From positions 124,001 through 188,000 of the forward strand of contig JAEUVX010000015.1 in NCBI GenBank assembly GCA_016786615.1: a stretch of 64,000 nt of DNA, in the 5' to 3' direction. The position numbers and the translations under genes were made by a program. The stretch's first letter is position 1, and every line of letters begins with the position of its first letter. This document shows, piece by piece, positions 1 through 64,000 of the stretch. Below the pieces are notes generated by a model. The model was not told the DNA's origin. It saw only the letters and a program-made list of their open reading frames with translations, and made no database searches. The DNA comes from Flavipsychrobacter sp. Lineage in GTDB: Bacteria; Bacteroidota; Bacteroidia; Chitinophagales; Chitinophagaceae.

Positions 1-610
1 CAGTTCCATACTTTTCGTCATAATTATCCGGCTGCAACATAGATTTCTTTTTGCTGTTCTCTTTCTTTTCCGTTTCTTGTTTCAAAGCCCGCTGCAGCGC
101 ATCCCAACTATGGTGCGTAAAGAAATACGAAGGTTCAACAATTTCACAACCGCTTTGTTCTGCAAATTTTTCAGCACCCTTACCTGCCATCATCACATGC
201 ATGCTTTTGTCCATCACAGCACGTGCAGCAGTTACAGGGTTCTTTACGGTAGTAACGCCAGCTACTGCACCTGCTTTCATATTACTGCCATCCATTATTG
301 CCGCATCCAGCTCATTCTTACCTTCATGCGTAAAAACAGCCCCTTTACCTGCATTGAATAAAGAGTCGTCTTCCAGTATCATTACAGCTTTTGCAACTGC
401 ATCTACTGCCGTACCACCCTTACTTAGTATATCATAACCTGCATCAATCGCTCTCTGCACCGATGCTTTATATATGGCCTGTTTTACCTCAGATAGATTA
501 CCTGCATCACCGGCACCTCCATGCACTGCAATAGCAAACAAGGCTGATGACTGCGCAAAAGATGAGAATGCTGCGGTCAACAAACCAGCACAAATGAAGA
601 TATATTTCAT
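1..610 (-). CDS. Isoaspartyl peptidase / L-asparaginase precursor (partial)
   Basis: The reverse strand is open from an ATG at 610 to the window edge, giving the first 203 residues; the C-terminal part lies outside. The first 20 residues are a signal peptide ending in FSSFAQ, so the enzyme should be periplasmic. The mature start has the family motif AVHGGAGD, followed by GGTAVDAV and FNAGKGAVF, all typical of the Ntn-hydrolase plant-type asparaginase / isoaspartyl aminopeptidase family. These enzymes self-cleave before a catalytic Thr (TVG) to give alpha and beta chains and then hydrolyse isoaspartyl dipeptides or asparagine. The cleavage site would fall beyond the window, so activity cannot be judged. 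Family assignment is firm; substrate preference is unknown. Confidence 0.9.
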   Translation of the reverse strand, partial: MKYIFICAGLLTAAFSSFAQSSALFAIAVHGGAGDAGNLSEVKQAIYKASVQRAIDAGYDILSKGGTAVDAVAKAVMILEDDSLFNAGKGAVFTHEGKNELDAAIMDGSNMKAGAVAGVTTVKNPVTAARAVMDKSMHVMMAGKGAEKFAEQSGCEIVEPSYFFTHHSWDALQRALKQETEKKENSKKKSMLQPDNYDEKYGT

Positions 611-653
611 TTATACAAGATAGTAAATTAACCCAAATTCATTTTTTCGGGAC

Positions 654-1772
654 TTATTCCCACTTAAACACCCTACCTGCTATTACATAGAGTACTACTC
701 CCCATAAGAGCAACAACAGTATATCAACTTTCACATCCCAGAATGAAGCACCGTCGAATGCGATTTTACGCATTGCATCGTTGAGGTATGTCAGTGGCAA
801 AGCTTTACAGAAGGGCTGCAACCACTTAGGAAAATTATCAATAGAAAAAAACGTACCTGCTAACAGGAACTGAGGCAAGGTTATCATATTTGCAAATGGT
901 GGTATCGTAGCATCGCTTTTGGCAATACCGCTGACAATAAAACCAAAACCCATAAAAACAAGTATCGCTAAGGCACTGAGACTTATCAATTCAAGGAAAG
1001 TAATAATCCCGTTTACCAATGTATAACCAAAAACAAAATGTCCTACAGCAATAATAATAGATGCGCCTAACAACTGGAATATCATTCGTGAAATACCTTC
1101 GCTCAACACAATAAACTCTCTGCGAACTGGTGTTGCAAAAAAACGTTTCAGTACCAGTGTCTGCCGCAGGTTGAAGAATACAAAAGCAGTACCAAACACA
1201 CTACCCGCAAGCAATGAAAAACCCAACTGACCCGGCAGAATAAAGTCTATCATTTTAAACTCCCTCACTTTACTCTCTTCTACCTTTATTGATGCTAACG
1301 CCATACTTCTGCTGGATATTTCAGGATCCATTGTCTGCACTACAGCATTAATAATAGCTTTTAGCTGTGGTATGGATGCCATTTGTGACGATGCGGCATG
1401 TAACAATATATTATATCGGGGCTGAATACTATCTGCATTTTGTATTATGGCTATCGTTGCAGTCAGCTCACCTTCTTTTAATTTTTTATTTATTAAAGCA
1501 CTATCCCCCTTTACCCACTTCAATTCCGGTATATTACTCAATATCGCGTACAACTTGCCTGATGTATCGCTGCCGGGAGCTACAGCTACCTTAATACTGG
1601 CGTGTCCGCCACCATTGCCCAGAAAGCCGAACACCAATATAAATATTAACGGGAACGCAATACTAAATACAATAGCCGAGGGGCTTTTGAGTATCGATTG
1701 TAAACTGGCTTTGATTAGTGCACGCATAGCACGCACATTGCTGTATTGGCTCATATTGTAACGAATGGGCAA
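654..1772 (-). CDS. ABC-2 type transporter permease
   Basis: This 372-residue integral membrane protein has one N-terminal transmembrane helix (AIVFSIAFPLIFILVFGFL), a periplasmic loop of about 160 residues, and five to six C-terminal helices. The family signature FANMITLPQFLLAGTFFS and the end LTYLNDAMRKIAFDG are typical of ABC-2 / YadH-type exporters. It should form the channel of an ATP-driven exporter; no ATPase gene is adjacent in the window, and a partner could lie beyond the left edge. An in-frame ATG at 1754 (MSQYSNVRAM) is an equally likely start. The substrate is unknown. Confidence 0.85.
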   Translation of the reverse strand: MPIRYNMSQYSNVRAMRALIKASLQSILKSPSAIVFSIAFPLIFILVFGFLGNGGGHASIKVAVAPGSDTSGKLYAILSNIPELKWVKGDSALINKKLKEGELTATIAIIQNADSIQPRYNILLHAASSQMASIPQLKAIINAVVQTMDPEISSRSMALASIKVEESKVREFKMIDFILPGQLGFSLLAGSVFGTAFVFFNLRQTLVLKRFFATPVRREFIVLSEGISRMIFQLLGASIIIAVGHFVFGYTLVNGIITFLELISLSALAILVFMGFGFIVSGIAKSDATIPPFANMITLPQFLLAGTFFSIDNFPKWLQPFCKALPLTYLNDAMRKIAFDGASFWDVKVDILLLLLWGVVLYVIAGRVFKWE

Positions 1773-1840
1773 AAATACTTGTTAAAAATGAAGTACATTA
1801 TATTTTATGGGGGCTAATGCTGTAAATTACAGTATCGAAT

Positions 1841-3112
1841 ATGTTTAGTAAACTATTAAAATATGTAAGCATCAGTGTGGGTATATTACTCTGCAGCGAA
1901 GTATATGCAGCTAAACTGTTTATACCTATGGATGCCGATAATCAAACCAACCACCTGAAAGCATATGGTGTAGCCTTTGCTGCATTGAAGGGGGGACTGG
2001 AAGTTGATTGGATGCTTAATTACGAAGGTGGCAGTTTCTGTATGAATGATGCTGATGAAATTGAAAAACTATGTAAAGTAAGGGGTGTCAGCTATGAAAT
2101 AATCAGTGACGCAAAATACCTGAGTATTGTGGAAAAGATTGCTAACCCTGATTTTAACGCGGATATCATCAAACTGGAAAAGCCTCCTAAGATAGCTGTA
2201 TATACCCCACCTGGCAAACAACCATGGGACGATGCTGTAACGATGGTGCTTACTTATGCCGAAATACCTTATGACAAAATTTACGATGACGTAGTGCTTG
2301 AAAGTAAATTACCGGAATATGATTGGCTGCACCTTCACCATGAAGATTTCAGCGGACAATATGGTAAGTTCTGGGCACAATATCAAAATGCGACCTGGTT
2401 TCAGGAAGATGTACGTAATAGTGAAGCTATGGCCAAGAAGCATGGATTCAAAAAAGTATCGCAACTGAAACTGGCTGTAGCTAAAAAGATACGTGAGTTT
2501 GTGGCAGGTGGTGGTTACCTGTTCGCTATGTGCAGTGCTACTGATACATATGATATTGCACTGAGTGCACAGCATACTGATATCTGTGATGTACCCTTTG
2601 ACGGAGACCCGGCAGCGCCGGATGCACAGCAAAAACTGGACTATACACAAGCCCTGGCATTTAAGGACTTTAGAATATCTGTCAATCCTTATGAATATGA
2701 ATTTTCAGACATTGACAATACACACTTCAGGCATGTAAATCCTGATGTTGACTATTTCAGCCTGTTTACATTCTCTGCGAAATTCGACCCTGTACCTACT
2801 ATGTTATGTCAGAACCACACTACTACTGTTAAAGGTTTTATGGGGCAAACAACATCATTTCGTAAAGAAACCTTGAAAACCAATGTACTGGTGATGGGTG
2901 ATTACAAACCTAAAAACGAAGCCCGGTATATACATGGCGAATACGGAAAAGGTACATGGACGTTTTATGGTGGTCACGACCCTGAGGATTATGAACACCA
3001 GATAGGCGACCCGCCAACAGAATTAAGCCTGCACCCCAACTCACCGGGATACAGGCTTATACTGAACAATGTATTATTTCCTGCTGCAAGAAAAAAACCG
3101 AGAAAGACCTAA
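1841..3112 (+). CDS. Secreted protein of the Bacteroidetes 'asparagine synthetase B' family
   Basis: The protein has 423 residues and an N-terminal signal peptide ending near SEVYAA. The mature start LFIPMDADNQTNHLKAYGVA resembles a conserved Bacteroidetes family that databases often label asparagine synthetase B, although the sequence lacks the N-terminal Cys expected of an AsnB glutaminase. The middle (VAVYTPP-like strand, then HLHHEDFSGQYG and FVAGGGYLFAMCSATDT) suggests a class-I glutamine-amidotransferase-like fold. The role is unknown and the family name is probably misleading. It is divergent from the permease (68 bp apart) and convergent with the TonB receptor gene, from which a hairpin separates it. 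Confidence 0.65.
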   Translation: MFSKLLKYVSISVGILLCSEVYAAKLFIPMDADNQTNHLKAYGVAFAALKGGLEVDWMLNYEGGSFCMNDADEIEKLCKVRGVSYEIISDAKYLSIVEKIANPDFNADIIKLEKPPKIAVYTPPGKQPWDDAVTMVLTYAEIPYDKIYDDVVLESKLPEYDWLHLHHEDFSGQYGKFWAQYQNATWFQEDVRNSEAMAKKHGFKKVSQLKLAVAKKIREFVAGGGYLFAMCSATDTYDIALSAQHTDICDVPFDGDPAAPDAQQKLDYTQALAFKDFRISVNPYEYEFSDIDNTHFRHVNPDVDYFSLFTFSAKFDPVPTMLCQNHTTTVKGFMGQTTSFRKETLKTNVLVMGDYKPKNEARYIHGEYGKGTWTFYGGHDPEDYEHQIGDPPTELSLHPNSPGYRLILNNVLFPAARKKPRKT

Positions 3113-3126
3113 ATCATATAACTAAA

Positions 3127-3156
3127 AAACAGGGGTAGTTTTTTGCTACCCTGTTT
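3127..3156. terminator. Bidirectional terminator hairpin
   Basis: An inverted repeat AAACAGGGGTAG...CTACCCTGTTT (one bulged G, TTTTTTG loop) sits in the 47 bp between two convergent genes. A-rich and T-rich sequence flanks it, so it can end transcription from both sides. Confidence 0.8.
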
Positions 3157-3159
3157 AAT

Positions 3160-5205
3160 TTAACGCAGTTTGTATCTAAATCCTGCATAATAGTTTGCCC
3201 CCATTATCGGCCCCCAAATCATAGATGCATCGAAGCCGACAGCATAAGGATCTTTGGCACCAACTATCGGGTCGTGCATCATGAAGTTAGTGATGTTTTC
3301 ACCACCAAGATACACTTCCAGTTTATCGTTCCAAGACTTGCTGATTTGCGCATTCATCTGCCAGAAGGATGGAGAATAGCTTTCAGCAGTTACACCTGTA
3401 CCATGATGATTGTGCATGGATGGCAGGCGCTTAGAACTAATCCATTGTACTGTATAATCAAACTTCCAATTGTTGCGTGTTTCATAACCAACATTAACAA
3501 ATGCGCGATGTGCAGCAACTAAAGGACGTTCTTTCAAATTATTACCGTAGCTGGTACGCACATCATACCAGCGATAAGCGAGACGTAAATCAAGATTGTG
3601 TATCAGTTCGTAATCGAACTGTGTCTGCAAGCTATTTGCAAAAGATAGTCCGTTCAGATTATACATCTGCACCGTATGTGCATCTTCTACATCTACGACT
3701 ACCTGGTTCTGAAAATGTGTATAGTAGTAGTCAACGCTCACTGCACCATCCCTGTAATCCATCACAAATTTTTGTGTGAAATTCACACCACTATTCCACG
3801 CCACTTCCGGGTTCAACCCGTAAGGATTAGCACTACCTGCAACACCCTGCACTATAAAGCTACGATTACTGGCCATGTAGCCCATATTCTCTGCAAATAT
3901 ATTAGCTGTCCGTTGTGCCCTGCCTACAGATGCCCGCAATACCGATTTTTTAAACGGCGCGTAACGCACATGCAGACGTGGTGTAGCAAATGCCCCGAAT
4001 ATATTATGATAGTCGCCGCGAATACCTGCTACAAGATTCAGCTTTTCAGAATGAGTATATGAATACTCCGCAAATGCACCAGGTACTATTTCGTTGCGCA
4101 GGTAGTTAGTTGTTTTGAAAGTTTCATCATAATTATCAATCAAACTACTCAACCCACCCTTTATAACGTGATTGGTATTGCCAATAATTGTTTGATATAT
4201 CAGGTTTGCATAAAAACTACGTTGCGTACCGCTATAATTAGTATTGCCATACAAGGCATCCTGATTATGATACAAACCCGCTAACTGCAACCCCATGCTG
4301 GTACCCGGCTTGTTCGGAAACATCCTGCCTATTTTTGCCCATGCCTCTGCGCGTTGCGTATTGAGCTCAAATCCCCATGGCTTGCCTTTTATTTGCTCTC
4401 CCCCTTTCTCATACGCCCATTGCCCGCCGGTATTTTCAACATAAGCCCCTTTCACACCACCTTGTATTTCCCAACCTTTAGGTCCGAACCAGAACCAACG
4501 ATTAGCACCTACAAATTGCTTATCTAATGGCTGATCCAGAAAACCATCACCATTCATATCCTGCTTCAACCATTGAGACTTGCCGTGTAACAGTATATTA
4601 GTTGATAGCTTCTCATTTATTTTATTGCGATACACAATATTACCTTCCGAGCGACCCTGGGAGCTCTGGTACAGGTTGAAATGCAGCTTTTCTTCTTTAT
4701 CTTCAAATGGTTTACGCCATTCAACATTTATCTGTCCTGCAACACTTTCATAACCATTTACAACACTACCGGTACCCTTGCTCAACTGCATACCTTCAAT
4801 AAAAGTACCCGGAGTAAATGTTAGGCCTGTAACTGCAGCTAACCCCCTTGTATCCGGTATATTTTCACGGGTTATTAAAGTGTAAGGCCCTGCAAGGCCA
4901 AGCATTTGAATTTGTTTATACCCGGTTACAGCATCTGTAAATGCAACGTCAACCGATGGTGTTGTTTCAAAACTTTCACTCAGGTTGCAACAAGCTGCTT
5001 TCAATAGCTCGCGCTGGCTGATAAGTTCGCGTTTCATCGGGTCAAGCATTGTGACCTGTGTACTTGCCCTACGATGCTTAACAGTAAACTCCTTTAGCTT
5101 TTTAGCAGTATCAGCTTTATTCGATTGGCTATCCTGTGCCGAAACATTTGCATACGACACCGCCATTATACTGCCTAAAAGCAGTTTTTTATATATCCTT
5201 TCCAT
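3160..5205 (-). CDS. TonB-dependent outer-membrane receptor, probable metal transport
   Basis: This 681-residue protein starts with a signal peptide (cleavage near VSAQ) and has a plug domain at about residues 60-190 (SVDVAFTDAVTGYKQIQMLG, IPDTRGLAAVTGLTFTPGTF) followed by a beta-barrel ending in an aromatic, basic residue run (YYAGFRYKLR). It lacks the carboxypeptidase-like N-terminal domain of SusC proteins. The paired Cys in LKAACCNLSESFET and the heavy-metal-associated gene 16 bp upstream point to uptake of a metal such as copper. That substrate is inferred from the neighbours only. It is the last gene of a three-gene reverse-strand set. Confidence 0.88.
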   Translation of the reverse strand: MERIYKKLLLGSIMAVSYANVSAQDSQSNKADTAKKLKEFTVKHRRASTQVTMLDPMKRELISQRELLKAACCNLSESFETTPSVDVAFTDAVTGYKQIQMLGLAGPYTLITRENIPDTRGLAAVTGLTFTPGTFIEGMQLSKGTGSVVNGYESVAGQINVEWRKPFEDKEEKLHFNLYQSSQGRSEGNIVYRNKINEKLSTNILLHGKSQWLKQDMNGDGFLDQPLDKQFVGANRWFWFGPKGWEIQGGVKGAYVENTGGQWAYEKGGEQIKGKPWGFELNTQRAEAWAKIGRMFPNKPGTSMGLQLAGLYHNQDALYGNTNYSGTQRSFYANLIYQTIIGNTNHVIKGGLSSLIDNYDETFKTTNYLRNEIVPGAFAEYSYTHSEKLNLVAGIRGDYHNIFGAFATPRLHVRYAPFKKSVLRASVGRAQRTANIFAENMGYMASNRSFIVQGVAGSANPYGLNPEVAWNSGVNFTQKFVMDYRDGAVSVDYYYTHFQNQVVVDVEDAHTVQMYNLNGLSFANSLQTQFDYELIHNLDLRLAYRWYDVRTSYGNNLKERPLVAAHRAFVNVGYETRNNWKFDYTVQWISSKRLPSMHNHHGTGVTAESYSPSFWQMNAQISKSWNDKLEVYLGGENITNFMMHDPIVGAKDPYAVGFDASMIWGPIMGANYYAGFRYKLR

Positions 5206-5221
5206 ACTTGAAAATCAATTT

Positions 5222-5569
5222 TTAATGTTCGCAAGTATTGGTTTTATACTGGCAGCACTCAGGTAGTTTACTGTAGTCTGCATCTTCAGCTTTTACCAAT
5301 TCAGAGCTATGGCCTGCTTTTGCCACACTCTTCAGGATTGTTTCCACATTGACCTTAGAAGGTTTGTATACAACTGTAAGGATATGGGTTTCTTTATTCC
5401 AATCTGTCTTTTTTACGCCTTTTACAAATGCAGCTTCTTCAATACGTTTTTTGCACATACCGCAATTGCCATCAACCTTATATGTTTTTGTAACGATGTC
5501 TTTGGCATCCTGAGCCATTACACCGAAAGCTGAAAATATAATAGAGAGAATTATTATTATCTGTTTCAT
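5222..5569 (-). CDS. Heavy-metal-associated (HMA) domain protein, secreted
   Basis: The 115-residue product has a signal peptide (cleavage near GVMAQ) and one HMA domain with metal-binding motif GNCGMCKKRIEEAA; the MxCxxC Met is replaced by Gly-Asn. The C-terminus adds a Cys/His-rich tail (LPECCQYKTNTCEH) that may be a second metal site. Small periplasmic HMA proteins chaperone Cu(I) or similar ions. It is 16 bp upstream of the TonB receptor gene on the same strand and probably feeds or senses the same metal. Confidence 0.85.
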   Translation of the reverse strand: MKQIIIILSIIFSAFGVMAQDAKDIVTKTYKVDGNCGMCKKRIEEAAFVKGVKKTDWNKETHILTVVYKPSKVNVETILKSVAKAGHSSELVKAEDADYSKLPECCQYKTNTCEH

Positions 5570-5646
5570 TTTTTACTTATTAGGTTTATCAAATACTTAT
5601 CTCTGCTGCAAATCGTGGCAACAGTATCTTCATAACAAGACAAGCA

Positions 5647-6057
5647 TTAACCGTAATAAGTAAAGCTGGAATGTAATTTGAATAAAGGTATATTTTGCCA
5701 TGGCCCCGGTGGTGCATTTGGCATACAGTGTACACATTTAGCAACAACATGTAAACCAGTATTTTCAGAAAAATCAAATATTTGAAGTGGGGCTATCCAT
5801 TCTACCGATGACAACTTCAGTTTGAAAAAGTCAACAATATTCTGGTCGATATTTACTTTTGCAGCTACAACTTCATCTTTACAACAGCCCTCCTCTTCTT
5901 CGGGCACATCGGTGCAGTTATCATCAGCACAACCATCGCCCTCTGCATATACCTGCCACGACTCCAGCTCATCACCACAATAATGCATATTTATCATTAC
6001 CCCCGACACCGCCAGCAGGTAGATAAACATTATTGGTATGACAATCAGCTTTTTCAT
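5647..6057 (-). CDS. HYC_CC_PP family protein
   Basis: The 136-residue product has a hydrophobic N-terminus (signal or anchor) followed by MHYCGDEL, then EGCCKDE and a C-terminal NAPPGPW, which are the three marks (HYC, CC, PP) of a small Bacteroidetes family. An acidic Cys-rich stretch (about residues 45-65) could bind metal. The family commonly sits beside TonB receptors and HMA proteins, as here, which supports a role in metal handling at the envelope. I chose the ATG at 6057 (MKKLIVIP) rather than an in-frame ATG three codons earlier because it gives a normal signal-peptide start. Confidence 0.75.
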   Translation of the reverse strand: MKKLIVIPIMFIYLLAVSGVMINMHYCGDELESWQVYAEGDGCADDNCTDVPEEEEGCCKDEVVAAKVNIDQNIVDFFKLKLSSVEWIAPLQIFDFSENTGLHVVAKCVHCMPNAPPGPWQNIPLFKLHSSFTYYG

Positions 6058-6151
6058 TAACAACACAAAGATAACCCTGTAAATGTTAATAAAACAGAAA
6101 AAGACTTATAAGATTTTGGCTGTGATTTATATTATTTTGTGGTAGCAAATC

Positions 6152-6547
6152 ATGAAAAATCCGTTTAAAATAGGCGATATAAAGGAATACAGGCATCTTG
6201 TAACAGAAGCAGATGCTGCTAAGTTTGCCAGTGACGAGGTGCACAATGTGTATAGTACATTTGCCCTGACCCGCGATGCAGAATGGGCAGGACGGCTGTT
6301 TGTACTGGAAATGAAGGACGAAGACGAAGAAGGTATTGGTACTGCCGTTACAGTCACCCATCACTCTCCTGCACTGATGGGACAGGAAGTATTATTTACC
6401 GCAACATTGACAGAAGTAAACAAGAATGAAGTTGTAGTTGACTTTACTGCCACAGTTGGCGACCGCCTGATAAGCAGTGGCAAAACATGGCAGAAAATCC
6501 TGAAGAAAGAAAAACTGGATAAGCTATTTGAGATGCTTAGTCAATAG
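6152..6547 (+). CDS. Hot-dog fold thioesterase, FlK-like
   Basis: The 131-residue protein has the single hot-dog domain of the FlK-like thioesterase group. Visible marks are LVTEADAAKFA near the start, the central VTVTHHSPALMGQEVLFTAT strand-turn, and VGDRLISSGKTWQKIL near the end. Such enzymes hydrolyse small acyl-CoA thioesters in the cytoplasm. The gene is divergent from the metal set (94 bp) and its 3' end overlaps the convergent membrane-protein gene by 24 bp. The natural substrate cannot be read from the sequence. Confidence 0.75.
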   Translation: MKNPFKIGDIKEYRHLVTEADAAKFASDEVHNVYSTFALTRDAEWAGRLFVLEMKDEDEEGIGTAVTVTHHSPALMGQEVLFTATLTEVNKNEVVVDFTATVGDRLISSGKTWQKILKKEKLDKLFEMLSQ

Positions 6548-6853
6548 CTTTCTGGTGAAAATATATGTAAGGATAGGAATAATAACTGCTATGAATAAAC
6601 TTATAATAACGTCTAATTCAGCGTTCTTAGCATCTATCTCATTAGATATTTCATTAGGATTGCCAAAGAGGTATTTGTTGAGATTAAAGACATCAAAAAC
6701 ATAGATACTGAAAAACAAGAGAGGAGCAAGCAGTGTTATACCCGCTACTAATGCTGCTTTCAACGCAAAACCCTTCGCATTAATCTTCTGCAATCTTTGA
6801 TGCTCTATTACAAATACTATTGCAAAAACTAAAGCAGGATATAAGAGTATCAT
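6524..6853 (-). CDS. Small membrane protein, unknown function
   Basis: The 109-residue protein has three predicted transmembrane segments: LLYPALVFAIVFVI at the start, ALVAGITLLAPLLFFSIYVF in the middle and VIISLFIAVIIPILTYIFT at the end. A basic tail (RKLLTKHLK) should be cytoplasmic. I do not recognise the family. It starts 6 bp after the SGNH hydrolase gene and is probably in its operon. Confidence 0.6.
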   Translation of the reverse strand: MILLYPALVFAIVFVIEHQRLQKINAKGFALKAALVAGITLLAPLLFFSIYVFDVFNLNKYLFGNPNEISNEIDAKNAELDVIISLFIAVIIPILTYIFTRKLLTKHLK

Positions 6854-6859
6854 AAACTA

Positions 6860-7465
6860 CTACCCTTTCAACACCTTTACTACCATTGGCACAAGCCTTT
6901 CAGCCCATATTTTATATTCCTTACCACTCGGGTGCAGGCCATCTTCGGCAAGATATGCTGGTGTTGTTCCGTTTTTGCGGGTACTATCTGTGATATCTAA
7001 GTAATGGCATTTGTGCGCCAGTGTTATATCCTTGCAGGCAGCATTGTATGCATCTATATCTTTAGCTATTTGTGCCCTGTCCCTACCCTCTGCAAATGGC
7101 GTTACACCCCAATCGGGTATTGACAGTACAAATACATTGTTTACATGTCCATTAGCATAGCTGATAGCAGTATCCAACAACTGTGTATACTCTTGTCTAT
7201 AGTTATCAAGGTCTCTGCCACGGTATTGATTGTTTACACCAATCAACAATGTCACGAAACTGAATGTGTCCTGTATATTCCTTTCCTTGATAGCTGTAGC
7301 TAGTTCATCAGTCGTCCACCCTGTGGTAGCAATGATTACAGGTTCTGCAACTTTCAATCCCTGTGCATTCAGCATTGTAACTAACTGATGCGGGAAATTT
7401 TCGGCAGTAAGTACTTGTTCACCTATTGTATAGGAGTCGCCCAGAGCTATATATGAGTAAGACAT
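6860..7465 (-). CDS. SGNH/GDSL-type esterase (TesA-like)
   Basis: The 201-residue hydrolase has block I ALGDSYTIGE with the nucleophilic Ser, block III LLIGVNNQYRG (Asn), and block V DGLHPSGKEYKIWA with the catalytic Asp and His. It lacks a signal peptide, so it should act in the cytoplasm on small esters or lysophospholipids. Its ATG overlaps the stop of the upstream aldehyde dehydrogenase gene (TAATG), so the two are translationally coupled. Confidence 0.88.
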   Translation of the reverse strand: MSYSYIALGDSYTIGEQVLTAENFPHQLVTMLNAQGLKVAEPVIIATTGWTTDELATAIKERNIQDTFSFVTLLIGVNNQYRGRDLDNYRQEYTQLLDTAISYANGHVNNVFVLSIPDWGVTPFAEGRDRAQIAKDIDAYNAACKDITLAHKCHYLDITDSTRKNGTTPAYLAEDGLHPSGKEYKIWAERLVPMVVKVLKG

Positions 7466-8838
7466 TAGTTGATAAATACTGTTTTGATGTTCACGAATTC
7501 GCGAATACCAAATATACTCAATTCCCTGCCATATCCGCTTTGCTTTACACCGCCAAAAGGGAGGCGTGGATCCGAATGCACGAAGGCATTTACAAAACAG
7601 TTACCAGCCTGCAATTGTGTTGCAGCAATCTTCTCTGCCCTTGCCCTGTTTTTACTGAATATACCTGCACCTAGTCCATATATACTATCGTTTGCTAAAC
7701 GTATAGCATCTGCTTCATCTTTCGCTTCTATAATAGCTGCAACAGGGCCAAACAATTCTTCATCATAAGCAGGCATACCTTTCTTTACATTCGTAAGCAC
7801 TGTCGGCGGATAGTATGCACCATCATTATCAGGGATATATCCACCACACAAAAGCTTCGCACCCATGGCAATACTTTTCTGCACTTGCTCGTGCAACTGG
7901 TCGCGCAGGTCGTGGCGAGCCATCGGGCCTATCTTGTTATCCATATCCATTGGGTCGCCAAAACGTGCTGCTTCCATCTGTTGTACAAAAGCCTGTTCAA
8001 ACACTTTCTTCACAGCCTTCTCAACTATAAAGCGTTTTGCTGCAACACAGCTTTGTCCGCTGTTAACCAACCTGCCATCTACTGATATTTTAACTGCAAG
8101 CTTCATATCTGCATCTTTCAACACGATATATGGGTCGCTACCACCAAGTTCTAACACTTGTTTTTTAATATGCTTTGCAGCAGCCATTGCCACTTTACTA
8201 CCTGCAGATGTACTACCCGTAAATGTGATGGCAGATACCACAGGATTAGCTATCAAAGCTTCTACTCTTGATGATGGCAATAACAATGTTTGCATTAATC
8301 CCTTAGGCGCACCAGCATCTTTCACTACTTTTTCTATTGCCAATGCACAACCACTGATATTTGACGCATGTTTCAGCAACATAACATTACCCGCCATGAT
8401 AGCGGGCGCCATTGCCCTGAAAACCTGCCAGTAAGGAAAATTCCATGGCATAATAGCCAGTACTGTACCAAATGGCTGAAATGATATATAACTTTTACGG
8501 GCATCTGTCTCTACTATTTCATCTTTCAGAAATGCAGGGCCTTCTTTGGCATAGAATTCAAATGTATAAGCACATTTCTCAACCTCAGCAAGGCTTTGGG
8601 CTATTGGTTTGCCCATTTCAGCAGATGCAAGCTTTGCTAATTTTTCTTTGTCTTTCCTTATTTGAGCAGCTATTTTCTTCATAACTGCACCCCTTTCCCT
8701 TAAAGAGAACTGCCTCCAATGCTCAAAAGCCTTCTGCGACTGCTTTACAGCATTATCCACTTTTTTTTCATCATATATATCATATTCGCCTAAAACCCTA
8801 CCAGTAGCGGGATTTATTGAAACTAACCTATCGGACAT
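7465..8838 (-). CDS. gabD: NAD(P)-dependent succinate-semialdehyde dehydrogenase family protein
   Basis: This 457-residue enzyme is a complete aldehyde dehydrogenase. The cofactor site PWNFPYWQVFRA, the Rossmann motif FTGSTSAGSKVA, the general-base Glu in LELGGSDPYIVL and the nucleophile Cys in NSGQSCVAAKRF are all present, and the C-terminus has the usual LPFGGVKQSGYGRE. Length and start (MSDRLVSINPATGRVLGEY) match the short succinate-semialdehyde dehydrogenases, which oxidise succinate semialdehyde to succinate. It is the first gene of a reverse-strand operon with the SGNH hydrolase and a small membrane protein. The exact aldehyde is not certain. Confidence 0.88.
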   Translation of the reverse strand: MSDRLVSINPATGRVLGEYDIYDEKKVDNAVKQSQKAFEHWRQFSLRERGAVMKKIAAQIRKDKEKLAKLASAEMGKPIAQSLAEVEKCAYTFEFYAKEGPAFLKDEIVETDARKSYISFQPFGTVLAIMPWNFPYWQVFRAMAPAIMAGNVMLLKHASNISGCALAIEKVVKDAGAPKGLMQTLLLPSSRVEALIANPVVSAITFTGSTSAGSKVAMAAAKHIKKQVLELGGSDPYIVLKDADMKLAVKISVDGRLVNSGQSCVAAKRFIVEKAVKKVFEQAFVQQMEAARFGDPMDMDNKIGPMARHDLRDQLHEQVQKSIAMGAKLLCGGYIPDNDGAYYPPTVLTNVKKGMPAYDEELFGPVAAIIEAKDEADAIRLANDSIYGLGAGIFSKNRARAEKIAATQLQAGNCFVNAFVHSDPRLPFGGVKQSGYGRELSIFGIREFVNIKTVFIN

Positions 8839-8933
8839 GGGAGAGAAATCTTTGTTAACAAAATTAAAGAACCTAATCGGTACAAAAGGTTTACTATTTT
8901 TGATGCCCGTATAAATTAACAGTTGTTTCAGAT

Positions 8934-10340
8934 ATGATTATTGATAAGATAAAATTTGGTACTGACGGATGGCGCGCCATCATTGCTCAAGACTTTACAG
9001 TATATAATGTAGCCCGTGTTACGAAAGGCTTGTCTCACTGGTTGTTACAGCGTTCAGACCGCCCTACAGTTGTGTTGGGGCACGATTGTCGTTTTGGTGG
9101 TCCGTTGTTTACGGATATGGTAGCACGTGTACTGTGTGCTAACGGCATTAATGTAATAATGGCTAAAGGTTTTGTGAGCACACCCATGATATCTTTCGGT
9201 GTGCAGAAAATGGGGGCACAACAAGGTGTTATTATCACTGCATCTCACAACCCGCCAACATACAATGGCTATAAACTGAAAGGCGCACATGGCGGTCCTT
9301 CAAACCCTGCAGACATTGCTGCAGTGGAGGCTTTGATACCGGATACTGTAGATCTTCCGAAAGAAGGATTGGTGTACTGGGAGAAACAAGGATTGCTTTC
9401 TTACATCAATCTGGAAGATATGTATGTAAGCTACCTGCAAGAGAAATTTGACATTGCAGCACTAAATAAATCTCCATTCAAACTGGCATACGATGCTATG
9501 TATGGTGCAGGCCAGAGCGTTATTCGCCGCCTGTTCCCTACTGCTGTGTTAATTCACTGTGAAGATAATCCGGGCTTTATGGGGCAAGCACCTGAGCCAT
9601 TAGATAAGAATCTACAAGAGCTTGCAAAAACCGTAGCTAATACTCCGGAAGTAAAAATAGGCCTTGCTACAGATGGTGATGCCGACCGTATAGGCCTGTA
9701 TGATGAAGATGGTAATTTCGTAGATGCGCACCACATCATCCTGCTGCTGATACACTATCTGCACAAATACAAAGGCATGACGGGCAAAGTAGCTGTTGCA
9801 TTCTCTGTAACTGACCGCGTAAAGCGCATGTGCGAAGCTTATGGATTGCCAATAGAAGTAACTGCTATCGGCTTCAAATACATCAGCGAGATAATGACCA
9901 AAGAAGATATACTGGTTGGTGGTGAAGAAAGTGGTGGTATCGCTGTAAAAGGGCACATCCCTGAGCGTGACGGCATCTATGATGGTCTAGCGCTGTACCA
10001 ATTTATGAACGAAACAGGCAAAACACTGAAACAACTTTGTGAAGAAGTATATGAAGTGGTTGGCCGTTTTGTATATGAACGTAATGACCTGACACTGGAA
10101 AATGAGAAGAAAGAAGCTATCATAAAAACAGCTGCGGAAAATGGCTACAGCCAGTTTGGAAAATATACGTTCAACCGTATTGAAACAATAGACGGCATCA
10201 AGTACCATCTGGATAATGGCGGTTGGATAATGCTGCGCGCATCGGGCACAGAACCGCTGCTACGTGTATATGCAGAGGGCAACAGCAAAGAAGAAACATT
10301 GGATATACTGGAAGATGTAAAGAAGACTATACTTGCATAA
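8934..10340 (+). CDS. Phosphoglucomutase / phosphomannomutase
   Basis: The 468-residue alpha-D-phosphohexomutase has all four signature loops: the phosphoserine loop VIITASHNPPTYNG (Ser104), the metal loop DGDADRIGLYDE, the sugar loop GGEESGGIAVKG and the phosphate-binding loop RASGTEPLLRVYAEG. It interconverts hexose 1- and 6-phosphates for glycogen, envelope sugar or central metabolism. The Bacteroidetes-type start IKFGTDGWRAIIAQDFT supports the ATG at 8934. A strong terminator follows the gene. Confidence 0.93.
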   Translation: MIIDKIKFGTDGWRAIIAQDFTVYNVARVTKGLSHWLLQRSDRPTVVLGHDCRFGGPLFTDMVARVLCANGINVIMAKGFVSTPMISFGVQKMGAQQGVIITASHNPPTYNGYKLKGAHGGPSNPADIAAVEALIPDTVDLPKEGLVYWEKQGLLSYINLEDMYVSYLQEKFDIAALNKSPFKLAYDAMYGAGQSVIRRLFPTAVLIHCEDNPGFMGQAPEPLDKNLQELAKTVANTPEVKIGLATDGDADRIGLYDEDGNFVDAHHIILLLIHYLHKYKGMTGKVAVAFSVTDRVKRMCEAYGLPIEVTAIGFKYISEIMTKEDILVGGEESGGIAVKGHIPERDGIYDGLALYQFMNETGKTLKQLCEEVYEVVGRFVYERNDLTLENEKKEAIIKTAAENGYSQFGKYTFNRIETIDGIKYHLDNGGWIMLRASGTEPLLRVYAEGNSKEETLDILEDVKKTILA

Positions 10341-10347
10341 AACTATA

Positions 10348-10373
10348 AAGGGGCTGTAAATACAGCCCCTTTT
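10348..10373. terminator. Strong bidirectional terminator
   Basis: A perfect stem AAAGGGGCTGT...ACAGCCCCTTT with a four-base loop lies between two convergent genes, with T and A runs on the appropriate sides. Confidence 0.92.
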
Positions 10374-10395
10374 ACTATTTGCCTATTCTCATCCC

Positions 10396-10962
10396 TTATT
10401 TCTGTACAATATCACCACGTGTAGTTTCAACTACTTTACCAACCTGTCCTATCAGTTGGTCTGAAAGACCTACTTTTTTTGCACCGATTACTAAGTCTGC
10501 TACAAACTGGTCGAAGTCTGCATTGCCAGCCTTGCCGTTCATACGCGGGTGTTTGGCAGGGTCGTGCGCGTCTTTCATGTTCAACCCTTTGTAGGTGAAG
10601 TTTTTAGCACCAGTAGCCACGCAAAAGAAATCGGTCAGGTTGGTACTCAGTTTCTGGAAACCACTCAAATTACCCGAAGTAACTTCAGCTAACAATACAG
10701 GGAAGAAGCCATTCAACTTGGGGTCTGCTGCTATTACAAATATCGTACTATCCACCACAGAGCGTATGCCGAGGCGGCCTTTCTCTATCATCTGTCCACT
10801 TGCTGACGGGTCTGCTACCATAGTTGTACCACCTAATGAATCATACAATGTCATCGTAACAGGTGTAGGAGTAGGTGTAGTAGTCATATTGTTATCATCT
10901 TTTTTACAAGACACCGCTACTACCAGTCCTAATGCAACACCAAACAAGGCTAACTTTTTCAT
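10396..10962 (-). CDS. Truncated-haemoglobin-like lipoprotein
   Basis: The 188-residue protein has a lipobox (LVVAVSC then KKDDNN), so it is a membrane-anchored lipoprotein, followed by a Thr-Pro linker. The rest resembles group 1 truncated haemoglobins: LYDSLGG at the start of the domain, KNFTYKGLNMKDAHDP in the position of the proximal-His helix, then NADFDQFVADLVIGAKKVG and TRGDIVQ. Secreted versions of this fold are uncommon. Haem binding is inferred from the His in KDAH and is not proven. The ATG at 10962 gives the natural signal peptide. The next gene on the same strand lies 66 bp upstream. Confidence 0.65.
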   Translation of the reverse strand: MKKLALFGVALGLVVAVSCKKDDNNMTTTPTPTPVTMTLYDSLGGTTMVADPSASGQMIEKGRLGIRSVVDSTIFVIAADPKLNGFFPVLLAEVTSGNLSGFQKLSTNLTDFFCVATGAKNFTYKGLNMKDAHDPAKHPRMNGKAGNADFDQFVADLVIGAKKVGLSDQLIGQVGKVVETTRGDIVQK

Positions 10963-11028
10963 ACTTATTCTGATTTTTGGTTTAGAAAATATTTTTGAGA
11001 AATCCATAAATATGGCTTTAACATGGAT

Positions 11029-11406
11029 CTATTCATACGGACATCCTTTCTGCATTGCGGTAGCATCAGGCATGTAACGCTCTGCTTTGTAATTGCCTAC
11101 CAGTTTCAGGGCTTCGATAATGTCGTTTGCTTTTGTCTGTACAGGATAGAATGTAAACACCGCAATGTTAGTCTCAGGGTTACACAACACATGTTCTACT
11201 CCCTTTTGACTGTACAACCAATTCGTTATAACATGCGCTTCTGTAGAGTCTATATCTTGTTTAAAATCTACCCTTGCCATTACAACTCGCTCAGCATCTG
11301 TAATCTTCGGGCGTGTAACCTGATATATGTGAACAGCCAATACAGTAGATGCGCTTAGCACAACTAAACCTGAGCCAATCAATACTTTCTTCCATACAGT
11401 TTTCAT
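11029..11406 (-). CDS. HMA-like fold secreted or anchored protein, unknown function
   Basis: The 125-residue product has an N-terminal membrane segment (VLIGSGLVVLSASTVLAVHIY) and a periplasmic domain whose pattern (VDFKQDIDSTEAHVITNWL, GVEHVLCNPETNIAVFTFYP, DIIEALKLVG) matches a ferredoxin-like, HMA-type fold without the CxxC metal site. It lies just upstream of the haemoglobin-like lipoprotein gene on the same strand, and the two may work together in the envelope. The function is unknown. Confidence 0.6.
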   Translation of the reverse strand: MKTVWKKVLIGSGLVVLSASTVLAVHIYQVTRPKITDAERVVMARVDFKQDIDSTEAHVITNWLYSQKGVEHVLCNPETNIAVFTFYPVQTKANDIIEALKLVGNYKAERYMPDATAMQKGCPYE

Positions 11407-11505
11407 ATCGTATACATTTTTGTTTTAATAGCGTACGCTCAAATCCCTTATTCCGAAACATATACGACACTAGTATGACAATGGTTTTATCGTTTTCAAA
11501 AAAAA

Positions 11506-11535
11506 ATCGGGATAGCAACTAAATGCTATCCCGAT
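11506..11535 (-). terminator. Terminator downstream of msrA
   Basis: A perfect 12-bp stem ATCGGGATAGCA...TGCTATCCCGAT with a six-base loop follows the msrA stop codon on the reverse strand and leads into a run of T on that strand. Confidence 0.9.
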
Positions 11536-11556
11536 GTACCATCAACAGTATGATTA

Positions 11557-12237
11557 TCAATGCTGTTTTGCATCCTTCAATTTATCCTGAAACACTTTTC
11601 TGAATTTATCCATCTTTGGTTTTACAACAAATACACAGTAGCCCTGACTCGGATTATCATTATAATAGTTCTGATGATAATCTTCTGCTTTATAAAACGT
11701 AGTATATGGGCTTATCACCGTAACAATCGGATCATTGAATGCATTTTCTTCATTCAATTTCTTCTTGTACTCTTCAGCTTTTTGACGTTGCTCTTCATTA
11801 TGATAAAATATGGCTGAACGATATTGTGTGCCAACATCATTGCCCTGCCTGTTCAGCTGAGTAGGATCGTGCGCTACCCAAAAAGCAGCCAGCAATTCGT
11901 CATAACTTATTACTGCCGGGTCGTAATATATATTACAAGCCTCAGCATGGCCTGTTTCGCCCGTACATACCTGTTTGTAAGTAGGATTTTCAATATAGCC
12001 ACCTATGTATCCAGACTCTACCTTCTCTACGCCTTTCAATTGTTGATATTGAGCTTCAACACACCAAAAGCAACCTGCAGCAAAGGTTGCCACTTCTGTT
12101 TTATGCTGCTGCGTACCCGGATTCGGATTGTTCATTTTCTTAAAAGTATTCGATTTTTCGTAATTATTGTTCTGTGCACAAGCAGTAAGTTGCATAGCAA
12201 AAGCCAGTAATGCGGAGATCTTTAGTGCCTTTATCAT
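11557..12237 (-). CDS. msrA: Peptide-methionine (S)-S-oxide reductase, lipoprotein form
   Basis: This 226-residue protein has the MsrA active site AAGCFWCVEA with catalytic Cys56, followed by GYIGGYIENPTYKQVCTGETGHAE and DVGTQYRSAIFYH, all diagnostic. The first 20 residues end in a lipobox (LTAC), so it should be tethered to a membrane facing the periplasm and repair oxidised methionines there. It reduces Met-S-sulfoxide, normally with thioredoxin. It forms a single-gene unit ended by a strong hairpin. Confidence 0.95.
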   Translation of the reverse strand: MIKALKISALLAFAMQLTACAQNNNYEKSNTFKKMNNPNPGTQQHKTEVATFAAGCFWCVEAQYQQLKGVEKVESGYIGGYIENPTYKQVCTGETGHAEACNIYYDPAVISYDELLAAFWVAHDPTQLNRQGNDVGTQYRSAIFYHNEEQRQKAEEYKKKLNEENAFNDPIVTVISPYTTFYKAEDYHQNYYNDNPSQGYCVFVVKPKMDKFRKVFQDKLKDAKQH

Positions 12238-12355
12238 GATTTTTCTTTTATAATACTAAGTACGCACAAGTATAGCAAAAGGATTGCCCGGCGGGCATTT
12301 CAACCCATTATTTAACATAGCATTAGAAAATATGTAGCGAAAATGAAAAAAACTT

Positions 12356-12385
12356 TTTGAAAATACGCCTGCTTATATAATTTTG
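12356..12385 (+). promoter_or_regulatory. Bacteroidetes-type promoter of tRNA-Ser
   Basis: TTTG at 12356-12359 and TAATTTTG at 12378-12385 fit the Bacteroidetes sigma consensus TTTG / TAnnTTTG with 18 bp between them. The tRNA begins five bases later. Confidence 0.7.
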
Positions 12386-12390
12386 CGCTC

Positions 12391-12475
12391 GGAGAGATGG
12401 CAGAGCGGTCGAATGCGGCGGTCTTGAAAACCGTTGACTGTCAAAGGTCCGGGGGTTCGAATCCCTCTCTCTCCG
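12391..12475 (+). tRNA. tRNA-Ser (UGA)
   Basis: The 85-base class-II tRNA has acceptor arms GGAGAGA/TCTCTCC with discriminator G, a D-arm starting TGGCAGAGCGG, anticodon loop CTTGAAA (anticodon TGA), a long variable arm and the T-loop GGTTCGAATCC. CCA is not encoded. Its 3' end is the integration site of the 38-kb element: the acceptor strand and T-arm part belong to the repeated sequence. Confidence 0.96.
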
Positions 12476-12477
12476 CT
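12464..12477 (+). repeat. attL: 14-bp direct repeat at the left end of the integrated element
   Basis: CCTCTCTCTCCGCT, the tRNA-Ser 3' end, is repeated exactly at 50606-50619. GGTTC occurs five bases upstream of both copies, so the similarity extends into the T-loop. Confidence 0.88.
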
Positions 12478-12496
12478 TTTTTGAATTCATATAGAA

Positions 12497-12532
12497 ACAA
12501 AGCCTTCAAATTGTACGATTTGGAGGCTTTGT
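12497..12532. terminator. Long hairpin inside the left end of the element
   Basis: A 15-bp stem with one G-T pair (ACAAAGCCTTCAAAT...ATTTGGAGGCTTTGT) lies 22 bases after the tRNA. It may replace the tRNA's own terminator, which the insertion has moved to 50631. Confidence 0.6.
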
Positions 12533-12577
12533 TCATTTAAACAACCTCCAAAAGGTACATATAAACACATTCTCCCA

Positions 12578-12599
12578 GTGAGTAATTCGGTGAGTAACC
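12578..12599 (+). repeat. Putative integrase arm-type sites, left end
   Basis: GTGAGTAATTC followed by GGTGAGTAACC forms two tandem copies of GTGAGTA. Nearly the same tandem pair occurs at 50527-50547 inside the right end. ACTCACTGG at 12615-12623 adds an inverted copy of CCAGTGAGT (12575-12583). Confidence 0.6.
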
Positions 12600-12724
12600 G
12601 TCATTGGAAAAAAGACTCACTGGAAACGCCATAACTCGTTGATTATAAACATGTTCAATAAATGAACATCTTGTTTGTTAAGAACTGCAATTCGAACTTT
12701 GTTTCACCTTTAAAATGCAGTTTT

Positions 12725-13948
12725 ATGCTTGAAAAGAGTTTTGGACTCCTCTTCTATCTGAAGAAACCAAAGAATTACAGAACCGGACCAATGCCGATCT
12801 ACTATCGTATAACGGTAGATGGCATTCCAAAGGAGATTACAACGAAAAGAAAATGCCTTCCAGAAAGATGGAATGCTGACAGCCAAAGTGTCAAAGGCAC
12901 AAGCGAGGAAAGTAAATCAATTAATGCCTATTTGCAGTCACTGACACGACAAGTATTTAAAGTCAAACAAAACTTACAGGATGCTAACAAACCCATTACC
13001 TCAGAACACATTAAGAATATCCTAACTGGGAAAAGCGATAGCATCAAAATGTTATTACAAATATTCCGGCATCATAATGACCAAATGGAAGCATTAGTTG
13101 GGAAAGAATTTTCAGCGGGTACACTAGAACGATATAGGACCTCTCTGGAACACACGAGGTCATTCATGAGATGGAAATATGATATTGAGGATATAGACAT
13201 ACAGAAGCTCAATTTTGAATTTGTATCAGAATATGAGTTTTGGCTTAAAAGCGTACGCAATTGCAATCATAATACTGCAATCAAATACATCAGCAATTTC
13301 CGCAAAATCGTCAATAGGTGTATTCGTACTGGATGGCTTTCAAGAGACCCATTCGTAGGTTTTAAGATGTCCAAAAGAGAGGTAGAACGTATTGCACTTA
13401 CAGAAGACGAACTGCAATCCATTGTAAAACGTGAGTTTCAAACGCCAAGATTAAACTTAGTGCGTGACGTTTTCCTATTTGCTTGCTTCACCGGGCTTGC
13501 ATATGCAGATATTCAGAAGCTAAAGAAAAGTGAAATCGGGATTGGCGTAGATGGCGAACAATGGCTATTTACAAACAGGCAAAAAACAGAAACGTCCTCA
13601 CGAGTACCCTTATTGCCGATAACCAAATGCATCATTACCAGGTATCATGACCACCCTTTATGCAACAACCTTGATAAAGTGCTACCTGTACTCACAAACC
13701 AAAAGATGAATGCCTATTTAAAGGAGATAGCAGATTTGTGCGGTATTACAAAGAATCTTACTTTCCATTTAGCTCGTCATACTTTCGCAACAACGGTAAC
13801 GTTAAGTAATGGTGTACCAATTGAAAGTGTGTCAAAGATGTTAGGTCATAAGAATATTCGAACAACCCAATTGTATGCAAAAGTATTAGACAGAAAGGTT
13901 AGCGATGACATGCGATTGTTGAAGGAGAAGCTTAAACAAGTCGGCTAG
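12725..13948 (+). CDS. Tyrosine integrase of the element
   Basis: The protein from the ATG at 12725 has 407 residues, with the Bacteroidetes integrase start MLEKSFGLLFYLKKPKNYRT, an arm-binding domain, a SAM-like core-binding domain and a C-terminal catalytic domain. The box II motif HLARHTFATT, the GHKNI His and the nucleophile Tyr in TTQLYAK are present. The usual first Arg of the family is replaced (CFTGLAYADI), as is common in Bacteroidetes integrases related to IntDOT. It lies next to the tRNA-Ser attachment site and should catalyse integration and excision there. An upstream in-frame ATG at 12662 would add 21 residues with no family similarity, so I rejected it. Confidence 0.92.
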   Translation: MLEKSFGLLFYLKKPKNYRTGPMPIYYRITVDGIPKEITTKRKCLPERWNADSQSVKGTSEESKSINAYLQSLTRQVFKVKQNLQDANKPITSEHIKNILTGKSDSIKMLLQIFRHHNDQMEALVGKEFSAGTLERYRTSLEHTRSFMRWKYDIEDIDIQKLNFEFVSEYEFWLKSVRNCNHNTAIKYISNFRKIVNRCIRTGWLSRDPFVGFKMSKREVERIALTEDELQSIVKREFQTPRLNLVRDVFLFACFTGLAYADIQKLKKSEIGIGVDGEQWLFTNRQKTETSSRVPLLPITKCIITRYHDHPLCNNLDKVLPVLTNQKMNAYLKEIADLCGITKNLTFHLARHTFATTVTLSNGVPIESVSKMLGHKNIRTTQLYAKVLDRKVSDDMRLLKEKLKQVG

Positions 13949-13953
13949 TCAAG

Positions 13954-13979
13954 GAGGTTGTTTCCAAAGGAACAACCTC
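13954..13979. terminator. Bidirectional terminator after the integrase gene
   Basis: GAGGTTGTTTCC...GGAACAACCTC forms an 11-bp stem with one bulge between the integrase gene and the convergent next gene. It touches that gene's stop codon. Confidence 0.75.
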
Positions 13980-14266
13980 TACGGTTTTAGGATGACTTCT
14001 GTCTTATTTCTAGGATCGTAGCTTGGAGCATAAGAAATGTACCCAAACGAAGCGAGTTCCGATATCACTTTGTGATACGTTACTATGCTCTTTATCTTAG
14101 CTGTTTGCATTACAATTCTTCTAGTAACAATAAACGGACTCCTACATTCATTGAGAACCCAAAGTTGGAACAAGGACATATACACACTTATATGTGCAGG
14201 TTGTATTCGTATATCTGCTTTAGCTCGGCGAATGAAATGAATGATATGTCCAACTGCCTCGTTCAC
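13979..14266 (-). CDS. Small mobile-element protein, probably winged-helix
   Basis: This 95-residue protein has the pattern of a small DNA-binding protein carried by Bacteroidetes elements: an N-terminal helical part (AHISVYMSLFQLWVLNECRSPF) and a segment resembling a winged helix (KIKSIVTYHKVISELASFGYI followed by a charged wing). Such proteins often sit between the integrase and mobilisation genes and may act in excision or replication. Its ATG overlaps the preceding HTH gene by four bases (ATGA), so they are co-translated. The function is inferred. Confidence 0.6.
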   Translation of the reverse strand: MNEAVGHIIHFIRRAKADIRIQPAHISVYMSLFQLWVLNECRSPFIVTRRIVMQTAKIKSIVTYHKVISELASFGYISYAPSYDPRNKTEVILKP

Positions 14267-14526
14267 TCTATACCTGATTCAAATAGTTTTTCGATTTCGT
14301 TCGCATCATAAAACCACATATTGGACAGCTTAACAGGATGGAGAATGGCTTTTATACGCAGATTTTGGAGAGTCCCGGCTGATATCTTTAGCATCGCTCT
14401 AACTTCACTTGTTCTTAGCCACTTTTTTTCTTGTATTGTGCTAGGCTGTACAAGTCGTTTGATATCTTCCAATAATTGCAATCGAAAAGCTTGTAAATAT
14501 CCTTTTGTTACAATTTCAATTTCCAT
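14263..14526 (-). CDS. Helix-turn-helix protein, excisionase-like
   Basis: The 87-residue protein contains the MerR/excisionase-type HTH of Bacteroidetes elements: WLRTSEVRAMLKISAGTLQN, then LRIKAILHPVKLSNMWFYD and a closing helix. These proteins usually act as recombination directionality factors or replication-initiation helpers. It is 18 bp downstream of the relaxase gene and overlaps the next gene by four bases, which places it in the mobilisation operon. Confidence 0.75.
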   Translation of the reverse strand: MEIEIVTKGYLQAFRLQLLEDIKRLVQPSTIQEKKWLRTSEVRAMLKISAGTLQNLRIKAILHPVKLSNMWFYDANEIEKLFESGIE

Positions 14527-14544
14527 AATAGTGGTTTTAGTATT

Positions 14545-15831
14545 TTACTCATCAGAATCTTCCAACTCATCCTCTCTATCTTCTTCCTCTTTATTATCTG
14601 TGTCATCACTTGCTTCCATGTTTGTATCATCACTTTCGTATTCATCGATTGAATAGTCATCAAATGCCTGATCTAACTCTAAATCATCATCTAACTCTCT
14701 ATCTCTAGAATGTTTACTGATTATTGAATTAAATTGTTCAAGTAATTTGCTTTCTTTTTCTTCTGTTTTCTGCAAATCAGAGAACTTCTCAACATCGTAT
14801 CCGAATTTGGAAAAGCGATGCTTTAGTCCATTTTCAACTACACCCTGTGGCCTGCCGTTTCGCATGTAAATCTCAAATCCATCAATTGATATTTTTTGTA
14901 AGAATTCCTTTACAGAATGAGAAGTTGGATAATGGCGATCAAGACACTCTTTAATCCGATCCTTGTCTAATAAAGGCGTTCGCCGCGTATATATTTTTGG
15001 CTCGTTTATGTCTTTCGCCAATTCTCGTTTTGCCTTACCGTGTTCTGGTAAACTGTTAGATAATTGAGGGTACTTTTGCTTTTGATATTCCTGCAGTTTT
15101 TCCTTTACCTCAGCAAATTCGGATTTACTTATACGACTTGATAATCCATTAAGCTGTGTACCCGTCATTGCAATATGTAAGTGGATATGGCTTTTATCCC
15201 GATGCACTGTACCCACGTACATGTTGTTTTCACCTCTTAGTCTGATAAACTCCTTCGCCATATCAGCTAACATTGATTCTGTCACCTTATGAGAATCCGA
15301 TTTGTTGAAGCTTACAATATGATGTGAAATTTCAGTCTGGTCCACCCTCTTATGTACTCGGCCAGCGTTGCATAAGTCAAACTCCTTAATGAAACCCTTT
15401 ATGTCATTACTTTGAATATTGTGTTTGATAATAAAGGAATCCGTACCATAGGTTTCTTGAATCTGAATACGTCTTAGGTTATACCAGTTATCGAAATAGT
15501 AATTCCTTAAAAAATCATGAATAGGTACTCCCTCCGGCCTATTAGTCAGTACATTGGAAATGCTACGTTCCACATTTTCCGCCACAAGGTGGTTTATATC
15601 TTGCTTGGTGAAAGACACTTGAGCATTTTGCAAGTGTTTGACGTAGGACTGCTCTAATGACCCTCGCTTGTAATAACTTCTTACAGCGTCTGTCCTATGA
15701 AATGGAATATGCCTTACACGAGTTTTCTCGGGCTTAAATATATATTTGAAGATATAATTAAGGACTTTGGAGGACGAACTGTTTCCGTTCCCTTTGCCGT
15801 TTCCTTTTCGGGTGATTTCTTTCACTATCAT
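14545..15831 (-). CDS. Relaxase / mobilization nuclease
   Basis: This 428-residue protein carries the three-His relaxase motif HRDKSHIHLHIAMTG near residue 214 and ends in a strongly acidic tail of about 60 residues. The domain order (basic N-terminus, relaxase domain at about 95-260, unstructured acidic end) fits the Bacteroidetes mobilisation relaxases that nick oriT and lead the DNA strand into the recipient. I cannot point to the catalytic Tyr with confidence. It overlaps the upstream mobilisation gene by four bases. Confidence 0.85.
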   Translation of the reverse strand: MIVKEITRKGNGKGNGNSSSSKVLNYIFKYIFKPEKTRVRHIPFHRTDAVRSYYKRGSLEQSYVKHLQNAQVSFTKQDINHLVAENVERSISNVLTNRPEGVPIHDFLRNYYFDNWYNLRRIQIQETYGTDSFIIKHNIQSNDIKGFIKEFDLCNAGRVHKRVDQTEISHHIVSFNKSDSHKVTESMLADMAKEFIRLRGENNMYVGTVHRDKSHIHLHIAMTGTQLNGLSSRISKSEFAEVKEKLQEYQKQKYPQLSNSLPEHGKAKRELAKDINEPKIYTRRTPLLDKDRIKECLDRHYPTSHSVKEFLQKISIDGFEIYMRNGRPQGVVENGLKHRFSKFGYDVEKFSDLQKTEEKESKLLEQFNSIISKHSRDRELDDDLELDQAFDDYSIDEYESDDTNMEASDDTDNKEEEDREDELEDSDE

Positions 15832-16130
15832 TCGACACTGAAGTTTTCTCCCAGGTGAGCAATTATAGAGACATACAGCAATGCAGCTTCCTTAATAAAC
15901 CGTGTACGGCTTAATTTGCTTTCTTTCGCCGCTTGCTCTATCAAGGCATGTTCGTTCTTTGTATAAGAAACAGTAAAGGAGTGTTCAGTTAACTTTTTGC
16001 GCTTCTTGGATTCGAGCTTTCTCATGTTCCAATACTCACGTATTGCTTTCTCAATCACATCTTGCGATTGATTAATAGCACCCGTTGATACAAGGTAACT
16101 GTACACTCCCGTTGTAATCTTAGTCCTCAT
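15828..16130 (-). CDS. MobC-like relaxosome accessory protein
   Basis: The 100-residue product has the ribbon-helix-helix-like segment KLTEHSFTVSYTKNEHALIE followed by QAAKESKLSRTRFIKEAAL, typical of plasmid mobilisation (MobC/MbpB) proteins that bind oriT and assist the relaxase. I chose the ATG at 16130 (MRTKITTG), which overlaps the coupling-protein gene by 11 bases; an ATG 27 bases upstream is possible. It precedes the relaxase gene in the same operon. Confidence 0.7.
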   Translation of the reverse strand: MRTKITTGVYSYLVSTGAINQSQDVIEKAIREYWNMRKLESKKRKKLTEHSFTVSYTKNEHALIEQAAKESKLSRTRFIKEAALLYVSIIAHLGENFSVE

Positions 16131-17487
16131 CAATTGGTAATAAAGGAGGTTGAGCAATTATTGTATTGATCCTTTGATACGGCGGTATCTTAGTTCTCAT
16201 GGAGAGGAGAAAATGGTTATAGAACGGATGCATTGTTGCAAGAATAGGAGGTTCAGAACCTGCGAGAATTATCGACTTATTCTTCGGTAACATCCTTATT
16301 TCGGAGGCATTTAATAATGATCTTGTTTTTTCTGTGCCTCTATCTGATGTATATGTGTACTTACCTAAAATTTCTTCAAGGTTCTTGCATGTGGCCAATG
16401 GCTGGCCACTTAAATACACTTTGCAATATGAGTTCGTTCTAATTGCATGTGCTTCAGCAGGACTAAATGCTATCTCTAACATGCGTTCATCCTGAATAAT
16501 TCCAAGGCATCCAGCTTTGTACTTCCGGATATTACTCCACACAACACCTGGACTTGAAAATCGCATTGTTACCAGTTCATCACATATTGCGTAAATGTCC
16601 TTATCCGAGGATGAAGGTATTTTCGACATAATCTCATTGAATAATGTTTCGAATAACAATGCAGAATAAGAAGCGTAATAGTTAATATCATTTAAAGGAA
16701 TACATATATACAAGATGGATTTTTCTTTCCTAAAGTCTGCAAAATTGAAACTATTTGTAGCAGTGCACTTTTGTAGAGCTGGGGTAGCAAACACTTTTAT
16801 TGCCGCCCTTACAGTCGCCAATGTACTTTGGAGTGTTCTCTCACTAACCGCAGTCATCGCAAAGAACTTCTTAATAAGCATCTCGTCATTAGTTCTAACA
16901 ATCAATTTGGCGATTCGTTTAGGATGGGAAGCAAATGTATCTATGAGCATTACAAGATTTGCCATGTTACAGTATTCTTTCGGCGCATAAAAAACCAAAT
17001 ATTGTATAAAGATGGCGAGTACCATTTCAGAGGAGGCACCCCAGTATGGGTCGCTCTGTGTTTCAATTCGAGAGTTTTTTATCAATAAGAAACCTAGTTT
17101 CTGAGCGTCCGTAACAACTTTTACAGATAAAAGTGGATTAAAACTATCTGAGGTATCAGAGAAGTCTATACAGTAAATTTTATATCCTTTTTTTGCTAAG
17201 TAGCCACTTGTAAATGTGTGTAATTCGCCTGAAACGTCTAAAACACACATACTCGATTTACCTCTTGTAAGTGAGATAATAGTACCTATGCAGACAGTGG
17301 CTGTTTTCCCAGAACCCGATGCCCCGATTACTAGCAAATTTTTTCTGGATAGGTCTTTCGTGATTGCTCTTAAGCCACCAGTAAGACAAAAGCCGTAGTT
17401 AAAGGGTGACATTAACTTATAAGCAGGCATAAATTCTGCCTTGTACTCTGTATCACGCTCCTCTCCAAAAAAATTAGTGTTACCCAT
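16120..17487 (-). CDS. Conjugative coupling protein (TraG/VirD4-like ATPase)
   Basis: The 455-residue protein has a Walker A motif LVIGASGSGKTATVCIG, a Walker B region ending DIYAICDELVTMRF, and the order typical of type IV coupling ATPases. It lacks N-terminal membrane helices; a 54-residue membrane protein encoded just upstream, overlapping by eight bases, may supply the anchor. It should dock the relaxosome to a mating channel, which must come from elsewhere as no channel genes are seen. It is shorter than VirD4 or TraG. Confidence 0.8.
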   Translation of the reverse strand: MGNTNFFGEERDTEYKAEFMPAYKLMSPFNYGFCLTGGLRAITKDLSRKNLLVIGASGSGKTATVCIGTIISLTRGKSSMCVLDVSGELHTFTSGYLAKKGYKIYCIDFSDTSDSFNPLLSVKVVTDAQKLGFLLIKNSRIETQSDPYWGASSEMVLAIFIQYLVFYAPKEYCNMANLVMLIDTFASHPKRIAKLIVRTNDEMLIKKFFAMTAVSERTLQSTLATVRAAIKVFATPALQKCTATNSFNFADFRKEKSILYICIPLNDINYYASYSALLFETLFNEIMSKIPSSSDKDIYAICDELVTMRFSSPGVVWSNIRKYKAGCLGIIQDERMLEIAFSPAEAHAIRTNSYCKVYLSGQPLATCKNLEEILGKYTYTSDRGTEKTRSLLNASEIRMLPKNKSIILAGSEPPILATMHPFYNHFLLSMRTKIPPYQRINTIIAQPPLLPIDED

Positions 17488-17644
17488 TGCCTATTATTTT
17501 TTCTATAATTATTGAGAATTGGAGGAGGATAGTTCCGAGAAGGCGGGTTAAGAAGATTACTAGATAACATAATGCTAATAACCCAGCCTTCACGAACTTC
17601 CATAGAACACTAAACATCCCACCGCCACTTGATGAATGTCCCAT
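17480..17644 (-). CDS. 54-residue membrane protein, probable anchor for the coupling ATPase
   Basis: From the ATG at 17644 the reverse strand encodes 54 residues, MGHSSSGGGMFSVLWKFVKA followed by a single long hydrophobic helix (about residues 20-48) and a short tail ending IIGNG. Its last codons overlap the start of the coupling ATPase gene by eight bases, and it begins six bases after the next gene upstream. The tight packing and the missing membrane domain of the ATPase suggest that the two act together. I do not know a named family. Confidence 0.65.
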   Translation of the reverse strand: MGHSSSGGGMFSVLWKFVKAGLLALCYLVIFLTRLLGTILLQFSIIIEKIIGNG

Positions 17645-17650
17645 GTGGAA

Positions 17651-18508
17651 TCATTTTAATTGTTCAAATTGTACATAGCCTCTATATTTCATAAAAACAT
17701 TTTTACCCATGACTGTAATCATTGCTGTAATTTGTTCTTCTGGTATAAGGATAAAAATGTCGACTGGTGCACTTGTGCATTCTGTATAGTATGTATCAAT
17801 CTTTTCAATTAGCATCGGTACCTTTTTAGTATAATCTCGTGTGAAGGAATCTAAGTCGGATTTATCCTTTTGCACATTTCTAACCAACTTACTGCGTTTC
17901 ATCCTATAGCTGAGATAGCCAAACATGTATACGATGTCTGTAGCATGTCGTATTAGCCATAAATGAAGCATGACACTAGAGATGAGCAGCCCTATTTGCC
18001 AGAAAATATCATAGTTGGAAGATGGAATTTTCATCGTATAGACTATAGCTAATGTCGATAACCCGATAAGAAGAACAATAACGAAGTAGGGTAAGTACTT
18101 ATGTATTGTGTTCATAAATGCCCCATACCTTAATTGCCGTGAGGAAATGGAAGTAAAATAGCTTACACCTATTTCAATAAAAACCAGTACAGAAGGAAGA
18201 ATGTATTTAAATGCATTCGGTATACCCAATGAGCAAAGTATCAGCATCGCATGGTATAGAGTTGCATAATCGAAAATCATTGTAATGCCTACAATCCCTA
18301 TACGCAGAAACATGTTAAAGTGCTCCATTGCATCTTGTCGAATTGCACAATAATCCTCATTAGCTAAATCATATTGATTTAGAGTTGTATTAGAGGCTGT
18401 CAATCGGCTTTTCGCGAGTAAGCCACCTATATATTTATCAGATAGCCAGGAAATATCATTTTTAATGTCTTCAAAGAGTGACCTGATGGCATAAGAAGTC
18501 TTTTTCAT
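17651..18508 (-). CDS. Multi-span membrane protein, unknown
   Basis: The 285-residue protein from the ATG at 18508 has a cytoplasmic first 80 residues, about five hydrophobic segments between residues 80 and 210 (for example YFVIVLLIGLSTLAIVYTM) and a soluble C-terminal domain of about 75 residues. I do not recognise it. It sits in a tight reverse-strand run with the mobilisation genes and starts 7 bp after the VWA-like gene, which suggests a role in transfer, perhaps as an accessory membrane component. Confidence 0.6.
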   Translation of the reverse strand: MKKTSYAIRSLFEDIKNDISWLSDKYIGGLLAKSRLTASNTTLNQYDLANEDYCAIRQDAMEHFNMFLRIGIVGITMIFDYATLYHAMLILCSLGIPNAFKYILPSVLVFIEIGVSYFTSISSRQLRYGAFMNTIHKYLPYFVIVLLIGLSTLAIVYTMKIPSSNYDIFWQIGLLISSVMLHLWLIRHATDIVYMFGYLSYRMKRSKLVRNVQKDKSDLDSFTRDYTKKVPMLIEKIDTYYTECTSAPVDIFILIPEEQITAMITVMGKNVFMKYRGYVQFEQLK

Positions 18509-18515
18509 ACAGTAG

Positions 18516-19271
18516 TTATTTAGTGAGAATGAAAGAAATTGCTTGTTCAATTGATTGGAATTTGTGCGTTACTAGACTATCAATGGAAGTTTTTTCAAAC
18601 TTGTTTGCATTTACTAGAATTACAGTTGCCTTATTGATTAGATGTAGACCCGACGGTGCTTCTGAATCTCGCCCGTCAGAATTGAGTATGCAGACATTAT
18701 TAAATTTGTCGGCTGATGAATAGTTAAAGGTCTTGTCTGCGATTGCTAAGGCAGTTTCAATATCTGTACCAGAACGTAAAGCAGAATTACCCTCTAGAGC
18801 CAGGTACTTATTTATTCTTGCTGTGAATTTGGTAATAGCAGTCCTGCGGTTTATACAATACAATTGACTATCGGCTTTGTACTTATTTATAGCTTCTCGA
18901 TATTCTGTACTGATTCCTTCGCGCTGGGTGATTTCGAATTTCAATAGTTCAGGAACTATCGGCTTTGCAAGTGTCCAAGCAGGCAAATAAAGCGGTACTA
19001 ATTGTCTTGCAGATGTTTTGGCAATTATTCCAAAATCCAATTCAATGTTCCGGTCATATGCCTGGTAAAGTTGAACAAACGTTGAATCTTCAATTTTTTG
19101 TACCCCCTTTCCCTTGGTACTATTTGAGATGTCATGAAAGAAGACAAGCCGTAAAGGAGGACGCATCGTCTTGTTGGCTTCATATTCGACTTTGTACTGA
19201 TTTGCTTTATTTACTGGAATAAGGAAGTAGCCCAATGCTACGATTGTGATGAGAATTACTGCTTTTTGCAT
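18516..19271 (-). CDS. VWA-like domain protein with N-terminal membrane anchor
   Basis: This 251-residue protein has one N-terminal hydrophobic segment (AVILITIVALGYFLIPV). The rest resembles a von Willebrand A domain: a MIDAS-like start RLVFFHDISNSTKGKG (DxSxS), a Thr in SGTDIETAL and an Asp in NSDGRDS. VWA domains bind protein partners through a metal ion. It is the first gene of the mobilisation-linked operon, so a role at the cell surface during transfer is possible. Function is inferred; the ATG at 19271 gives a proper anchor. Confidence 0.65.
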   Translation of the reverse strand: MQKAVILITIVALGYFLIPVNKANQYKVEYEANKTMRPPLRLVFFHDISNSTKGKGVQKIEDSTFVQLYQAYDRNIELDFGIIAKTSARQLVPLYLPAWTLAKPIVPELLKFEITQREGISTEYREAINKYKADSQLYCINRRTAITKFTARINKYLALEGNSALRSGTDIETALAIADKTFNYSSADKFNNVCILNSDGRDSEAPSGLHLINKATVILVNANKFEKTSIDSLVTHKFQSIEQAISFILTK

Positions 19272-19362
19272 TTTGTAGATCATTTAGATTGTTAACAATG
19301 ACCTACAGAAAAGCCCAGTATGTAGCTTGCAACTTACATTATAATATGATATAATATATTTA

Positions 19363-19451
19363 ATGCTCTTTGGTTCGTCAAAACCTCAGAAGCTACACCT
19401 CGGACCTATTTCCGTAGGTGGCCACGAGCACAATGTTGTTCGTGGTTTTTT
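19363..19451 (+). ncRNA. Candidate small RNA: two hairpins and a T-tract
   Basis: In the 330-bp gap between divergent genes, a hairpin CACCTCGGA...TCCGTAGGTG (19396-19420, one bulge) is followed directly by CCACGA...TCGTGG (19422-19445) and six T. An AT-rich stretch resembling a promoter precedes it. The arrangement fits a short RNA of about 90 bases ending at an intrinsic terminator; it could also be a leader of the downstream gene. The 5' end is a guess. Confidence 0.45.
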
Positions 19452-19603
19452 GTGCGTGACCAAGTGCAATATGAAACATCATTACTCGAAAAACCTTCTA
19501 GTAAGCGTTTCATTTTTCCATTATTGCGGTTTCATTTTTCCAATAAGTAAATTCTGCTACTTTTACAGTATTCGATTATTACATTTACTTGTAATTCAAT
19601 TGT

Positions 19604-20611
19604 ATGGAACCCCGTAGACGTGAATACAACAGGGATGAAATATCCGCAATTAAAGCCCAAATAAGGTGGTACTACGAGACCTATTATCCCGATGAAAGGA
19701 TTGTCGCAACAGATATTTTTTTTACCGTTCTATCTAACGAAATAAATGACTTCAGTAAAACCCCGGAAGCTGACAAAGATGCTGTATCCTCTCTATATAT
19801 ACGGAATTTACTCAATGATTATGTAACTCCTGAAAAGAGAGCGATAAAAAGAATGGATGCCATAGTTAATTACCTTGATTGGCTACAGGCAAACCCAACT
19901 GAAAAGAAAGTTCATACTAATCGTAAAAAAGTAATTAAGAACGATATTCCAATTCCTCAACCAAATAACGAAGAAATACCCCAACCACCAGCCAAGCCCC
20001 AAAGGGGGTTAATATACGTACTGAGTTTTGTCCTTTTACTTATTGTTGCTTTTATTGCGTTTAAAGGAAAAAATGAAAGTACCAGTAATGAGCCCATTTC
20101 ACCCGGGACTGATGATACCTCAAGTGTAAATCCCTTAGATTCTACTCAAATTGCTAAAAGGCAGAAAGCGACAAATTTATTAGCTAGTGTCCTAGAACAT
20201 ACATATAGTGCTTATCGTCATGATAGTCTATCAATTTATGATTGTCTTGCCTTGGGAGCAGATGTCAATGCTCAAGCAAGAAATGGCCGAACAATACTTC
20301 ATGTCGCAGCAATGTTGAATGATACAACTTTGGCAAAGATCGCTTTAAAGGATTCGTCAGTTAACGTTAATATCATTGACAACATGTTTCATGTTCCGCC
20401 TATATGGTATGCGGCAAGATTCAATTCATTAAACGTGGCGAAGTTGCTATTAAATCATGGAAATAACCTTTTAAATGTCCCGGGAAACGGGAAAAATACC
20501 TGGAATGCTACTGCACTTGATGTTGCAACTGATACCGCAATGATTAGGTTGCTTTCTAATCACGGAGCACTTACAGCTAAACAGTTGTCTATACCGTCCG
20601 ATGGGCAATAA
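19604..20611 (+). CDS. Ankyrin-repeat membrane protein
   Basis: The 335-residue protein has a helical N-terminal domain (about 1-95), a Pro-rich linker, one transmembrane helix (about 136-153, LIYVLSFVLLLIVAFIAF) and a C-terminal domain with ankyrin-like repeats: CLALGADVNAQARNGRTILH, YAARFNSLNVAKLLLNHG and ALDVATDTAMIRLLSNHGA. The ankyrin part should lie outside the inner membrane and bind other proteins. No family function is known to me. It is separate from the transfer operon and may be cargo. Confidence 0.7.
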   Translation: MEPRRREYNRDEISAIKAQIRWYYETYYPDERIVATDIFFTVLSNEINDFSKTPEADKDAVSSLYIRNLLNDYVTPEKRAIKRMDAIVNYLDWLQANPTEKKVHTNRKKVIKNDIPIPQPNNEEIPQPPAKPQRGLIYVLSFVLLLIVAFIAFKGKNESTSNEPISPGTDDTSSVNPLDSTQIAKRQKATNLLASVLEHTYSAYRHDSLSIYDCLALGADVNAQARNGRTILHVAAMLNDTTLAKIALKDSSVNVNIIDNMFHVPPIWYAARFNSLNVAKLLLNHGNNLLNVPGNGKNTWNATALDVATDTAMIRLLSNHGALTAKQLSIPSDGQ

Positions 20612-20764
20612 TAATCGGCAACTTAGCACACTTTTCAATCTCAAACCTCGGAAACCCAGGAAGACATCGATTTGCAGGGCTTAACTTGTAACCTGCATAG
20701 TTTTTAACGCTTATTATTCTATTTTTACCGTATATGAACTGAGTTATATCTTCATTTTACACTA

Positions 20765-21763
20765 ATGAAAAAGCCTACTCATCAGAAATTTATAGAAAAT
20801 GCCGGTTGGGTTTTTTGTGCGATTTTAGCAGTAGGCGGACTACTAGATAGCATAAGCAATGCAATAAATTTAATCAATATTAAGGTTGCAATTATTGCAA
20901 CTGTTCTAATAACAATAGGTTTTTCTATTCTCAATATAATAATTAAAGAACGTAAAATAAATTGGGTATCTAATGACGGAAAAGAATTTGTAATCACGAA
21001 AATTGGAAAGAAAATCACTTGGTCAATTTCAGGGGTAGTGCTGCTGATTTGGCTACCCATAGTGCTTAACACATTTACTCTAAACAAAAAAAACAGTGCA
21101 CCTAAACAGCCCAAATCAAAAGAGCCTGAGAATGCAAAGCCTGTATTCGAGAAAAAGAGTAAATCATATAATGTTCTTGTTCTTCCATTTTATAAAGAAT
21201 GTGAGTTCAATGGAATTTCATACGATATCGGTGCAGTCATTTGTAAACGGCTAAGAACTTTAAATCAATTGGATTCGCTTAATATATCTGTAGAGTTTTT
21301 GGATGATTCAATACAACTCAAGAGTATTGGTTATAAATATGCTGAAAAAATTATGCAGTACCATAATGCGGACCTAATTATCTATGGTACTTATTCTTTA
21401 AAGGAATGCGAGGGCGATGGACACAATAAAATATGTTTTAATTATGTCAGCAATATTGCTAAAGATGTAATCATCAAATCCTCTAATGTAGAATACGACA
21501 TGAAAAGTTTTTCAGGAATTAACGATTTGAGGAAAGGAAAAGGACAAGAGGAAATTGATGGAATAATATATCAAATAACAGCTTGGTCATATTTCCATCA
21601 CAACAAATTTGTTTCAGCAATTCAAACCTTAAAAAAAGTCCCTGATTATGAAAGTAATTTTGACGTCCTCGAAACCATTTCTTTGATTTATTCTGCGGCA
21701 CAAGAAGTCGATTCAGCATTTAAAATATTATTGAGGTTGTATAAATGTATGTCGTCAAGCTAA
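20765..21763 (+). pseudogene. 5' fragment of a membrane TPR protein, beside an IS3 copy
   Basis: The 332-residue open frame has two to three N-terminal membrane helices (residues 13-60 and 88-106), a domain that resembles FlgO/TolB-like proteins (YNVLVLPFYKECEFNG, ICKRLRTLNQ, ADLIIYGTYSL), and the first TPR-like repeat near the end (ITAWSYFHHNKFVSAIQTL). It stops in mid repeat just before the IS3 copy. A separate TPR region resumes on the other side at about 23230 in the same orientation. The most likely history is one gene broken by the IS, with some bases lost or gained at the junction because simple removal does not restore one frame. Confidence 0.65.
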
Positions 21764-21804
21764 AGTTCACTAATGCTTAGATAGTATTTCTTGATTTTTT
21801 AAAG

Positions 21805-22809
21805 TTAAATAAAAGTTTTTCTGTTTTCAGGTGATAGGTTTCTTTTCTGTTGCAAGTATCTGTTTCTTCTTCGTTCAAAAGTCATTTGTTTAATGCGTTC
21901 TCTTTCCTTCAGTATGGCATCACCTCTTCCATAGTACACATCAGCCGGTGTCAGATTGTTGAGTGATTCGTGATAACGCTGATGATTGTAATAATGAACA
22001 AACTGCTTTAATGCATCCTTTAGTTGTTCCGGGCAATAATAGTTATCCAGTTTGACCACATTTTTCATCGAACGATGATAGCGTTCTATTTTCCCTTGTG
22101 TCTGCGGATGCATTGGCCTGCCGTGTACCTGACTGATACCTTGCTTTTGCAGATACTCTTTGAGTTCAGATGATATATAACAGGCTCCATTGTCTGACAA
22201 TAACCTTGGTTTCTGTTTACTGGCCAGTTTAGCTTCCTTAATGGCTGTCGCTACAGTGCGTTGCACATCTTCTGCTTTCATGCTCTCACAAAGCTCCCAA
22301 TGCACAATAAAACGGCTGTAATCATCAAGTATGGTACTGAGGTAATACCATCCCCATCCCAGTATCTTGAAGTAGGTAAAGTCTGTTTGCCATAGCTGGT
22401 GTACAAAAGCTGTTTTATTACTGAACTCGTCCGATGCCGCAAGTAAAATATGTGCAGGTGAACTAATCAGGCCTTTTGCTTTCAATATCCGGTAAACACT
22501 GGACTCTGATATAAACACCTGCTGTTCATCAGTAAGCTTACATGAAAGCTCTCTTGATGAAAGTTGCGGATGATCTAATGCCAACTCTGCTACCAGGTTT
22601 TTCTGTTCCTGTGGGATGGTATTCCACTGCTGCCTGTTCCTCCTTGCAGAAGGCTGTAGTCCATCAATACCCTTGTCAGCATAGGCTTTATACCAGTTGT
22701 AAAAAGTACGCTTATGGATACCTAACTCCCGCAAGGTTCTGTTAACGCCTAAATCGGAGTTGTCTACCAGGTGAATAATCTCCTGTTTTTCTGATGCTGA
22801 TAACCTCAT
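21805..22809 (-). CDS. IS3-family transposase OrfB
   Basis: The 334-residue protein begins with an HTH (GVNRTLRELGIHKRTFYNWY) and has an rve integrase core with the DDE residues in WQTDFTYFK, LLSDNGACY and GKIERYHRS. The end (HYYNHQRYHESLNNLTPADV) is typical. It is probably made mainly as an OrfAB fusion: a run of eight A at the end of orfA allows a -1 slip into an open frame that continues through this ATG without a stop. Confidence 0.92.
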   Translation of the reverse strand: MRLSASEKQEIIHLVDNSDLGVNRTLRELGIHKRTFYNWYKAYADKGIDGLQPSARRNRQQWNTIPQEQKNLVAELALDHPQLSSRELSCKLTDEQQVFISESSVYRILKAKGLISSPAHILLAASDEFSNKTAFVHQLWQTDFTYFKILGWGWYYLSTILDDYSRFIVHWELCESMKAEDVQRTVATAIKEAKLASKQKPRLLSDNGACYISSELKEYLQKQGISQVHGRPMHPQTQGKIERYHRSMKNVVKLDNYYCPEQLKDALKQFVHYYNHQRYHESLNNLTPADVYYGRGDAILKERERIKQMTFERRRNRYLQQKRNLSPENRKTFI

Positions 22810-22829
22810 GTATTTACCGTATTTAATGC

Positions 22830-23183
22830 TTAGTCCAGCATGGTCAAGCTTTTTTTTACGATATCATGTCGAAGCATCAGGTCTGCTACCATCTCCTTGA
22901 GCCGTTGGTTCTCTTTACGCAGGTCTGTGACTTCATCACTGGTGGCTTCTCTGGTAGTATCACCTGCAAGCCGCTTTTTACCTGCTTCCATAAATTCCTT
23001 GTTCCACTTATAGAACATGGACTGGGTAATAGTATACTTACGGCATATCTCCGCAGGTGATAGTTCGCCACGAAGGGCTTCCATGACAATCATAATTTTC
23101 TGTTCAGAGGAAAATAACCGTCTGGTCTTTCTACGGATGTCTTTGATGAAGTTCTCTGTAGATTGTTTTTTCTTCGCTTCCAT
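22830..23183 (-). CDS. IS3-family transposase OrfA
   Basis: The 117-residue protein from the ATG at 23183 has an IS3 HTH (RRLFSSEQKIMIVMEALRG, CRKYTITQSMFYKWNKEF) and a leucine-zipper-like helix (TDLRKENQRLKEMVADLML). The A-run at 22850-22857 (reverse strand GTAAAAAAAAGC) is a slippery site near its end. A -1 shift there gives KLDHAGLSIKYGKY and then enters orfB in frame, so the fusion transposase can be made. Confidence 0.88.
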   Translation of the reverse strand: MEAKKKQSTENFIKDIRRKTRRLFSSEQKIMIVMEALRGELSPAEICRKYTITQSMFYKWNKEFMEAGKKRLAGDTTREATSDEVTDLRKENQRLKEMVADLMLRHDIVKKSLTMLD

Positions 23184-23197
23184 ACATTTTGTTTTAA

Positions 23198-24235
23198 ATG
23201 TTAATAATGGAAACACTATCTAAAGTTAAGACCTTAATCGGTGAACATTATGATGAACCTTTACAGTATAAATTGGACTCTAATAGTGCTGATATTAATT
23301 CAGGTTTAGGTACCTCTTACATACAAAAAGGCATGGTCCTAAGAAATGGAAAGCCAAGTTTACAAAAGGACACAGGCAAAGCATTATATCATTTAACAAA
23401 AGCTATCTCACTTGATTCTTCGAATAGTCATTATTGGGCTAATTTAAGTTGTTACTACTATTACAGAGATAATATCTCAGCGGCATATTCCTCATCTTTG
23501 AAAGCACTTCAACTTGATTCTAGTATTGAACTAAATTGGCATGGAGTTGGAAGAATCTTCATGAATCTTGAGACCTATGAGCAAGCAATTCCATATTTCG
23601 AAAAGGCTGTTCAACTGAACCCAGATTTTACGCAATGCTATTTTGATTTGGCTTTTGCATATGAAGCACTCGATTTAATCCCCCAAGCTATTTACTATTA
23701 CAATATCGTTGCTAGAGAAGCCCCATCTTATTATGTAGTGTATACACGAATGGCAAACATTTACTTGAGATATGGTGAATATAAAGAGGCAAAATATTTT
23801 TTCAAAAAATCTTATGAAATAGACTCTAACAACCTGAGTAATATATCTAATATGGCAATAGTATCGGCCTATCTAAAGGATTTTACAACAGGAGATAAAT
23901 ATATAGGCAAACTAGAAAAATTAAATCTAACTAAGAATACCTTTATTTATAGACCATTGGGAGCATACTATTTGAAATCTAAGAATATAGAAAAGGCAAA
24001 GTACTGGTTACATAAGGCTCTGAGGATAGAATCACACAATCCTGAGATACCCTATTGTTTAGCTTCTGCTTACTCCATAGAGAAAAATAAGGCACAAGCT
24101 ATCAAGTATTTGATTCAAACCTCTAAGATGTCAAATGAAGTAGTCAATCACGCTAAAACCGATGTAAGTTTTCAATGGATGTGGGAAGATTCTGAGTTTA
24201 AAATGGCATTTTCAAGTTCTTCGAAATTAAGGTAA
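23198..24235 (+). pseudogene. 3' fragment of a TPR protein, beside an IS3 copy
   Basis: This open frame encodes about 335 residues of tetratricopeptide repeats, for example HYWANLSCYYYYRDNISAAY, NWHGVGRIFMNLETYEQAIP, CYFDLAFAYEALDLIPQAIY and RPLGAYYLKSKNIEKAKYWL. It starts inside or right at the IS end, so the first codons are not native. It is the likely continuation of the fragment at 20765-21763. It could still be translated from the IS-derived ATG, in which case a soluble TPR protein would result. Confidence 0.65.
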
Positions 24236-24277
24236 AAAGGTATTCATTCCGACAGGCAGGCAAATAGAACGCCAAAC

Positions 24278-24310
24278 TACTACATACACTTTTTCAAAGA
24301 GTATGTAGTA
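24278..24310. terminator. Hairpin after the TPR fragment
   Basis: A perfect 10-bp stem TACTACATAC...GTATGTAGTA with an inner CTTT/AAAG pair lies 43 bases after the stop codon. There is no long T-run, so termination strength is uncertain. Confidence 0.6.
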
Positions 24311-24500
24311 CCCTTACCTCCGGGCGGGTAAAGTTTGTCATTCTTTTTGCTTTCTGCCTATCTCCATTCATTGCAGCTACTCTGTCCGGTAAAACACTTC
24401 ACTCATGAGCAAGCCTGCGTTTACTACATTCGCTTCAGTATTTCACAGTCCAATCGCTGCTTGTTGATGTGCTCGCCTGCGCTACCAATGTCTGCGTTAC

Positions 24501-24551
24501 GGATTTTTGCTGCCACCCGCTACCGCTTATTTGCATGCCACGCAAAAATCC
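24501..24551. repeat. Inverted repeat in the non-coding stretch
   Basis: GGATTTTTGC and GCAAAAATCC form a perfect 10-bp stem around a 31-base loop that carries two direct TGCCAC copies next to the stem arms. Confidence 0.7.
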
Positions 24552-24687
24552 TGCACTGTGCGCCCTGGCATTAACATGCTGCTACAGGTCGCCCCATCCA
24601 TTGGAACTCGCGCACTTCATTCACCACAAGGGATTCATTCCGTTTTGACGGCGAGCTTGTAACATTACAATGTTAGCTGTAGTAGGA

Positions 24688-25560
24688 TTAGTGTCCACCG
24701 CAAAATTGCTTGTTGTCAGGAAAGCACCAATGAGGAATATTTAATTCAATATTTTGTCTCAGCTCTATTTCGTCTTGATAGGTCAGAGCCATTGGATCGT
24801 ATATTACATCGATTTTTGCCTCCATAACATAAAAATCACCGAAAAGACTATCACATTTATAGCACCCAAAAGATACATAAGGTTTGTTTACTGTCTTGCT
24901 AAATCTTTCTTTGATTACTCCAAGTTTTAAATTCAAGTCCTTTCTGGTTTCAATAAACCTTTCTGCTAAAGCTATTATTTCGGGGCTATACTCAATACTG
25001 TTGGATTCCCAAAGAGCCTCTTCTGGTTTTATCTTTGCGTTACAAGAAGAATAGAATGGTGTCTCAACATAAAAAAGATGGTTTAATTCACCACATTTCC
25101 AACATACCATTTCGTAGAAGACAAGTTTGACCGTTTGCATCGAATTAGTCCTTGCAACGTCTTTGAATTGAATACTATTTGAAATGAAATTCTCAAGAAA
25201 CATGCGTAAATCAATCTTTCTTCGGTCACCTAGATTCACCATTAAATCCGACCCCTCATTGTCTTCTACATAGAATACCGGTAAGTCAGGTCTCTCTTTA
25301 AGTAATTTTGGAATTGGGTGTTCAAATAGCCAACAACCAAGAATTCCGTCCCTGATATATTTGGATTGTCTCTCCAAAGTTTTCGAGAGTGATTGAGGGC
25401 TTAATTGTATCTCAAATGCAATAGGTCTTTCATTATTTGGAATAAAAACATCTGCCCTCCAACCTTGACCCTTATGCTCTTGTTTTGCTGTAATTCCTAA
25501 TGCTTGGCAAGTAGAAACTATTTGCATTTGAATTCTGTCATGCTTTCTAATGTTTTCCAT
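24688..25560 (-). CDS. CoiA-like competence / nuclease-fold protein
   Basis: The 290-residue protein matches CoiA-type proteins at the N-terminus: WRADVFIPNNERPIAFEIQL carries the D...ExQ pattern of a PD-(D/E)xK-like fold, followed by LSKTLERQSKYIRDGILGCW. The C-terminal half has two Cys pairs (MVCWKCGELNH and FGCYKCDSLFG) that may bind zinc. CoiA proteins act in natural transformation after DNA uptake. It is divergent from the imuA operon, which may be relevant because both concern DNA processing. The assignment rests on the N-terminal part. Confidence 0.65.
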   Translation of the reverse strand: MENIRKHDRIQMQIVSTCQALGITAKQEHKGQGWRADVFIPNNERPIAFEIQLSPQSLSKTLERQSKYIRDGILGCWLFEHPIPKLLKERPDLPVFYVEDNEGSDLMVNLGDRRKIDLRMFLENFISNSIQFKDVARTNSMQTVKLVFYEMVCWKCGELNHLFYVETPFYSSCNAKIKPEEALWESNSIEYSPEIIALAERFIETRKDLNLKLGVIKERFSKTVNKPYVSFGCYKCDSLFGDFYVMEAKIDVIYDPMALTYQDEIELRQNIELNIPHWCFPDNKQFCGGH

Positions 25561-25660
25561 GTCATGCTGAGATATTTAGGTTATTCAAAAATATATGTAG
25601 ATAAAATAAATAATTACTGATTTCTAAGGTTTTAAGCGTGAATTTAATGAAAATTGAACA

Positions 25661-25702
25661 TTTGTACAATATTAGCATTGATTATTTATATTTTTGTACA
25701 AA
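25661..25702 (+). promoter_or_regulatory. Promoter of imuA with paired TTGTACAA operators
   Basis: TTTGTACAA at 25661-25669 and TTTGTACAAA at 25693-25702 are palindromes 32 bp apart, about three helix turns. A TAnnTTTG-like -7 element, TATTTTTG at 25689-25696, overlaps the second. The arrangement suits a dimeric repressor that blocks the promoter. Which protein binds is unknown; a LexA-like regulator would fit the mutagenesis genes downstream. Confidence 0.55.
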
Positions 25703-25728
25703 CAAACAGTACCAAACCCGTGGAATCA

Positions 25729-26466
25729 ATGGTTAAAGCCGATATAATCAATAAGCTGCAACGAGAGGTATTCTCTATGCAGGGCTTTAAGAAACCATTG
25801 CAAAGCGAGCAGATATTTACTGGTTTAAGCTCTATAGAAAAGTCCTTTCCAAATCGCATTTTCCCCACGGGTGTTGTACATGAATTTATTAGCCATGCAC
25901 AAGAAAGTAGTGCTGCAACAAATGGTTTCATTTCCGGCCTTACAGGTTGCCTGATGCAAAAGGGCGGGGTTTGTATTTGGATAGGAACACAAAGAACATT
26001 ATTTCCCCCAACCTTAAAAGTTTTTGGAATAGATCCCGATAGGGTCATTTTTATAGACCTCACTCGACCCAAGGATGCTCTTTGGGCAATAGAGGAAGCA
26101 TTAAAGTGTAATGCTCTTACCGCAGTTGTTGGAGAAATAAGAGAAATGACCTTTACAGAGTCCCGTAGGTTGCAATTGGCAGTAGAAGAAAGCAAGGTTA
26201 CAGGTTTCATTCATCGCTTTCAGCCAAGGAATAAAAATACTGTGGCTTGTGTCACCCGGTGGCAAATAGAACCTATTGCAAGTGTACTGGAAGATAGTAT
26301 GCCAGGTGTTGGAAGTCCGAGATGGAATGTGCAGTTATTAAAAGTGAGAAATGGTAAAACTGGTACATGGCAAATTGAATGGTTAGAGAATGGCTTTAGA
26401 GATATCACAATGCAAGTATTCGACTTAAGCAAAGTGCAACAACTCAAAACCGGTTCCTATGCCTAA
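25729..26466 (+). CDS. imuA: ImuA family protein (mutagenesis cassette)
   Basis: The 245-residue product from the ATG at 25729 (MVKADIINKLQREVF) is a RecA/SulA-like ImuA protein, with FPTGVVHEFISHAQESSAAT, then GVCIWIGTQRTLFPPTLKVFG and FTESRRLQLAVEESKVTGF. A longer reading from a TTG at 25654 would cross the operators and begin with a meaningless hydrophobic stretch, so I rejected it. ImuA, ImuB and DnaE2 act together in damage-induced translesion synthesis. The stop overlaps imuB by eight bases, so they are coupled. Confidence 0.82.
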   Translation: MVKADIINKLQREVFSMQGFKKPLQSEQIFTGLSSIEKSFPNRIFPTGVVHEFISHAQESSAATNGFISGLTGCLMQKGGVCIWIGTQRTLFPPTLKVFGIDPDRVIFIDLTRPKDALWAIEEALKCNALTAVVGEIREMTFTESRRLQLAVEESKVTGFIHRFQPRNKNTVACVTRWQIEPIASVLEDSMPGVGSPRWNVQLLKVRNGKTGTWQIEWLENGFRDITMQVFDLSKVQQLKTGSYA

Positions 26467-27958
26467 ACGTTTTGTTGCAATATGGTTCCGTCATTTATCA
26501 ACCGACTGGTTTAAGCGTAAACAGCCTGAACTAAAAGAAGTGCCGTTTGTATTAGCTGCACCTGAACGTGGACGAATGGTTGTTAAAGCCGTTAGTCAGA
26601 ATGCACATGAAAGAGGCATTTACCCTGAAATGGTTGTGGCTGATTGCAGGGCTATATATCCAACATTAAAGGTTATTGATGAGATACCGGGTAAAGCGGA
26701 GCAATTACTAACTGCATTAGCGGAATGGTGTTTACGCTATACTCCTGTCGCTGCTATCGACTTACCCGATGGTGTGCTTCTTGATGTAAGCGGTTGTCCT
26801 CACCTGTGGGGTGGCGAACAGGCTTACTTGAAAGATATTTTTACAAAACTTGAAGCTTACGGCTATGATGTACGCATAGCAATTGCGGACACAATAGGTG
26901 CCGCCTGGGCTTTGTCTCGTTATGGTAATAAAGCATCTATTGTTAAGTCAGGACAACAATTAGGAGCCATCTTACAATTGACACCTTCCGCATTGCGAAT
27001 AGATGCAAGTATAGCAGACCGCTTAAGTAAACTAGGATTATATACGATACAGAGTTTTATAAAAATGCCGCGTTCTGCTTTACGCAGACGCTTTGGGCAA
27101 TCTCTGTTGATGCGTCTTGACCAGGCATTAGGTCAGGAAATGGAAATACTTGAACCTGTAAAACCAATACAGCCATACCAAGAACGATTACCATGTCTTG
27201 AACCTATCCGTACAGCAACAGGCATTGAAATTGCCTTGAAACAATTACTTGAGAAGTTGTGCCAACGATTAGCTAAAGAAGAATTAGGACTACGAACTTG
27301 TATTTTTAAATGCTATCGAATGGATGGCAACATTCAGCAAATCGGTATCGGTACAAATAGAGCTTCGAGAAATGTAGAGCATTTGTTTAAGCTATTCGAA
27401 ATCAAAATAGCAACACTTGAACCGGATTTGGGTTTTGAGGTTTTTATTTTGGAAGCACCTAAAGTGGAAACTATTTCAACAGCACAAGATGCATTATGGA
27501 ATTCCGAAGGCAATCATGATCAGGTAGCTATAGCAGAACTATTAGATAAACTTGCAGGTAAAGTAAGTATGGATGCCATTCACCGTTACTTACCTGCTGA
27601 ACATTACTGGCCTGAACGATCCATAACAACTGCTATTTCTCTGGAAGAAAAACCAACTACAAATTGGCGCACTGATTTACCACGACCTATCCAATTACTA
27701 CCTAACCCAGAACTTATAGAAGTGACGGTTCAGCTACCAGACTATCCACCCATGTTATTTAAATACAAAGGAAAACTACATCACGTAAAGAAAGCAGATG
27801 GCCCTGAACGAATAGAACAAGAATGGTGGATAGCTCAGGACTTGTATAGAGATTATTACTGCATAGAAGATGAAACAGGCGCACGATACTGGTTATTCAG
27901 GTTAGGACATTACGCGAATGGAGAACCTAAATGGTTTATTCATGGATTTTTTGCTTAA
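26459..27958 (+). CDS. imuB: ImuB, catalytically inactive Y-family polymerase-like protein
   Basis: The 499-residue protein has a Y-family (DinB-like) fold: FVAIWFRHLSTDW at the start, VPFVLAAPERGRMVVKAVSQ, and PDGVLLDVSGCPHLWGGE in the palm. The first catalytic Asp expected near the N-terminus is absent and the second acidic motif is altered, which is usual for ImuB. ImuB bridges ImuA, the beta clamp and DnaE2. It overlaps imuA by eight bases and is 13 bp before dnaE2, so all three form one operon. Confidence 0.9.
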   Translation: MPKRFVAIWFRHLSTDWFKRKQPELKEVPFVLAAPERGRMVVKAVSQNAHERGIYPEMVVADCRAIYPTLKVIDEIPGKAEQLLTALAEWCLRYTPVAAIDLPDGVLLDVSGCPHLWGGEQAYLKDIFTKLEAYGYDVRIAIADTIGAAWALSRYGNKASIVKSGQQLGAILQLTPSALRIDASIADRLSKLGLYTIQSFIKMPRSALRRRFGQSLLMRLDQALGQEMEILEPVKPIQPYQERLPCLEPIRTATGIEIALKQLLEKLCQRLAKEELGLRTCIFKCYRMDGNIQQIGIGTNRASRNVEHLFKLFEIKIATLEPDLGFEVFILEAPKVETISTAQDALWNSEGNHDQVAIAELLDKLAGKVSMDAIHRYLPAEHYWPERSITTAISLEEKPTTNWRTDLPRPIQLLPNPELIEVTVQLPDYPPMLFKYKGKLHHVKKADGPERIEQEWWIAQDLYRDYYCIEDETGARYWLFRLGHYANGEPKWFIHGFFA

Positions 27959-27971
27959 AGAATTATGAGTT

Positions 27972-30900
27972 ATGCAGTATACAGAATTACAAGTAACAAC
28001 GAATTTTAGCTTTCTAAGAGGCGGTTCCCATCCTGATGAATTGGTGGAATATGCAGCCAATCTTGGCTATACGGAAATTGCCATTACAGATAGAAACACA
28101 CTTGCTGGCATTGTGCGGGCACATGCAGCAGCTAAAGCAAAAGGAATTAGAATAATTCCTGGCTGCTGGTTGGAACTGCTAGACGGTCCAAGCCTGCTTG
28201 CATATCCAACTAATAAAGAAGCATACTCAAGACTATCGGCTTTGCTTTCAGAAGGTAATCTGAGGGCAGAAAAAGGCAAATGTTATTTATACAAGTCGGA
28301 TGTATACAAATATGCCAAAGGCATTAAGTTCATTGTTGTAACTCCTTCAACACTCAATGAGACTTTTGAATTTGAGGAATCATTTAAGGTGGCTTTGCAG
28401 GAATATAAACATCATTTAGGAAACGATATATATCTTGGTGCAATCCGTTCTTATCAGGCAAATGATAACAAAAAGCTCTTCCGCCTATCTCAACTGTCTG
28501 AACAATTACATATCCCCTTAGTTGCTACTAACGATGTACATTACCATTGCCCGGAACGTAGAGAATTACAAGATATTCTGACCTGTATTCGTGAGAAATG
28601 TACTATCCACAATGCTGGCTTTAGACTATATCAAAATGCAGAACGGTATTTAAAACCTAACAAAGAAATGATACGTCTCTTTGTTCAATATCCTGATGCC
28701 ATAGAACGCACTCAAGAGATCGTATCTGCATGTCAGTTTTCGTTAGACACATTGGAATACGTATATCCGGAAGAAATAACCAGTGATGGTAGAGCACCGC
28801 AAGAGGAATTAGAGCATCTCACATGGCAAGGCGCTAAAGAAAAGTTTGGAGTGCGTATCCCTCAAAAGATAAAAGAGACTATTGAAATGGAGTTGGAATT
28901 TATGGAGCGAAAGAACTACGCTGCATACTTTCTTACTGTCTATGATTTTGTTCGCTTTGCTCGTAGTAGAGATATTCTTTGTCAGGGACGTGGTTCTGCT
29001 GCAAACTCGATAGTGTGCTTTTGTTTAGGTATTACTTCTGTAGACCCTTCTAAGTTTAAAGTACTCTTTGCCCGTTTTATGTCGGATGCAAGAGATGAGC
29101 CACCCGATATTGATGTTGACTTTGAACATGAACGCAGAGAAGAAGTTATACAGTACATCTATGAGAAGTATGGACGTGATAGAGCCGCCATAGTTGCCAC
29201 AGTAACGCAAGTCCATTTTAAAGGAGCTGTCCGTGATGTAGCTAAAGTGATGGGATTATCCGTAGATGCTATCAATCGCCTGTCTAGTTCTTCCTGGGAG
29301 TTTACAGATGAATGGTTTGACGGAAAGAAAATATCAAGTGAAGGATTTGACGCAAATGACAAGCATTTGCTCAAGGTCTTAGCACTCACACAACAGTATA
29401 TTGGCTTTCCACGACAGCTTGGGCAACATACAGGTGGTTTTGTTATTACCCGAGGAAAGATAACAGATCTATGTCCTATTCTAAAGGCACGTATGGAGAA
29501 CCGCATCAACATAGAATGGAACAAAGATGATATTGAAGCGTTAGGTTTTCTAAAAGTAGATGTGCTTGCATTAGGTATGCTTACTTGTATTCGTAAAGCT
29601 TTTGATTTGGCTAAACAGCATTATGGGTTGAATCTGACACTTGCCGAAATCAATAAACGAGAAGATCCGGCAGTATATGAAATGATAAGCCACGCTGACA
29701 CGATAGGTGTATTTCAAATTGAGAGCAGAGCACAAATGTCTATGCTTCCACGACTGAAACCGAAATGTTTTTATGATTTGGTTATAGAAGTAGCCATAGT
29801 TAGACCTGGCCCAATTCAAGGTGATATGGTACATCCATATTTACGCAGAAGAAATGGAGAAGAACCCGTGGAATACCCATCTAAAGAACTGGAAAATATT
29901 TTAGGCAGGACATTAGGGGTGCCATTGTTTCAGGAACAGGCAATGGAAATAGCTATTGTTGCTGCAGGTTTTACACCTGCTGAAGCTGACCAATTACGGC
30001 GCAGTATGGCAACCTTTAAGGCTAAGGGCTTAGTAAGCCAGTTTGAAGAAAAAATGGTTAGTGGCATGACTGCCAAAGGCTATACGAAAGAATTTGCTTT
30101 ACGTGTTTTTAACCAATTAAAGGGCTTTGGTAGTTACGGCTTTCCTGAAAGCCATGCTGCAAGCTTCGCTCTATTAGTGTATGTGTCTTCATGGATAAAA
30201 TGCTATTACCCTGATATATTTGCAACGGCATTGCTCAACAGCTTGCCTATGGGGTTTTATCAACCTGCACAGATAGTCATTGATGCACAAAAGCATGGCG
30301 TAGAAATCCGTCCTGTAGACATAAATTTCTCCAATTGGGATAACAGGCTTGAAGATAAAATCAGTAAATATCATCCTGTTAGACTTGGTTTTAGACAGGT
30401 TAAAGGTTTGAAACAAGAAGAAATGCAGTTGTTAGTAGTTGCTAGAGAACAGCAGTTTAATACTGTTCATTCACTGTTGGACGTTGGTATTTCTATCTCA
30501 ACTTTAGAAAGACTAGCTAATGCTGACGCATTTAGATCAATAGGACTTGATAGGCGACAGGCACTTTGGGAAGTAGCAGCCCTGGCAGACAGTCCAACAG
30601 GTATATACAAAGGACAAGACTCTGAAAGTTTACAGGAAGATGTGCGTTTACCTGAAATGACATTACCTGAGCATGTAATAGAAGATTATAGTTCTTTAGC
30701 GCTTTCATTAAAGGCACATCCTGTAAGTTTTGCGAGGGAGAAATTATCAATGCTAAATGTCTTATCTGCCAAAGGACTAGAAGAATATAAAGACGGCGAT
30801 GTGGTTAAAGTAGCGGGGCTTGTTTTGGTACGGCAAAGGCCAGGTACTGCAAGTGGCATTGTCTTTATTACCTTAGAGGATGAAACCGGCATTGTAAACC

Positions 30901-31202
30901 TTGTTGTATTCAGTAAGCTATTTGAAAAATATAGAAAAGAGATTATCCATTCTCGAATGCTAATGATAGAGGGTAAACTACAGAGAGAAGGTGAAGTTAC
31001 TCACGTAATTGTTAAGCGTTGCCATAATATGTCGAATTTGCTCCGTCAATTAGGTGTGACAGAGAATCAGGAACAATCAATCCAAACACTTTCAAGAGCT
31101 GATGAAAAAGACGCAGACTCTAACTCGTATAAGTATAAAGATACCCGAGTTAAAAAGGTGCTACAAATAGAGATGTTTCCATCTGGCAGGAACTTTAAAT
31201 AG
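27972..31202 (+). CDS. dnaE2: Error-prone DNA polymerase III alpha (DnaE2 / ImuC)
   Basis: This 1076-residue protein has an N-terminal PHP domain (ELQVTTNFSFLRGGSHPDEL, YTEIAITDRNTLAGIVRAH), the polymerase palm with PPDIDVDFEHERREEV, the fingers motif GFGSYGFPESHAASFA and a C-terminal OB-fold region (VVKVAGLVLVRQRPGTA). Its length and the missing tau-binding tail fit DnaE2 rather than replicative DnaE. It carries out mutagenic lesion bypass with ImuA and ImuB. Finding it inside a mobile element next to antiphage and transfer genes is notable. Confidence 0.93.
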   Translation: MQYTELQVTTNFSFLRGGSHPDELVEYAANLGYTEIAITDRNTLAGIVRAHAAAKAKGIRIIPGCWLELLDGPSLLAYPTNKEAYSRLSALLSEGNLRAEKGKCYLYKSDVYKYAKGIKFIVVTPSTLNETFEFEESFKVALQEYKHHLGNDIYLGAIRSYQANDNKKLFRLSQLSEQLHIPLVATNDVHYHCPERRELQDILTCIREKCTIHNAGFRLYQNAERYLKPNKEMIRLFVQYPDAIERTQEIVSACQFSLDTLEYVYPEEITSDGRAPQEELEHLTWQGAKEKFGVRIPQKIKETIEMELEFMERKNYAAYFLTVYDFVRFARSRDILCQGRGSAANSIVCFCLGITSVDPSKFKVLFARFMSDARDEPPDIDVDFEHERREEVIQYIYEKYGRDRAAIVATVTQVHFKGAVRDVAKVMGLSVDAINRLSSSSWEFTDEWFDGKKISSEGFDANDKHLLKVLALTQQYIGFPRQLGQHTGGFVITRGKITDLCPILKARMENRINIEWNKDDIEALGFLKVDVLALGMLTCIRKAFDLAKQHYGLNLTLAEINKREDPAVYEMISHADTIGVFQIESRAQMSMLPRLKPKCFYDLVIEVAIVRPGPIQGDMVHPYLRRRNGEEPVEYPSKELENILGRTLGVPLFQEQAMEIAIVAAGFTPAEADQLRRSMATFKAKGLVSQFEEKMVSGMTAKGYTKEFALRVFNQLKGFGSYGFPESHAASFALLVYVSSWIKCYYPDIFATALLNSLPMGFYQPAQIVIDAQKHGVEIRPVDINFSNWDNRLEDKISKYHPVRLGFRQVKGLKQEEMQLLVVAREQQFNTVHSLLDVGISISTLERLANADAFRSIGLDRRQALWEVAALADSPTGIYKGQDSESLQEDVRLPEMTLPEHVIEDYSSLALSLKAHPVSFAREKLSMLNVLSAKGLEEYKDGDVVKVAGLVLVRQRPGTASGIVFITLEDETGIVNLVVFSKLFEKYRKEIIHSRMLMIEGKLQREGEVTHVIVKRCHNMSNLLRQLGVTENQEQSIQTLSRADEKDADSNSYKYKDTRVKKVLQIEMFPSGRNFK

Positions 31203-31327
31203 CTGGTGCCACATACGAATTAAACATTTTATTATTTGATTAAAATGCTTCATTAATTTTGACAGCTATATTAAAGATAACAGAAGGTCTCATATATATT
31301 TGAGATAGGAACAAATGCTCTAACCTT

Positions 31328-32029
31328 ATGGAAACAAAAGAAATAGTCCTCCTTTTTATCGTTCTTCCTGCCATCCTTTTTACATTAGCTTTTCTCTATT
31401 TAAAAAGTAAAAAATTCTCCAAAATACCTAATGGCAATTATTCAATTTCTTTCTTTTCAAAAAGAATTGTGCTTAGTAAACATGAAATCATAATTCTCAT
31501 TGTACTATTCTTATTCTTTTCATGGCTTAATATGTTTTCGCCACTGGCACTAAGTTTATTGATAGTTTTTGGCGTACTATTTACTTTTCCAATTGCCTCA
31601 TTCAAACGCTACGATTCGAAAACGAATCAAGAAAACACACAAATCTTATTGAATAAACTAACTACAATTGAGAATGAAATCGAATCTGCTCGACAACATT
31701 TTGGCATATTACAAGGCGATTTAAATCAAGCTCAATTAGAGGTAGATAAAAAGCAAAAAATAAAAGAGGAGTTAGACGCAATCATATTAGAAAACAAAAC
31801 TAATGCTGAAACTTGGGCTTCGATGTCGGAAGCTCAAAAGAACTTGGTTTCTCAAACTACCGTGAACGCAATTTCTCAAAAAATTCAAGGAAACTACTGG
31901 CAAGGAATGCTTTGGGGATTTTTAATAAATCTTCTTGCAACATTAACCTGGACATTAATGGGTAATCCGGGTAAAGATGATATAATAAGCAAGTTCAATA
32001 CTTTAATCGAAATGATAAAGGGACAATAA
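31328..32029 (+). CDS. Membrane protein with coiled coil, unknown
   Basis: The 233-residue protein has a first membrane helix (IVLLFIVLPAILFTLAFLYL), two adjacent helices (about residues 58-92), a coiled coil (about 105-155, LTTIENEIESARQHFGILQG) and a C-terminal membrane helix (WQGMLWGFLINLLATLTWTL). I do not recognise it. It stands alone between the imu operon (125 bp) and a convergent lipoprotein gene. Confidence 0.6.
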   Translation: METKEIVLLFIVLPAILFTLAFLYLKSKKFSKIPNGNYSISFFSKRIVLSKHEIIILIVLFLFFSWLNMFSPLALSLLIVFGVLFTFPIASFKRYDSKTNQENTQILLNKLTTIENEIESARQHFGILQGDLNQAQLEVDKKQKIKEELDAIILENKTNAETWASMSEAQKNLVSQTTVNAISQKIQGNYWQGMLWGFLINLLATLTWTLMGNPGKDDIISKFNTLIEMIKGQ

Positions 32030-32084
32030 AAAGCCAGCCTGTGAACAGACCTGCCCCTATAAACCCTATCACCATGAAATATCT

Positions 32085-32606
32085 TTACTGCCTTGTACCC
32101 TTCCAAGTACCCGGACCATCGGCATTAACGAGATTACGATAAGTTAAGTTAAGAGTTTGTTTCGAATCTTTGTTCAAACCTCCATCCAAATGTCTACCTC
32201 CCAGGTACGTATAGTTGGTATCTAAAAAGCTAAACCCACATGACTTCAAGTCGCAAACAAAGGTCAACTTATTGCCATAGCTCGTAAATGTTACATCAAG
32301 CTTTTTGTCGTTTGAATTTGCAGACACAACTACTGTATCACCATACTTTTGGTTTTTGCCGATATACGTTCCTAAAAATTCATCCTTTGACGGACACTTA
32401 TATTCACAAAACTCCCCACCATAGCCATATGGGCATTCACAGTATCCAAGATTAGTATTACATGTGCCGCCATTCTGACAAGTTATTCCTTTGCACCTAT
32501 CCGTATATGTACCATATTTATTAGTCTTCTTACATGACAGATACAAAACAGTAGTCGCAATAAGCATAAAGCATATAAGTGTTACTAAAAGAGCCTTGAT
32601 TTTCAT
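32085..32606 (-). CDS. Lipoprotein with an EGF-like domain
   Basis: The 173-residue protein has a signal peptide with lipobox (LYLSC then KK) and directly after it an EGF-like domain with six Cys in the usual order: CKGITCQNGGTC and CECPYGYGGEFC. The rest (about 75-173) is an unassigned beta-rich domain (FLGTYIGKNQKYGDTVVV, LDVTFTSYGNKLTFVC). Surface lipoproteins with one EGF unit occur in Bacteroidetes genomes, usually with unknown roles. On a mobile element it could affect adhesion, or exclusion of other elements; that is a guess. Confidence 0.75.
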   Translation of the reverse strand: MKIKALLVTLICFMLIATTVLYLSCKKTNKYGTYTDRCKGITCQNGGTCNTNLGYCECPYGYGGEFCEYKCPSKDEFLGTYIGKNQKYGDTVVVSANSNDKKLDVTFTSYGNKLTFVCDLKSCGFSFLDTNYTYLGGRHLDGGLNKDSKQTLNLTYRNLVNADGPGTWKGTRQ

Positions 32607-32713
32607 AGCATTTAAATTTTATTGATACAAACCTAAGTAAAAAATCATATTCTTCCCATAGGGAAGATGATATTTTTTCTTTCAGAGATACTTTGGAACA
32701 ATAGAAGCACCTG

Positions 32714-32956
32714 ATGGTAACTGCCGTAGATAAGTATGTAATTGCTAGGATCAAGGAGATGAGAATAGAGCAAGGAATAACCCAACCTGCTCTAGCCAAT
32801 GCTTTGGATTTGTCCTACGGATTTATTGGTAAGATCGAGAGCGGAAAGTATGGGAAGAAGTATAGCGTAGCTCAGCTAAACGAGCTGGCAACCCTATTTG
32901 GCTGCAGTCCACGCGATTTTTTACCTGAAAGGCCACTTAAAAAGGACAAAAAATAA
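32714..32956 (+). CDS. XRE-family HTH transcriptional regulator
   Basis: The 80-residue protein is almost only a Cro/CI-type HTH: VIARIKEMRIEQGITQPALA, NALDLSYGFIGKIESGKYGK and YSVAQLNELATLFGCSPRDF. It should bind operator DNA as a dimer. It lies between two reverse-strand genes (the EGF-like lipoprotein and ardC) and could regulate either or the element as a whole. It lacks the peptidase domain of LexA/CI proteins. Confidence 0.85.
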   Translation: MVTAVDKYVIARIKEMRIEQGITQPALANALDLSYGFIGKIESGKYGKKYSVAQLNELATLFGCSPRDFLPERPLKKDKK

Positions 32957-32982
32957 AGCCCGATATAGAAATATCGAGCTTT
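32955..32982. terminator. Bidirectional terminator between the XRE gene and ardC
   Basis: AAAGCCCGATAT...ATATCGAGCTTT pairs with one mismatch around a four-base loop and is followed by TT. It sits 26 bases before the end of the convergent ardC gene. Confidence 0.65.
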
Positions 32983-33007
32983 TACTAACCCATTACACAA
33001 CTAACCA

Positions 33008-33919
33008 TTAATCCTCCTTTGGTGTTTCCTCGTCTGATTCGCTTTGTACGTTCAAAATATAATCCGATGCTTTTTGTGCATGGGTTGAGGCAGACAAAAT
33101 GAATCTTTTGTCATTCTTTAATTTCCATAGCCAACCTTGAATGTATGCGGCACTTTGCTCAAACTGGCTAGTAATGCCTGTATAGGACTGTAGATAACAT
33201 GTGGCTATCTCAGCTACCAGTTCTTCATGTGAATACGCTTCTGAACCAAATTCAGCCATTTGCAACAGGTCTTTTCTATCAAGCCTGCTGTGATGCCCTG
33301 TACTATGCACTAGCTCATGAAAAAGTGTGGAATAGTAAGCTTCGTCACTTTCAAAGCTCTTTTGCTTAGGCATGTTAATGAAGTCTTTCAACGGATCATA
33401 ATACGCTCTGTGCTCCTTGAACTTTACAATTGGACGTTTAGGCATGTTAGACACAATGTTTTCACATGTCGAAATTGAAGCCGGTATCCTGTACGGTGTA
33501 CTCGGTAGCTTGTCCTCAGGTATACTTTCACATTGAGAAATGTTGAAGACTATGTAATACCGTAGTATTGGCTTCTTTTCTTTCTCATCATCTGTGCCTT
33601 CGCCTTCGCTCTTTTCAGGTCTTTTCCAGAACACAACTATATGACCGCGTTCATCTTTCTTAACCTTTCCGCCTAGTTCTTTTAATTGAGCAAACGTCAG
33701 AAAGAAGTTTTGCTCATATCCATGACAAGCGAGGAGCATTAAGTTCATGCCCCTGTACGGCCTTCTGGAAATAAGATTGCATGGAATACCAGCACTATGC
33801 CAGGGGACATGCCACGGAACCGTGCCGTTTTCAAGTTGCTCAATGATTTTCTCGGTGACAATCGCATACACATCCTTTTTTTGAACGTTGTCGTTGGAGG
33901 TGGTTGTTGTTGCTTCCAT
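33008..33919 (-). CDS. ardC: ArdC-type antirestriction protein
   Basis: The 303-residue protein from the ATG at 33919 has an N-terminal ssDNA-binding domain (DVYAIVTEKIIEQLENGTVP, RRPYRGMNLMLLACHGY) and a zincin-like metallopeptidase domain with the HExxH motif FHELVHSTGHHSRLDR and a later Glu (HEELVAEIATCYL). ArdC proteins travel with conjugative elements and protect the entering single strand from restriction. An upstream in-frame ATG at 34045 gives a longer protein but the extra 42 residues do not look like the family. Confidence 0.85.
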   Translation of the reverse strand: MEATTTTSNDNVQKKDVYAIVTEKIIEQLENGTVPWHVPWHSAGIPCNLISRRPYRGMNLMLLACHGYEQNFFLTFAQLKELGGKVKKDERGHIVVFWKRPEKSEGEGTDDEKEKKPILRYYIVFNISQCESIPEDKLPSTPYRIPASISTCENIVSNMPKRPIVKFKEHRAYYDPLKDFINMPKQKSFESDEAYYSTLFHELVHSTGHHSRLDRKDLLQMAEFGSEAYSHEELVAEIATCYLQSYTGITSQFEQSAAYIQGWLWKLKNDKRFILSASTHAQKASDYILNVQSESDEETPKED

Positions 33920-34248
33920 CGTTATTAATTTTTTTGTTAACGAAAATTGTTTCCTCAAGTCTAATAGCATCGAACCAAAGCGAATAGATAGTAGAATTTG
34001 CCTAAAGAGGCAATATGCAGTGATGATGCGAAGGAATGCACTCAATCAATTCAGTCAAGGTCGCTGATGCGCCCGATGGTTATACAAAAACAATCTGCAT
34101 TTTCCGTTGCGGTCTGTGAAACTACCTCCACTCTCAAATAGTATTCTTTTTGTAGAAACCTTGCCTGTATTTCTAGTCGTGCTTATTGTGTGCTTACCAC
34201 TGCACATGGCTTTTAAGCCGTAGTGGGTAATTACTAAATCGATTCAAT
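33920..34248. other. Intergenic stretch without a visible gene
   Basis: About 330 bp between ardC and the next small gene. I see no coding pattern; it should contain the ardC promoter and the promoter of the small forward gene. Confidence 0.5.
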
Positions 34249-34467
34249 ATGGAAAGAAACATCAGCAAGTTTGTACGGCTTATGAAAATGAGCTGGGCAA
34301 TACAGAAAAGGAAAAGAGTATCTCGCTCGAAAGCACTCATTGAAGCATGGGCAATTATCAGCAATGAAGACATTACTGTCTTCTATCTCGTGCAGCGATA
34401 CAACGTACATAACAAGCCTGTTAAGCCCCAAACGCTTAATCAAATGGCATTGTTTACAAGACAATAG
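34249..34467 (+). CDS. Small basic protein of Bacteroidetes elements, unknown function
   Basis: The 72-residue protein is basic and helical: MSWAIQKRKRVSRSKALIEA, then WAIISNEDITVFYLVQRYNV and a short tail. The pattern of an SRSKAL stretch followed by WAI..NEDITV is one I associate with small proteins on Bacteroidetes mobile elements. It has no known role. A terminator follows immediately. Confidence 0.55.
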   Translation: MERNISKFVRLMKMSWAIQKRKRVSRSKALIEAWAIISNEDITVFYLVQRYNVHNKPVKPQTLNQMALFTRQ

Positions 34468-34472
34468 CAAAG

Positions 34473-34497
34473 AGCGCTCTACAATTTGTAGGGCGCT
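34473..34497. terminator. Bidirectional terminator
   Basis: AGCGCTCTACAA...TTGTAGGGCGCT forms a 12-bp stem with one mismatch between convergent genes, five bases after one stop codon and four before the other. Confidence 0.75.
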
Positions 34498-34501
34498 GCC
34501 T

Positions 34502-34983
34502 TTAAACGCTATTTAGATGTAGAAGGTAAGTTGCAGCAGCTACAGCTTCAAGTACCTTCATATTATGCACCTTACTGTTCATCCTTTTGTCATAAAGTGT
34601 ATGAATGAAATGCGGGTGCTTAGACGCCATACATTCAGCCAAGTCCAATTTATTGGGACGCTCCTGACTACAAAAATGCTTTTTTAAGTCAGACAATGAA
34701 TAGTAGTGTACCGGTATACCTCTCCTCTCAAATAATACATTTAATGAGCCAACCAGTTGAATATATGCGGAAGAAATGGGAAGCTCAGTCGGTAGTTTTA
34801 TTGCTACTTGTGCAATTTCATAATTATCAATATAGCGACTAACGTACCGTAGAATTTTTTTTAGTTTCTCATCACCCCACTTTTCTGGATGTGTTTTCAT
34901 TTCCCAATCCACAAGTTTATTAGCTTTAAACATTGCTAATCCAAAACTGCGAGTTCCTGGGCTAAGTCCTAAAACGATTGCCA
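34502..34983 (-). CDS. RuvC-like RNase H fold protein
   Basis: The 160-residue protein from the ATG at 34983 begins MAIVLGLSPGTRSFGLAMF, which matches the first strand of RuvC-type resolvases (LGIDPGTR) except that Ser replaces the catalytic Asp. IAQVAIKLPTELP fits the second acidic strand position without the acid, and KVLEAVAAATYLL resembles the final helix. The fold is likely; nuclease activity is doubtful. It overlaps the end of the preceding small gene by 22 bases. A longer frame to 35149 adds residues with no family similarity and was rejected. Confidence 0.6.
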
Positions 34984-35189
34984 TATCCTTGTACAAGTGA
35001 AGTGTATAGTGCTCCTCGTGATTTGCGGATTTGTGATGCAGGCATCGCAAGAGTTTTAGTAAGTTTCTTCCGTAAGTATTCTTCAGAATAAGTGGCAACC
35101 ATCTTACGATGAGATTGAATGCTATCCATATCATCCAGTGCATGCGCAATCTCTAATGCCAAACGTTCTTGTTCTTGTGTTAGGTTCAT
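34962..35189 (-). CDS. Small helical mobile-element protein
   Basis: The 75-residue protein has the pattern MNLTQEQERLALEIAHALDD, then YSEEYLRKKLTKTLAMPASQ and IRKSRGALYTSLVQGYG. The ending I(R/K)KSRGAL(Y/F) is one I have seen in small proteins next to RuvC-like genes on Bacteroidetes elements. Its 3' end overlaps the RuvC-like gene by 22 bases, so the two are probably co-translated. Function unknown. Confidence 0.55.
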   Translation of the reverse strand: MNLTQEQERLALEIAHALDDMDSIQSHRKMVATYSEEYLRKKLTKTLAMPASQIRKSRGALYTSLVQGYGNRFRT

Positions 35190-35291
35190 AGGTGTATGCC
35201 TTAAAAGGCAATGAATGTTGATAAGGTTGACCTTTTTTGAGACGTACGTTATACGTTTTATATATAAACGTTATCGTACGGTATTCTTCTG

Positions 35292-35558
35292 TTATGGGTC
35301 GTTAATACTACTTGCAGGAAACAATTCTTTCTCAATCTCTTTTCCTAGTTCCCAATAGAGTTCATTAGCCAGGGTTTTATATAACTTGGAAAGCTTAAGA
35401 AGGTTTTTACTGCTTGGCATCGTTACACCACTTTCCCATCGGGAGATCATAGATGTGTTAGCCAATCCCAATTTCTCTGCAACTTCTAATTGTGTAAAAC
35501 CCATTAGATTGCGATACTGCCACAATCTATTTGGTATTCCTTTGCTTTCACGAGCCAT
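35292..35558 (-). CDS. XRE-family HTH regulator
   Basis: The 88-residue protein is a Cro/CI-type regulator: NRLWQYRNLMGFTQLEVAEK, LGLANTSMISRWESGVTMPS and NLLKLSKLYKTLANEL. It lies 100 bp upstream of the small helical and RuvC-like genes on the same strand and may regulate them. It has no effector domain. Confidence 0.85.
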   Translation of the reverse strand: MARESKGIPNRLWQYRNLMGFTQLEVAEKLGLANTSMISRWESGVTMPSSKNLLKLSKLYKTLANELYWELGKEIEKELFPASSINDP

Positions 35559-35816
35559 GCTTTGAAAGTATCAAGTACGATATTCTTGAGGTAGTAGGTA
35601 AAATTTGCCTAAATAGGCAAGTCAATAAAAAGTATAAAAAGAAAAAATTTAACTATTCCTAAACTCGCATCTTGAAATTATTAGCTGTAAAAGTAGAATG
35701 AGCAGATGCACAAGAAGAGGGTGTATCCGACAACTTTTGTTGCCTGGGCGCTATTACCAAGAGACAAAACTATTGTTGAGCTTGTAAAGGAGTTCGGAAT
35801 TGAAGCTTTTATAAAT

Positions 35817-35847
35817 AAAAGGGCTGCCATTGAAAAAGCCAGCCCTT
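35817..35847 (-). terminator. Terminator downstream of the second integrase
   Basis: On the reverse strand AAGGGCTG...CAGCCCTT forms a stem followed by TTTTATTTAT. It sits 37 bases after the integrase stop codon. Confidence 0.7.
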
Positions 35848-35883
35848 GCTTTAAGGTCGTGAAAGTTATGATTGTTACACTTT

Positions 35884-36804
35884 CTAAACGGTAGGCATGT
35901 TGAGGGGATGCTTTGTCATCTGTGAACGCAAATGTTCTGCACTGGCAGAAAGGTATATCGTTGTAGTTTTTATATCGCTATGACCCATCATTTTTGACAA
36001 ACTATAAATATCACATCCACCTTCAAGCATTAGGGTTGCAAAGGTATGCCGTAGTCTGTGGACGCTAAATCTGATACCTAATGAAACGCTAAGGTCTGCT
36101 ACTAATCTTCTTAAACCTTGGTCTGTATAACCGAGGTTTCGGTTATAGGAGGCAAAGAACTGAGGGCATGTCTTATGCAGCTTTTTTCTTTCGTCGAGGT
36201 ATCGCTTTAAACTCTGTGCCAGAGTAAAGCTTATGGGAACTATCCTATCCTTATTTCCTTTCCCTTGGCGTACAAAAATTGAAAGGTGCTCTATATCGAC
36301 ATCTGTAAGGTTCAGGTTCAAGAGTTCCTGTTTTCGTAGCCCCGCATACAAGAATGTCGCTAAAATGGCATGATTTCGATAGCGCAGATATTTATGGCTG
36401 TATGAATAGTTATAGACAATTTCAAGCAACCTAAGCGAATTCTGAGTGTTTAAACACTTAGGTAATCGCTTCTCAACCTTTGGGATCTCAATTTCTTCGA
36501 TAGGGTTTTTACTCATTAGCCCTTGCTTGATACACCATCGAAAAAATACGAGTAATGATACGTGGTAGACAATATAGGTTTGTGTCGACCATTTCCTTTC
36601 AATTCGTCCATGATAAAAGAACCTACGGACTTTTTCTTCCGACACTTCATTCAACTTAGACATTTCTGCAGACTTGCAGAAGAAGTTAATTACGAACTTA
36701 TATCTTCTAATAGTAGATTTTGAGTACCCTTTGATAGAAAGGGAATACTCATAAAACTGGTGCGCCAGTATTTGGATATCCATACTGTTGCTATAATCCA
36801 ACAC
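35884..36804 (-). CDS. Tyrosine recombinase, XerC/D-like
   Basis: The 306-residue protein has an N-terminal SAM-like domain (HQFYEYSLSIKGYSKSTIRR) and a full catalytic set: Arg in FLYAGLRKQELLNL, HRLRHTFATLML, GHSDIKTTTIYLS with the nucleophile Tyr. Its start could also be the ATG at 36783 (MDIQILAHQ). It differs from the left-end integrase and resembles recombinases of small insertions. It is adjacent to a tRNA-Ala-like fragment and, with the recombinase at 38931-39866, brackets a two-gene nuclease cassette. Confidence 0.88.
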   Translation of the reverse strand: MLDYSNSMDIQILAHQFYEYSLSIKGYSKSTIRRYKFVINFFCKSAEMSKLNEVSEEKVRRFFYHGRIERKWSTQTYIVYHVSLLVFFRWCIKQGLMSKNPIEEIEIPKVEKRLPKCLNTQNSLRLLEIVYNYSYSHKYLRYRNHAILATFLYAGLRKQELLNLNLTDVDIEHLSIFVRQGKGNKDRIVPISFTLAQSLKRYLDERKKLHKTCPQFFASYNRNLGYTDQGLRRLVADLSVSLGIRFSVHRLRHTFATLMLEGGCDIYSLSKMMGHSDIKTTTIYLSASAEHLRSQMTKHPLNMPTV

Positions 36805-36910
36805 TCTTTTTATGCGTCAATGAGCTGTTTAGCACAAGAACAGGTCATCAAAAGCAACTTTTTGCATCCGTTTTTGCAAAATACCCTTATACATGCTATG
36901 TTTTATGCCT

Positions 36911-36949
36911 GGGCCCTTAGCTTAGTTGGTAGAGCGCCTCATTTGCAAT
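36911..36949 (+). pseudogene. 5' half of a tRNA-Ala(UGC)-like gene
   Basis: GGGCCCTTAGCTTAGTTGG continues as TAGAGCGCCTCATTTGCAAT, which matches a tRNA acceptor strand, D-arm (GCTTAG...AGAGC) and anticodon arm with loop TTTGCAA (anticodon TGC). The similarity stops right after the anticodon loop; no 3' half follows. It lies 106 bp upstream of the second recombinase gene. It is probably an old attachment site or captured tRNA piece. Confidence 0.6.
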
Positions 36950-36971
36950 AACACGACAGGGCGCTTTTTTT
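36933..36971 (+). terminator. Terminator formed from the tRNA fragment
   Basis: AGCGCC from the tRNA D-arm pairs with GGCGCT at 36960-36965, followed by a run of T (36965-36971). The hairpin mixes the tRNA piece and new sequence. It faces the forward direction but no forward gene precedes it closely. Confidence 0.5.
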
Positions 36972-37205
36972 ATTTCACCCTTACAAACAAAGGATATTTT
37001 GACAATTTGAATGAAAAAGCAACATTCAAACCATGACCGGTTTATCAATTGGATTTTACTTAAAAAGAGTGCTGGATTTTAATAAATAATAAAATCCGAC
37101 ACCATAATCATGGCAGGTTTTTAAGAAAAATCAATCACTTTTGAATTCTTTGTCCAACAGCATTGTTTATTAGCTAATTTTGATACAAGAGTAAAAATGT
37201 ATTAA

Positions 37206-38153
37206 ATGGAATTAGATTATCTAAATCAATTGCTTGACAACGATGATTTTGAAGACATTTTCAAGGACTTCAATTTCGATTTACTTGATAGTCCAGATTT
37301 TAAGGAAGATGCTGTAAGAGAGGAAATTATATATCCTATACTTAAAAGCTTAGGATACAGCGCGTCAAGCGAAAACAAGATTGTGAGAAGTAAAGCCTTG
37401 AAACATCCTTTCTATTATTTTGGAACGAAACAATACAATGTGAGTATTGTACCTGATTATACTTTTGAGATAGAAGGGAAATATTACTGGATACTTGATG
37501 CTAAAAGACCGACCGAGGACATAAAAAATGGTAAAAATGTATTCCAGGCATATAGCTATGCAATGCATCCAGAAATACAAAGTGAAATCTATTGTTTATG
37601 CAATGGGAAAGAATTGGTAGTATTTAATATAAAGCAGCATACCCCATTATTTAGTTTTGAAATTAAAGACTTGAAGAATAATTGGAAAGACCTAAAGAAA
37701 CACCTCCTTCCAGAATTCGTCAAAAAGCCACATCTTAAAGATTATTCCCTCGACTTAGGACTTTTTCTAATGAAAATCGGTGACTTGCAAATAGTAACTG
37801 AACCGTTACCTTTTGAAGTAAAGGATTTACACTTCATTGCGAAATTAAATGAAAGCTCTTATTCGCTTAACGATGTATTTGGGATTAAAGGTTTAGAAGA
37901 TACCAAATTTGTTGCCACTTTCGATTTTGAAGAAGACCGATATAAAGAGCTGCTTAATTTACTACCTGAAAAAACTAGGATAGTAATCAGTAGAGGTTTA
38001 TCAAGTCAACCGTTTAGATACCATTCTGAAAATCCTGAAGAAACTCCTGTTAGAATAATTGCTCAATTAGGAAGAAAAATATTTACGAACAGTGATGAAA
38101 GTTATTTGCCATTTGAGGTTATAAAATTTGAAAAATGGGATAACGGCATTTAG
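37206..38153 (+). CDS. Stand-alone type I restriction HsdR-N-like nuclease
   Basis: The 315-residue protein has a PD-(D/E)xK nuclease domain like that at the N-terminus of type I restriction R subunits: DAVREEIIYPILKSLGYS, then PDYTFEIEGKYYWILDAKRP with Asp and DAK, and the QxxxY motif in FQAYSYAMHPE. No helicase domain follows; residues 170-315 have no assignment. It is the first of two genes between two recombinases and is likely a defence or nuclease cargo gene. Its partner downstream is unknown. Confidence 0.75.
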   Translation: MELDYLNQLLDNDDFEDIFKDFNFDLLDSPDFKEDAVREEIIYPILKSLGYSASSENKIVRSKALKHPFYYFGTKQYNVSIVPDYTFEIEGKYYWILDAKRPTEDIKNGKNVFQAYSYAMHPEIQSEIYCLCNGKELVVFNIKQHTPLFSFEIKDLKNNWKDLKKHLLPEFVKKPHLKDYSLDLGLFLMKIGDLQIVTEPLPFEVKDLHFIAKLNESSYSLNDVFGIKGLEDTKFVATFDFEEDRYKELLNLLPEKTRIVISRGLSSQPFRYHSENPEETPVRIIAQLGRKIFTNSDESYLPFEVIKFEKWDNGI

Positions 38154-38215
38154 TACACAGATAGCGTGGAATTAAAACATGGCCATGATTCCAATATCTA
38201 TCTATCCTTAACTTA

Positions 38216-38899
38216 ATGATAATGATTAATGAAAGCTACTATTGGAGGAGAGAAGTTTCTAAACTATCCAGTAAAATTAAAAATCGAATTTCATACAAAA
38301 GACCTTGGACTGATGCAACACATGGCGCTTTTGAAAAAGAGGTAATGATAGGGTTTTACATGATTCGAAAACTCATCGAGGCCAATAAACTGACAAACAA
38401 AATTGTTTCTACAAAAATTGACGGTAGAAAATATAGTAATATTGGCAAGAATGTTACAATCCAAAATAATCACCGATTTCAAGAGTTTTTCGACTTAGAA
38501 AAGTCTATAGCTGCCAAATTCGATTTGACATTTTTAATCAATCAAATTATTCACAGCTATATTTTTGCTCCGAGTTTTGCTCTTGCAAAGTCTTACTTGG
38601 ATCAACTCCCAGATGATAAAGAGCTTAGTAAAGATGAAATTGACGAGATGCTGAAATCCCAGGAACTTGAATTAACATCAATACTGTTTTGTTCGCGTGA
38701 AAGGAGAAATGAATTTCTTTTTGAAATTGAGATTTTAACAATCGTGGACTTATTTGAAAAGGTTGGTAGTTGTGTTGTAACTACTATTCATAGAACGTTT
38801 AACAATAAAAGGAACGATTATGATGTTTATCAAACTGATGAGGAAGTTCCAATCCCGCCTGATATTGAAGAGCTTATAAAACTTCACGAAAAGAAATAG
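38216..38899 (+). CDS. Unknown protein paired with the HsdR-N-like nuclease
   Basis: The 227-residue protein is helical and charged (SYYWRREVSKLSSKIKNRIS, HGAFEKEVMIGFYMIRKLIE, RRNEFLFEIEILTIVDLFEK). It has no signal peptide or membrane segment, and I recognise no domain. It begins 62 bp after the nuclease gene and ends just before the third recombinase gene on the opposite strand, so the two genes are best seen as one cassette. Confidence 0.6.
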   Translation: MIMINESYYWRREVSKLSSKIKNRISYKRPWTDATHGAFEKEVMIGFYMIRKLIEANKLTNKIVSTKIDGRKYSNIGKNVTIQNNHRFQEFFDLEKSIAAKFDLTFLINQIIHSYIFAPSFALAKSYLDQLPDDKELSKDEIDEMLKSQELELTSILFCSRERRNEFLFEIEILTIVDLFEKVGSCVVTTIHRTFNNKRNDYDVYQTDEEVPIPPDIEELIKLHEKK

Positions 38900-38930
38900 C
38901 GACTAATTGACCAGTAAAATTATTATATTT

Positions 38931-39866
38931 TTATAGTGACAATTTTTGTATGTCGCTTTGCAATTCATCGGTTTCTATTGAGCGCAAGTAAGTCATAGTC
39001 ATATTCAAGCTACTGTGACCTAGCAACTTTTGAATTTTTACTGCATTTACATTCTTTATCGCGAGGTTGACTGCAAATGAATGCCTGAATTGATGAAGGT
39101 GAAATTTGACTCCAGCTCTGTGACCAAGATTGTCTACCCAATGTTTTAGTCCCGGACGACTAAGCACTCTATCCCCATTTGCGGAAGCTAAGAGATATGG
39201 GGTAGTGTATTTTCGTTTGTTCCGTTCCGAAATATAATCCTTCAGATGGAATAGCAAGGTTGGATGTATGGGAATAAGTCGAAGTCTTTTTGATTTAGAG
39301 GTTGTACTCCTGACTGTTAACAATTGTCTTTCAATATCGATATCCCATAATTCCAAGGAAATAAATTCTCCTAGTCTCATACCTGTAAACTGAAGCATGC
39401 TCAGCATGAGCGTATCACGGCGAAGGATAAATTGGCTCTTGGAATGTAAAGAAACAGCAGCATAAAGTTTTTTGACTTCATTTTCATTCAACGCTTTAAT
39501 ATCATTGTAGGCTGGTTGTGGAGGTCGTATTCCAAGTAAAGGGTTCTTTGGAATAATTGATTTAATGGTAAGCCATTCAAAAAAAGCGTGTAGTTTACTC
39601 CAATAGGTTTTAATGCTAGATATTTTAACCCCAATTTTAATGGTCCTTCCGACTTTTCTTTCTCGTGTTTGAAGCCGTTTAAAAAACTCTGTAACCATTT
39701 CGGTACTCAACAAATCAGCAGTAGCTATCTCGGGCACTAGCATTTGAAAAAGCTGAAAAACCGCTTTATAGCCTTTTATTGTTTCGGAGCTTAATTGAGA
39801 TGAGAATTGGCATTCCTTTGTATATTCTTCAAATAGTTGGTTCAGGTTCTTTTCTTGTCGCATCAA
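38931..39866 (-). CDS. Tyrosine recombinase, XerC/D-like (third of the element)
   Basis: The 311-residue protein has an N-terminal core-binding domain (NQLFEEYTKECQFSSQLSSE) and a complete active site: Arg in FTGMRLGEFISLE, HQFRHSFAVNLAI, GHSSLNMTMTYLRS. It is not a copy of the other two integrases. It may have inserted the neighbouring ATPase gene or the nuclease cassette; the direction of the cargo does not settle which. Confidence 0.88.
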   Translation of the reverse strand: MMRQEKNLNQLFEEYTKECQFSSQLSSETIKGYKAVFQLFQMLVPEIATADLLSTEMVTEFFKRLQTRERKVGRTIKIGVKISSIKTYWSKLHAFFEWLTIKSIIPKNPLLGIRPPQPAYNDIKALNENEVKKLYAAVSLHSKSQFILRRDTLMLSMLQFTGMRLGEFISLELWDIDIERQLLTVRSTTSKSKRLRLIPIHPTLLFHLKDYISERNKRKYTTPYLLASANGDRVLSRPGLKHWVDNLGHRAGVKFHLHQFRHSFAVNLAIKNVNAVKIQKLLGHSSLNMTMTYLRSIETDELQSDIQKLSL

Positions 39867-39996
39867 CCCATTTTCTCTAATTCGGCATACTAGAGTAGTA
39901 GGCGGAATTATCCTTTTCAGGCAATGGAAGGAGTTTGACTATTCCGGCAATTTTTACCTACTTCCAGTACTTTCATTGTTCTCCTACGCTGAAAAC

Positions 39997-41241
39997 ATGG
40001 AACAGGAGAATAATCTTACACCTATAGGCATAACAAACTATAGAAATACAAATCAGAAGTTCGGAATACTCGATAAAGACCGTTTCGGTCATATCTATGT
40101 TGTAGGTAAAACAGGTGTAGGTAAAAGTACCCTGTTAAAGAGCATGGCGCTTTCAGATATCAAGCGAGGTAACGGGCTTTGTATCATTGACCCCCACGGT
40201 GACATAGCGACTGACATTCTAGACTACATACCGGAAGGCAGAATTGAGGATGTTGTGTATTTCAACCCCAAAGACTTGGCTAACCCAATCCCGTTCAATC
40301 CACTCAAAGGAATCCACCCAAATTATCATCACCTGGTTGCTTCGGGGATTATTTCAGCCTTCAAAAAGGTATGGTCTGACAGTTGGGGCCCTCGAATGGA
40401 ATACATCCTCCGCTTCTCTTTGCTAACACTTCTCCATTATCCGGATGCGACCCTGTTAGACATACAACCGCTTCTTACAGATACTGGCTTTCGCACCCAG
40501 GTGCTTGCATACGTCCTAGAAGAGCATATACAGCGTTTTTGGTCGGCAGAGTTCGAGAAGTATAACCGAACCTTCCAAACCGAGGCTATAAGCCCGATAT
40601 TGAACAAAATAGGGGTATTTGCAGCCAGTCTGCCACTCCGTAACACTATAGGACAGAAATGCCGTGGTTTCCGCCTGCAGGAGGTCATGGACGGCAAGAA
40701 GATACTTATTGTTAATCTCTCAAAAGGCGAGCTTGGAGAAGATACCTCAACCCTACTTGGATGTATTCTGATTACATCTATTCAATTGGCAGCTCTCCAC
40801 CGGGCACGACAAGATATTAGCCAGCGAGTGCCTTTTTACCTCTACATAGACGAAATGCATTCCTTTGTAACCCTATCCTTCGCTGACATTCTTGCCGAAG
40901 CCCGTAAATATGGCTTGTCCCTTTTCCTAGCTCACCAATACATTGACCAATTAGATGAGCGCATTAGAACCGCAATATTCGGCAACGTAGGAACCCTCAT
41001 TGCCTTCCGTGTCGGTGCTACAGACGCTCAATATCTGGAACAGGAATTTGAGCCTGTATTCGATAAGGAGGATTTAATTAACCTCCCCAAGTACGGAATA
41101 TACATTAAGCTGATGATAGACGGGGCAACATCCAGACCTTTCAGCGCTCAGACAGTAGCCAATAATATTCTTCCCGAAAGCTCAAGAAACTCAGTTTTGG
41201 AAGCTTCAAAAAGGAAGTATGGAAGGAGCAGAATTTCCTAA
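39997..41241 (+). CDS. HerA/TraD-like P-loop ATPase (DNA translocase family)
   Basis: The 414-residue protein has a Walker A motif HIYVVGKTGVGKSTLLKSMA, then GLCIIDPHGDIATDIL, a Walker B motif VPFYLYIDEMHSF and a sensor-like LFLAHQYIDQL. This pattern is that of type IV secretion / HerA-FtsK-type ATPases without membrane anchor. Such proteins occur with nuclease partners in defence systems or as transfer motors. The ATG at 39997 fits better than 39976. The strongly structured DNA behind it may be its terminator or target. Confidence 0.75.
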   Translation: MEQENNLTPIGITNYRNTNQKFGILDKDRFGHIYVVGKTGVGKSTLLKSMALSDIKRGNGLCIIDPHGDIATDILDYIPEGRIEDVVYFNPKDLANPIPFNPLKGIHPNYHHLVASGIISAFKKVWSDSWGPRMEYILRFSLLTLLHYPDATLLDIQPLLTDTGFRTQVLAYVLEEHIQRFWSAEFEKYNRTFQTEAISPILNKIGVFAASLPLRNTIGQKCRGFRLQEVMDGKKILIVNLSKGELGEDTSTLLGCILITSIQLAALHRARQDISQRVPFYLYIDEMHSFVTLSFADILAEARKYGLSLFLAHQYIDQLDERIRTAIFGNVGTLIAFRVGATDAQYLEQEFEPVFDKEDLINLPKYGIYIKLMIDGATSRPFSAQTVANNILPESSRNSVLEASKRKYGRSRIS

Positions 41242-41253
41242 GAGTTGCATTCG

Positions 41254-41302
41254 GGGGGTCTGGGGGTTTACCCCCAACAAGACATTTCGCCCAGGCGAAA
41301 TG
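41254..41302. repeat. Two adjacent hairpins downstream of the ATPase gene
   Basis: GGGGGTTTACCCCC (41262-41275) is followed by CATTTCGCCCAGGCGAAATG (41283-41302, perfect palindrome, 9-bp arms). CAAGA and TCTTG further extend the second stem with a bulge. They may end transcription or act as a protein site such as an oriT. Confidence 0.7.
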
Positions 41303-41307
41303 CAATC

Positions 41308-41325
41308 TTGCAAGGCGGTATTTAT
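41308..41325 (+). repeat. Module-boundary repeat, copy 1
   Basis: TTGCAAGGCGGTATTTAT precedes the DUF4365 gene. A near copy TTGCAAAGCGTATTTAT at 43451-43467 precedes the large NTPase gene. Confidence 0.45.
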
Positions 41326-41445
41326 AATCAATCCCTATATTCATTTGAAGAGTAATACTTTCATCAGTACTTTTATTAATAATTGCATAAACCCTTAATG
41401 TACTTCGATACCCTTACATTTCCCAAATCATAAACAAAGTCATTC

Positions 41446-43425
41446 ATGGCATTCAACGACCTCCCAATAATTGATAACCCTTCGATAAATAGTGAAAAAT
41501 CGAGTATAGCTTTCAAGATACTGTTTAGCCAATCAAACGGATTTATCAGTCGTGAAGATATTCCAGACAAAGGTTGCGATTTTGACGTTGAGTTGATACT
41601 AGATGGGACGCTAGCCTCGAATTGGAGATTTGCAGTTCAGTTAAAGAGCGTTATTAATCCAACATTTATTCAAGATGGCGCTTTCATCTCATATCAATTT
41701 GAAACATCTAGATTGGGCTATCTGATTAACAGGAAGCCAGCAATGGGAATTATTGTGCTTTATTCCGTAACACAGGAAAAAATGTACTATGAATATGTCG
41801 ATGTGATTTTCAATAGGTTGATGGAAGAAAAACAAAATGACACTTGGAAACAAAATGACACGGTAAGTATTAAAATTCCAGCGGCTAATGCGTTGGATAA
41901 AGAACAAATGCTGAATCTACATTCCAGATTCAAAAGAATCTTCGAAAATGCAGGAATAATGCAAGCTTCCTACGGAAGCAAGTACAATTTACCGACAGTT
42001 ATCGACAATAGCGAAGAACCGACAGACTTTAATAACCCAAACCATGTCAAAAAAATGCTGAGAAGTCATGGCATAGCATTGCTCAGCTCAAATGGGTTAC
42101 AAATGGTTTTAGACCTTGTAAGCCGTTTACCAATGAAAGATATAAATTCTGAAAAAGAACTTCAAATAGTTGCGGCGGTGACATATTGTGAGGCTGGAAG
42201 ACACGCTGAGGCATCATATTATTTTGAAAGACTGAGACGCCGACAGGACGTTTCAGTTGAGGAAAACGAGACAGTGATATTTGCAAAGCTGAAAAATGAT
42301 ATGTCTCTAGGAAAAATTAGTATTGATGAATTTTCGGAGAAAATTTTGCAGTTAAGACAGGGAGCCGAGGATACAATAAATGGTATTACCCTTGATATTA
42401 ATATTACCCACTTCAACTTGATAAAATTGAGGATACTTTCATCTTTCAATGAACCACCGAGTAAGATATATGATGACATTCAGACGACATTTCAAAAGAT
42501 TAAAGAGGTAAATGCAGAACCTATTGTCAAAGCACAGCTTGAATCTTGGAATACAGACAACTTTTCTCAATATATCGCTCATGTCAGGGGAATATCTTAT
42601 GCTGAAAACAGAGTGCGGGAGTCCATCAATCAACCACTCAGTCTGCATGAAAAAAAAGAATACATCTTAAAACTTGATCGATTGTTGAAAGACTTTTACG
42701 GACACTTGCAATCGTTGGAGCAAGCTTCCAAAGACCTAAATAATCTATTATTGTTAAGCAATGTTTATTCAGTTTACATTAGAGATTCGCTTAGTCAGGA
42801 GATTGACATGATTTCATTCTATAACGATAGGCCGATAGAAGTTCAGGGGCGAATCGCAAGGCTTAAAAAGAATCTTGGACACGCAATTTCAGCTTATAAA
42901 TACTACGAGGAACAAAGCTATTTTAATGATGCTTACAACCTACTTTGTAGCGCGATAGATTTGATATATATACTTAGAGACTTTTTCGGCTCGACTGATG
43001 ACCTCCAGTATAATGTGTTGAATGAAGCGAAAGAAGGCTATGAACGTGAATTTGATTTCAGTTATAATTCCCCTTTCCCAAAACTAATAAGTTCGTCGAA
43101 AAATACGGAGATTGCTCAACCCACGGTTCGTGACTACAAAGAATTTAATGATGAACAGATTGAGTTTGTATCTGGACTTGTATTAAGTTCTCTAAAGTTG
43201 CCTGAGGATAGACTAAAAAATGTAATTAATGAATTTAAAGCATATAGACTATTTTATACACGTTGCACGAACCAAGCTTTGGAGCTAATAATCTATGACC
43301 CTTTTAGGACTGAGGAAACCCGCTATTCCTATCCAACTCAATTTGTAATTCAAAGTCGCATAAGCGGGTTAAAAACACCCGCAAGTACCGACATGGAAGA
43401 ATTGCTAAGATATTGGAAGCTTTAA
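41446..43425 (+). CDS. DUF4365 nuclease-fold protein with helical-repeat C-terminus
   Basis: The 659-residue protein starts with a DUF4365 domain: FISREDIPDKGCDFDVELIL and WRFAVQLKSVINP, the D...E...QxK pattern of PD-(D/E)xK nucleases. From about residue 220 it becomes helical and repeat-like (TPR-like, for example YCEAGRHAEASYYFERLRRR). DUF4365 proteins are often found in defence islands. It lies directly before the large STAND NTPase gene (131 bp), near the right end of the element, where cargo genes are usual. No enzymatic data can be inferred beyond the fold. Confidence 0.75.
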   Translation: MAFNDLPIIDNPSINSEKSSIAFKILFSQSNGFISREDIPDKGCDFDVELILDGTLASNWRFAVQLKSVINPTFIQDGAFISYQFETSRLGYLINRKPAMGIIVLYSVTQEKMYYEYVDVIFNRLMEEKQNDTWKQNDTVSIKIPAANALDKEQMLNLHSRFKRIFENAGIMQASYGSKYNLPTVIDNSEEPTDFNNPNHVKKMLRSHGIALLSSNGLQMVLDLVSRLPMKDINSEKELQIVAAVTYCEAGRHAEASYYFERLRRRQDVSVEENETVIFAKLKNDMSLGKISIDEFSEKILQLRQGAEDTINGITLDINITHFNLIKLRILSSFNEPPSKIYDDIQTTFQKIKEVNAEPIVKAQLESWNTDNFSQYIAHVRGISYAENRVRESINQPLSLHEKKEYILKLDRLLKDFYGHLQSLEQASKDLNNLLLLSNVYSVYIRDSLSQEIDMISFYNDRPIEVQGRIARLKKNLGHAISAYKYYEEQSYFNDAYNLLCSAIDLIYILRDFFGSTDDLQYNVLNEAKEGYEREFDFSYNSPFPKLISSSKNTEIAQPTVRDYKEFNDEQIEFVSGLVLSSLKLPEDRLKNVINEFKAYRLFYTRCTNQALELIIYDPFRTEETRYSYPTQFVIQSRISGLKTPASTDMEELLRYWKL

Positions 43426-43450
43426 GCAAGTAGGTAGATCGCCCGCAAGA

Positions 43451-43467
43451 TTGCAAAGCGTATTTAT
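43451..43467 (+). repeat. Module-boundary repeat, copy 2
   Basis: TTGCAAAGCGTATTTAT lies 90 bp before the large NTPase gene and nearly matches the copy at 41308-41325 that precedes the DUF4365 gene. Confidence 0.45.
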
Positions 43468-43556
43468 CCTCCTTTAACAATTTTGTATTGGATGCTTTTT
43501 TCCTGTATATTCATAATCCACGTCATGAAAATGTATTCAAAAGTATTTAATTCAAT

Positions 43557-46500
43557 ATGCCAAATGACCTCGTAGGATATTCCAGGGCCGGTGATACCTT
43601 CCACTACCGTTGGGCAGCAAGGCGATGTTTAAGGATGGTGAATCCCAATTCGCCACTTAAGTGTATCGTGGTAGAAGGATCAAATGAAATATCAAAAGAA
43701 GGTGAATACGTTATTGATGTTAGTGAATATTACCAAGACAAATTAGGTAATAGGTCTGTCGAGTATTTCCAACTCAAGCATTCCACGCTACATGCAAACG
43801 AACCGTTTACTTTAAGTGATTTCGATAAAACTCTTTTAGGATTTGCTAAAAGGTTCAAACAACATCTTGATAAAAATGATGAATCATACAATTTACCTTG
43901 TAATTTCTCTATAGTTACTAATAGAGCAATAAGTAGTGACTTAAAAGGCAATTTCTTAGCCATCTCCAAGGGAGAATCTGCAACCAATCGTTTTAAGGAG
44001 ACCTTAGAGAAATATACTAAACTAAACCCCACAGAACTTTCTGCTTTCTGTAGACTAATACAATTCGAAGACAGTGAAGGTGATTACCGTGTTCAGAAGG
44101 AAGAATTGAGATTCGAAATAGCACAACTTTTATCAGGCACGGTAGACAATACACAACTTACAACCTTAATTGCGCTGGTTGAGGAGAAGATTCTGCCTCA
44201 TTCAAATCATACAATTATTCAAGAAGACGTTTTAAGACAATTTGAAGTAACTTCCATCAATGATTTATACCCAGCTCCATCGACTTGGGAACCTCCAGAA
44301 AAGATAATCGTACGCGAGCAACACAATTCTTTAAACGATAAGATAGTCAATTCGAATGATCCTATAATCATTCATGCCGCTGGTGGAGTTGGTAAATCTG
44401 TATTTTGCAAGCAATTTATAGAGGCGAGTGGAGAAAACTCTGTAGCAATAGCGTATGATTGTTTCGGAGCAGGTACATATAGAAATAGGAGCAAAACAAG
44501 ACATCGTCATCGAACAGCATTAGTTCAAATAGTAAATGAACTTGCAACTAAAGGTATTTGTGACCCAATTATTCCTTTACCTCGAGATTCGGATGAAGAT
44601 TTGATGAAAACCTTCATTTCAAGAATTAATAACAGTGTCGATGCTATAAAGAAAAGTGCCCCAGATGGTAAATTATTCATTTTAATTGATGCTGCTGACA
44701 ATGCTGAAATGGCAGCTCATGAGTTTAATCAAAATTGTTTTGCTCATGAATTGCTGCGAGAAGTGTTGCCGAGTGATTGCAAATTAATCTTCCTATGTAG
44801 AACAGAAAGAATCGGATTGCTATCCCCGTTATCAAATGTCTTGCAATTAGAACTGTATCCATTTTCAGAAAGAGAAACGCTCCAAAATCTTCTAGAGCAT
44901 TACCCGACCGCCAGTAAAGCAGACGGCAATGAATTTCATAGATTAAGTGCTGGCAATCCAAGGGTGCAAGCAAACGCTTTAGATGGCAAGTATAGCACCG
45001 TAGATGAGTTATTGCAGAGCTTAGGTCCATCGGAAACAACTGTTGAAGACCAAATAAGGCACCAACTGAATCTAGCGGTAAATAAGATAATAGATTCTGT
45101 CCCAATTGGCTTTAATGAGCATGTCACTTCTATTTGTACCGGACTAGCTTGCCTTCCCCCAAATATTTCGATTGATATATTGGCGCAAGCAGCCTCTGTT
45201 GATAGAGGAACAGTTGTCAGTTTTATAACTGATATAGGCAGGTCGCTTTGGATGTCCGATTCATCTGTACAGTTCCGGGATGAACCAACTGAAACATGGT
45301 TTCGAGAAACTTTTTCAGGTAATAAAAGCCAATATGCGAAATACATTGAAAACCTCGAATCGCTAGCAGACAAGTCAACATATGTAGCGGAAACACTTCC
45401 TCAACTCTACTTGCAAGCTGAACAGTACGAAAAGCTAATTACAATAGCACTATCCGATAACCTTTTGCCAACAAATAATCCAATTGATGCTAGGAATGTA
45501 AGAGTATACCGGTTGCAATTCGCATTCAAGGCTGCATTAAAGCTAAAAAAGTATAAAGACGCCATATTCCTTGCAATGTGTGCAGGTGAAGAAATGGCCG
45601 GAAATCTCAGGCAAATGGGACTTTTACAAGCCAATGTAGATATGCTTGTAAAACTTCAAAGCAAAGAAAGGATACAAGAATTTGCTTATAGAAAAGCGTT
45701 GGGAGGCAGCTGGGAAGGTTCCGAGAATGTTTACTCTGCTTCTCTGCTTTCCAGTATTGCCGAGTATAAAGGTGAAGCAAGAGGATATTTACGTGCTGGT
45801 CGTAATTGGTTGAGGATATACTTCTCAGAGGCTAAAAAGAACACTGACTTACTACATAAGGAGAAACTTGAGGATAGAGATTTGGTGGAATTTGCATTTG
45901 CGTACCTCAATCTGGATGGCGTCAAAGAATCATTAGAATTCTTGAATAGCATCACGCCTAAAAAATATATGTTTAGTGTGATGAGAGATTTAGCTACTAG
46001 AGTAATTGACAGTGGTGACATTAGCACAATTTGTGAGTTTTTACGCCTATGCGATTCAGACCCTTATTTTAATGTAGCTATAGTAAGTGAGTTGATGAAG
46101 GTGGGATTTAAGCCAGATGGAACCTACCTTAAAAAAACACTTAGACAATTATGTAACCCAAAATCCAGAATTGACTGCAACACCGATTATCATTATAATG
46201 ACGATATAACTCCGGCTATCCTTAGCTTTTTGGAAGCATGTTTGCGGAATAAACTTTCAGGCAATCAAATTCTCAGCGTTTTAACACATTATGTCCCTAC
46301 CAGGGCCTCAGACTTGATAAATAGTTATCATGAAAGATTGCCAAGAGAAATCTTTGTAAGAGGATTGGCAATTAGGGCTATTGTAACAGACAAACATGAG
46401 CTCGACTTCGAATCAATACTTCCAGAATCACTCCTTAAAGAGAAAAAAGACTATAAGAAGGAGAATGAAAAGAAGAAATATTATGAGGTAATCAACGGAC

Positions 46501-49500
46501 TATTCCCTTGGTACCTTTTAAGATTAAAAGTTATCTCTGGTAAGAATATAGACATTGTTGATGAGGCAAAACAATCAAGCCATGCTTCACAGAAAGCAAC
46601 CTCTTCTAGATATGGTGATTATGATACTTTGCCAGAGGAAATATCAAGTATTATTTGTTCAATTCTTGCAAATTTAAACGACTATTCTGAAGCCTTAATT
46701 TCTGCCTTTTATAACACATATTATGTCACTGCCGACCGAATATACTTACCTGATAGGTTAGATATCCTCCGCACGTCATATCGCCAGAAGCATCTTGATT
46801 TTCTAAAGCATCAGTTTGAATCGAAGGCATTTGAAATAATTTCTAAAAATAGAAGTGATCAAACAGAGTCAGTATCAGAAAGATATATAAAACTATCTAG
46901 AGCGGTTTCAAACGCTTCAAAAGAGGATGCAGTTATTTATTTTGACGAAGCGATCAAAATAGCTTCAAAATTTGGAGATGAAATTTCGGAGAGATGGTTA
47001 GCAATTATTGGATTAGCAAAAAAAGCCGCACAACATCAAGATGTTGGTGAACATCTTGCTTATCGCTTTATTCGTTGCGCAGAAGTAGTTGGGGAGAATG
47101 TTGAGGAGAAGCATTGGGCCAGAGAGGAAGCTATAGCAATATGTACGCGCCTATCCACTAATGCTGGAATTTCTGCTTTGAGTAGATGGAGAGAGAGGGA
47201 TATAGGATATTTCGATCAGTTACTTACATCACTAATATTTGAATTGCTAAGAACAAATAAAATCAACGCATCAACTGGTTGGTCGCTGACTCGACTTATA
47301 TCACGTCATGCACTTAATCCACTTGTTGACACATGCCTTGAAAAAGAGGCGAGTTTAGAAGTAAAAATGACAATTTTTAATGATGCCATAGAAATCTTAA
47401 GTAAAGAAGGATGTGATAAAAGCTATTGGTCAGAGCTACAAGAAATAGGAAGGAGCCATTCAGTTCAGAACTCTACTCTGGATTCGATTATTTCATATTA
47501 TGATTCTAATACTCAAAATAAAGAACCTGCTGTACAGCAGAAAGATAGTCCTGCTAGAAAGGATAAGGAAGAGTTATGGAATGCAGTTTTTGAAGGAATT
47601 GACCTAAGTACTCTTGAAGGATTAAAAAGGGCGAAACAAAATTATAAAGCGACCAAAGAACTTTCGGAATATGGTTACTACTATAACTTTTGGGTGGAGG
47701 CAGTGCATCGTGCTGCCGGTGATAGTTTATGGGCGCTAATAGACTCATTTTTATTGTTAGACGATGGTAGCGTCTGGGAAGTAAAACAATTTTTCAACTC
47801 ATTACCTAGCCACTTTAAAGATAAAATTAGCTTTAAGAACAGATGGCCGGAAATATTGCATAAAATTGGAAAACGTTATGCATTTGAAATTGCAAGCCCA
47901 TACTCGTTCCCATCAATTGCTAGTGAGTTAGCAATTACTGAGGATAGAATAGTATGTATTAAAGAAGGAATTTTTGAGCGACTTTCAGAAAATAGCGATT
48001 TTAATACTGCCACAAGTTTTTTTGAATTTGTAAATCTTGCCTCTGACTTATTAAATCCTACTGAAGCTGTTGAAGCTCTTGATTACTCTTTGCATAGGTT
48101 TGAATTACATGTTGAGGATGATTTTGGTGATGGAGTATGGAATACAGCGTTGGAAGTAAATTCTACAGTTGATAAAGCAATTGGTGGCCTGATATGGTCA
48201 GCATTGGCAACACCTAGCAGAGCAGTAAGGTGGAAAGCAGCACATGTAGTACGTCAGTTAGGGACATTTAATGTAACTGGAGTTATAGAAAGTCTGATAA
48301 CGTGGCTTGAAGATGACCAAGTTAAGGCATTTGGAATTAGCTCTTTCAAATTCTATAATCTACATGCAAGACTCTATCTATTAATATCCCTTGCTAGAAT
48401 TGCAAAAGACTCTCCCGCATTGTTGAAAAAGTACGGCGCTGTGTTTCCAAAATATGCCCTTGAAGACCATGTACTGATTCAAAAGTATGCTAAAGAGATT
48501 GTTTTAAGAGTTGAGAACGCGTTTCCAGGAACATTTGATGTGGAGGTATATCAAAAAGTTCTTCGAGCAAATACATACGACAAGAGGATTAAGAAAATCC
48601 CATTTGATAAGTCAACTAATTCCTATTGGCATAAGAATAATTTATTAAAACCAGTAACAGATAACTACCATTTTGGGTGGGATTTTGATAACTATTGGTT
48701 CAATCCATTAGGCAGAGTTTTCGGCGTAAGTGGCAAACAGGTAGAAGAACTAGCGGAGCAAGTAATTAGATTCGAATGGAATGTTGAAGGCCCAAAGACC
48801 TATAAGGAAGATGCGAGGCACTACCTCTGGAATAGATATAGTGGAGATCGGGAAACATGGCACGACCATTTTGACTATCCTAGAGCAGACGATTTGAGTT
48901 TTTACTATTCTTATCATTCTTTATTTGTGGCAGCAGCTAAATTATTAAGCACTATGCCAGTTGTTTGTGATCGATCAGATTTATTTGACACATGGGAGGA
49001 TTGGATTGACAGTCATATTGTTACCAGAAGTGACGGCCTTTGGTTATCAGACATGCGTGACCCTGTGCCATTAATTAGACCCTCCTGGGTTAACAAAAAG
49101 ACTGATGATAATTGGCGAAAGCAAATAAAGAAAAGTGACTTTATTGATAACTTAATTTTAAAAAGAAGTGGAGAATCATGGATCGCCGTTTCCGGAGGCT
49201 GGAGTGAAGTAAATGACCATAGAAAGGAAACATATAGTGTTTCAACAGCATTAGTTGGCTCTAAAGCATCCAATGCTTTACTACAGGCACTCATGTCCTA
49301 TTCGGATCCATATGACTATAAACTTCCTGACTATGAGGAAAGAGACAAGGAGATATCTTTCAAACCATTTGAACTGAAGGGGTGGATTATAGATTCATCC
49401 ATTTCAAAAGGTATTGACCAATTTGATCCATACGGAAATGAACTAGGATATCCACCCGACGCGATTGGAGAGAAATATCTTAAGAAGCTCAACTTATTAG

Positions 49501-49820
49501 CAAATTCAAGTGGTAAGACTTGGAGTATAGATAAAACAAACGAAATTGTAATAAAAAGTGAGACATGGAAGAGCTTTAGGTATACTAAAGATGATGAATT
49601 TGACCAGTCTGGCAGTAGAACGGTTGCAAATTTAGAATTCCTGAAACGAGTGTGTAAACAACTTAATTGCGATATAATGTTTGATTTTGGAATAAACAGA
49701 GACTTTACGTATCGGTATCAGGGTGATAAATATGAACATTCAAAGCCCCAACATTTAATATTTATACTATCTGCAGATGGAACATTCAGAGATTCAAAAA
49801 GAAGCTACAAGATTAGGTAA
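43557..49820 (+). CDS. Avs-like STAND NTPase with Cap4-like nuclease domain
   Basis: The 2087-residue protein begins with a DUF4297/Cap4-type nuclease domain, in which Glu40, Asp54 and Gln72-x-Lys74 (YFQLKHST) form a PD-(D/E)xK-like site. A STAND NTPase follows with Walker A IHAAGGVGKSVFCKQF near residue 280 and Walker B KLFILIDAADNAE near 372. The remaining 1500 residues are helical repeats expected to act as a sensor. This order matches the antiviral STAND (Avs) proteins that recognise phage proteins such as terminase or portal and then assemble and cut DNA. The subfamily cannot be decided by eye. It is coupled to a downstream gene by a 44-base overlap. Confidence 0.78.
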   Translation: MPNDLVGYSRAGDTFHYRWAARRCLRMVNPNSPLKCIVVEGSNEISKEGEYVIDVSEYYQDKLGNRSVEYFQLKHSTLHANEPFTLSDFDKTLLGFAKRFKQHLDKNDESYNLPCNFSIVTNRAISSDLKGNFLAISKGESATNRFKETLEKYTKLNPTELSAFCRLIQFEDSEGDYRVQKEELRFEIAQLLSGTVDNTQLTTLIALVEEKILPHSNHTIIQEDVLRQFEVTSINDLYPAPSTWEPPEKIIVREQHNSLNDKIVNSNDPIIIHAAGGVGKSVFCKQFIEASGENSVAIAYDCFGAGTYRNRSKTRHRHRTALVQIVNELATKGICDPIIPLPRDSDEDLMKTFISRINNSVDAIKKSAPDGKLFILIDAADNAEMAAHEFNQNCFAHELLREVLPSDCKLIFLCRTERIGLLSPLSNVLQLELYPFSERETLQNLLEHYPTASKADGNEFHRLSAGNPRVQANALDGKYSTVDELLQSLGPSETTVEDQIRHQLNLAVNKIIDSVPIGFNEHVTSICTGLACLPPNISIDILAQAASVDRGTVVSFITDIGRSLWMSDSSVQFRDEPTETWFRETFSGNKSQYAKYIENLESLADKSTYVAETLPQLYLQAEQYEKLITIALSDNLLPTNNPIDARNVRVYRLQFAFKAALKLKKYKDAIFLAMCAGEEMAGNLRQMGLLQANVDMLVKLQSKERIQEFAYRKALGGSWEGSENVYSASLLSSIAEYKGEARGYLRAGRNWLRIYFSEAKKNTDLLHKEKLEDRDLVEFAFAYLNLDGVKESLEFLNSITPKKYMFSVMRDLATRVIDSGDISTICEFLRLCDSDPYFNVAIVSELMKVGFKPDGTYLKKTLRQLCNPKSRIDCNTDYHYNDDITPAILSFLEACLRNKLSGNQILSVLTHYVPTRASDLINSYHERLPREIFVRGLAIRAIVTDKHELDFESILPESLLKEKKDYKKENEKKKYYEVINGLFPWYLLRLKVISGKNIDIVDEAKQSSHASQKATSSRYGDYDTLPEEISSIICSILANLNDYSEALISAFYNTYYVTADRIYLPDRLDILRTSYRQKHLDFLKHQFESKAFEIISKNRSDQTESVSERYIKLSRAVSNASKEDAVIYFDEAIKIASKFGDEISERWLAIIGLAKKAAQHQDVGEHLAYRFIRCAEVVGENVEEKHWAREEAIAICTRLSTNAGISALSRWRERDIGYFDQLLTSLIFELLRTNKINASTGWSLTRLISRHALNPLVDTCLEKEASLEVKMTIFNDAIEILSKEGCDKSYWSELQEIGRSHSVQNSTLDSIISYYDSNTQNKEPAVQQKDSPARKDKEELWNAVFEGIDLSTLEGLKRAKQNYKATKELSEYGYYYNFWVEAVHRAAGDSLWALIDSFLLLDDGSVWEVKQFFNSLPSHFKDKISFKNRWPEILHKIGKRYAFEIASPYSFPSIASELAITEDRIVCIKEGIFERLSENSDFNTATSFFEFVNLASDLLNPTEAVEALDYSLHRFELHVEDDFGDGVWNTALEVNSTVDKAIGGLIWSALATPSRAVRWKAAHVVRQLGTFNVTGVIESLITWLEDDQVKAFGISSFKFYNLHARLYLLISLARIAKDSPALLKKYGAVFPKYALEDHVLIQKYAKEIVLRVENAFPGTFDVEVYQKVLRANTYDKRIKKIPFDKSTNSYWHKNNLLKPVTDNYHFGWDFDNYWFNPLGRVFGVSGKQVEELAEQVIRFEWNVEGPKTYKEDARHYLWNRYSGDRETWHDHFDYPRADDLSFYYSYHSLFVAAAKLLSTMPVVCDRSDLFDTWEDWIDSHIVTRSDGLWLSDMRDPVPLIRPSWVNKKTDDNWRKQIKKSDFIDNLILKRSGESWIAVSGGWSEVNDHRKETYSVSTALVGSKASNALLQALMSYSDPYDYKLPDYEERDKEISFKPFELKGWIIDSSISKGIDQFDPYGNELGYPPDAIGEKYLKKLNLLANSSGKTWSIDKTNEIVIKSETWKSFRYTKDDEFDQSGSRTVANLEFLKRVCKQLNCDIMFDFGINRDFTYRYQGDKYEHSKPQHLIFILSADGTFRDSKRSYKIR

Positions 49821-50481
49821 GCTCTTCATAAAAGAACTTGGACTTGAGCAAACAAGCGATACTATTTCACGCTGGATGGCATTTTATCTTGCGGAAAAAA
49901 TCAGCTTATGCGAAAAGCTACAGGGTCTTGAAAAAGCAAAGGCTGAAAAAGAGTGCTTTGAAATAATCTTGAATCTTTGGAAGAGAAGATGGACGTTACC
50001 ATCAAATAAACGACCCTTAGAAGAATTTGCTCCAATTCTCAATTTTTTGCAGGCACTTAACCCTGAGAAAGAAAATCCACATTATTATCCCCAAATTCCG
50101 ATTAAGATTAAGAAAAGTAAAAAGGACACTAAAGACCCCGTACAGACATGGCTTAATGTAGCGGCTAATATTGATAGGACTTGTAGAATATTTTTGTATG
50201 ATGTTTTTCAGTTTGCCGCTGAATGTGCAAGTGATAAAGACACAAAACAATGGCTAAAATCCTCACTGCATTTGCCTAACCGTCAAGATTTCGAAACAAT
50301 TCGAATTGTCTTAAAGTATCAGGACGAAGAGGAGGACGAAGAAAAACAGAATGAAGAATTAAGAAAACACAACGAGGAAAATATTAAAAAGAAGATTGAC
50401 ACTTTAGAACAATTTGCGAAATTCAATTTGTTTCTGCTTGAAAAATATAAAGTTGAATTGAGCTCTTTCTCTGAGAAGTAG
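49777..50481 (+). CDS. Small helical protein coupled to the Avs-like gene
   Basis: The 234-residue protein is charged and helical with a coiled-coil region at about 180-225 (EEKQNEELRKHNEENIKKKI). It has no membrane segment and no recognised domain. Its start overlaps the last 44 bases of the large NTPase gene, so both are translated together, and it is the last gene before attR. A role as partner or regulator of the Avs-like protein is likely from position only. Confidence 0.65.
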   Translation: MEHSEIQKEATRLGKLFIKELGLEQTSDTISRWMAFYLAEKISLCEKLQGLEKAKAEKECFEIILNLWKRRWTLPSNKRPLEEFAPILNFLQALNPEKENPHYYPQIPIKIKKSKKDTKDPVQTWLNVAANIDRTCRIFLYDVFQFAAECASDKDTKQWLKSSLHLPNRQDFETIRIVLKYQDEEEDEEKQNEELRKHNEENIKKKIDTLEQFAKFNLFLLEKYKVELSSFSEK

Positions 50482-50526
50482 ATTTTTCGTATCTTTATTG
50501 TTGGAATTTAGTTCTTATAACAAAAC

Positions 50527-50547
50527 GTGAGTAATTCATGAGTAGCC
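50527..50547 (+). repeat. Putative integrase arm-type sites, right end
   Basis: GTGAGTAATTC followed by ATGAGTAGCC almost repeats the tandem at 12578-12599. It lies 58 bp inside attR. Confidence 0.6.
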
Positions 50548-50605
50548 AATTGACGGTCTTTCTATATGATTCACATTCAAATAATTAAGAGAGTAGGTTC
50601 AGGAG

Positions 50606-50619
50606 CCTCTCTCTCCGCT
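50606..50619 (+). repeat. attR: 14-bp direct repeat at the right end of the element
   Basis: CCTCTCTCTCCGCT equals the tRNA-Ser 3' end at 12464-12477. The upstream GGTTC (50596-50600) at the same distance as in the tRNA T-loop adds to the match. The core chromosome resumes here. Confidence 0.88.
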
Positions 50620-50630
50620 CTAAAATTGAA

Positions 50631-50654
50631 AGCCTCACATTGTGGGGCTTTTTT
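50631..50654 (+). terminator. Displaced terminator of tRNA-Ser
   Basis: AGCCTCAC...GTGGGGCT forms an 8-bp stem (one T-G pair, three-base loop) followed by TTTTTT. It lies 11 bases beyond attR and would directly follow tRNA-Ser once the element is removed. Confidence 0.8.
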
Positions 50655-50673
50655 AAATTATTAATATTGCAGC

Positions 50674-51105
50674 ATGAAAATCACCATCGCACTACTCTTA
50701 GCCTTGCCACTATCATTTAATATTCATGCGCAAGACTGGAAAGAATATTGTATTACTGTAAAAGGAGATACATTACGTGCAGGTAGCAGTTTGGTGTTGA
50801 AAAATGTAGATAAATACAAGTTCGTCACTCCATCCAAATACTTCCCAACTAAAGACCTGATTGAACAACAGCCTATATCGAAGACAAGGTATAATGCTTA
50901 CTCAAAGTACCTGCATACTCACTTAAAAGGGGATACTGTAACAATCACCCGTTTCACCAGATACAAAAGCGGTAAAAAATATACACAGGTTGCTGTATTT
51001 CAAATCCAAGACCCAAATTTAACTTTCACTGCTGTCGATTATACCATTGAAGTAAACGAAGCCATTGAAGCACAAGAAATCGAAGTAATTAGCTCTACAA
51101 AATAG
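50674..51105 (+). CDS. Secreted small protein, unknown
   Basis: The 143-residue protein has a signal peptide (MKITIALLLALPLSFNIHAQ) and a basic beta-rich mature part (EYCITVKGDTLRAGSSLVLK, TITRFTRYKSGKKYTQVAVF). No motif or family is recognised. It is alone between the tRNA terminator and a repeat region. Confidence 0.6.
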   Translation: MKITIALLLALPLSFNIHAQDWKEYCITVKGDTLRAGSSLVLKNVDKYKFVTPSKYFPTKDLIEQQPISKTRYNAYSKYLHTHLKGDTVTITRFTRYKSGKKYTQVAVFQIQDPNLTFTAVDYTIEVNEAIEAQEIEVISSTK

Positions 51106-51136
51106 AAACGCTCTGCTATCAAAAACATTTTCACCC

Positions 51137-51286
51137 TTGCAGGTGTTCTTCACATGCAACTCTTGTATCACCTCTTTGTAAAAAGCGTAACATTTACCGC
51201 TATTTCAAAGAACTTTTTACTATAACAAATATACGCAATTATCAACAACCTCACATATTACCGTTGTTGATGAAGAACACCTGCAA
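51137..51286. repeat. Nested inverted repeat (MITE-like)
   Basis: TTGCAGGTGTTCTTCA at 51137-51152 is the exact reverse complement of 51271-51286. Inside the right arm ATCAACAAC (51241-51249) and GTTGTTGAT (51263-51271) form a second perfect stem. No coding potential is seen between. Confidence 0.75.
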
Positions 51287-51352
51287 CGGCGAAAATCCGT
51301 CTGCAAATCATCAAGACTTTCAGATAAAAAGTACCGGCTGCATATACGATGA

Positions 51353-51520
51353 TCATTTTGTCGAAGTTAATGGAAATCCTTCAGGTGAATTCAATGTATA
51401 AGCAGTAATGGCAGGCATAGACTTTAGGAAATCCAGCCTTTCACCTTCCCTGAGCGATGATATCAGATTTTGCATCATAGTACTGTTATATGCCTGGCCG
51501 TTCAGGTCTGGTATACTCAT
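51353..51520 (-). pseudogene. Short coding remnant or very small gene
   Basis: From an ATG at 51520 the reverse strand encodes 55 residues (MSIPDLNGQAYNSTMMQNLI, SSLREGERLDFLKSMPAITA, YTLNSPEGFP). The frame stays open 19 codons further upstream with similar composition (NYPSFNLTKLA) until a stop at about 51580 without an ATG. This looks like a piece of a larger protein that has lost its start. It could still be a small gene. Confidence 0.4.
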
Positions 51521-51666
51521 GGCCAGTTTTGTCAGGTTAAACGATGGATAGTTTGCATTCTTTGGTTTGCCAGCTTGAGATGACTATTTCGAGACTGTTT
51601 TCACGTCTCCATAATTTTGATATATCGTTCCAATTAACTACAATAACTGTTCTTTAATATTAGAAT

Positions 51667-52002
51667 CTACAGTGGCAATACTCCGCCAACAAAGGCATTT
51701 ATCGCTCCATAAACAATGTTTAATAAAGCATTTATAACATCTTGAGCAGCTACAATACCAATACCCGCTATTGTTAATAGCACATTCTTAAGAGAAAGCT
51801 CCTGCATTTTTAACCTCATATCTAATTCCTCATCGTCAATATTACCTGATAACTTTAGTTTTGCCAGAAACTCAGCACTTTCTGTGAACTTTTTGAATTC
51901 ATGCTCTGCATATGGTTTGAATTGTTTCCAGGATTTACCTAATATGCTTTTGACTGCTACCGTGCAGTCTTTGATAATTTGTTGCATATCGATGTTTGTC
52001 AT
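51667..52002 (-). CDS. Small membrane-associated protein, unknown
   Basis: The 111-residue protein has a helical, charged N-terminal half (VKSILGKSWKQFKPYAEHEF) and a C-terminal hydrophobic region (VLLTIAGIGIVAAQDVINAL, NIVYGAINAFVGGVLPL) that may insert in a membrane. Its gene starts 5 bp after the stop of the upstream lipoprotein gene, so they form an operon. Family unknown. Confidence 0.65.
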   Translation of the reverse strand: MTNIDMQQIIKDCTVAVKSILGKSWKQFKPYAEHEFKKFTESAEFLAKLKLSGNIDDEELDMRLKMQELSLKNVLLTIAGIGIVAAQDVINALLNIVYGAINAFVGGVLPL

Positions 52003-52007
52003 AGTCG

Positions 52008-52490
52008 TTATTTTGATTTACCATTTATTCTTAATGCCATCTGTAATTCCGTGATTGCATTGAGTGAACTGTTGACCGCATTCTGCATATCACGCTTATC
52101 GTCGCCAGTGTTATCCTTAATACCTGCTGCATGTACTTTGCGGAAGGTATACATGATTTCTGCTAGGTTCGCTATCTGCTGCTGAACCATAGTTGATTTT
52201 TTGCCTAAGTATTTACTTCTGTCCTGCAAGAGCATAATATCCAGTTCCATTTCATCGTAATAGGCTATAAAATGACTGATATTCTGATTATTCGGGTCAT
52301 TGTCCTGTATAGTTCTCACCAGCCTGAAATAATGTCTGTTGAAATCACGCTTCATCTTCATAGCAGTTTCATCAATATAGGTATCATAACCTGTTATAAG
52401 GGTTACTTTACAGGATACAGCCAGAGTACAGCATACTATTATCAGCCAGCATATTATTCTTTGTCTTGTTATTTCTATTGCTGTTGCCAT
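52008..52490 (-). CDS. Lipoprotein, unknown
   Basis: The 160-residue protein has a signal peptide with lipobox LAVSC and a helical mature domain (MKMKRDFNRHYFRLVRTIQD, YYDEMELDIMLLQDRSKYLG, QQQIANLAEIMYTFRKVHAA). It precedes the small membrane protein gene in a two-gene operon. The pair resembles conserved Bacteroidetes lipoprotein/membrane pairs, without known function. Confidence 0.65.
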   Translation of the reverse strand: MATAIEITRQRIICWLIIVCCTLAVSCKVTLITGYDTYIDETAMKMKRDFNRHYFRLVRTIQDNDPNNQNISHFIAYYDEMELDIMLLQDRSKYLGKKSTMVQQQIANLAEIMYTFRKVHAAGIKDNTGDDKRDMQNAVNSSLNAITELQMALRINGKSK

Positions 52491-53496
52491 AGTTGATTTT
52501 TTTCACGTTTATAGTTTAAAATAATGCAGTATATGCTTGGAAAAAGATATAAAGTACAGATACTTTGATAGCCCCTCGAAGTGTACTAGTTTCTCCTTCG
52601 CTCAATTGCTAAACGAAGTTATTTCGATTTAAACGTAGGCAGACCGTAAAAAAACACAAATAAATCCCCCTATGATTTCTTTTTTATTTGAACAAAATCC
52701 CCTATTACAATATGAGGATTGTAGTACCCATAAAACATTACAGTTCCCTGATATCAGATATTCACATAGTATTGTATATTCTCCTGCTTCGGGGCCAGAA
52801 ATGAATTACACCGATTCTCCAGAGCAGCGATCTATACCGGCAATCACTACATAGTGCCCGTAAACATTATCTTTTACGATTCGGACAAATACCTGATACT
52901 TTTTCAAGCAATTTTACAATATTCTCCACTGCAAGCGGAGCTTTAATTTTATGCAGCGAAAAAATAAAAATGCATTAATGCTGCATCCTAAGCATGCGGC
53001 CCAGTACCAGTAAGGCCTAATAAGCCCCCTTGCTCCCCTTATTTTTATTGTAACTATGTTATCTTCTTTGCTTGGCTGTAAATTGCCTGATGGGCAATTA
53101 TTGGTACATATTTCATTGACCTTGAGTATGTATTTCCACTCCCAATTGGCTATAAACGTACTATCTGGCAGAGCATCAGTAGTTATCCTAATAAGATTCA
53201 TTATCTCTATACAGATTGTGGACCTCGTTAATATACATTGGTGCAATATAACTGTCCTGTTGTACCATTTTAAGACGTCCAGTATTGAGAACTTTATATC
53301 CTTTCCAAGCTCAATCATCCATTTTTAAAAGAAACGGCATTTTGTAAATAGTAAATAATTGATAAATTTACACCCCACTATAAAACTATCAATTATTTAC
53401 GCTGCATATTGCATGATGCATAAATACGCGTCAACATAACACTTAAACTATATGTAACACTGAACAATTAAGTACTGTAAAAACCTTTGAAACTGT
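52491..53496. other. 1-kb stretch without a convincing gene
   Basis: Short frames exist on both strands (the longest being 134 codons, reverse, 52914-53318), but none has a family motif, and starts and composition do not look coding. The right part should contain the promoter of the gene at 53497. Confidence 0.5.
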
Positions 53497-54006
53497 ATGG
53501 AAAACAAAAACAATGATGTGTCTAATGCTGCATCTTATTATTATATCCTTTGGGGTAGTATAGTAGTGCTTTATTCTATTGCTCAATTCTTTGCGCTGAA
53601 ATATAGCATTGGCTTTTTAAAAAACTCTTCGTTACTATTTCTGATAGGGGGCATATTATCCTACTTTCATGCCAAACGAGACACCGCACCACACTCTACT
53701 ATAGATAAAGCTTACTTGAAAGTATGGATTGCAATAAGTATTGGTCTGGTGCTTGTTAATACAATCGGCCCATTCTTATCTATCAAATATATTATTCCTC
53801 TGACACTTGCATTATATACAACAGGGGGGCTAATAACAGGCACTACCTCAAAATCCCTCCTATCTATTATTGGTGCAATTATCTGTGGCATCTGTACTAT
53901 TGGTAGCTTCTATACAGATATGCCAATGCAGTTTCTTTTGCAGGCATTAGCTGTGGCATCTGTACATATTATACCAGGGGTCTTTCTGCTACAGAAAAAG
54001 AATTAA
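53497..54006 (+). CDS. Multi-span membrane protein, unknown
   Basis: The 169-residue protein has about five transmembrane segments, for example YYYILWGSIVVLYSIAQFF, VWIAISIGLVLVNTIGPFL and LLSIIGAIICGICTIGSFY. No motif is recognised. It lies 234 bp before the histidine kinase gene on the same strand and may be part of the same regulatory region. Confidence 0.6.
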   Translation: MENKNNDVSNAASYYYILWGSIVVLYSIAQFFALKYSIGFLKNSSLLFLIGGILSYFHAKRDTAPHSTIDKAYLKVWIAISIGLVLVNTIGPFLSIKYIIPLTLALYTTGGLITGTTSKSLLSIIGAIICGICTIGSFYTDMPMQFLLQALAVASVHIIPGVFLLQKKN

Positions 54007-54240
54007 GCCGGATAGCCAACATCAGGTTTAAGTACATTAACTGCAAGGTTTACTGAGCCGGAAGCTACATGTTGCTGACGCAACGATAAGTATCATGCTC
54101 GTACTAAAAAAATCCAACATTACACCTCCGTTATCAGCATTTATTCAATCAATTAAATGCTAATAATACGGATGCAATGATTAGCCTTATCTATCCCTCA
54201 AAATTTATTTTGCAAGCATCGCAAACTAAACACAAAACCA

Positions 54241-55026
54241 ATGGAAAACAATATATTTTACCTTCTCACTACTATATCCGTTTCAACCATACTGATAGTT
54301 TTTGCAATTTCAACCATCAAAAGATATGCCCAGTCAAAAAATCTGAAGAAGAATGAAAGATATATCCCCATGCATAACGCTTTAATAAACTTCAACGAAC
54401 AGGAGTATTTAAAATCAAGCATTTCGAGAGAATTGCATGACAATGTAGGCCAATTACTAAGTCTTACGCAAATGAACTTGCACTACCTTAGCAAAGCAAC
54501 AAACGGGGACTTCAGATACAATAAAATAACAAGGGATACAATATCAATACTGGACCAGATTTATGACAGTATTCAGCATATCAGCCACAAGCTGAACGCA
54601 GATTTTGTGAATAAATCAGGATTAATAAGTATGCTGAAGCAAGAAGCAACTTCATTGAAAATAGCCAAAAACATTTCAGTAGTACTAAATATTGATGGAA
54701 ATGAATGTAGATTGAAAGAAGATGTCGAGCTTTCAATATTCAGAATTGCACAAGAGTCTCTGCGTAATATCATTAAACATGCACAAGCAACAGAAGTAAT
54801 TATTTCCATGAACTATTCAGCAGATTATTTGCACATGGCAATTAAAGACAATGGAATTGGCTTTGAGATGGATAGGATAACAACTGATAATACCAGCGGT
54901 ATAGGGCTTGCCAGTATGCATCATCGTGCCGCGTCAATCTGCGCTACATTGAATATTATTTCATCTCAAGATGGAACTACAATACAAATTGAGTTAGCGT
55001 CAGTGTATGCCTACAAAGCCAGTTAA
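54241..55026 (+). CDS. Sensor histidine kinase, NarL/LiaS (HisKA_3) type
   Basis: The 261-residue kinase has one N-terminal transmembrane helix (residues 5-26), then the HisKA_3 box SISRELHDNVGQLLSLTQMN with phospho-acceptor His66, and an HATPase domain with ESLRNIIKHAQATEVIISM (N box), DNGIGFE and GIGLASMHHR. It has no periplasmic sensor domain, so it may read a membrane partner. Its likely partner is the LuxR-type regulator at 62688; the two flank the peptide cluster. Confidence 0.88.
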   Translation: MENNIFYLLTTISVSTILIVFAISTIKRYAQSKNLKKNERYIPMHNALINFNEQEYLKSSISRELHDNVGQLLSLTQMNLHYLSKATNGDFRYNKITRDTISILDQIYDSIQHISHKLNADFVNKSGLISMLKQEATSLKIAKNISVVLNIDGNECRLKEDVELSIFRIAQESLRNIIKHAQATEVIISMNYSADYLHMAIKDNGIGFEMDRITTDNTSGIGLASMHHRAASICATLNIISSQDGTTIQIELASVYAYKAS

Positions 55027-55045
55027 GCATACCAAGCTTAATAAA

Positions 55046-56839
55046 TTACTTTTTTGCAATAAGTAACCAGGTCTGCATCAGTCCTTTACTCTTAATTTGC
55101 ATGAGCTCTCTGGCTGTAAAGACAAATAGTTTATCTGTAGCAGTTTTAAAATTGCTGGTGCAATGTATTTCTCCAGCTGCACCGGAAGACTCCATCCTGC
55201 TTGCAGTATTAACAGTATCTCCCCAAATATCATACACAAATTTTCGTTTACCCAATACCCCTCCGATTGCAGGACCACAATCTAAGCCTACGCGAAAATC
55301 TATGTGATCTCCGAAGTTTTCCCTAATTGACGTAATCATACTTTTAATTTCCAATGCCATATTTGCAGCCGCTTCTGTATGGTTTTGCATTGCAATAGGA
55401 GCACCGGCAACAGCCATATAACAATCGCCAATTGTCTTGATTTTTTCCATTTTGTACTTTCCTGCTATATCATCAAAAATTGTAAAGATTTCATTCAGCA
55501 TATTTACAACTTTTTTCGGGTCGGTTTCAGAAGTATACTTAGTAAAACCTACCATATCAACAAACAAAACAGAAACCTCAGGCAGATAATCTGCGATGGG
55601 GTGTTCTTTATTTTTCAACCTTGCAGCAATTACAGTAGGCAGGATATTCAACAACAGTCGCTCAGACTTGCGTCTTTCTTTAAACAGTACTACCAGTACC
55701 AGCAAAACCAATATACCAGCAATGCTTATCAGCAATATTTGACTATTCCTTTTTTCAAGCTTCAGTTCATTAATCTGTATTTGTTTATCTTTAATATATA
55801 TATCCCTTTCCGTTTCCAGATATGCAATCTTCTGAAGGTTTTTTCTGGAATATATCGAGTCCTTATACTCGTTATATCGTTTATAATACTTCAGTGCATT
55901 ATTTGCATTTCCTATCAGACTTTCAGCTTCAGACAAATCTTTATAGAAATTCTGGGCTATATCTATTGCCCCTAACTTCTGAGATAGTTTTATTGATTCT
56001 TCAAGATATTGTATAGCAGTCTGTAGTGCTTGCGTTCTACCAACTGGCAGCTTAAATTTTGTAACGGAATCTTTCAATACATACAAATACAATACACCCA
56101 TATTCCCTTTGCTTATCGCCAGTCCGTACAAATTATTCAACTGTTCATTTATGCTTAGTGCCTGCTTTGTATTATCAAATGCTTCGCTATAGTCTGCATT
56201 AACTGTATTTACCATTGCAATGTTCTGAATGTTCTGAGCCATTCCATATCTGTCTTGCTGTTTCTTGCACTGATCTAATGCTAGCTTGTATGCAGATAGT
56301 GCCTCACTGTATTTAGCCAGAAAAAAATACACGTTGCCCATATTGCCATATACCTGTGCAATGCCATTCGTGTCATTTATGGATTTATACAGATGCAATG
56401 CCTTCTCGCAATACGAAAGTGCTTTAGGGTCATTATTGTATGAGTATACCAACCCCAGCTTGTTATATACTGAAGCTATTTGCTCTTTATCCTCCAGCTT
56501 TTCAAATATTGCCAATGCTGCTAAAAGGTTTTCAATAGCTTTTGCATATTCAGACAAGGCAATATAGTTGATAGCAATATGCTTGTGTGCATTCGCAACT
56601 CCGTTTTCGTACGATACTTTTCTCGCTAAATCGAGCGCTTCAAAACCATACCTCAAACCAGAATCGGGCGACACACGATAATATGCGAATGACAAATCGC
56701 ATAGCGCCCTAACCCTATCCTGAGCAGTTCCTGCATTCTCCACATTATTATTCAGAGAGTCGACATTAACATCTACTATCTGCTGACAATAACATATATG
56801 GAAGCAAAAAACTAAAACAATAGCGAGAAAATGTTTCAT
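55046..56839 (-). CDS. TPR-domain adenylate cyclase (class III)
   Basis: The 597-residue protein from the ATG at 56839 has a signal peptide, about six to seven TPR units (for example NVYFFLAKYSEALSAYKLAL), a coiled coil and a transmembrane helix (ILLISIAGILVLLVLVVLF), and a C-terminal class III cyclase domain from about residue 420. The domain has SVLFVDMVGFTKYTS (first metal Asp), EKIKTIGDCYM (substrate Lys), YDIWGDTVNTASRMES (adenine-selecting Asp and catalytic Asn/Arg), so ATP to cAMP is the expected reaction. The TPR part should be periplasmic. It points away from the peptide cluster. Confidence 0.9.
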   Translation of the reverse strand: MKHFLAIVLVFCFHICYCQQIVDVNVDSLNNNVENAGTAQDRVRALCDLSFAYYRVSPDSGLRYGFEALDLARKVSYENGVANAHKHIAINYIALSEYAKAIENLLAALAIFEKLEDKEQIASVYNKLGLVYSYNNDPKALSYCEKALHLYKSINDTNGIAQVYGNMGNVYFFLAKYSEALSAYKLALDQCKKQQDRYGMAQNIQNIAMVNTVNADYSEAFDNTKQALSINEQLNNLYGLAISKGNMGVLYLYVLKDSVTKFKLPVGRTQALQTAIQYLEESIKLSQKLGAIDIAQNFYKDLSEAESLIGNANNALKYYKRYNEYKDSIYSRKNLQKIAYLETERDIYIKDKQIQINELKLEKRNSQILLISIAGILVLLVLVVLFKERRKSERLLLNILPTVIAARLKNKEHPIADYLPEVSVLFVDMVGFTKYTSETDPKKVVNMLNEIFTIFDDIAGKYKMEKIKTIGDCYMAVAGAPIAMQNHTEAAANMALEIKSMITSIRENFGDHIDFRVGLDCGPAIGGVLGKRKFVYDIWGDTVNTASRMESSGAAGEIHCTSNFKTATDKLFVFTARELMQIKSKGLMQTWLLIAKK

Positions 56840-57122
56840 GCAAGAGTATCGTTGGTATGCGTTTGTAGCACAATATAGAAAATCCTTACAGTAAATATTT
56901 ATAAACATTGGTATTCTATCTGGCAAATACGGTATGGCAAAGGTGTTGTTTCATACGTTTTACGATTGTTTAAAGTACACAATCCTACGTATATATAATC
57001 CATGAAACATGGCGATACTAACCCCTCCCAGACCTGTATCTGAATGTAGTTTTGTCATATCAACAATGAGAAATTCAGTTCAGTAAAAGTCTTATCAACT
57101 ACAATTTAAAAACCAAAAACAC

Positions 57123-57860
57123 ATGGCTAATTACACAATTTTAGACAACGCAAGTGCTCAGCAAATCACTGCTAATCAATGTACACCAAATCCAAACTAC
57201 CAAGCACTGAAATCAAAATTTGAGGCTGAAGGAAAAGAATTCTTCGGAGACAGAACTATAGCGCTTGTTGGTGTTGATCCAGAAAACCCTGCAAACTCTT
57301 ATACTATGGTTATCAACCCTAGCTTTGTAGGTTTTAACTATGACCAAACTCCAAGTCACGAGGCAGCAAGTATCGTTAGCTATTTTTCTGAAGGTCGTAG
57401 TGTGCACCTGGCAGCTGTTGCTGTTATCAGCCACAATCCGCTGCAAATAGCAAGCATCACACTGCAAGAAATAGGCAAGACTGGTAATATCGTTAGCACA
57501 CAGATTGACAGGGTGACTTTGATAAACCAAACTCCAGAACAAATAGGACAAAGCCTTTCTGTAGAACACCTGAACACTCCAAATGCGAGCGAACTGAATG
57601 CAAAAACAGGATTTGATGATATGGGTTCTATAGCTCAGTATGCATTGACTACATTGCTGAATGACAATTATGCATATGGCCTGTACCCTACAGGTGGTGT
57701 AGGTGCACTGACACAAGATGCAGTAGTAGCATCTAAGTTCTCTCAAGCTGTTAGTATGAGGGCTGGCTTACTGGATTTGGGCTGTGAAATCACAGTTTGT
57801 ACTTCTACAAGCTCTAACGCTTGCTCTAGCTGTTCTTCTACTATCACTATCGAGCTGTAA
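57123..57860 (+). CDS. Azol(in)e-type RiPP precursor peptide with a 220-residue leader
   Basis: The 245-residue protein has no signal peptide. Residues 1-220 look like a folded, beta-rich leader (SYTMVINPSFVGFNYDQTPS, VHLAAVAVISHNPLQIASIT). The last 25 residues, after GLLDLG, have four Cys, seven Ser and five Thr (CEITVCTSTSSNACSSCSST then ITIEL), the composition of a heterocycle-forming core. The E1-like, YcaO and SagB genes follow, which makes it the substrate. Only one other Cys (residue 20) lies in the leader. A strong terminator after it allows higher expression than the enzymes. No known precursor family is recognised; cleavage near residue 220 is a guess. Confidence 0.75.
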   Translation: MANYTILDNASAQQITANQCTPNPNYQALKSKFEAEGKEFFGDRTIALVGVDPENPANSYTMVINPSFVGFNYDQTPSHEAASIVSYFSEGRSVHLAAVAVISHNPLQIASITLQEIGKTGNIVSTQIDRVTLINQTPEQIGQSLSVEHLNTPNASELNAKTGFDDMGSIAQYALTTLLNDNYAYGLYPTGGVGALTQDAVVASKFSQAVSMRAGLLDLGCEITVCTSTSSNACSSCSSTITIEL

Positions 57861-57912
57861 TAAAAAACAACCCTCTTGTTGACATTATTTAATTAAAAAA
57901 CTTTTGCTGAAC

Positions 57913-57938
57913 AAAGGCGCCCTGTAAGGCGCCTTTTT
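57913..57938 (+). terminator. Strong terminator between precursor and enzyme genes
   Basis: AAAGGCGCC...GGCGCCTTT forms a perfect 9-bp stem with a six-base loop and TTTTT. It ends the precursor transcript, with possible read-through into the enzyme genes. Confidence 0.95.
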
Positions 57939-58023
57939 CTATTTAATAATATTCCTGAATATTCCAATAGTGATATCACTATTTATAACCCCACAAACCC
58001 TCTTGATTGTACAATTATACTGC

Positions 58024-58134
58024 ATGCAAAGTATAGAGGTTTCTACCGGAATAGATATGCATCCAGAAATAGTTTTGCTCATCATATCAGTTATGAAATC
58101 ATTCTTTAAAACCAAAAAAACAATCGTTACATGA
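58024..58134 (+). CDS. Possible 36-residue leader peptide 1
   Basis: The frame MQSIEVSTGIDMHPEIVLLI continues for 36 residues and ends TGA at 58132-58134. Its stop overlaps the ATG of the next small frame (ATGA). It has no family match and may be chance, but it forms a coupled chain that ends at the cyclodehydratase gene. Confidence 0.3.
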   Translation: MQSIEVSTGIDMHPEIVLLIISVMKSFFKTKKTIVT

Positions 58135-58232
58135 AAGACAAAATCAGAGCAGGTAATCATTATCTGATTACCACATTATTTTATTTCTTAAATCAACACA
58201 TTTCTAATCAGAAAAACACAAACACTATATGA
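58131..58232 (+). CDS. Possible 33-residue leader peptide 2
   Basis: The frame MKDKIRAGNHYLITTLFYFL runs 33 residues. Its ATG overlaps the preceding stop and its TGA overlaps the ATG of the cyclodehydratase gene at 58229, each by four bases. Translational coupling is plausible; a product is not proven. Confidence 0.35.
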   Translation: MKDKIRAGNHYLITTLFYFLNQHISNQKNTNTI

Positions 58233-59275
58233 GACTGGTGTATTACAAACCTCAGATAAATGCAAACAGCAAACTGGCAGAATATCAGGAAAACAAAGAA
58301 AGCCTGCATGCTATTTACCTAAATCTGGTAGATGGTGAACGTACTGCTGATGACATTGCCAAAATGCTATTAATAAACGGACACATGATAGGAGATATCA
58401 TCACGGTAATGAATGAACTGCAGAAGTGTGGAGTAATCTCGGAAGCTCCTACCTCCGACTTGGGAATATTTGATGCTCAGGAGCTTGACAATCTGGAGAA
58501 TCAACTGAATGCGCTATCAATGTTCAACTTTGATAAAAACGGTATGTTTATGCCATATTCACCAAGTTCATTAAGCCATCAGAAACGTATTAAAGAAGCC
58601 AAAATAATGGTTGTAGGTAATGGGGAAAATGCAAGGAGGTTAATCACAGAACTAACAAGACTGGGTTTGGGCGAGATACAGTATTATATATACGGTACAG
58701 AAAATGTGGTTGCGGATGAAGACAGCACCATTAAAGCCTTAGACACCGTAAGCCACGACTATACAGATATCTACATTCACAAAACTTTTAATCAGGAACT
58801 GGATACAGATATTATTTCAAGAGGCAATACTGATATCGTTGTTTATATAGAAGATGATTTTTCAGAAAAAACCGCCGTACAGATTAACGACATCTGTAGA
58901 CAAAACCAAAAAGACTTTCTTCCGTTTCAAATATCTTTTCCTAAAGTTTACGTAGGCCCATTCTACATCTACAAACAAACTGCATGCTACAAGTGCTATC
59001 AGATAAGGAAAGATGCTGCTAAGATACCTTATACTCCGGCCTCTCCGAAGGCAGCTAATGCACAGCTAAATATTGTTTTTGGCGTAGACCTGCTATGCCT
59101 TGAAATCGTAAAATACTACTCATATATCACAGACATGACCACAGTAGATAATGTGTGGACATTTGATATAGTTACAGGCAAAACAAGCTATCAGCCAGTA
59201 TTTAAAATACCTCGTTGCCCTATATGTGGCGTCAGCAAAATAAAACCAACAAAGAAACTATGGGAAAACATATAA
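58229..59275 (+). CDS. E1-like cyclodehydratase partner (TOMM C protein)
   Basis: The 348-residue protein has an N-terminal winged-helix region like the RiPP recognition element (ESLHAIYLNLVDGERTADDI and MIGDIITVMNELQKCGVISE), an E1/ThiF-like Rossmann core (KEAKIMVVGNGENARRLITE) and two Cys pairs, CYKC near residue 252 and CPIC near 330, that fit the zinc tetrathiolate of cyclodehydratase C proteins. It should bind the precursor leader and present it to the YcaO enzyme. It overlaps the YcaO gene by 16 bases. The ATP-binding residues of E1 enzymes are not obvious, as is normal here. Confidence 0.8.
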   Translation: MRLVYYKPQINANSKLAEYQENKESLHAIYLNLVDGERTADDIAKMLLINGHMIGDIITVMNELQKCGVISEAPTSDLGIFDAQELDNLENQLNALSMFNFDKNGMFMPYSPSSLSHQKRIKEAKIMVVGNGENARRLITELTRLGLGEIQYYIYGTENVVADEDSTIKALDTVSHDYTDIYIHKTFNQELDTDIISRGNTDIVVYIEDDFSEKTAVQINDICRQNQKDFLPFQISFPKVYVGPFYIYKQTACYKCYQIRKDAAKIPYTPASPKAANAQLNIVFGVDLLCLEIVKYYSYITDMTTVDNVWTFDIVTGKTSYQPVFKIPRCPICGVSKIKPTKKLWENI

Positions 59276-60597
59276 ACAATATACAGTTTGGAAGTAAATC
59301 ATTGCTCGACCTATATGACGCGAGAACCGGCATAGTAAACTATATAGCAGAAATAAACATCAACCTATCGGATCCGGAAGTATTTGTTACTGCTGCCACA
59401 GCTTGCGATATTAAAAAAATAGGTGTGCCGGTTGACTATGGTGTAAATGGCTCAGGTGCAGGCCTTACCTGGGAAGATGCATATTATGCAGCCATAGGCG
59501 AAACAATAGAACGCTACTCTTTAGCAATCATACATCAGGAAGACCTTGTCTTTGCAACAGCAAATGAAATGAGGGCAAAAAACCTGCCTATTGTTGAGCC
59601 CAAAGAGTGGAGTCTTTTTGCCCCTTCTCAAAACATTGAACCCTATGCCCGTTTCACTGATGACACCCCTATTACGTGGGTGCTGGCCGATAGCATGACT
59701 GATTGCAAGAGCAAGTATGTACCTGCATGTTTCGTGTATTTGCCATACTATTCTCATTTTAAAGAAGAAGGAGAGTGTGTTTTGAACGCATCTTTATCTA
59801 CCGGGGCTTCTTGTGCAAAATCTACTGCAGAGGCTACACTCAAGGGGCTTTGCGAGCTCATAGAGCGTGATGCTTTTATGATAATGTGGAAAAACAGCCT
59901 CTCATGTCCTAAAATTGAAATAGACAATAATTCAAGTATATACGAAGTATACAATACCAGGTTTAAACGTCCAGGGTTACAATATGATATTTACTACACT
60001 ACTATGGACCTCGGAATCCATTCTTTCTTCGGCGTATTAACTGACTACAGGGGAGAATATGTTTCCAGAGTGGTTGGTGGTGCAGCCCATCCAGACCCTG
60101 AAAAAGCCATATTGAAAACATTGGTCGAATTGGTGCAAGGGCATCTGTGGAAGATATATAAAGGGCACATTGATTTTCCGCTTACCGAAGATTTTTCGAA
60201 CGTCAAATCCTTTACAGACAGGATGGAACTGTACGCGTATAATGATATGACAGAAGCTTTTAAGTTTCTGCCGGATGAGGCAAGCATAACCCTCTCTCAA
60301 CTAAAAGAAAGCAACAGATACAAGGCGCTTAATACAGAAGAAATATTATCGAAAGTAACAGGCGAATTCCGCCAGAAAGGTTATGATGTACTTGGGGTAA
60401 ACCTTACATCTCCGGAGGCGCATGCATGCGGCGTTAATATCGTTAAAGTGCTGACACCATCTCTGGAGCTGATGGATGGCGACTATACATACCAGTATCT
60501 TGGCGGCATCAGGTGGAAAGAAGTGCCTTTTAAAGCAGGGCTGAAGAAAACTTCAGAACCAATAGTACTAAACCCATATCCTCATCCATACCCATAA
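59260..60597 (+). CDS. YcaO cyclodehydratase (TOMM D protein)
   Basis: The 445-residue protein has the YcaO ATP-binding motifs GAGLTWEDAYYAAIGETIER and LKGLCELIERDAFMIMW, the SGASCAKST-like loop (STGASCAKSTAEATL), the later GGAAHPDPEKAILKTLVELV and the C-terminal Pro-rich end NPYPHPYP that TOMM YcaO enzymes need for activity. It uses ATP to turn Cys, Ser and Thr residues of the core into azolines. The start at 59260 (MGKHINNIQFG) is preferred to an upstream ATG inside the C-protein gene. It is translationally linked to that gene. Confidence 0.93.
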   Translation: MGKHINNIQFGSKSLLDLYDARTGIVNYIAEININLSDPEVFVTAATACDIKKIGVPVDYGVNGSGAGLTWEDAYYAAIGETIERYSLAIIHQEDLVFATANEMRAKNLPIVEPKEWSLFAPSQNIEPYARFTDDTPITWVLADSMTDCKSKYVPACFVYLPYYSHFKEEGECVLNASLSTGASCAKSTAEATLKGLCELIERDAFMIMWKNSLSCPKIEIDNNSSIYEVYNTRFKRPGLQYDIYYTTMDLGIHSFFGVLTDYRGEYVSRVVGGAAHPDPEKAILKTLVELVQGHLWKIYKGHIDFPLTEDFSNVKSFTDRMELYAYNDMTEAFKFLPDEASITLSQLKESNRYKALNTEEILSKVTGEFRQKGYDVLGVNLTSPEAHACGVNIVKVLTPSLELMDGDYTYQYLGGIRWKEVPFKAGLKKTSEPIVLNPYPHPYP

Positions 60598-60645
60598 TCA
60601 TACCGTGTATTCAAAACAATATTTTTCATCTTATAAAAAATAAAT

Positions 60646-61452
60646 ATGAACGATTTACTGAACGATGAATATTTTTCATTGAGTGAGCTCTATCATGAAA
60701 AGTCGAAAATGAGAATGGTTGACTACACTTTCTACAAATGGATTAACCATGTAAATACATCAACCCAACTCAGAGAAATAATCTCGAAGCCCAACTATAG
60801 TTTTCATGGTTATCCGTCTGTTGCACTGAAGCAGGATATTCTTGTGAACAAAGAAAAAGAAACGGTTTATGATATGTTTCTTAAAAGGCAATCAAGAAGA
60901 GAGTTTTCTGGCAAACCTTTGTCTCTTGAAGTCCTGTCAAATATATTGTTTGCCGGCGATGGCATTAACAGAAAAGACACACAAAGTGATGGTGTTGCAT
61001 GGAATATGAGAACAGCACCATCGCCCGGTGGGCTATACCCTATTGATACGTATTGCATCATTCAGAATGTTGAATCTGTTGAAGCTGGCTTGTATATCTA
61101 CTCACCGGTAGACAATTGTTTGTATCAAATATTTGCTGCAAGCAAAAAAGAGCTGAATGAAAGACTATACAATGCTATGAGGCCCATGCGCAAATCGGTA
61201 GATAATGCTGCAGCAACAGTATTGTTGGTTTCTAATATGATGCGAGCTAAGTTTAAGTACAAAGAGCGTGCATACAGATTTGCTCTACTGGAAACCGGAC
61301 ACATAGCTCAAAACATTTCTTTAGCGGTAGAAATTGAAAATGCAGGTGCTGTTTGTGTAGGTGGATATATGGATGATGAGCTGCATGCTATTTTAAATCT
61401 TGACGGGCTAGAAAATATAGTGCAATATTGCATTCTGATTGGTACCATTTAA
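60646..61452 (+). CDS. SagB-type FMN azoline dehydrogenase (TOMM B protein)
   Basis: The 268-residue nitroreductase-fold protein has FLKRQSRREFSGKPLSLEVL, the loop NMRTAPSPGGLYPIDTYCII, and the C-terminal GHIAQNISLAVEIENAGAVC and GLENIVQYCILIGT, which match SagB-type oxidases. With FMN it oxidises azolines to aromatic azoles. Start and length fit the short members of the family. It lies 48 bp after the YcaO gene in the same operon. Confidence 0.9.
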   Translation: MNDLLNDEYFSLSELYHEKSKMRMVDYTFYKWINHVNTSTQLREIISKPNYSFHGYPSVALKQDILVNKEKETVYDMFLKRQSRREFSGKPLSLEVLSNILFAGDGINRKDTQSDGVAWNMRTAPSPGGLYPIDTYCIIQNVESVEAGLYIYSPVDNCLYQIFAASKKELNERLYNAMRPMRKSVDNAAATVLLVSNMMRAKFKYKERAYRFALLETGHIAQNISLAVEIENAGAVCVGGYMDDELHAILNLDGLENIVQYCILIGTI

Positions 61453-61638
61453 ACCCAATTCTTTATAGTTAAATTAAAAACAGTGATATAAAATGTTTTT
61501 ATATGTGAACTACTGTAATATTAACTATATTTTAGCGGAAGTGGCACAAAACTGGGAGGGTATGTAGAATGAGTTTAAAATACATTGTATCGTCCAAACA
61601 CGTATTAAAGATGGAAAAAGTATAAATATTCAACCGCA

Positions 61639-62625
61639 ATGGGACGTTTATCGAGTTATCTATTGGAGTATTCTAATGTAGATCATGAAAACATATCATT
61701 AAAAGACTCTATCAAATTTTGTTATTTAGACGTTGCTCCCAAAAAAAACGCAGTATTAGAACTAAATTCATTTGCTATTCTTAATGAGTCTGTACAGGGC
61801 CTTATTGATAACTTCCTGAATGGCGTATTAAGTACAAACGATATAATATCTGAATTAAGAGAAGATATTGACATCATATTTCATTTAATCTTTGAAGAAA
61901 GATTAAGATTGAATAAGATATTAAACATTGAATCCGGCGACACAGAAATGATAGCTGGCATAAAAATCAATCTTGAAAATATCATCAATTCGTATGATAG
62001 ATGGAAAGATATTCTGGATAATGACAATCTTGAAGAAATTGTAAGAACGTCTGGAGAGATTTTTGAGTGTTACAATATCTTCCTGAACAAATCAATGGAT
62101 TTTCTTAACAAGAAGTATACATCGTATGCACTTGTAAGCCTGTCATTCCTGGTATTAGCATTACTGAGTAATATCCTGAAACAAGGCATTAGTTTTATTA
62201 GCAATAAAGCTCTCAGGTTTATCAGCTATTATAACCGAGCCACGAATTATGCGATTATAGACTCTTTTGCAAATATTTTAGTAATGCTTGAAAATGATAA
62301 TGAAGAATTATTCCGCTCTTATACATCAAAAGACATCAGGTGGCCCGATGGCAAGTGCCTGATAATTGAAGGTGATATAAAGAAGGGCTATATTTTCAAG
62401 GTTTACAAAGAAAATGTAAACACCGGAAATGAATATGCTGGTATGGATAGTGAATTTACGCCACCCTATTCAGGGCTTGATGACATCATGTCTAAGTATG
62501 AGGGGAAAAGGCTGGTATATTTTGAAAACACTTTCAAAATATCATTTATAAAGCTGGCAATTCATAATTGCAACGTATATGCAGGTATTATTAACTCGTA
62601 TATAGCAAAAATTGGCTCATCGTAG
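61639..62625 (+). CDS. Unknown protein of the azole-peptide cluster
   Basis: The 328-residue protein has a helical N-terminal part (VQGLIDNFLNGVLSTNDIIS), a hydrophobic segment near residues 166-186 (SYALVSLSFLVLALLSNILK) and a C-terminal part with IRWPDGKCLIIEGDIKKGYI. I recognise no family. It lies 186 bp after the dehydrogenase and 62 bp before the regulator. It could act in immunity, maturation or export, but nothing in the sequence settles this. The N-terminal start MGRLSSYLLEYS seems natural. Confidence 0.6.
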   Translation: MGRLSSYLLEYSNVDHENISLKDSIKFCYLDVAPKKNAVLELNSFAILNESVQGLIDNFLNGVLSTNDIISELREDIDIIFHLIFEERLRLNKILNIESGDTEMIAGIKINLENIINSYDRWKDILDNDNLEEIVRTSGEIFECYNIFLNKSMDFLNKKYTSYALVSLSFLVLALLSNILKQGISFISNKALRFISYYNRATNYAIIDSFANILVMLENDNEELFRSYTSKDIRWPDGKCLIIEGDIKKGYIFKVYKENVNTGNEYAGMDSEFTPPYSGLDDIMSKYEGKRLVYFENTFKISFIKLAIHNCNVYAGIINSYIAKIGSS

Positions 62626-62687
62626 GGTTCATATTCTCCATTTTGAATTGTACTTTCAGACTTTTATCACCTCAACCACTTATTATT

Positions 62688-63350
62688 ATGACAACAATAA
62701 AACTGTGTATTGCTGATGACCATACATTATACAGAACAGGCATCATAAATATGATGGCAGACTTTAAAGATTGTGAAATAGTTTTTGAAGCAGAAGATGG
62801 CAAAACAATTATTGAAAAAATCGGCTCATCAGACAAGACTATAGACATCTGCATTTTAGACATCAACATGCCTGGCCTGAATGGTTATCAAACACTGAAA
62901 ACAATCAAGCAAAAATGGCCTGACATCAAAGTATTGATACTTTCAGCCTACAACAACATTCATGCTATTATTAAAACGCTTCGCTGTGGCACAAACGGGT
63001 ATATGCTGAAGAACTGCAAACCTTCAGAACTGCATGAAGCTATATTAAAAGTTTATCACAACGGGTACTACTTCCCTGATTTTATATCAGGCAGAATGAT
63101 ATACTTATTAAACAACAACAGTGCTGATATACCTGTACTTACAGATGAAGAGTTGGATTTTCTGGCCTTATGCGCTACAGACCTCACTTATAAACAAATA
63201 GCAGACATTATGTGCGTAAGCCCCAGAACAATAGATAAATACAGCAAAGTATTGTTTGACAAACTAAATGTTCGTACGCGTACTGCATTAGCTACATTTG
63301 CGCTCAATATTGGGCTGGATTCCAGCATGACAAGTGCTTATAAAGTATAA
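62688..63350 (+). CDS. NarL/FixJ-type response regulator (LuxR HTH)
   Basis: The 220-residue protein from the ATG at 62688 has a receiver domain with acidic pocket Asp10/Asp11, phosphoacceptor Asp58 (ILDINMPGLNG), Ser86 and Lys108 (MLKN), and a LuxR-type HTH (LTYKQIADIMCVSPRTIDKY). It should be phosphorylated by a HisKA_3 kinase and bind promoters. The kinase gene at 54241-55026 is the only candidate in the window. An upstream ATG at 62643 adds 15 residues with no family match. Confidence 0.92.
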   Translation: MTTIKLCIADDHTLYRTGIINMMADFKDCEIVFEAEDGKTIIEKIGSSDKTIDICILDINMPGLNGYQTLKTIKQKWPDIKVLILSAYNNIHAIIKTLRCGTNGYMLKNCKPSELHEAILKVYHNGYYFPDFISGRMIYLLNNNSADIPVLTDEELDFLALCATDLTYKQIADIMCVSPRTIDKYSKVLFDKLNVRTRTALATFALNIGLDSSMTSAYKV

Positions 63351-63380
63351 GATACTTCAAATAAAAAACAAAAAATCAAA

Positions 63381-63410
63381 CAAATGCCTGGCATAAAAGT
63401 CAGGCATTTG
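63381..63410. terminator. Terminator after the response regulator gene
   Basis: A perfect 10-bp stem CAAATGCCTG...CAGGCATTTG with a ten-base loop lies 30 bases after the stop codon. TTGTTG follows on the forward strand; A-rich sequence precedes it. Confidence 0.85.
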
Positions 63411-63533
63411 TTGTTACTGAAATGCATACGCTGTGACCTCTATTACTAGATGATGTAATTACATAAACATCGTAGCGATATCACATAAACATTCAATGCT
63501 TCGCAAGGTACTTTTACATAAAAAGACAATACC

Positions 63534-63824
63534 ATGAATTGCAACACAACAATCTTTTTAGCCTTAATTGGCATACTGGGCATAGCATTGCAGGTTGGAT
63601 TTAAATTATATGCGTTTAATCGTGGCCGCGCAAATAAGCACAACCTCAAAACAGAATTGATTATTATCATTCTATCGCTTATTACAGTCATCGCTACTTC
63701 GCTGGTACCATATGCTATTACCCCATTACAATTATCGGGCAAGTGGCTTGCCGTCGGGACATTTACTATTGGTTACATGACGTACAGCTTGCTCAGTAAG
63801 CTCATATCGGCCGATATAAAATAG
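63534..63824 (+). CDS. Small membrane protein, unknown
   Basis: The 96-residue protein has three hydrophobic segments: TTIFLALIGILGIALQVGF, IIIILSLITVIATSLVPYA and WLAVGTFTIGYMTYSLLSK. I see no motif. It and the next partial gene may form an operon after the regulator terminator. Confidence 0.6.
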   Translation: MNCNTTIFLALIGILGIALQVGFKLYAFNRGRANKHNLKTELIIIILSLITVIATSLVPYAITPLQLSGKWLAVGTFTIGYMTYSLLSKLISADIK

Positions 63825-63876
63825 TACCCTTAGTACACAGATAAACTCATAACAAACTAAAACCATAGCAAATAAG

Positions 63877-64000
63877 ATGGGAAATATTGATACAATACAG
63901 GTTATGTCATACTACTTAAGAAATAGTGAGTTATATACTTTGGCATTCCTTATAGGGATGGGTATTATAGGGGTCATATTGCACAACCTTGTTAAGTTAG
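63877..64000 (+). CDS. Membrane protein, partial at window end
   Basis: The frame starts MGNIDTIQVMSYYLRNSELY and runs into a membrane segment (LAFLIGMGIIGVILHNLV) before the window ends after 41 codons. Its family cannot be read from this part. It begins 52 bp after the preceding small membrane protein gene. Confidence 0.5.
   Translation, partial: MGNIDTIQVMSYYLRNSELYTLAFLIGMGIIGVILHNLVKL

What the first reader, a model, noticed from the sequence alone, without database searches (positions are those of the whole stretch)
57123..62625. Azole-peptide (TOMM/LAP) RiPP cluster in a Bacteroidota genome
A precursor with a Cys/Ser/Thr-rich C-terminus is followed by an E1-like C protein, a YcaO protein with the terminal PYPHPYP motif and a SagB-type dehydrogenase, in that order on one strand. 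These three enzymes make azolines and azoles from Cys, Ser and Thr. No LanB-type dehydratase, radical SAM enzyme, cycloaddition enzyme or exporter is visible, so a linear azole peptide is the best prediction. Such clusters are rarely described from Bacteroidota to my knowledge, and the product is not predictable from a known family.
Basis: partly seen in the sequence, partly recalled or inferred. Interest (0 to 1): 0.88.

Follow-up and report, generated by a model that had tools for sequence, protein, structure and literature searches.

The report
Azole-peptide cluster with protein-sized precursor
A Bacteroidota genome carries genes predicted to turn the Cys/Ser/Thr-rich tail of a 245-residue protein into azole rings, and the unusual part is that the carrier is protein-sized, of no known family, and comes without a recognised protease or exporter.

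Summary
Window 57123-61452 encodes a 245-aa protein with a Cys/Ser/Thr-rich tail, an E1-like C protein, a SagD-type YcaO and a SagB-type dehydrogenase, in that order; the last two pass their curated cut-offs. It adds regulators and membrane proteins but no recognised exporter or protease. The precursor profile hit 2 of 394 sampled family genomes, both with the cluster. In the 15-residue tail block 12 residues are identical and all 3 changes are Cys/Ser/Thr swaps. Best reading: a C-D-B azole pathway acting on the tail of a ~220-residue carrier without a Pfam or NCBIfam match, NHLP included. Proteusin leaders are called atypically long at 80-90 residues. Ring formation, tail release and function are untested, and the structure model is too poor to name a fold. 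New variant of a known kind.

The parts
53497..54006 (+). 169-aa protein with four membrane-like stretches; first gene of the conserved block
   Evidence: 52% identical to the collinear gene in UBA6221; no Pfam hit at E<=0.1; hydropathy. The UBA6221 copy hits Acyl_transf_3 at 20.1 bits, under the cut-off of 31.
54241..55026 (+). histidine kinase (HisKA_3 + HATPase_c), one N-terminal membrane-like stretch
   Evidence: Pfam over cut-off; 46% identical collinear gene
55046..56926 (-). TPR + class III adenylate/guanylate cyclase, divergent from the precursor gene (start codon uncertain)
   Evidence: PF00211 181 bits, TPR hits; 66% identical collinear gene
57123..57860 (+). 245-aa precursor protein: ~220-residue carrier/leader plus Cys/Ser/Thr-rich tail
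   Evidence: no family in NCBIfam, and in Pfam only one row at E 0.17; 59% identical collinear gene of the same length
57798..57842 (+). conserved core block (residues 226-240): the same 13 of 15 positions are Cys/Ser/Thr in both genomes
   Evidence: codon table: 12 of 15 residues identical, the 3 changes T/C, S/T and C/S
57913..57936 (+). terminator-like hairpin between precursor and C gene; likely attenuator
   Evidence: 9-pair stem + T tail; its 21-nt core is identical in UBA6221 at the same place and occurs once in the window's genome
57968..57981 (.). 14-bp perfect palindrome TAGTGATATCACTA; possible operator, weak evidence
   Evidence: one exact match in the window, but 4 matches at up to 3 mismatches against 4.24 by chance; 11 of 14 at the matching place in UBA6221
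58229..59275 (+). C protein: E1/ThiF-like, with two CxxC pairs (253/256, 330/333)
   Evidence: best solved relatives are MccB chains (E 1.8e-4)
59260..60597 (+). D protein: SagD-type YcaO cyclodehydratase, overlaps C by 16 bases
   Evidence: TIGR03604 over cut-off; TruD 2e-16 and LynD 1.2e-15
60646..61452 (+). B protein: SagB-type FMN dehydrogenase (azoline to azole)
   Evidence: TIGR03605 over cut-off; best solved match 3eo7 (putative nitroreductase, 7e-31), McbC 4.2e-9; only TIGR03605 match at E<=0.001 in the genome
61639..62625 (+). 328-aa protein of unknown function, one membrane-like stretch (162-180), mostly helical in a poor model
   Evidence: 0 families in Pfam, NCBIfam and PHROGs at the limits; profile hits only the two cluster genomes among 195; hydropathy; model pLDDT 51
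62688..63350 (+). response regulator, receiver + LuxR-type HTH (ORF opens at TTG 62643; ATG 62688 fits the relative)
   Evidence: Pfam over cut-off; 77% identical collinear gene; start codon read
63534..63824 (+). 96-aa protein with two membrane-like stretches
   Evidence: 52% identical collinear gene; DUF2304 only under cut-off
63877..64000 (+). start of a 119-aa paralogue with two membrane-like stretches; runs past the window to 64236; last gene of the conserved block
   Evidence: 72% identical collinear gene; 0 Pfam families

Best explanation
The locus is a C-D-B azol(in)e biosynthesis cluster whose substrate is the tail of a protein-sized carrier. The C protein binds the carrier and presents it to the YcaO D protein, which uses ATP to cyclise Cys, Ser and Thr of the tail block CTSTSSNACSSCSST to azolines; the B flavoenzyme oxidises some of them to azoles. 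The ~220-residue N-terminal part acts as a conserved, probably folded, recognition domain, as the shorter NHLP leaders do, but matches no leader family in the libraries searched. The precursor is made in excess over the enzymes through a terminator that sits between its gene and the C gene, and a kinase and a LuxR-type regulator encoded in the block control it. Shown by sequence: the genes, their order, conserved synteny, co-occurrence, conserved tail and hairpin. Inferred: ring formation, recognition by C, attenuation, regulation. Unknown: whether and how the tail is released and leaves the cell, and what it does.
For: D and B exceed curated cut-offs for azole-peptide enzymes and match TruD/LynD and McbC; the C protein is ThiF-like with two CxxC pairs, invariant in the relative. 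Eleven genes are collinear in a second genus. Precursor profile: 2 of 394 family genomes, both with the cluster; the 9 other genomes of the genus listed there have no match. Close D relatives: only the same second genome (70%) besides the own among 294. Tail: the same 13 of 15 heterocyclisable positions in both genomes, 12 of 15 identical, changes T/C, S/T, C/S; pN 0.124 in the block against 0.258 in residues 1-214. Hairpin identical over 21 nt while silent sites of the leader are saturated (pS 0.777), and present once in the own genome.
Against: Only two members are known, so conservation rests on one pair, and the tail block has only 15 codons. TIGR03882 is 0.7 bits under its cut-off for C. 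No protease or exporter was recognised in the block, no cleavage motif was seen by eye, and no C39 peptidase was found in the genome (genome 91% complete). The carrier's fold is unknown (pLDDT 45). There is no evidence of expression or of any product.
Confidence: 0.7

Rival explanations
1. The rings stay on the protein: the 245-aa product is a protein with an azole tail (a modified intracellular or surface protein), not a leader-core precursor, and nothing is cut off or secreted as a small peptide.
For: No recognised protease or exporter among the eleven conserved genes, whereas two compared C-D-B clusters carry ABC exporters, one with an insulinase-type protease. The carrier is as long as an ordinary protein and about 59% identical between the genera. 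YcaO enzymes are known to act on whole proteins such as McrA (PMC5589413, title and start of abstract seen in the listing).
Against: Proteases and exporters are often encoded elsewhere, and the genome is a 91% complete draft. Proteusin leaders, also long, are removed (recalled). The unknown 328-aa and 169-aa proteins were not excluded as protease or transporter.
Confidence: 0.2
2. The 245-aa ORF is an ordinary protein, and the true substrate of C-D-B is another, unannotated small ORF.
For: Compared clusters have short candidate precursors upstream of C: 35, 67 and 102 aa, and less surely 81 aa. There is a 368-base gap between precursor and C.
Against: The ORFs of 50 aa or more lying in the gap are 73 aa (-) and 54 aa (+), neither ending in a Cys/Ser/Thr-rich stretch; ORFs under 50 aa there were not listed. 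Much of the gap aligns poorly with the relative apart from the hairpin. The tail of the 245-aa protein is what C-D-B needs and changes only within Cys/Ser/Thr in its block.
Confidence: 0.06
3. A thiopeptide or other macrocyclic hybrid: the azole tail is further dehydrated and cyclised.
For: The tail resembles thiopeptide cores in composition (inference).
Against: No lantibiotic-dehydratase family hit in any protein of the block (Pfam, all eleven; NCBIfam, seven of eleven). The genome-wide search for PF04738 was empty, but its control rang nowhere, so it is inconclusive.
Confidence: 0.04

Closest known systems
[quoted passage not shown] names recalled or from PMC4603692)
   Same: C-D-B enzyme set, YcaO with proline-rich end, Cys/Ser/Thr-rich C-terminal substrate
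   Different: Precursor of 245 aa with a carrier matching no leader family searched; no recognised ABC exporter or protease gene in the conserved block
NHLP (proteusin) and Nif11 TOMM precursors, e.g. MprE/MprC (PMC12455567)
   Same: Long leader engaging a YcaO cyclodehydratase; in MprE7 as folded protein-protein contact (for ours this is inferred)
   Different: NHLP leaders are 81 aa (MprE) or often 80-90 aa or longer (PMC10858898); ours is about 220 aa, without NHLP/Nif11 profile hit or hhalign match to five NHLP-type precursors
Lactiplantibacillus plantarum plasmid C-D-B cluster (NZ_CP104086)
   Same: Best D match of the plasmid search, 33.8% over the whole length; same C-D-B order
   Different: 35-aa candidate precursor ending CCLFCCCC, insulinase-type protease and ABC exporter
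Hymenobacter sp. GOD-10R plasmid cluster (NZ_CP141187)
   Same: Bacteroidota, C-D-B order, histidine kinase + regulator nearby
   Different: ABC exporter, TonB receptor and lantibiotic dehydratase beside it; D only 25.5% identical

Membership tests
TOMM / linear azol(in)e-containing peptide cluster | SagD-type YcaO cyclodehydratase | tested here: met
   TIGR03604 245.9 bits, cut-off 219.25
TOMM / linear azol(in)e-containing peptide cluster | E1/ThiF-like C protein next to it | tested here: met
   PF00899 over cut-off; TIGR03882 36.2 bits, just under 36.9, and TIGR03603 far under its cut-off; overlaps D by 16 bases
TOMM / linear azol(in)e-containing peptide cluster | SagB-type dehydrogenase (needed for azoles, not azolines) | tested here: met
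   TIGR03605 110.3 bits, cut-off 78.4
TOMM / linear azol(in)e-containing peptide cluster | Precursor with Cys/Ser/Thr-rich C-terminal core | tested here: met
   0 of 100000 shuffles reach it; pattern kept in the relative
TOMM / linear azol(in)e-containing peptide cluster | Azol(in)e rings in the product and release of the core from the leader | not testable with these tools
   needs mass spectrometry; no protease recognised in the block
NHLP (proteusin) / Nif11 precursor | Leader matches NHLP or Nif11 profiles | tested here: not met
   0 NCBIfam families at E<=10 for the whole precursor and its first 81 residues, both genomes; the same library finds TIGR03793 in two L032 precursors, though under its cut-off
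Thiopeptide | LanB-like dehydratase (and cycloaddition enzyme) in the cluster | tested here: not met
   no such hit in the block: Pfam for all eleven proteins, NCBIfam for seven; genome-wide PF04738 search inconclusive, control rang nowhere

The most novel reading that the evidence does not exclude
The product is a protein, not a peptide: a 245-residue cellular protein that receives a conserved array of up to 13 azol(in)es at its C-terminal end and keeps it, with kinase, cyclase and membrane proteins of the block using it in signalling or at the cell surface.
Probability: 0.17. Interest if true: 0.8.

Novelty: new variant of a known kind. Interest (0 to 1): 0.5.

Why it matters
If right, it extends azole-forming YcaO pathways to a carrier about two and a half times longer than the leaders now called atypically long, of a new family, and gives a small four-gene system for testing how a large carrier presents its tail to a cyclodehydratase. 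Search settings built for short precursors would miss it; Cox 2015 says that long NHLP and Nif11 precursors escaped its parameters (PMC4603692, passage seen). The lack of a recognised protease and exporter makes the question of whether the rings stay on the protein directly testable.

Tried and rejected
NHLP or Nif11 leader: the first residues look alike by eye, but there is no profile hit, and hhalign against five NHLP-type precursors gave probability 0.3%. Two-row profiles are insensitive: C against five PqqD-type ORFs gave nothing either. PqqD/RRE domain in the 328-aa protein: guessed by eye, not supported (hhalign; N-terminal part helical in a poor model, pLDDT 51). Solved-sequence search with the precursor profile: one row at E 1.2; with the 328-aa profile: six rows at E 0.41 or worse.

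Weak precursor-profile hit in G1267 (17.9 bits): the frame there reads by eye as an anti-sigma-type protein beside a sigma-factor-like ORF; taken as chance, no profile was run on it. Viral contigs: 98 stretches matched a pattern, none confirmed as a relative. Plasmids: no precursor relative at E<=0.01. PHROGs: three rows for the window precursor, best E 0.058. D tree of 17 rows: the window sits firmly only with UBA6221 (100/100); L. plantarum as sister has support 80/52. GC content gives no sign of recent import: 36.9% for 53497-64000, 38.4% for 1-53000.

Literature: eight searches listed no paper whose title or start of abstract describes such a cluster; only listed rows were seen, and most subscription journals are not held. 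Papers opened: PMC12455567 (parts 1 and 2 of 3), PMC4603692 (passages and section 27), PMC10352776, PMC10763512 and PMC10858898 (passages).
Full report
What is there. The 245-aa precursor (57123-57860) has no hit in Pfam or NCBIfam; repeated at E<=10 the only row is a Pfam hit at E 0.17. The C protein (58229-59275) is ThiF-like, PF00899 31.2 bits; TIGR03882 reaches 36.2 bits against a cut-off of 36.9. The YcaO protein passes TIGR03604 (245.9 against 219.25) and the dehydrogenase passes TIGR03605 (110.3 against 78.4). Among solved chains D matches TruD and LynD best, B a putative nitroreductase best and McbC among others, C only MccB. C and D overlap by 16 bases. C carries two CxxC pairs, invariant in the relative.

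A second copy fixes the boundaries. A genome-contig scan with D gave two relatives: one at 70% identity in 'Bacteroidetes bacterium UBA6221' (L002) and one at 28% in a Nitrospinota bin. L002 corresponds to G050, another genus of the same family (same position on the contig). I compared the window from base 40000 plus the next 16.9 kb of its contig with 47 kb of the G050 contig. Eleven genes match in the same order and orientation, from 53497 to 64236 in window coordinates: a membrane protein, histidine kinase, divergent TPR-cyclase, precursor, C, D, B, the 328-aa protein, response regulator and two small paralogous membrane proteins. Outside the block two neighbouring ORFs at 66616-69356 match distantly (36-39% identity) a pair that lies about 15 kb past the block in G050, against 2.4 kb here; nothing else passed E<=1e-6. 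Window bases 1-39999 were not compared. By Pfam, run on all eleven proteins, none is an exporter or protease, and five (precursor, 328-aa, 169-aa, 96-aa and 119-aa proteins) match no family over its cut-off. The window ends inside the block's last gene.

Distribution. Precursor profile: 2 of 394 sampled family genomes, the own and G050; the 9 other genomes of the genus listed have no match. Single-sequence search: 1 of 298 in the order, the own, so G050 was evidently not drawn. Class: 2 of 395, the own genome and one hit taken as chance. 328-aa protein: 2 of 195 family genomes, the same two. D at E<=1e-10: 4 of 294 family genomes, of which only the own and G050 are close; the other two are 27-28%. 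These samples overlap and are not independent. TIGR03604 in the phylum: 14 of 395 genomes at E<=1e-20, 10 over the cut-off, the own included. So YcaO clusters of this kind are uncommon but not absent in Bacteroidota, and this cluster is rare in what was sampled.

The tail. Up to 15 of 20 residues within the last 25 are Cys/Ser/Thr in the window protein and 13 of 20 in the relative; 0 of 100000 shuffles of each protein reach this. Over residues 226-240 (window CTSTSSNACSSCSST, relative CTSCSSNACTSSSST) 12 of 15 residues are identical and each of the three changes swaps one heterocyclisable residue for another. Non-synonymous difference is 0.124 in this block and 0.258 in residues 1-214; silent difference is 0.445 and 0.777. 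Over residues 221-245 as a whole pN is 0.252, no lower than in the leader, so the constraint is on the block and not on the whole end; and with 15 codons the contrast is only suggestive. It does not look like the hypervariable cores described for cyanobactins and NHLPs (PMC4603692, passages); it looks like one product kept.

The carrier. Proteusin and Nif11 leaders are called atypically long at often 80-90 residues or longer, against about 40 in lasso- and lanthipeptides (PMC10858898, passage). The MprE leaders are 81 residues; that of MprE7 is folded, and its first helix and an L(X)4L motif are needed for modification by the YcaO protein (PMC12455567, parts 1 and 2 of 3 read). Here about 220 residues precede the tail. 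There is no NHLP profile hit, while the same library finds NHLP in two L032 precursors, under its cut-off. AlphaFold with two sequences gave mean pLDDT 45: two N-terminal helices, strands between 38 and 131, a helix at 167-184 and a tail with little structure. No fold can be named from it (see Tried and rejected). In the compared C-D-B clusters the likely precursors upstream of C are 35 aa (L. plantarum), 67 aa (Nitrospinota) and 102 aa (L023). In Hymenobacter an annotated 81-aa hypothetical lies about 3.3 kb upstream of C and next to a lantibiotic dehydratase, so its role is doubtful. Assigning these as precursors is my reading.

Expression signals. A 9-pair hairpin with a T tail lies between precursor and C (57913-57936; the scan found 7 terminator-like sites against 4.3 in shuffles, so the scan alone proves little). 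Its 21-base core, loop included, is identical at the same place in UBA6221, and occurs once in the own genome and in 0 of 19 other relatives searched (G050 was not among them). A terminator after the precursor gene, with read-through to the enzymes, is a usual way to make precursor in excess (general knowledge). A 14-bp palindrome follows at 57968, 11 of 14 kept in the relative; at that stringency the window count is at chance, so it is only a candidate operator.

How it most likely works is given under best explanation. Shown: genes, order, synteny, co-occurrence, tail pattern, hairpin. Inferred from family knowledge: ATP-dependent cyclisation by D, presentation by C, oxidation by B. Unknown: fate of the carrier, export, activity. 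The lack of a recognised protease or exporter in the block contrasts with the L. plantarum and Hymenobacter plasmid clusters. No C39 peptidase was found in the own genome, with the control ringing in 8 of 14 genomes, so the peptidase-transporter route common in Bacteroidales clusters (PMC10352776, passages) is not at hand unless it lies in the missing part of the draft.

Verdict. New variant of a known kind.

Noticed in passing
window 43557-50481 (+): Avs3-type defence pair: 2087-aa Avs3a (PADLOC 1567 bits over nearly the full length) and Avs3b (E 6.4e-45), about 3 kb upstream of the conserved azole block.
   Followed up: partly
window 39976-43425 (+): HerA/TrwB/mad8-like ATPase and a DUF4365 protein beside the Avs3 genes; with them the region reads as a defence island.
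   Followed up: no
window 26459-31202 (+): Y-family polymerase-like ORF (PF00817) followed by a DnaE-type polymerase III alpha, as in SOS mutagenesis cassettes (the cassette name is recalled).
   Followed up: no
L030 4758-11123 (-), genome G722: Five ORFs of 220-270 aa with a PqqD-like domain (TIGR04353 about 25 bits, under cut-off, in the two scanned) joined to a Ser/Cys-rich tail, on either side of a fused C-D YcaO: precursors that seem to carry their own recognition domain.
   Followed up: partly
L032 2730-5695 (+), genome G614: Five tandem NHLP-type precursors (TIGR03793 E 4e-12 and 6e-8 in the two scanned, under cut-off) with Cys/Ser/Thr tails before a fused C-D YcaO, in the same phylum.
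   Followed up: partly
L036, window coordinates 71548-73284 (-): Three tandem ~180-aa ORFs that look like tail-collar proteins by eye, downstream of the block.
   Followed up: no
window 63473-63486 (+): Imperfect copy (11 of 14) of the palindrome at 57968 in front of the 96-aa membrane protein gene; the number of such matches in the window is at chance.
   Followed up: no
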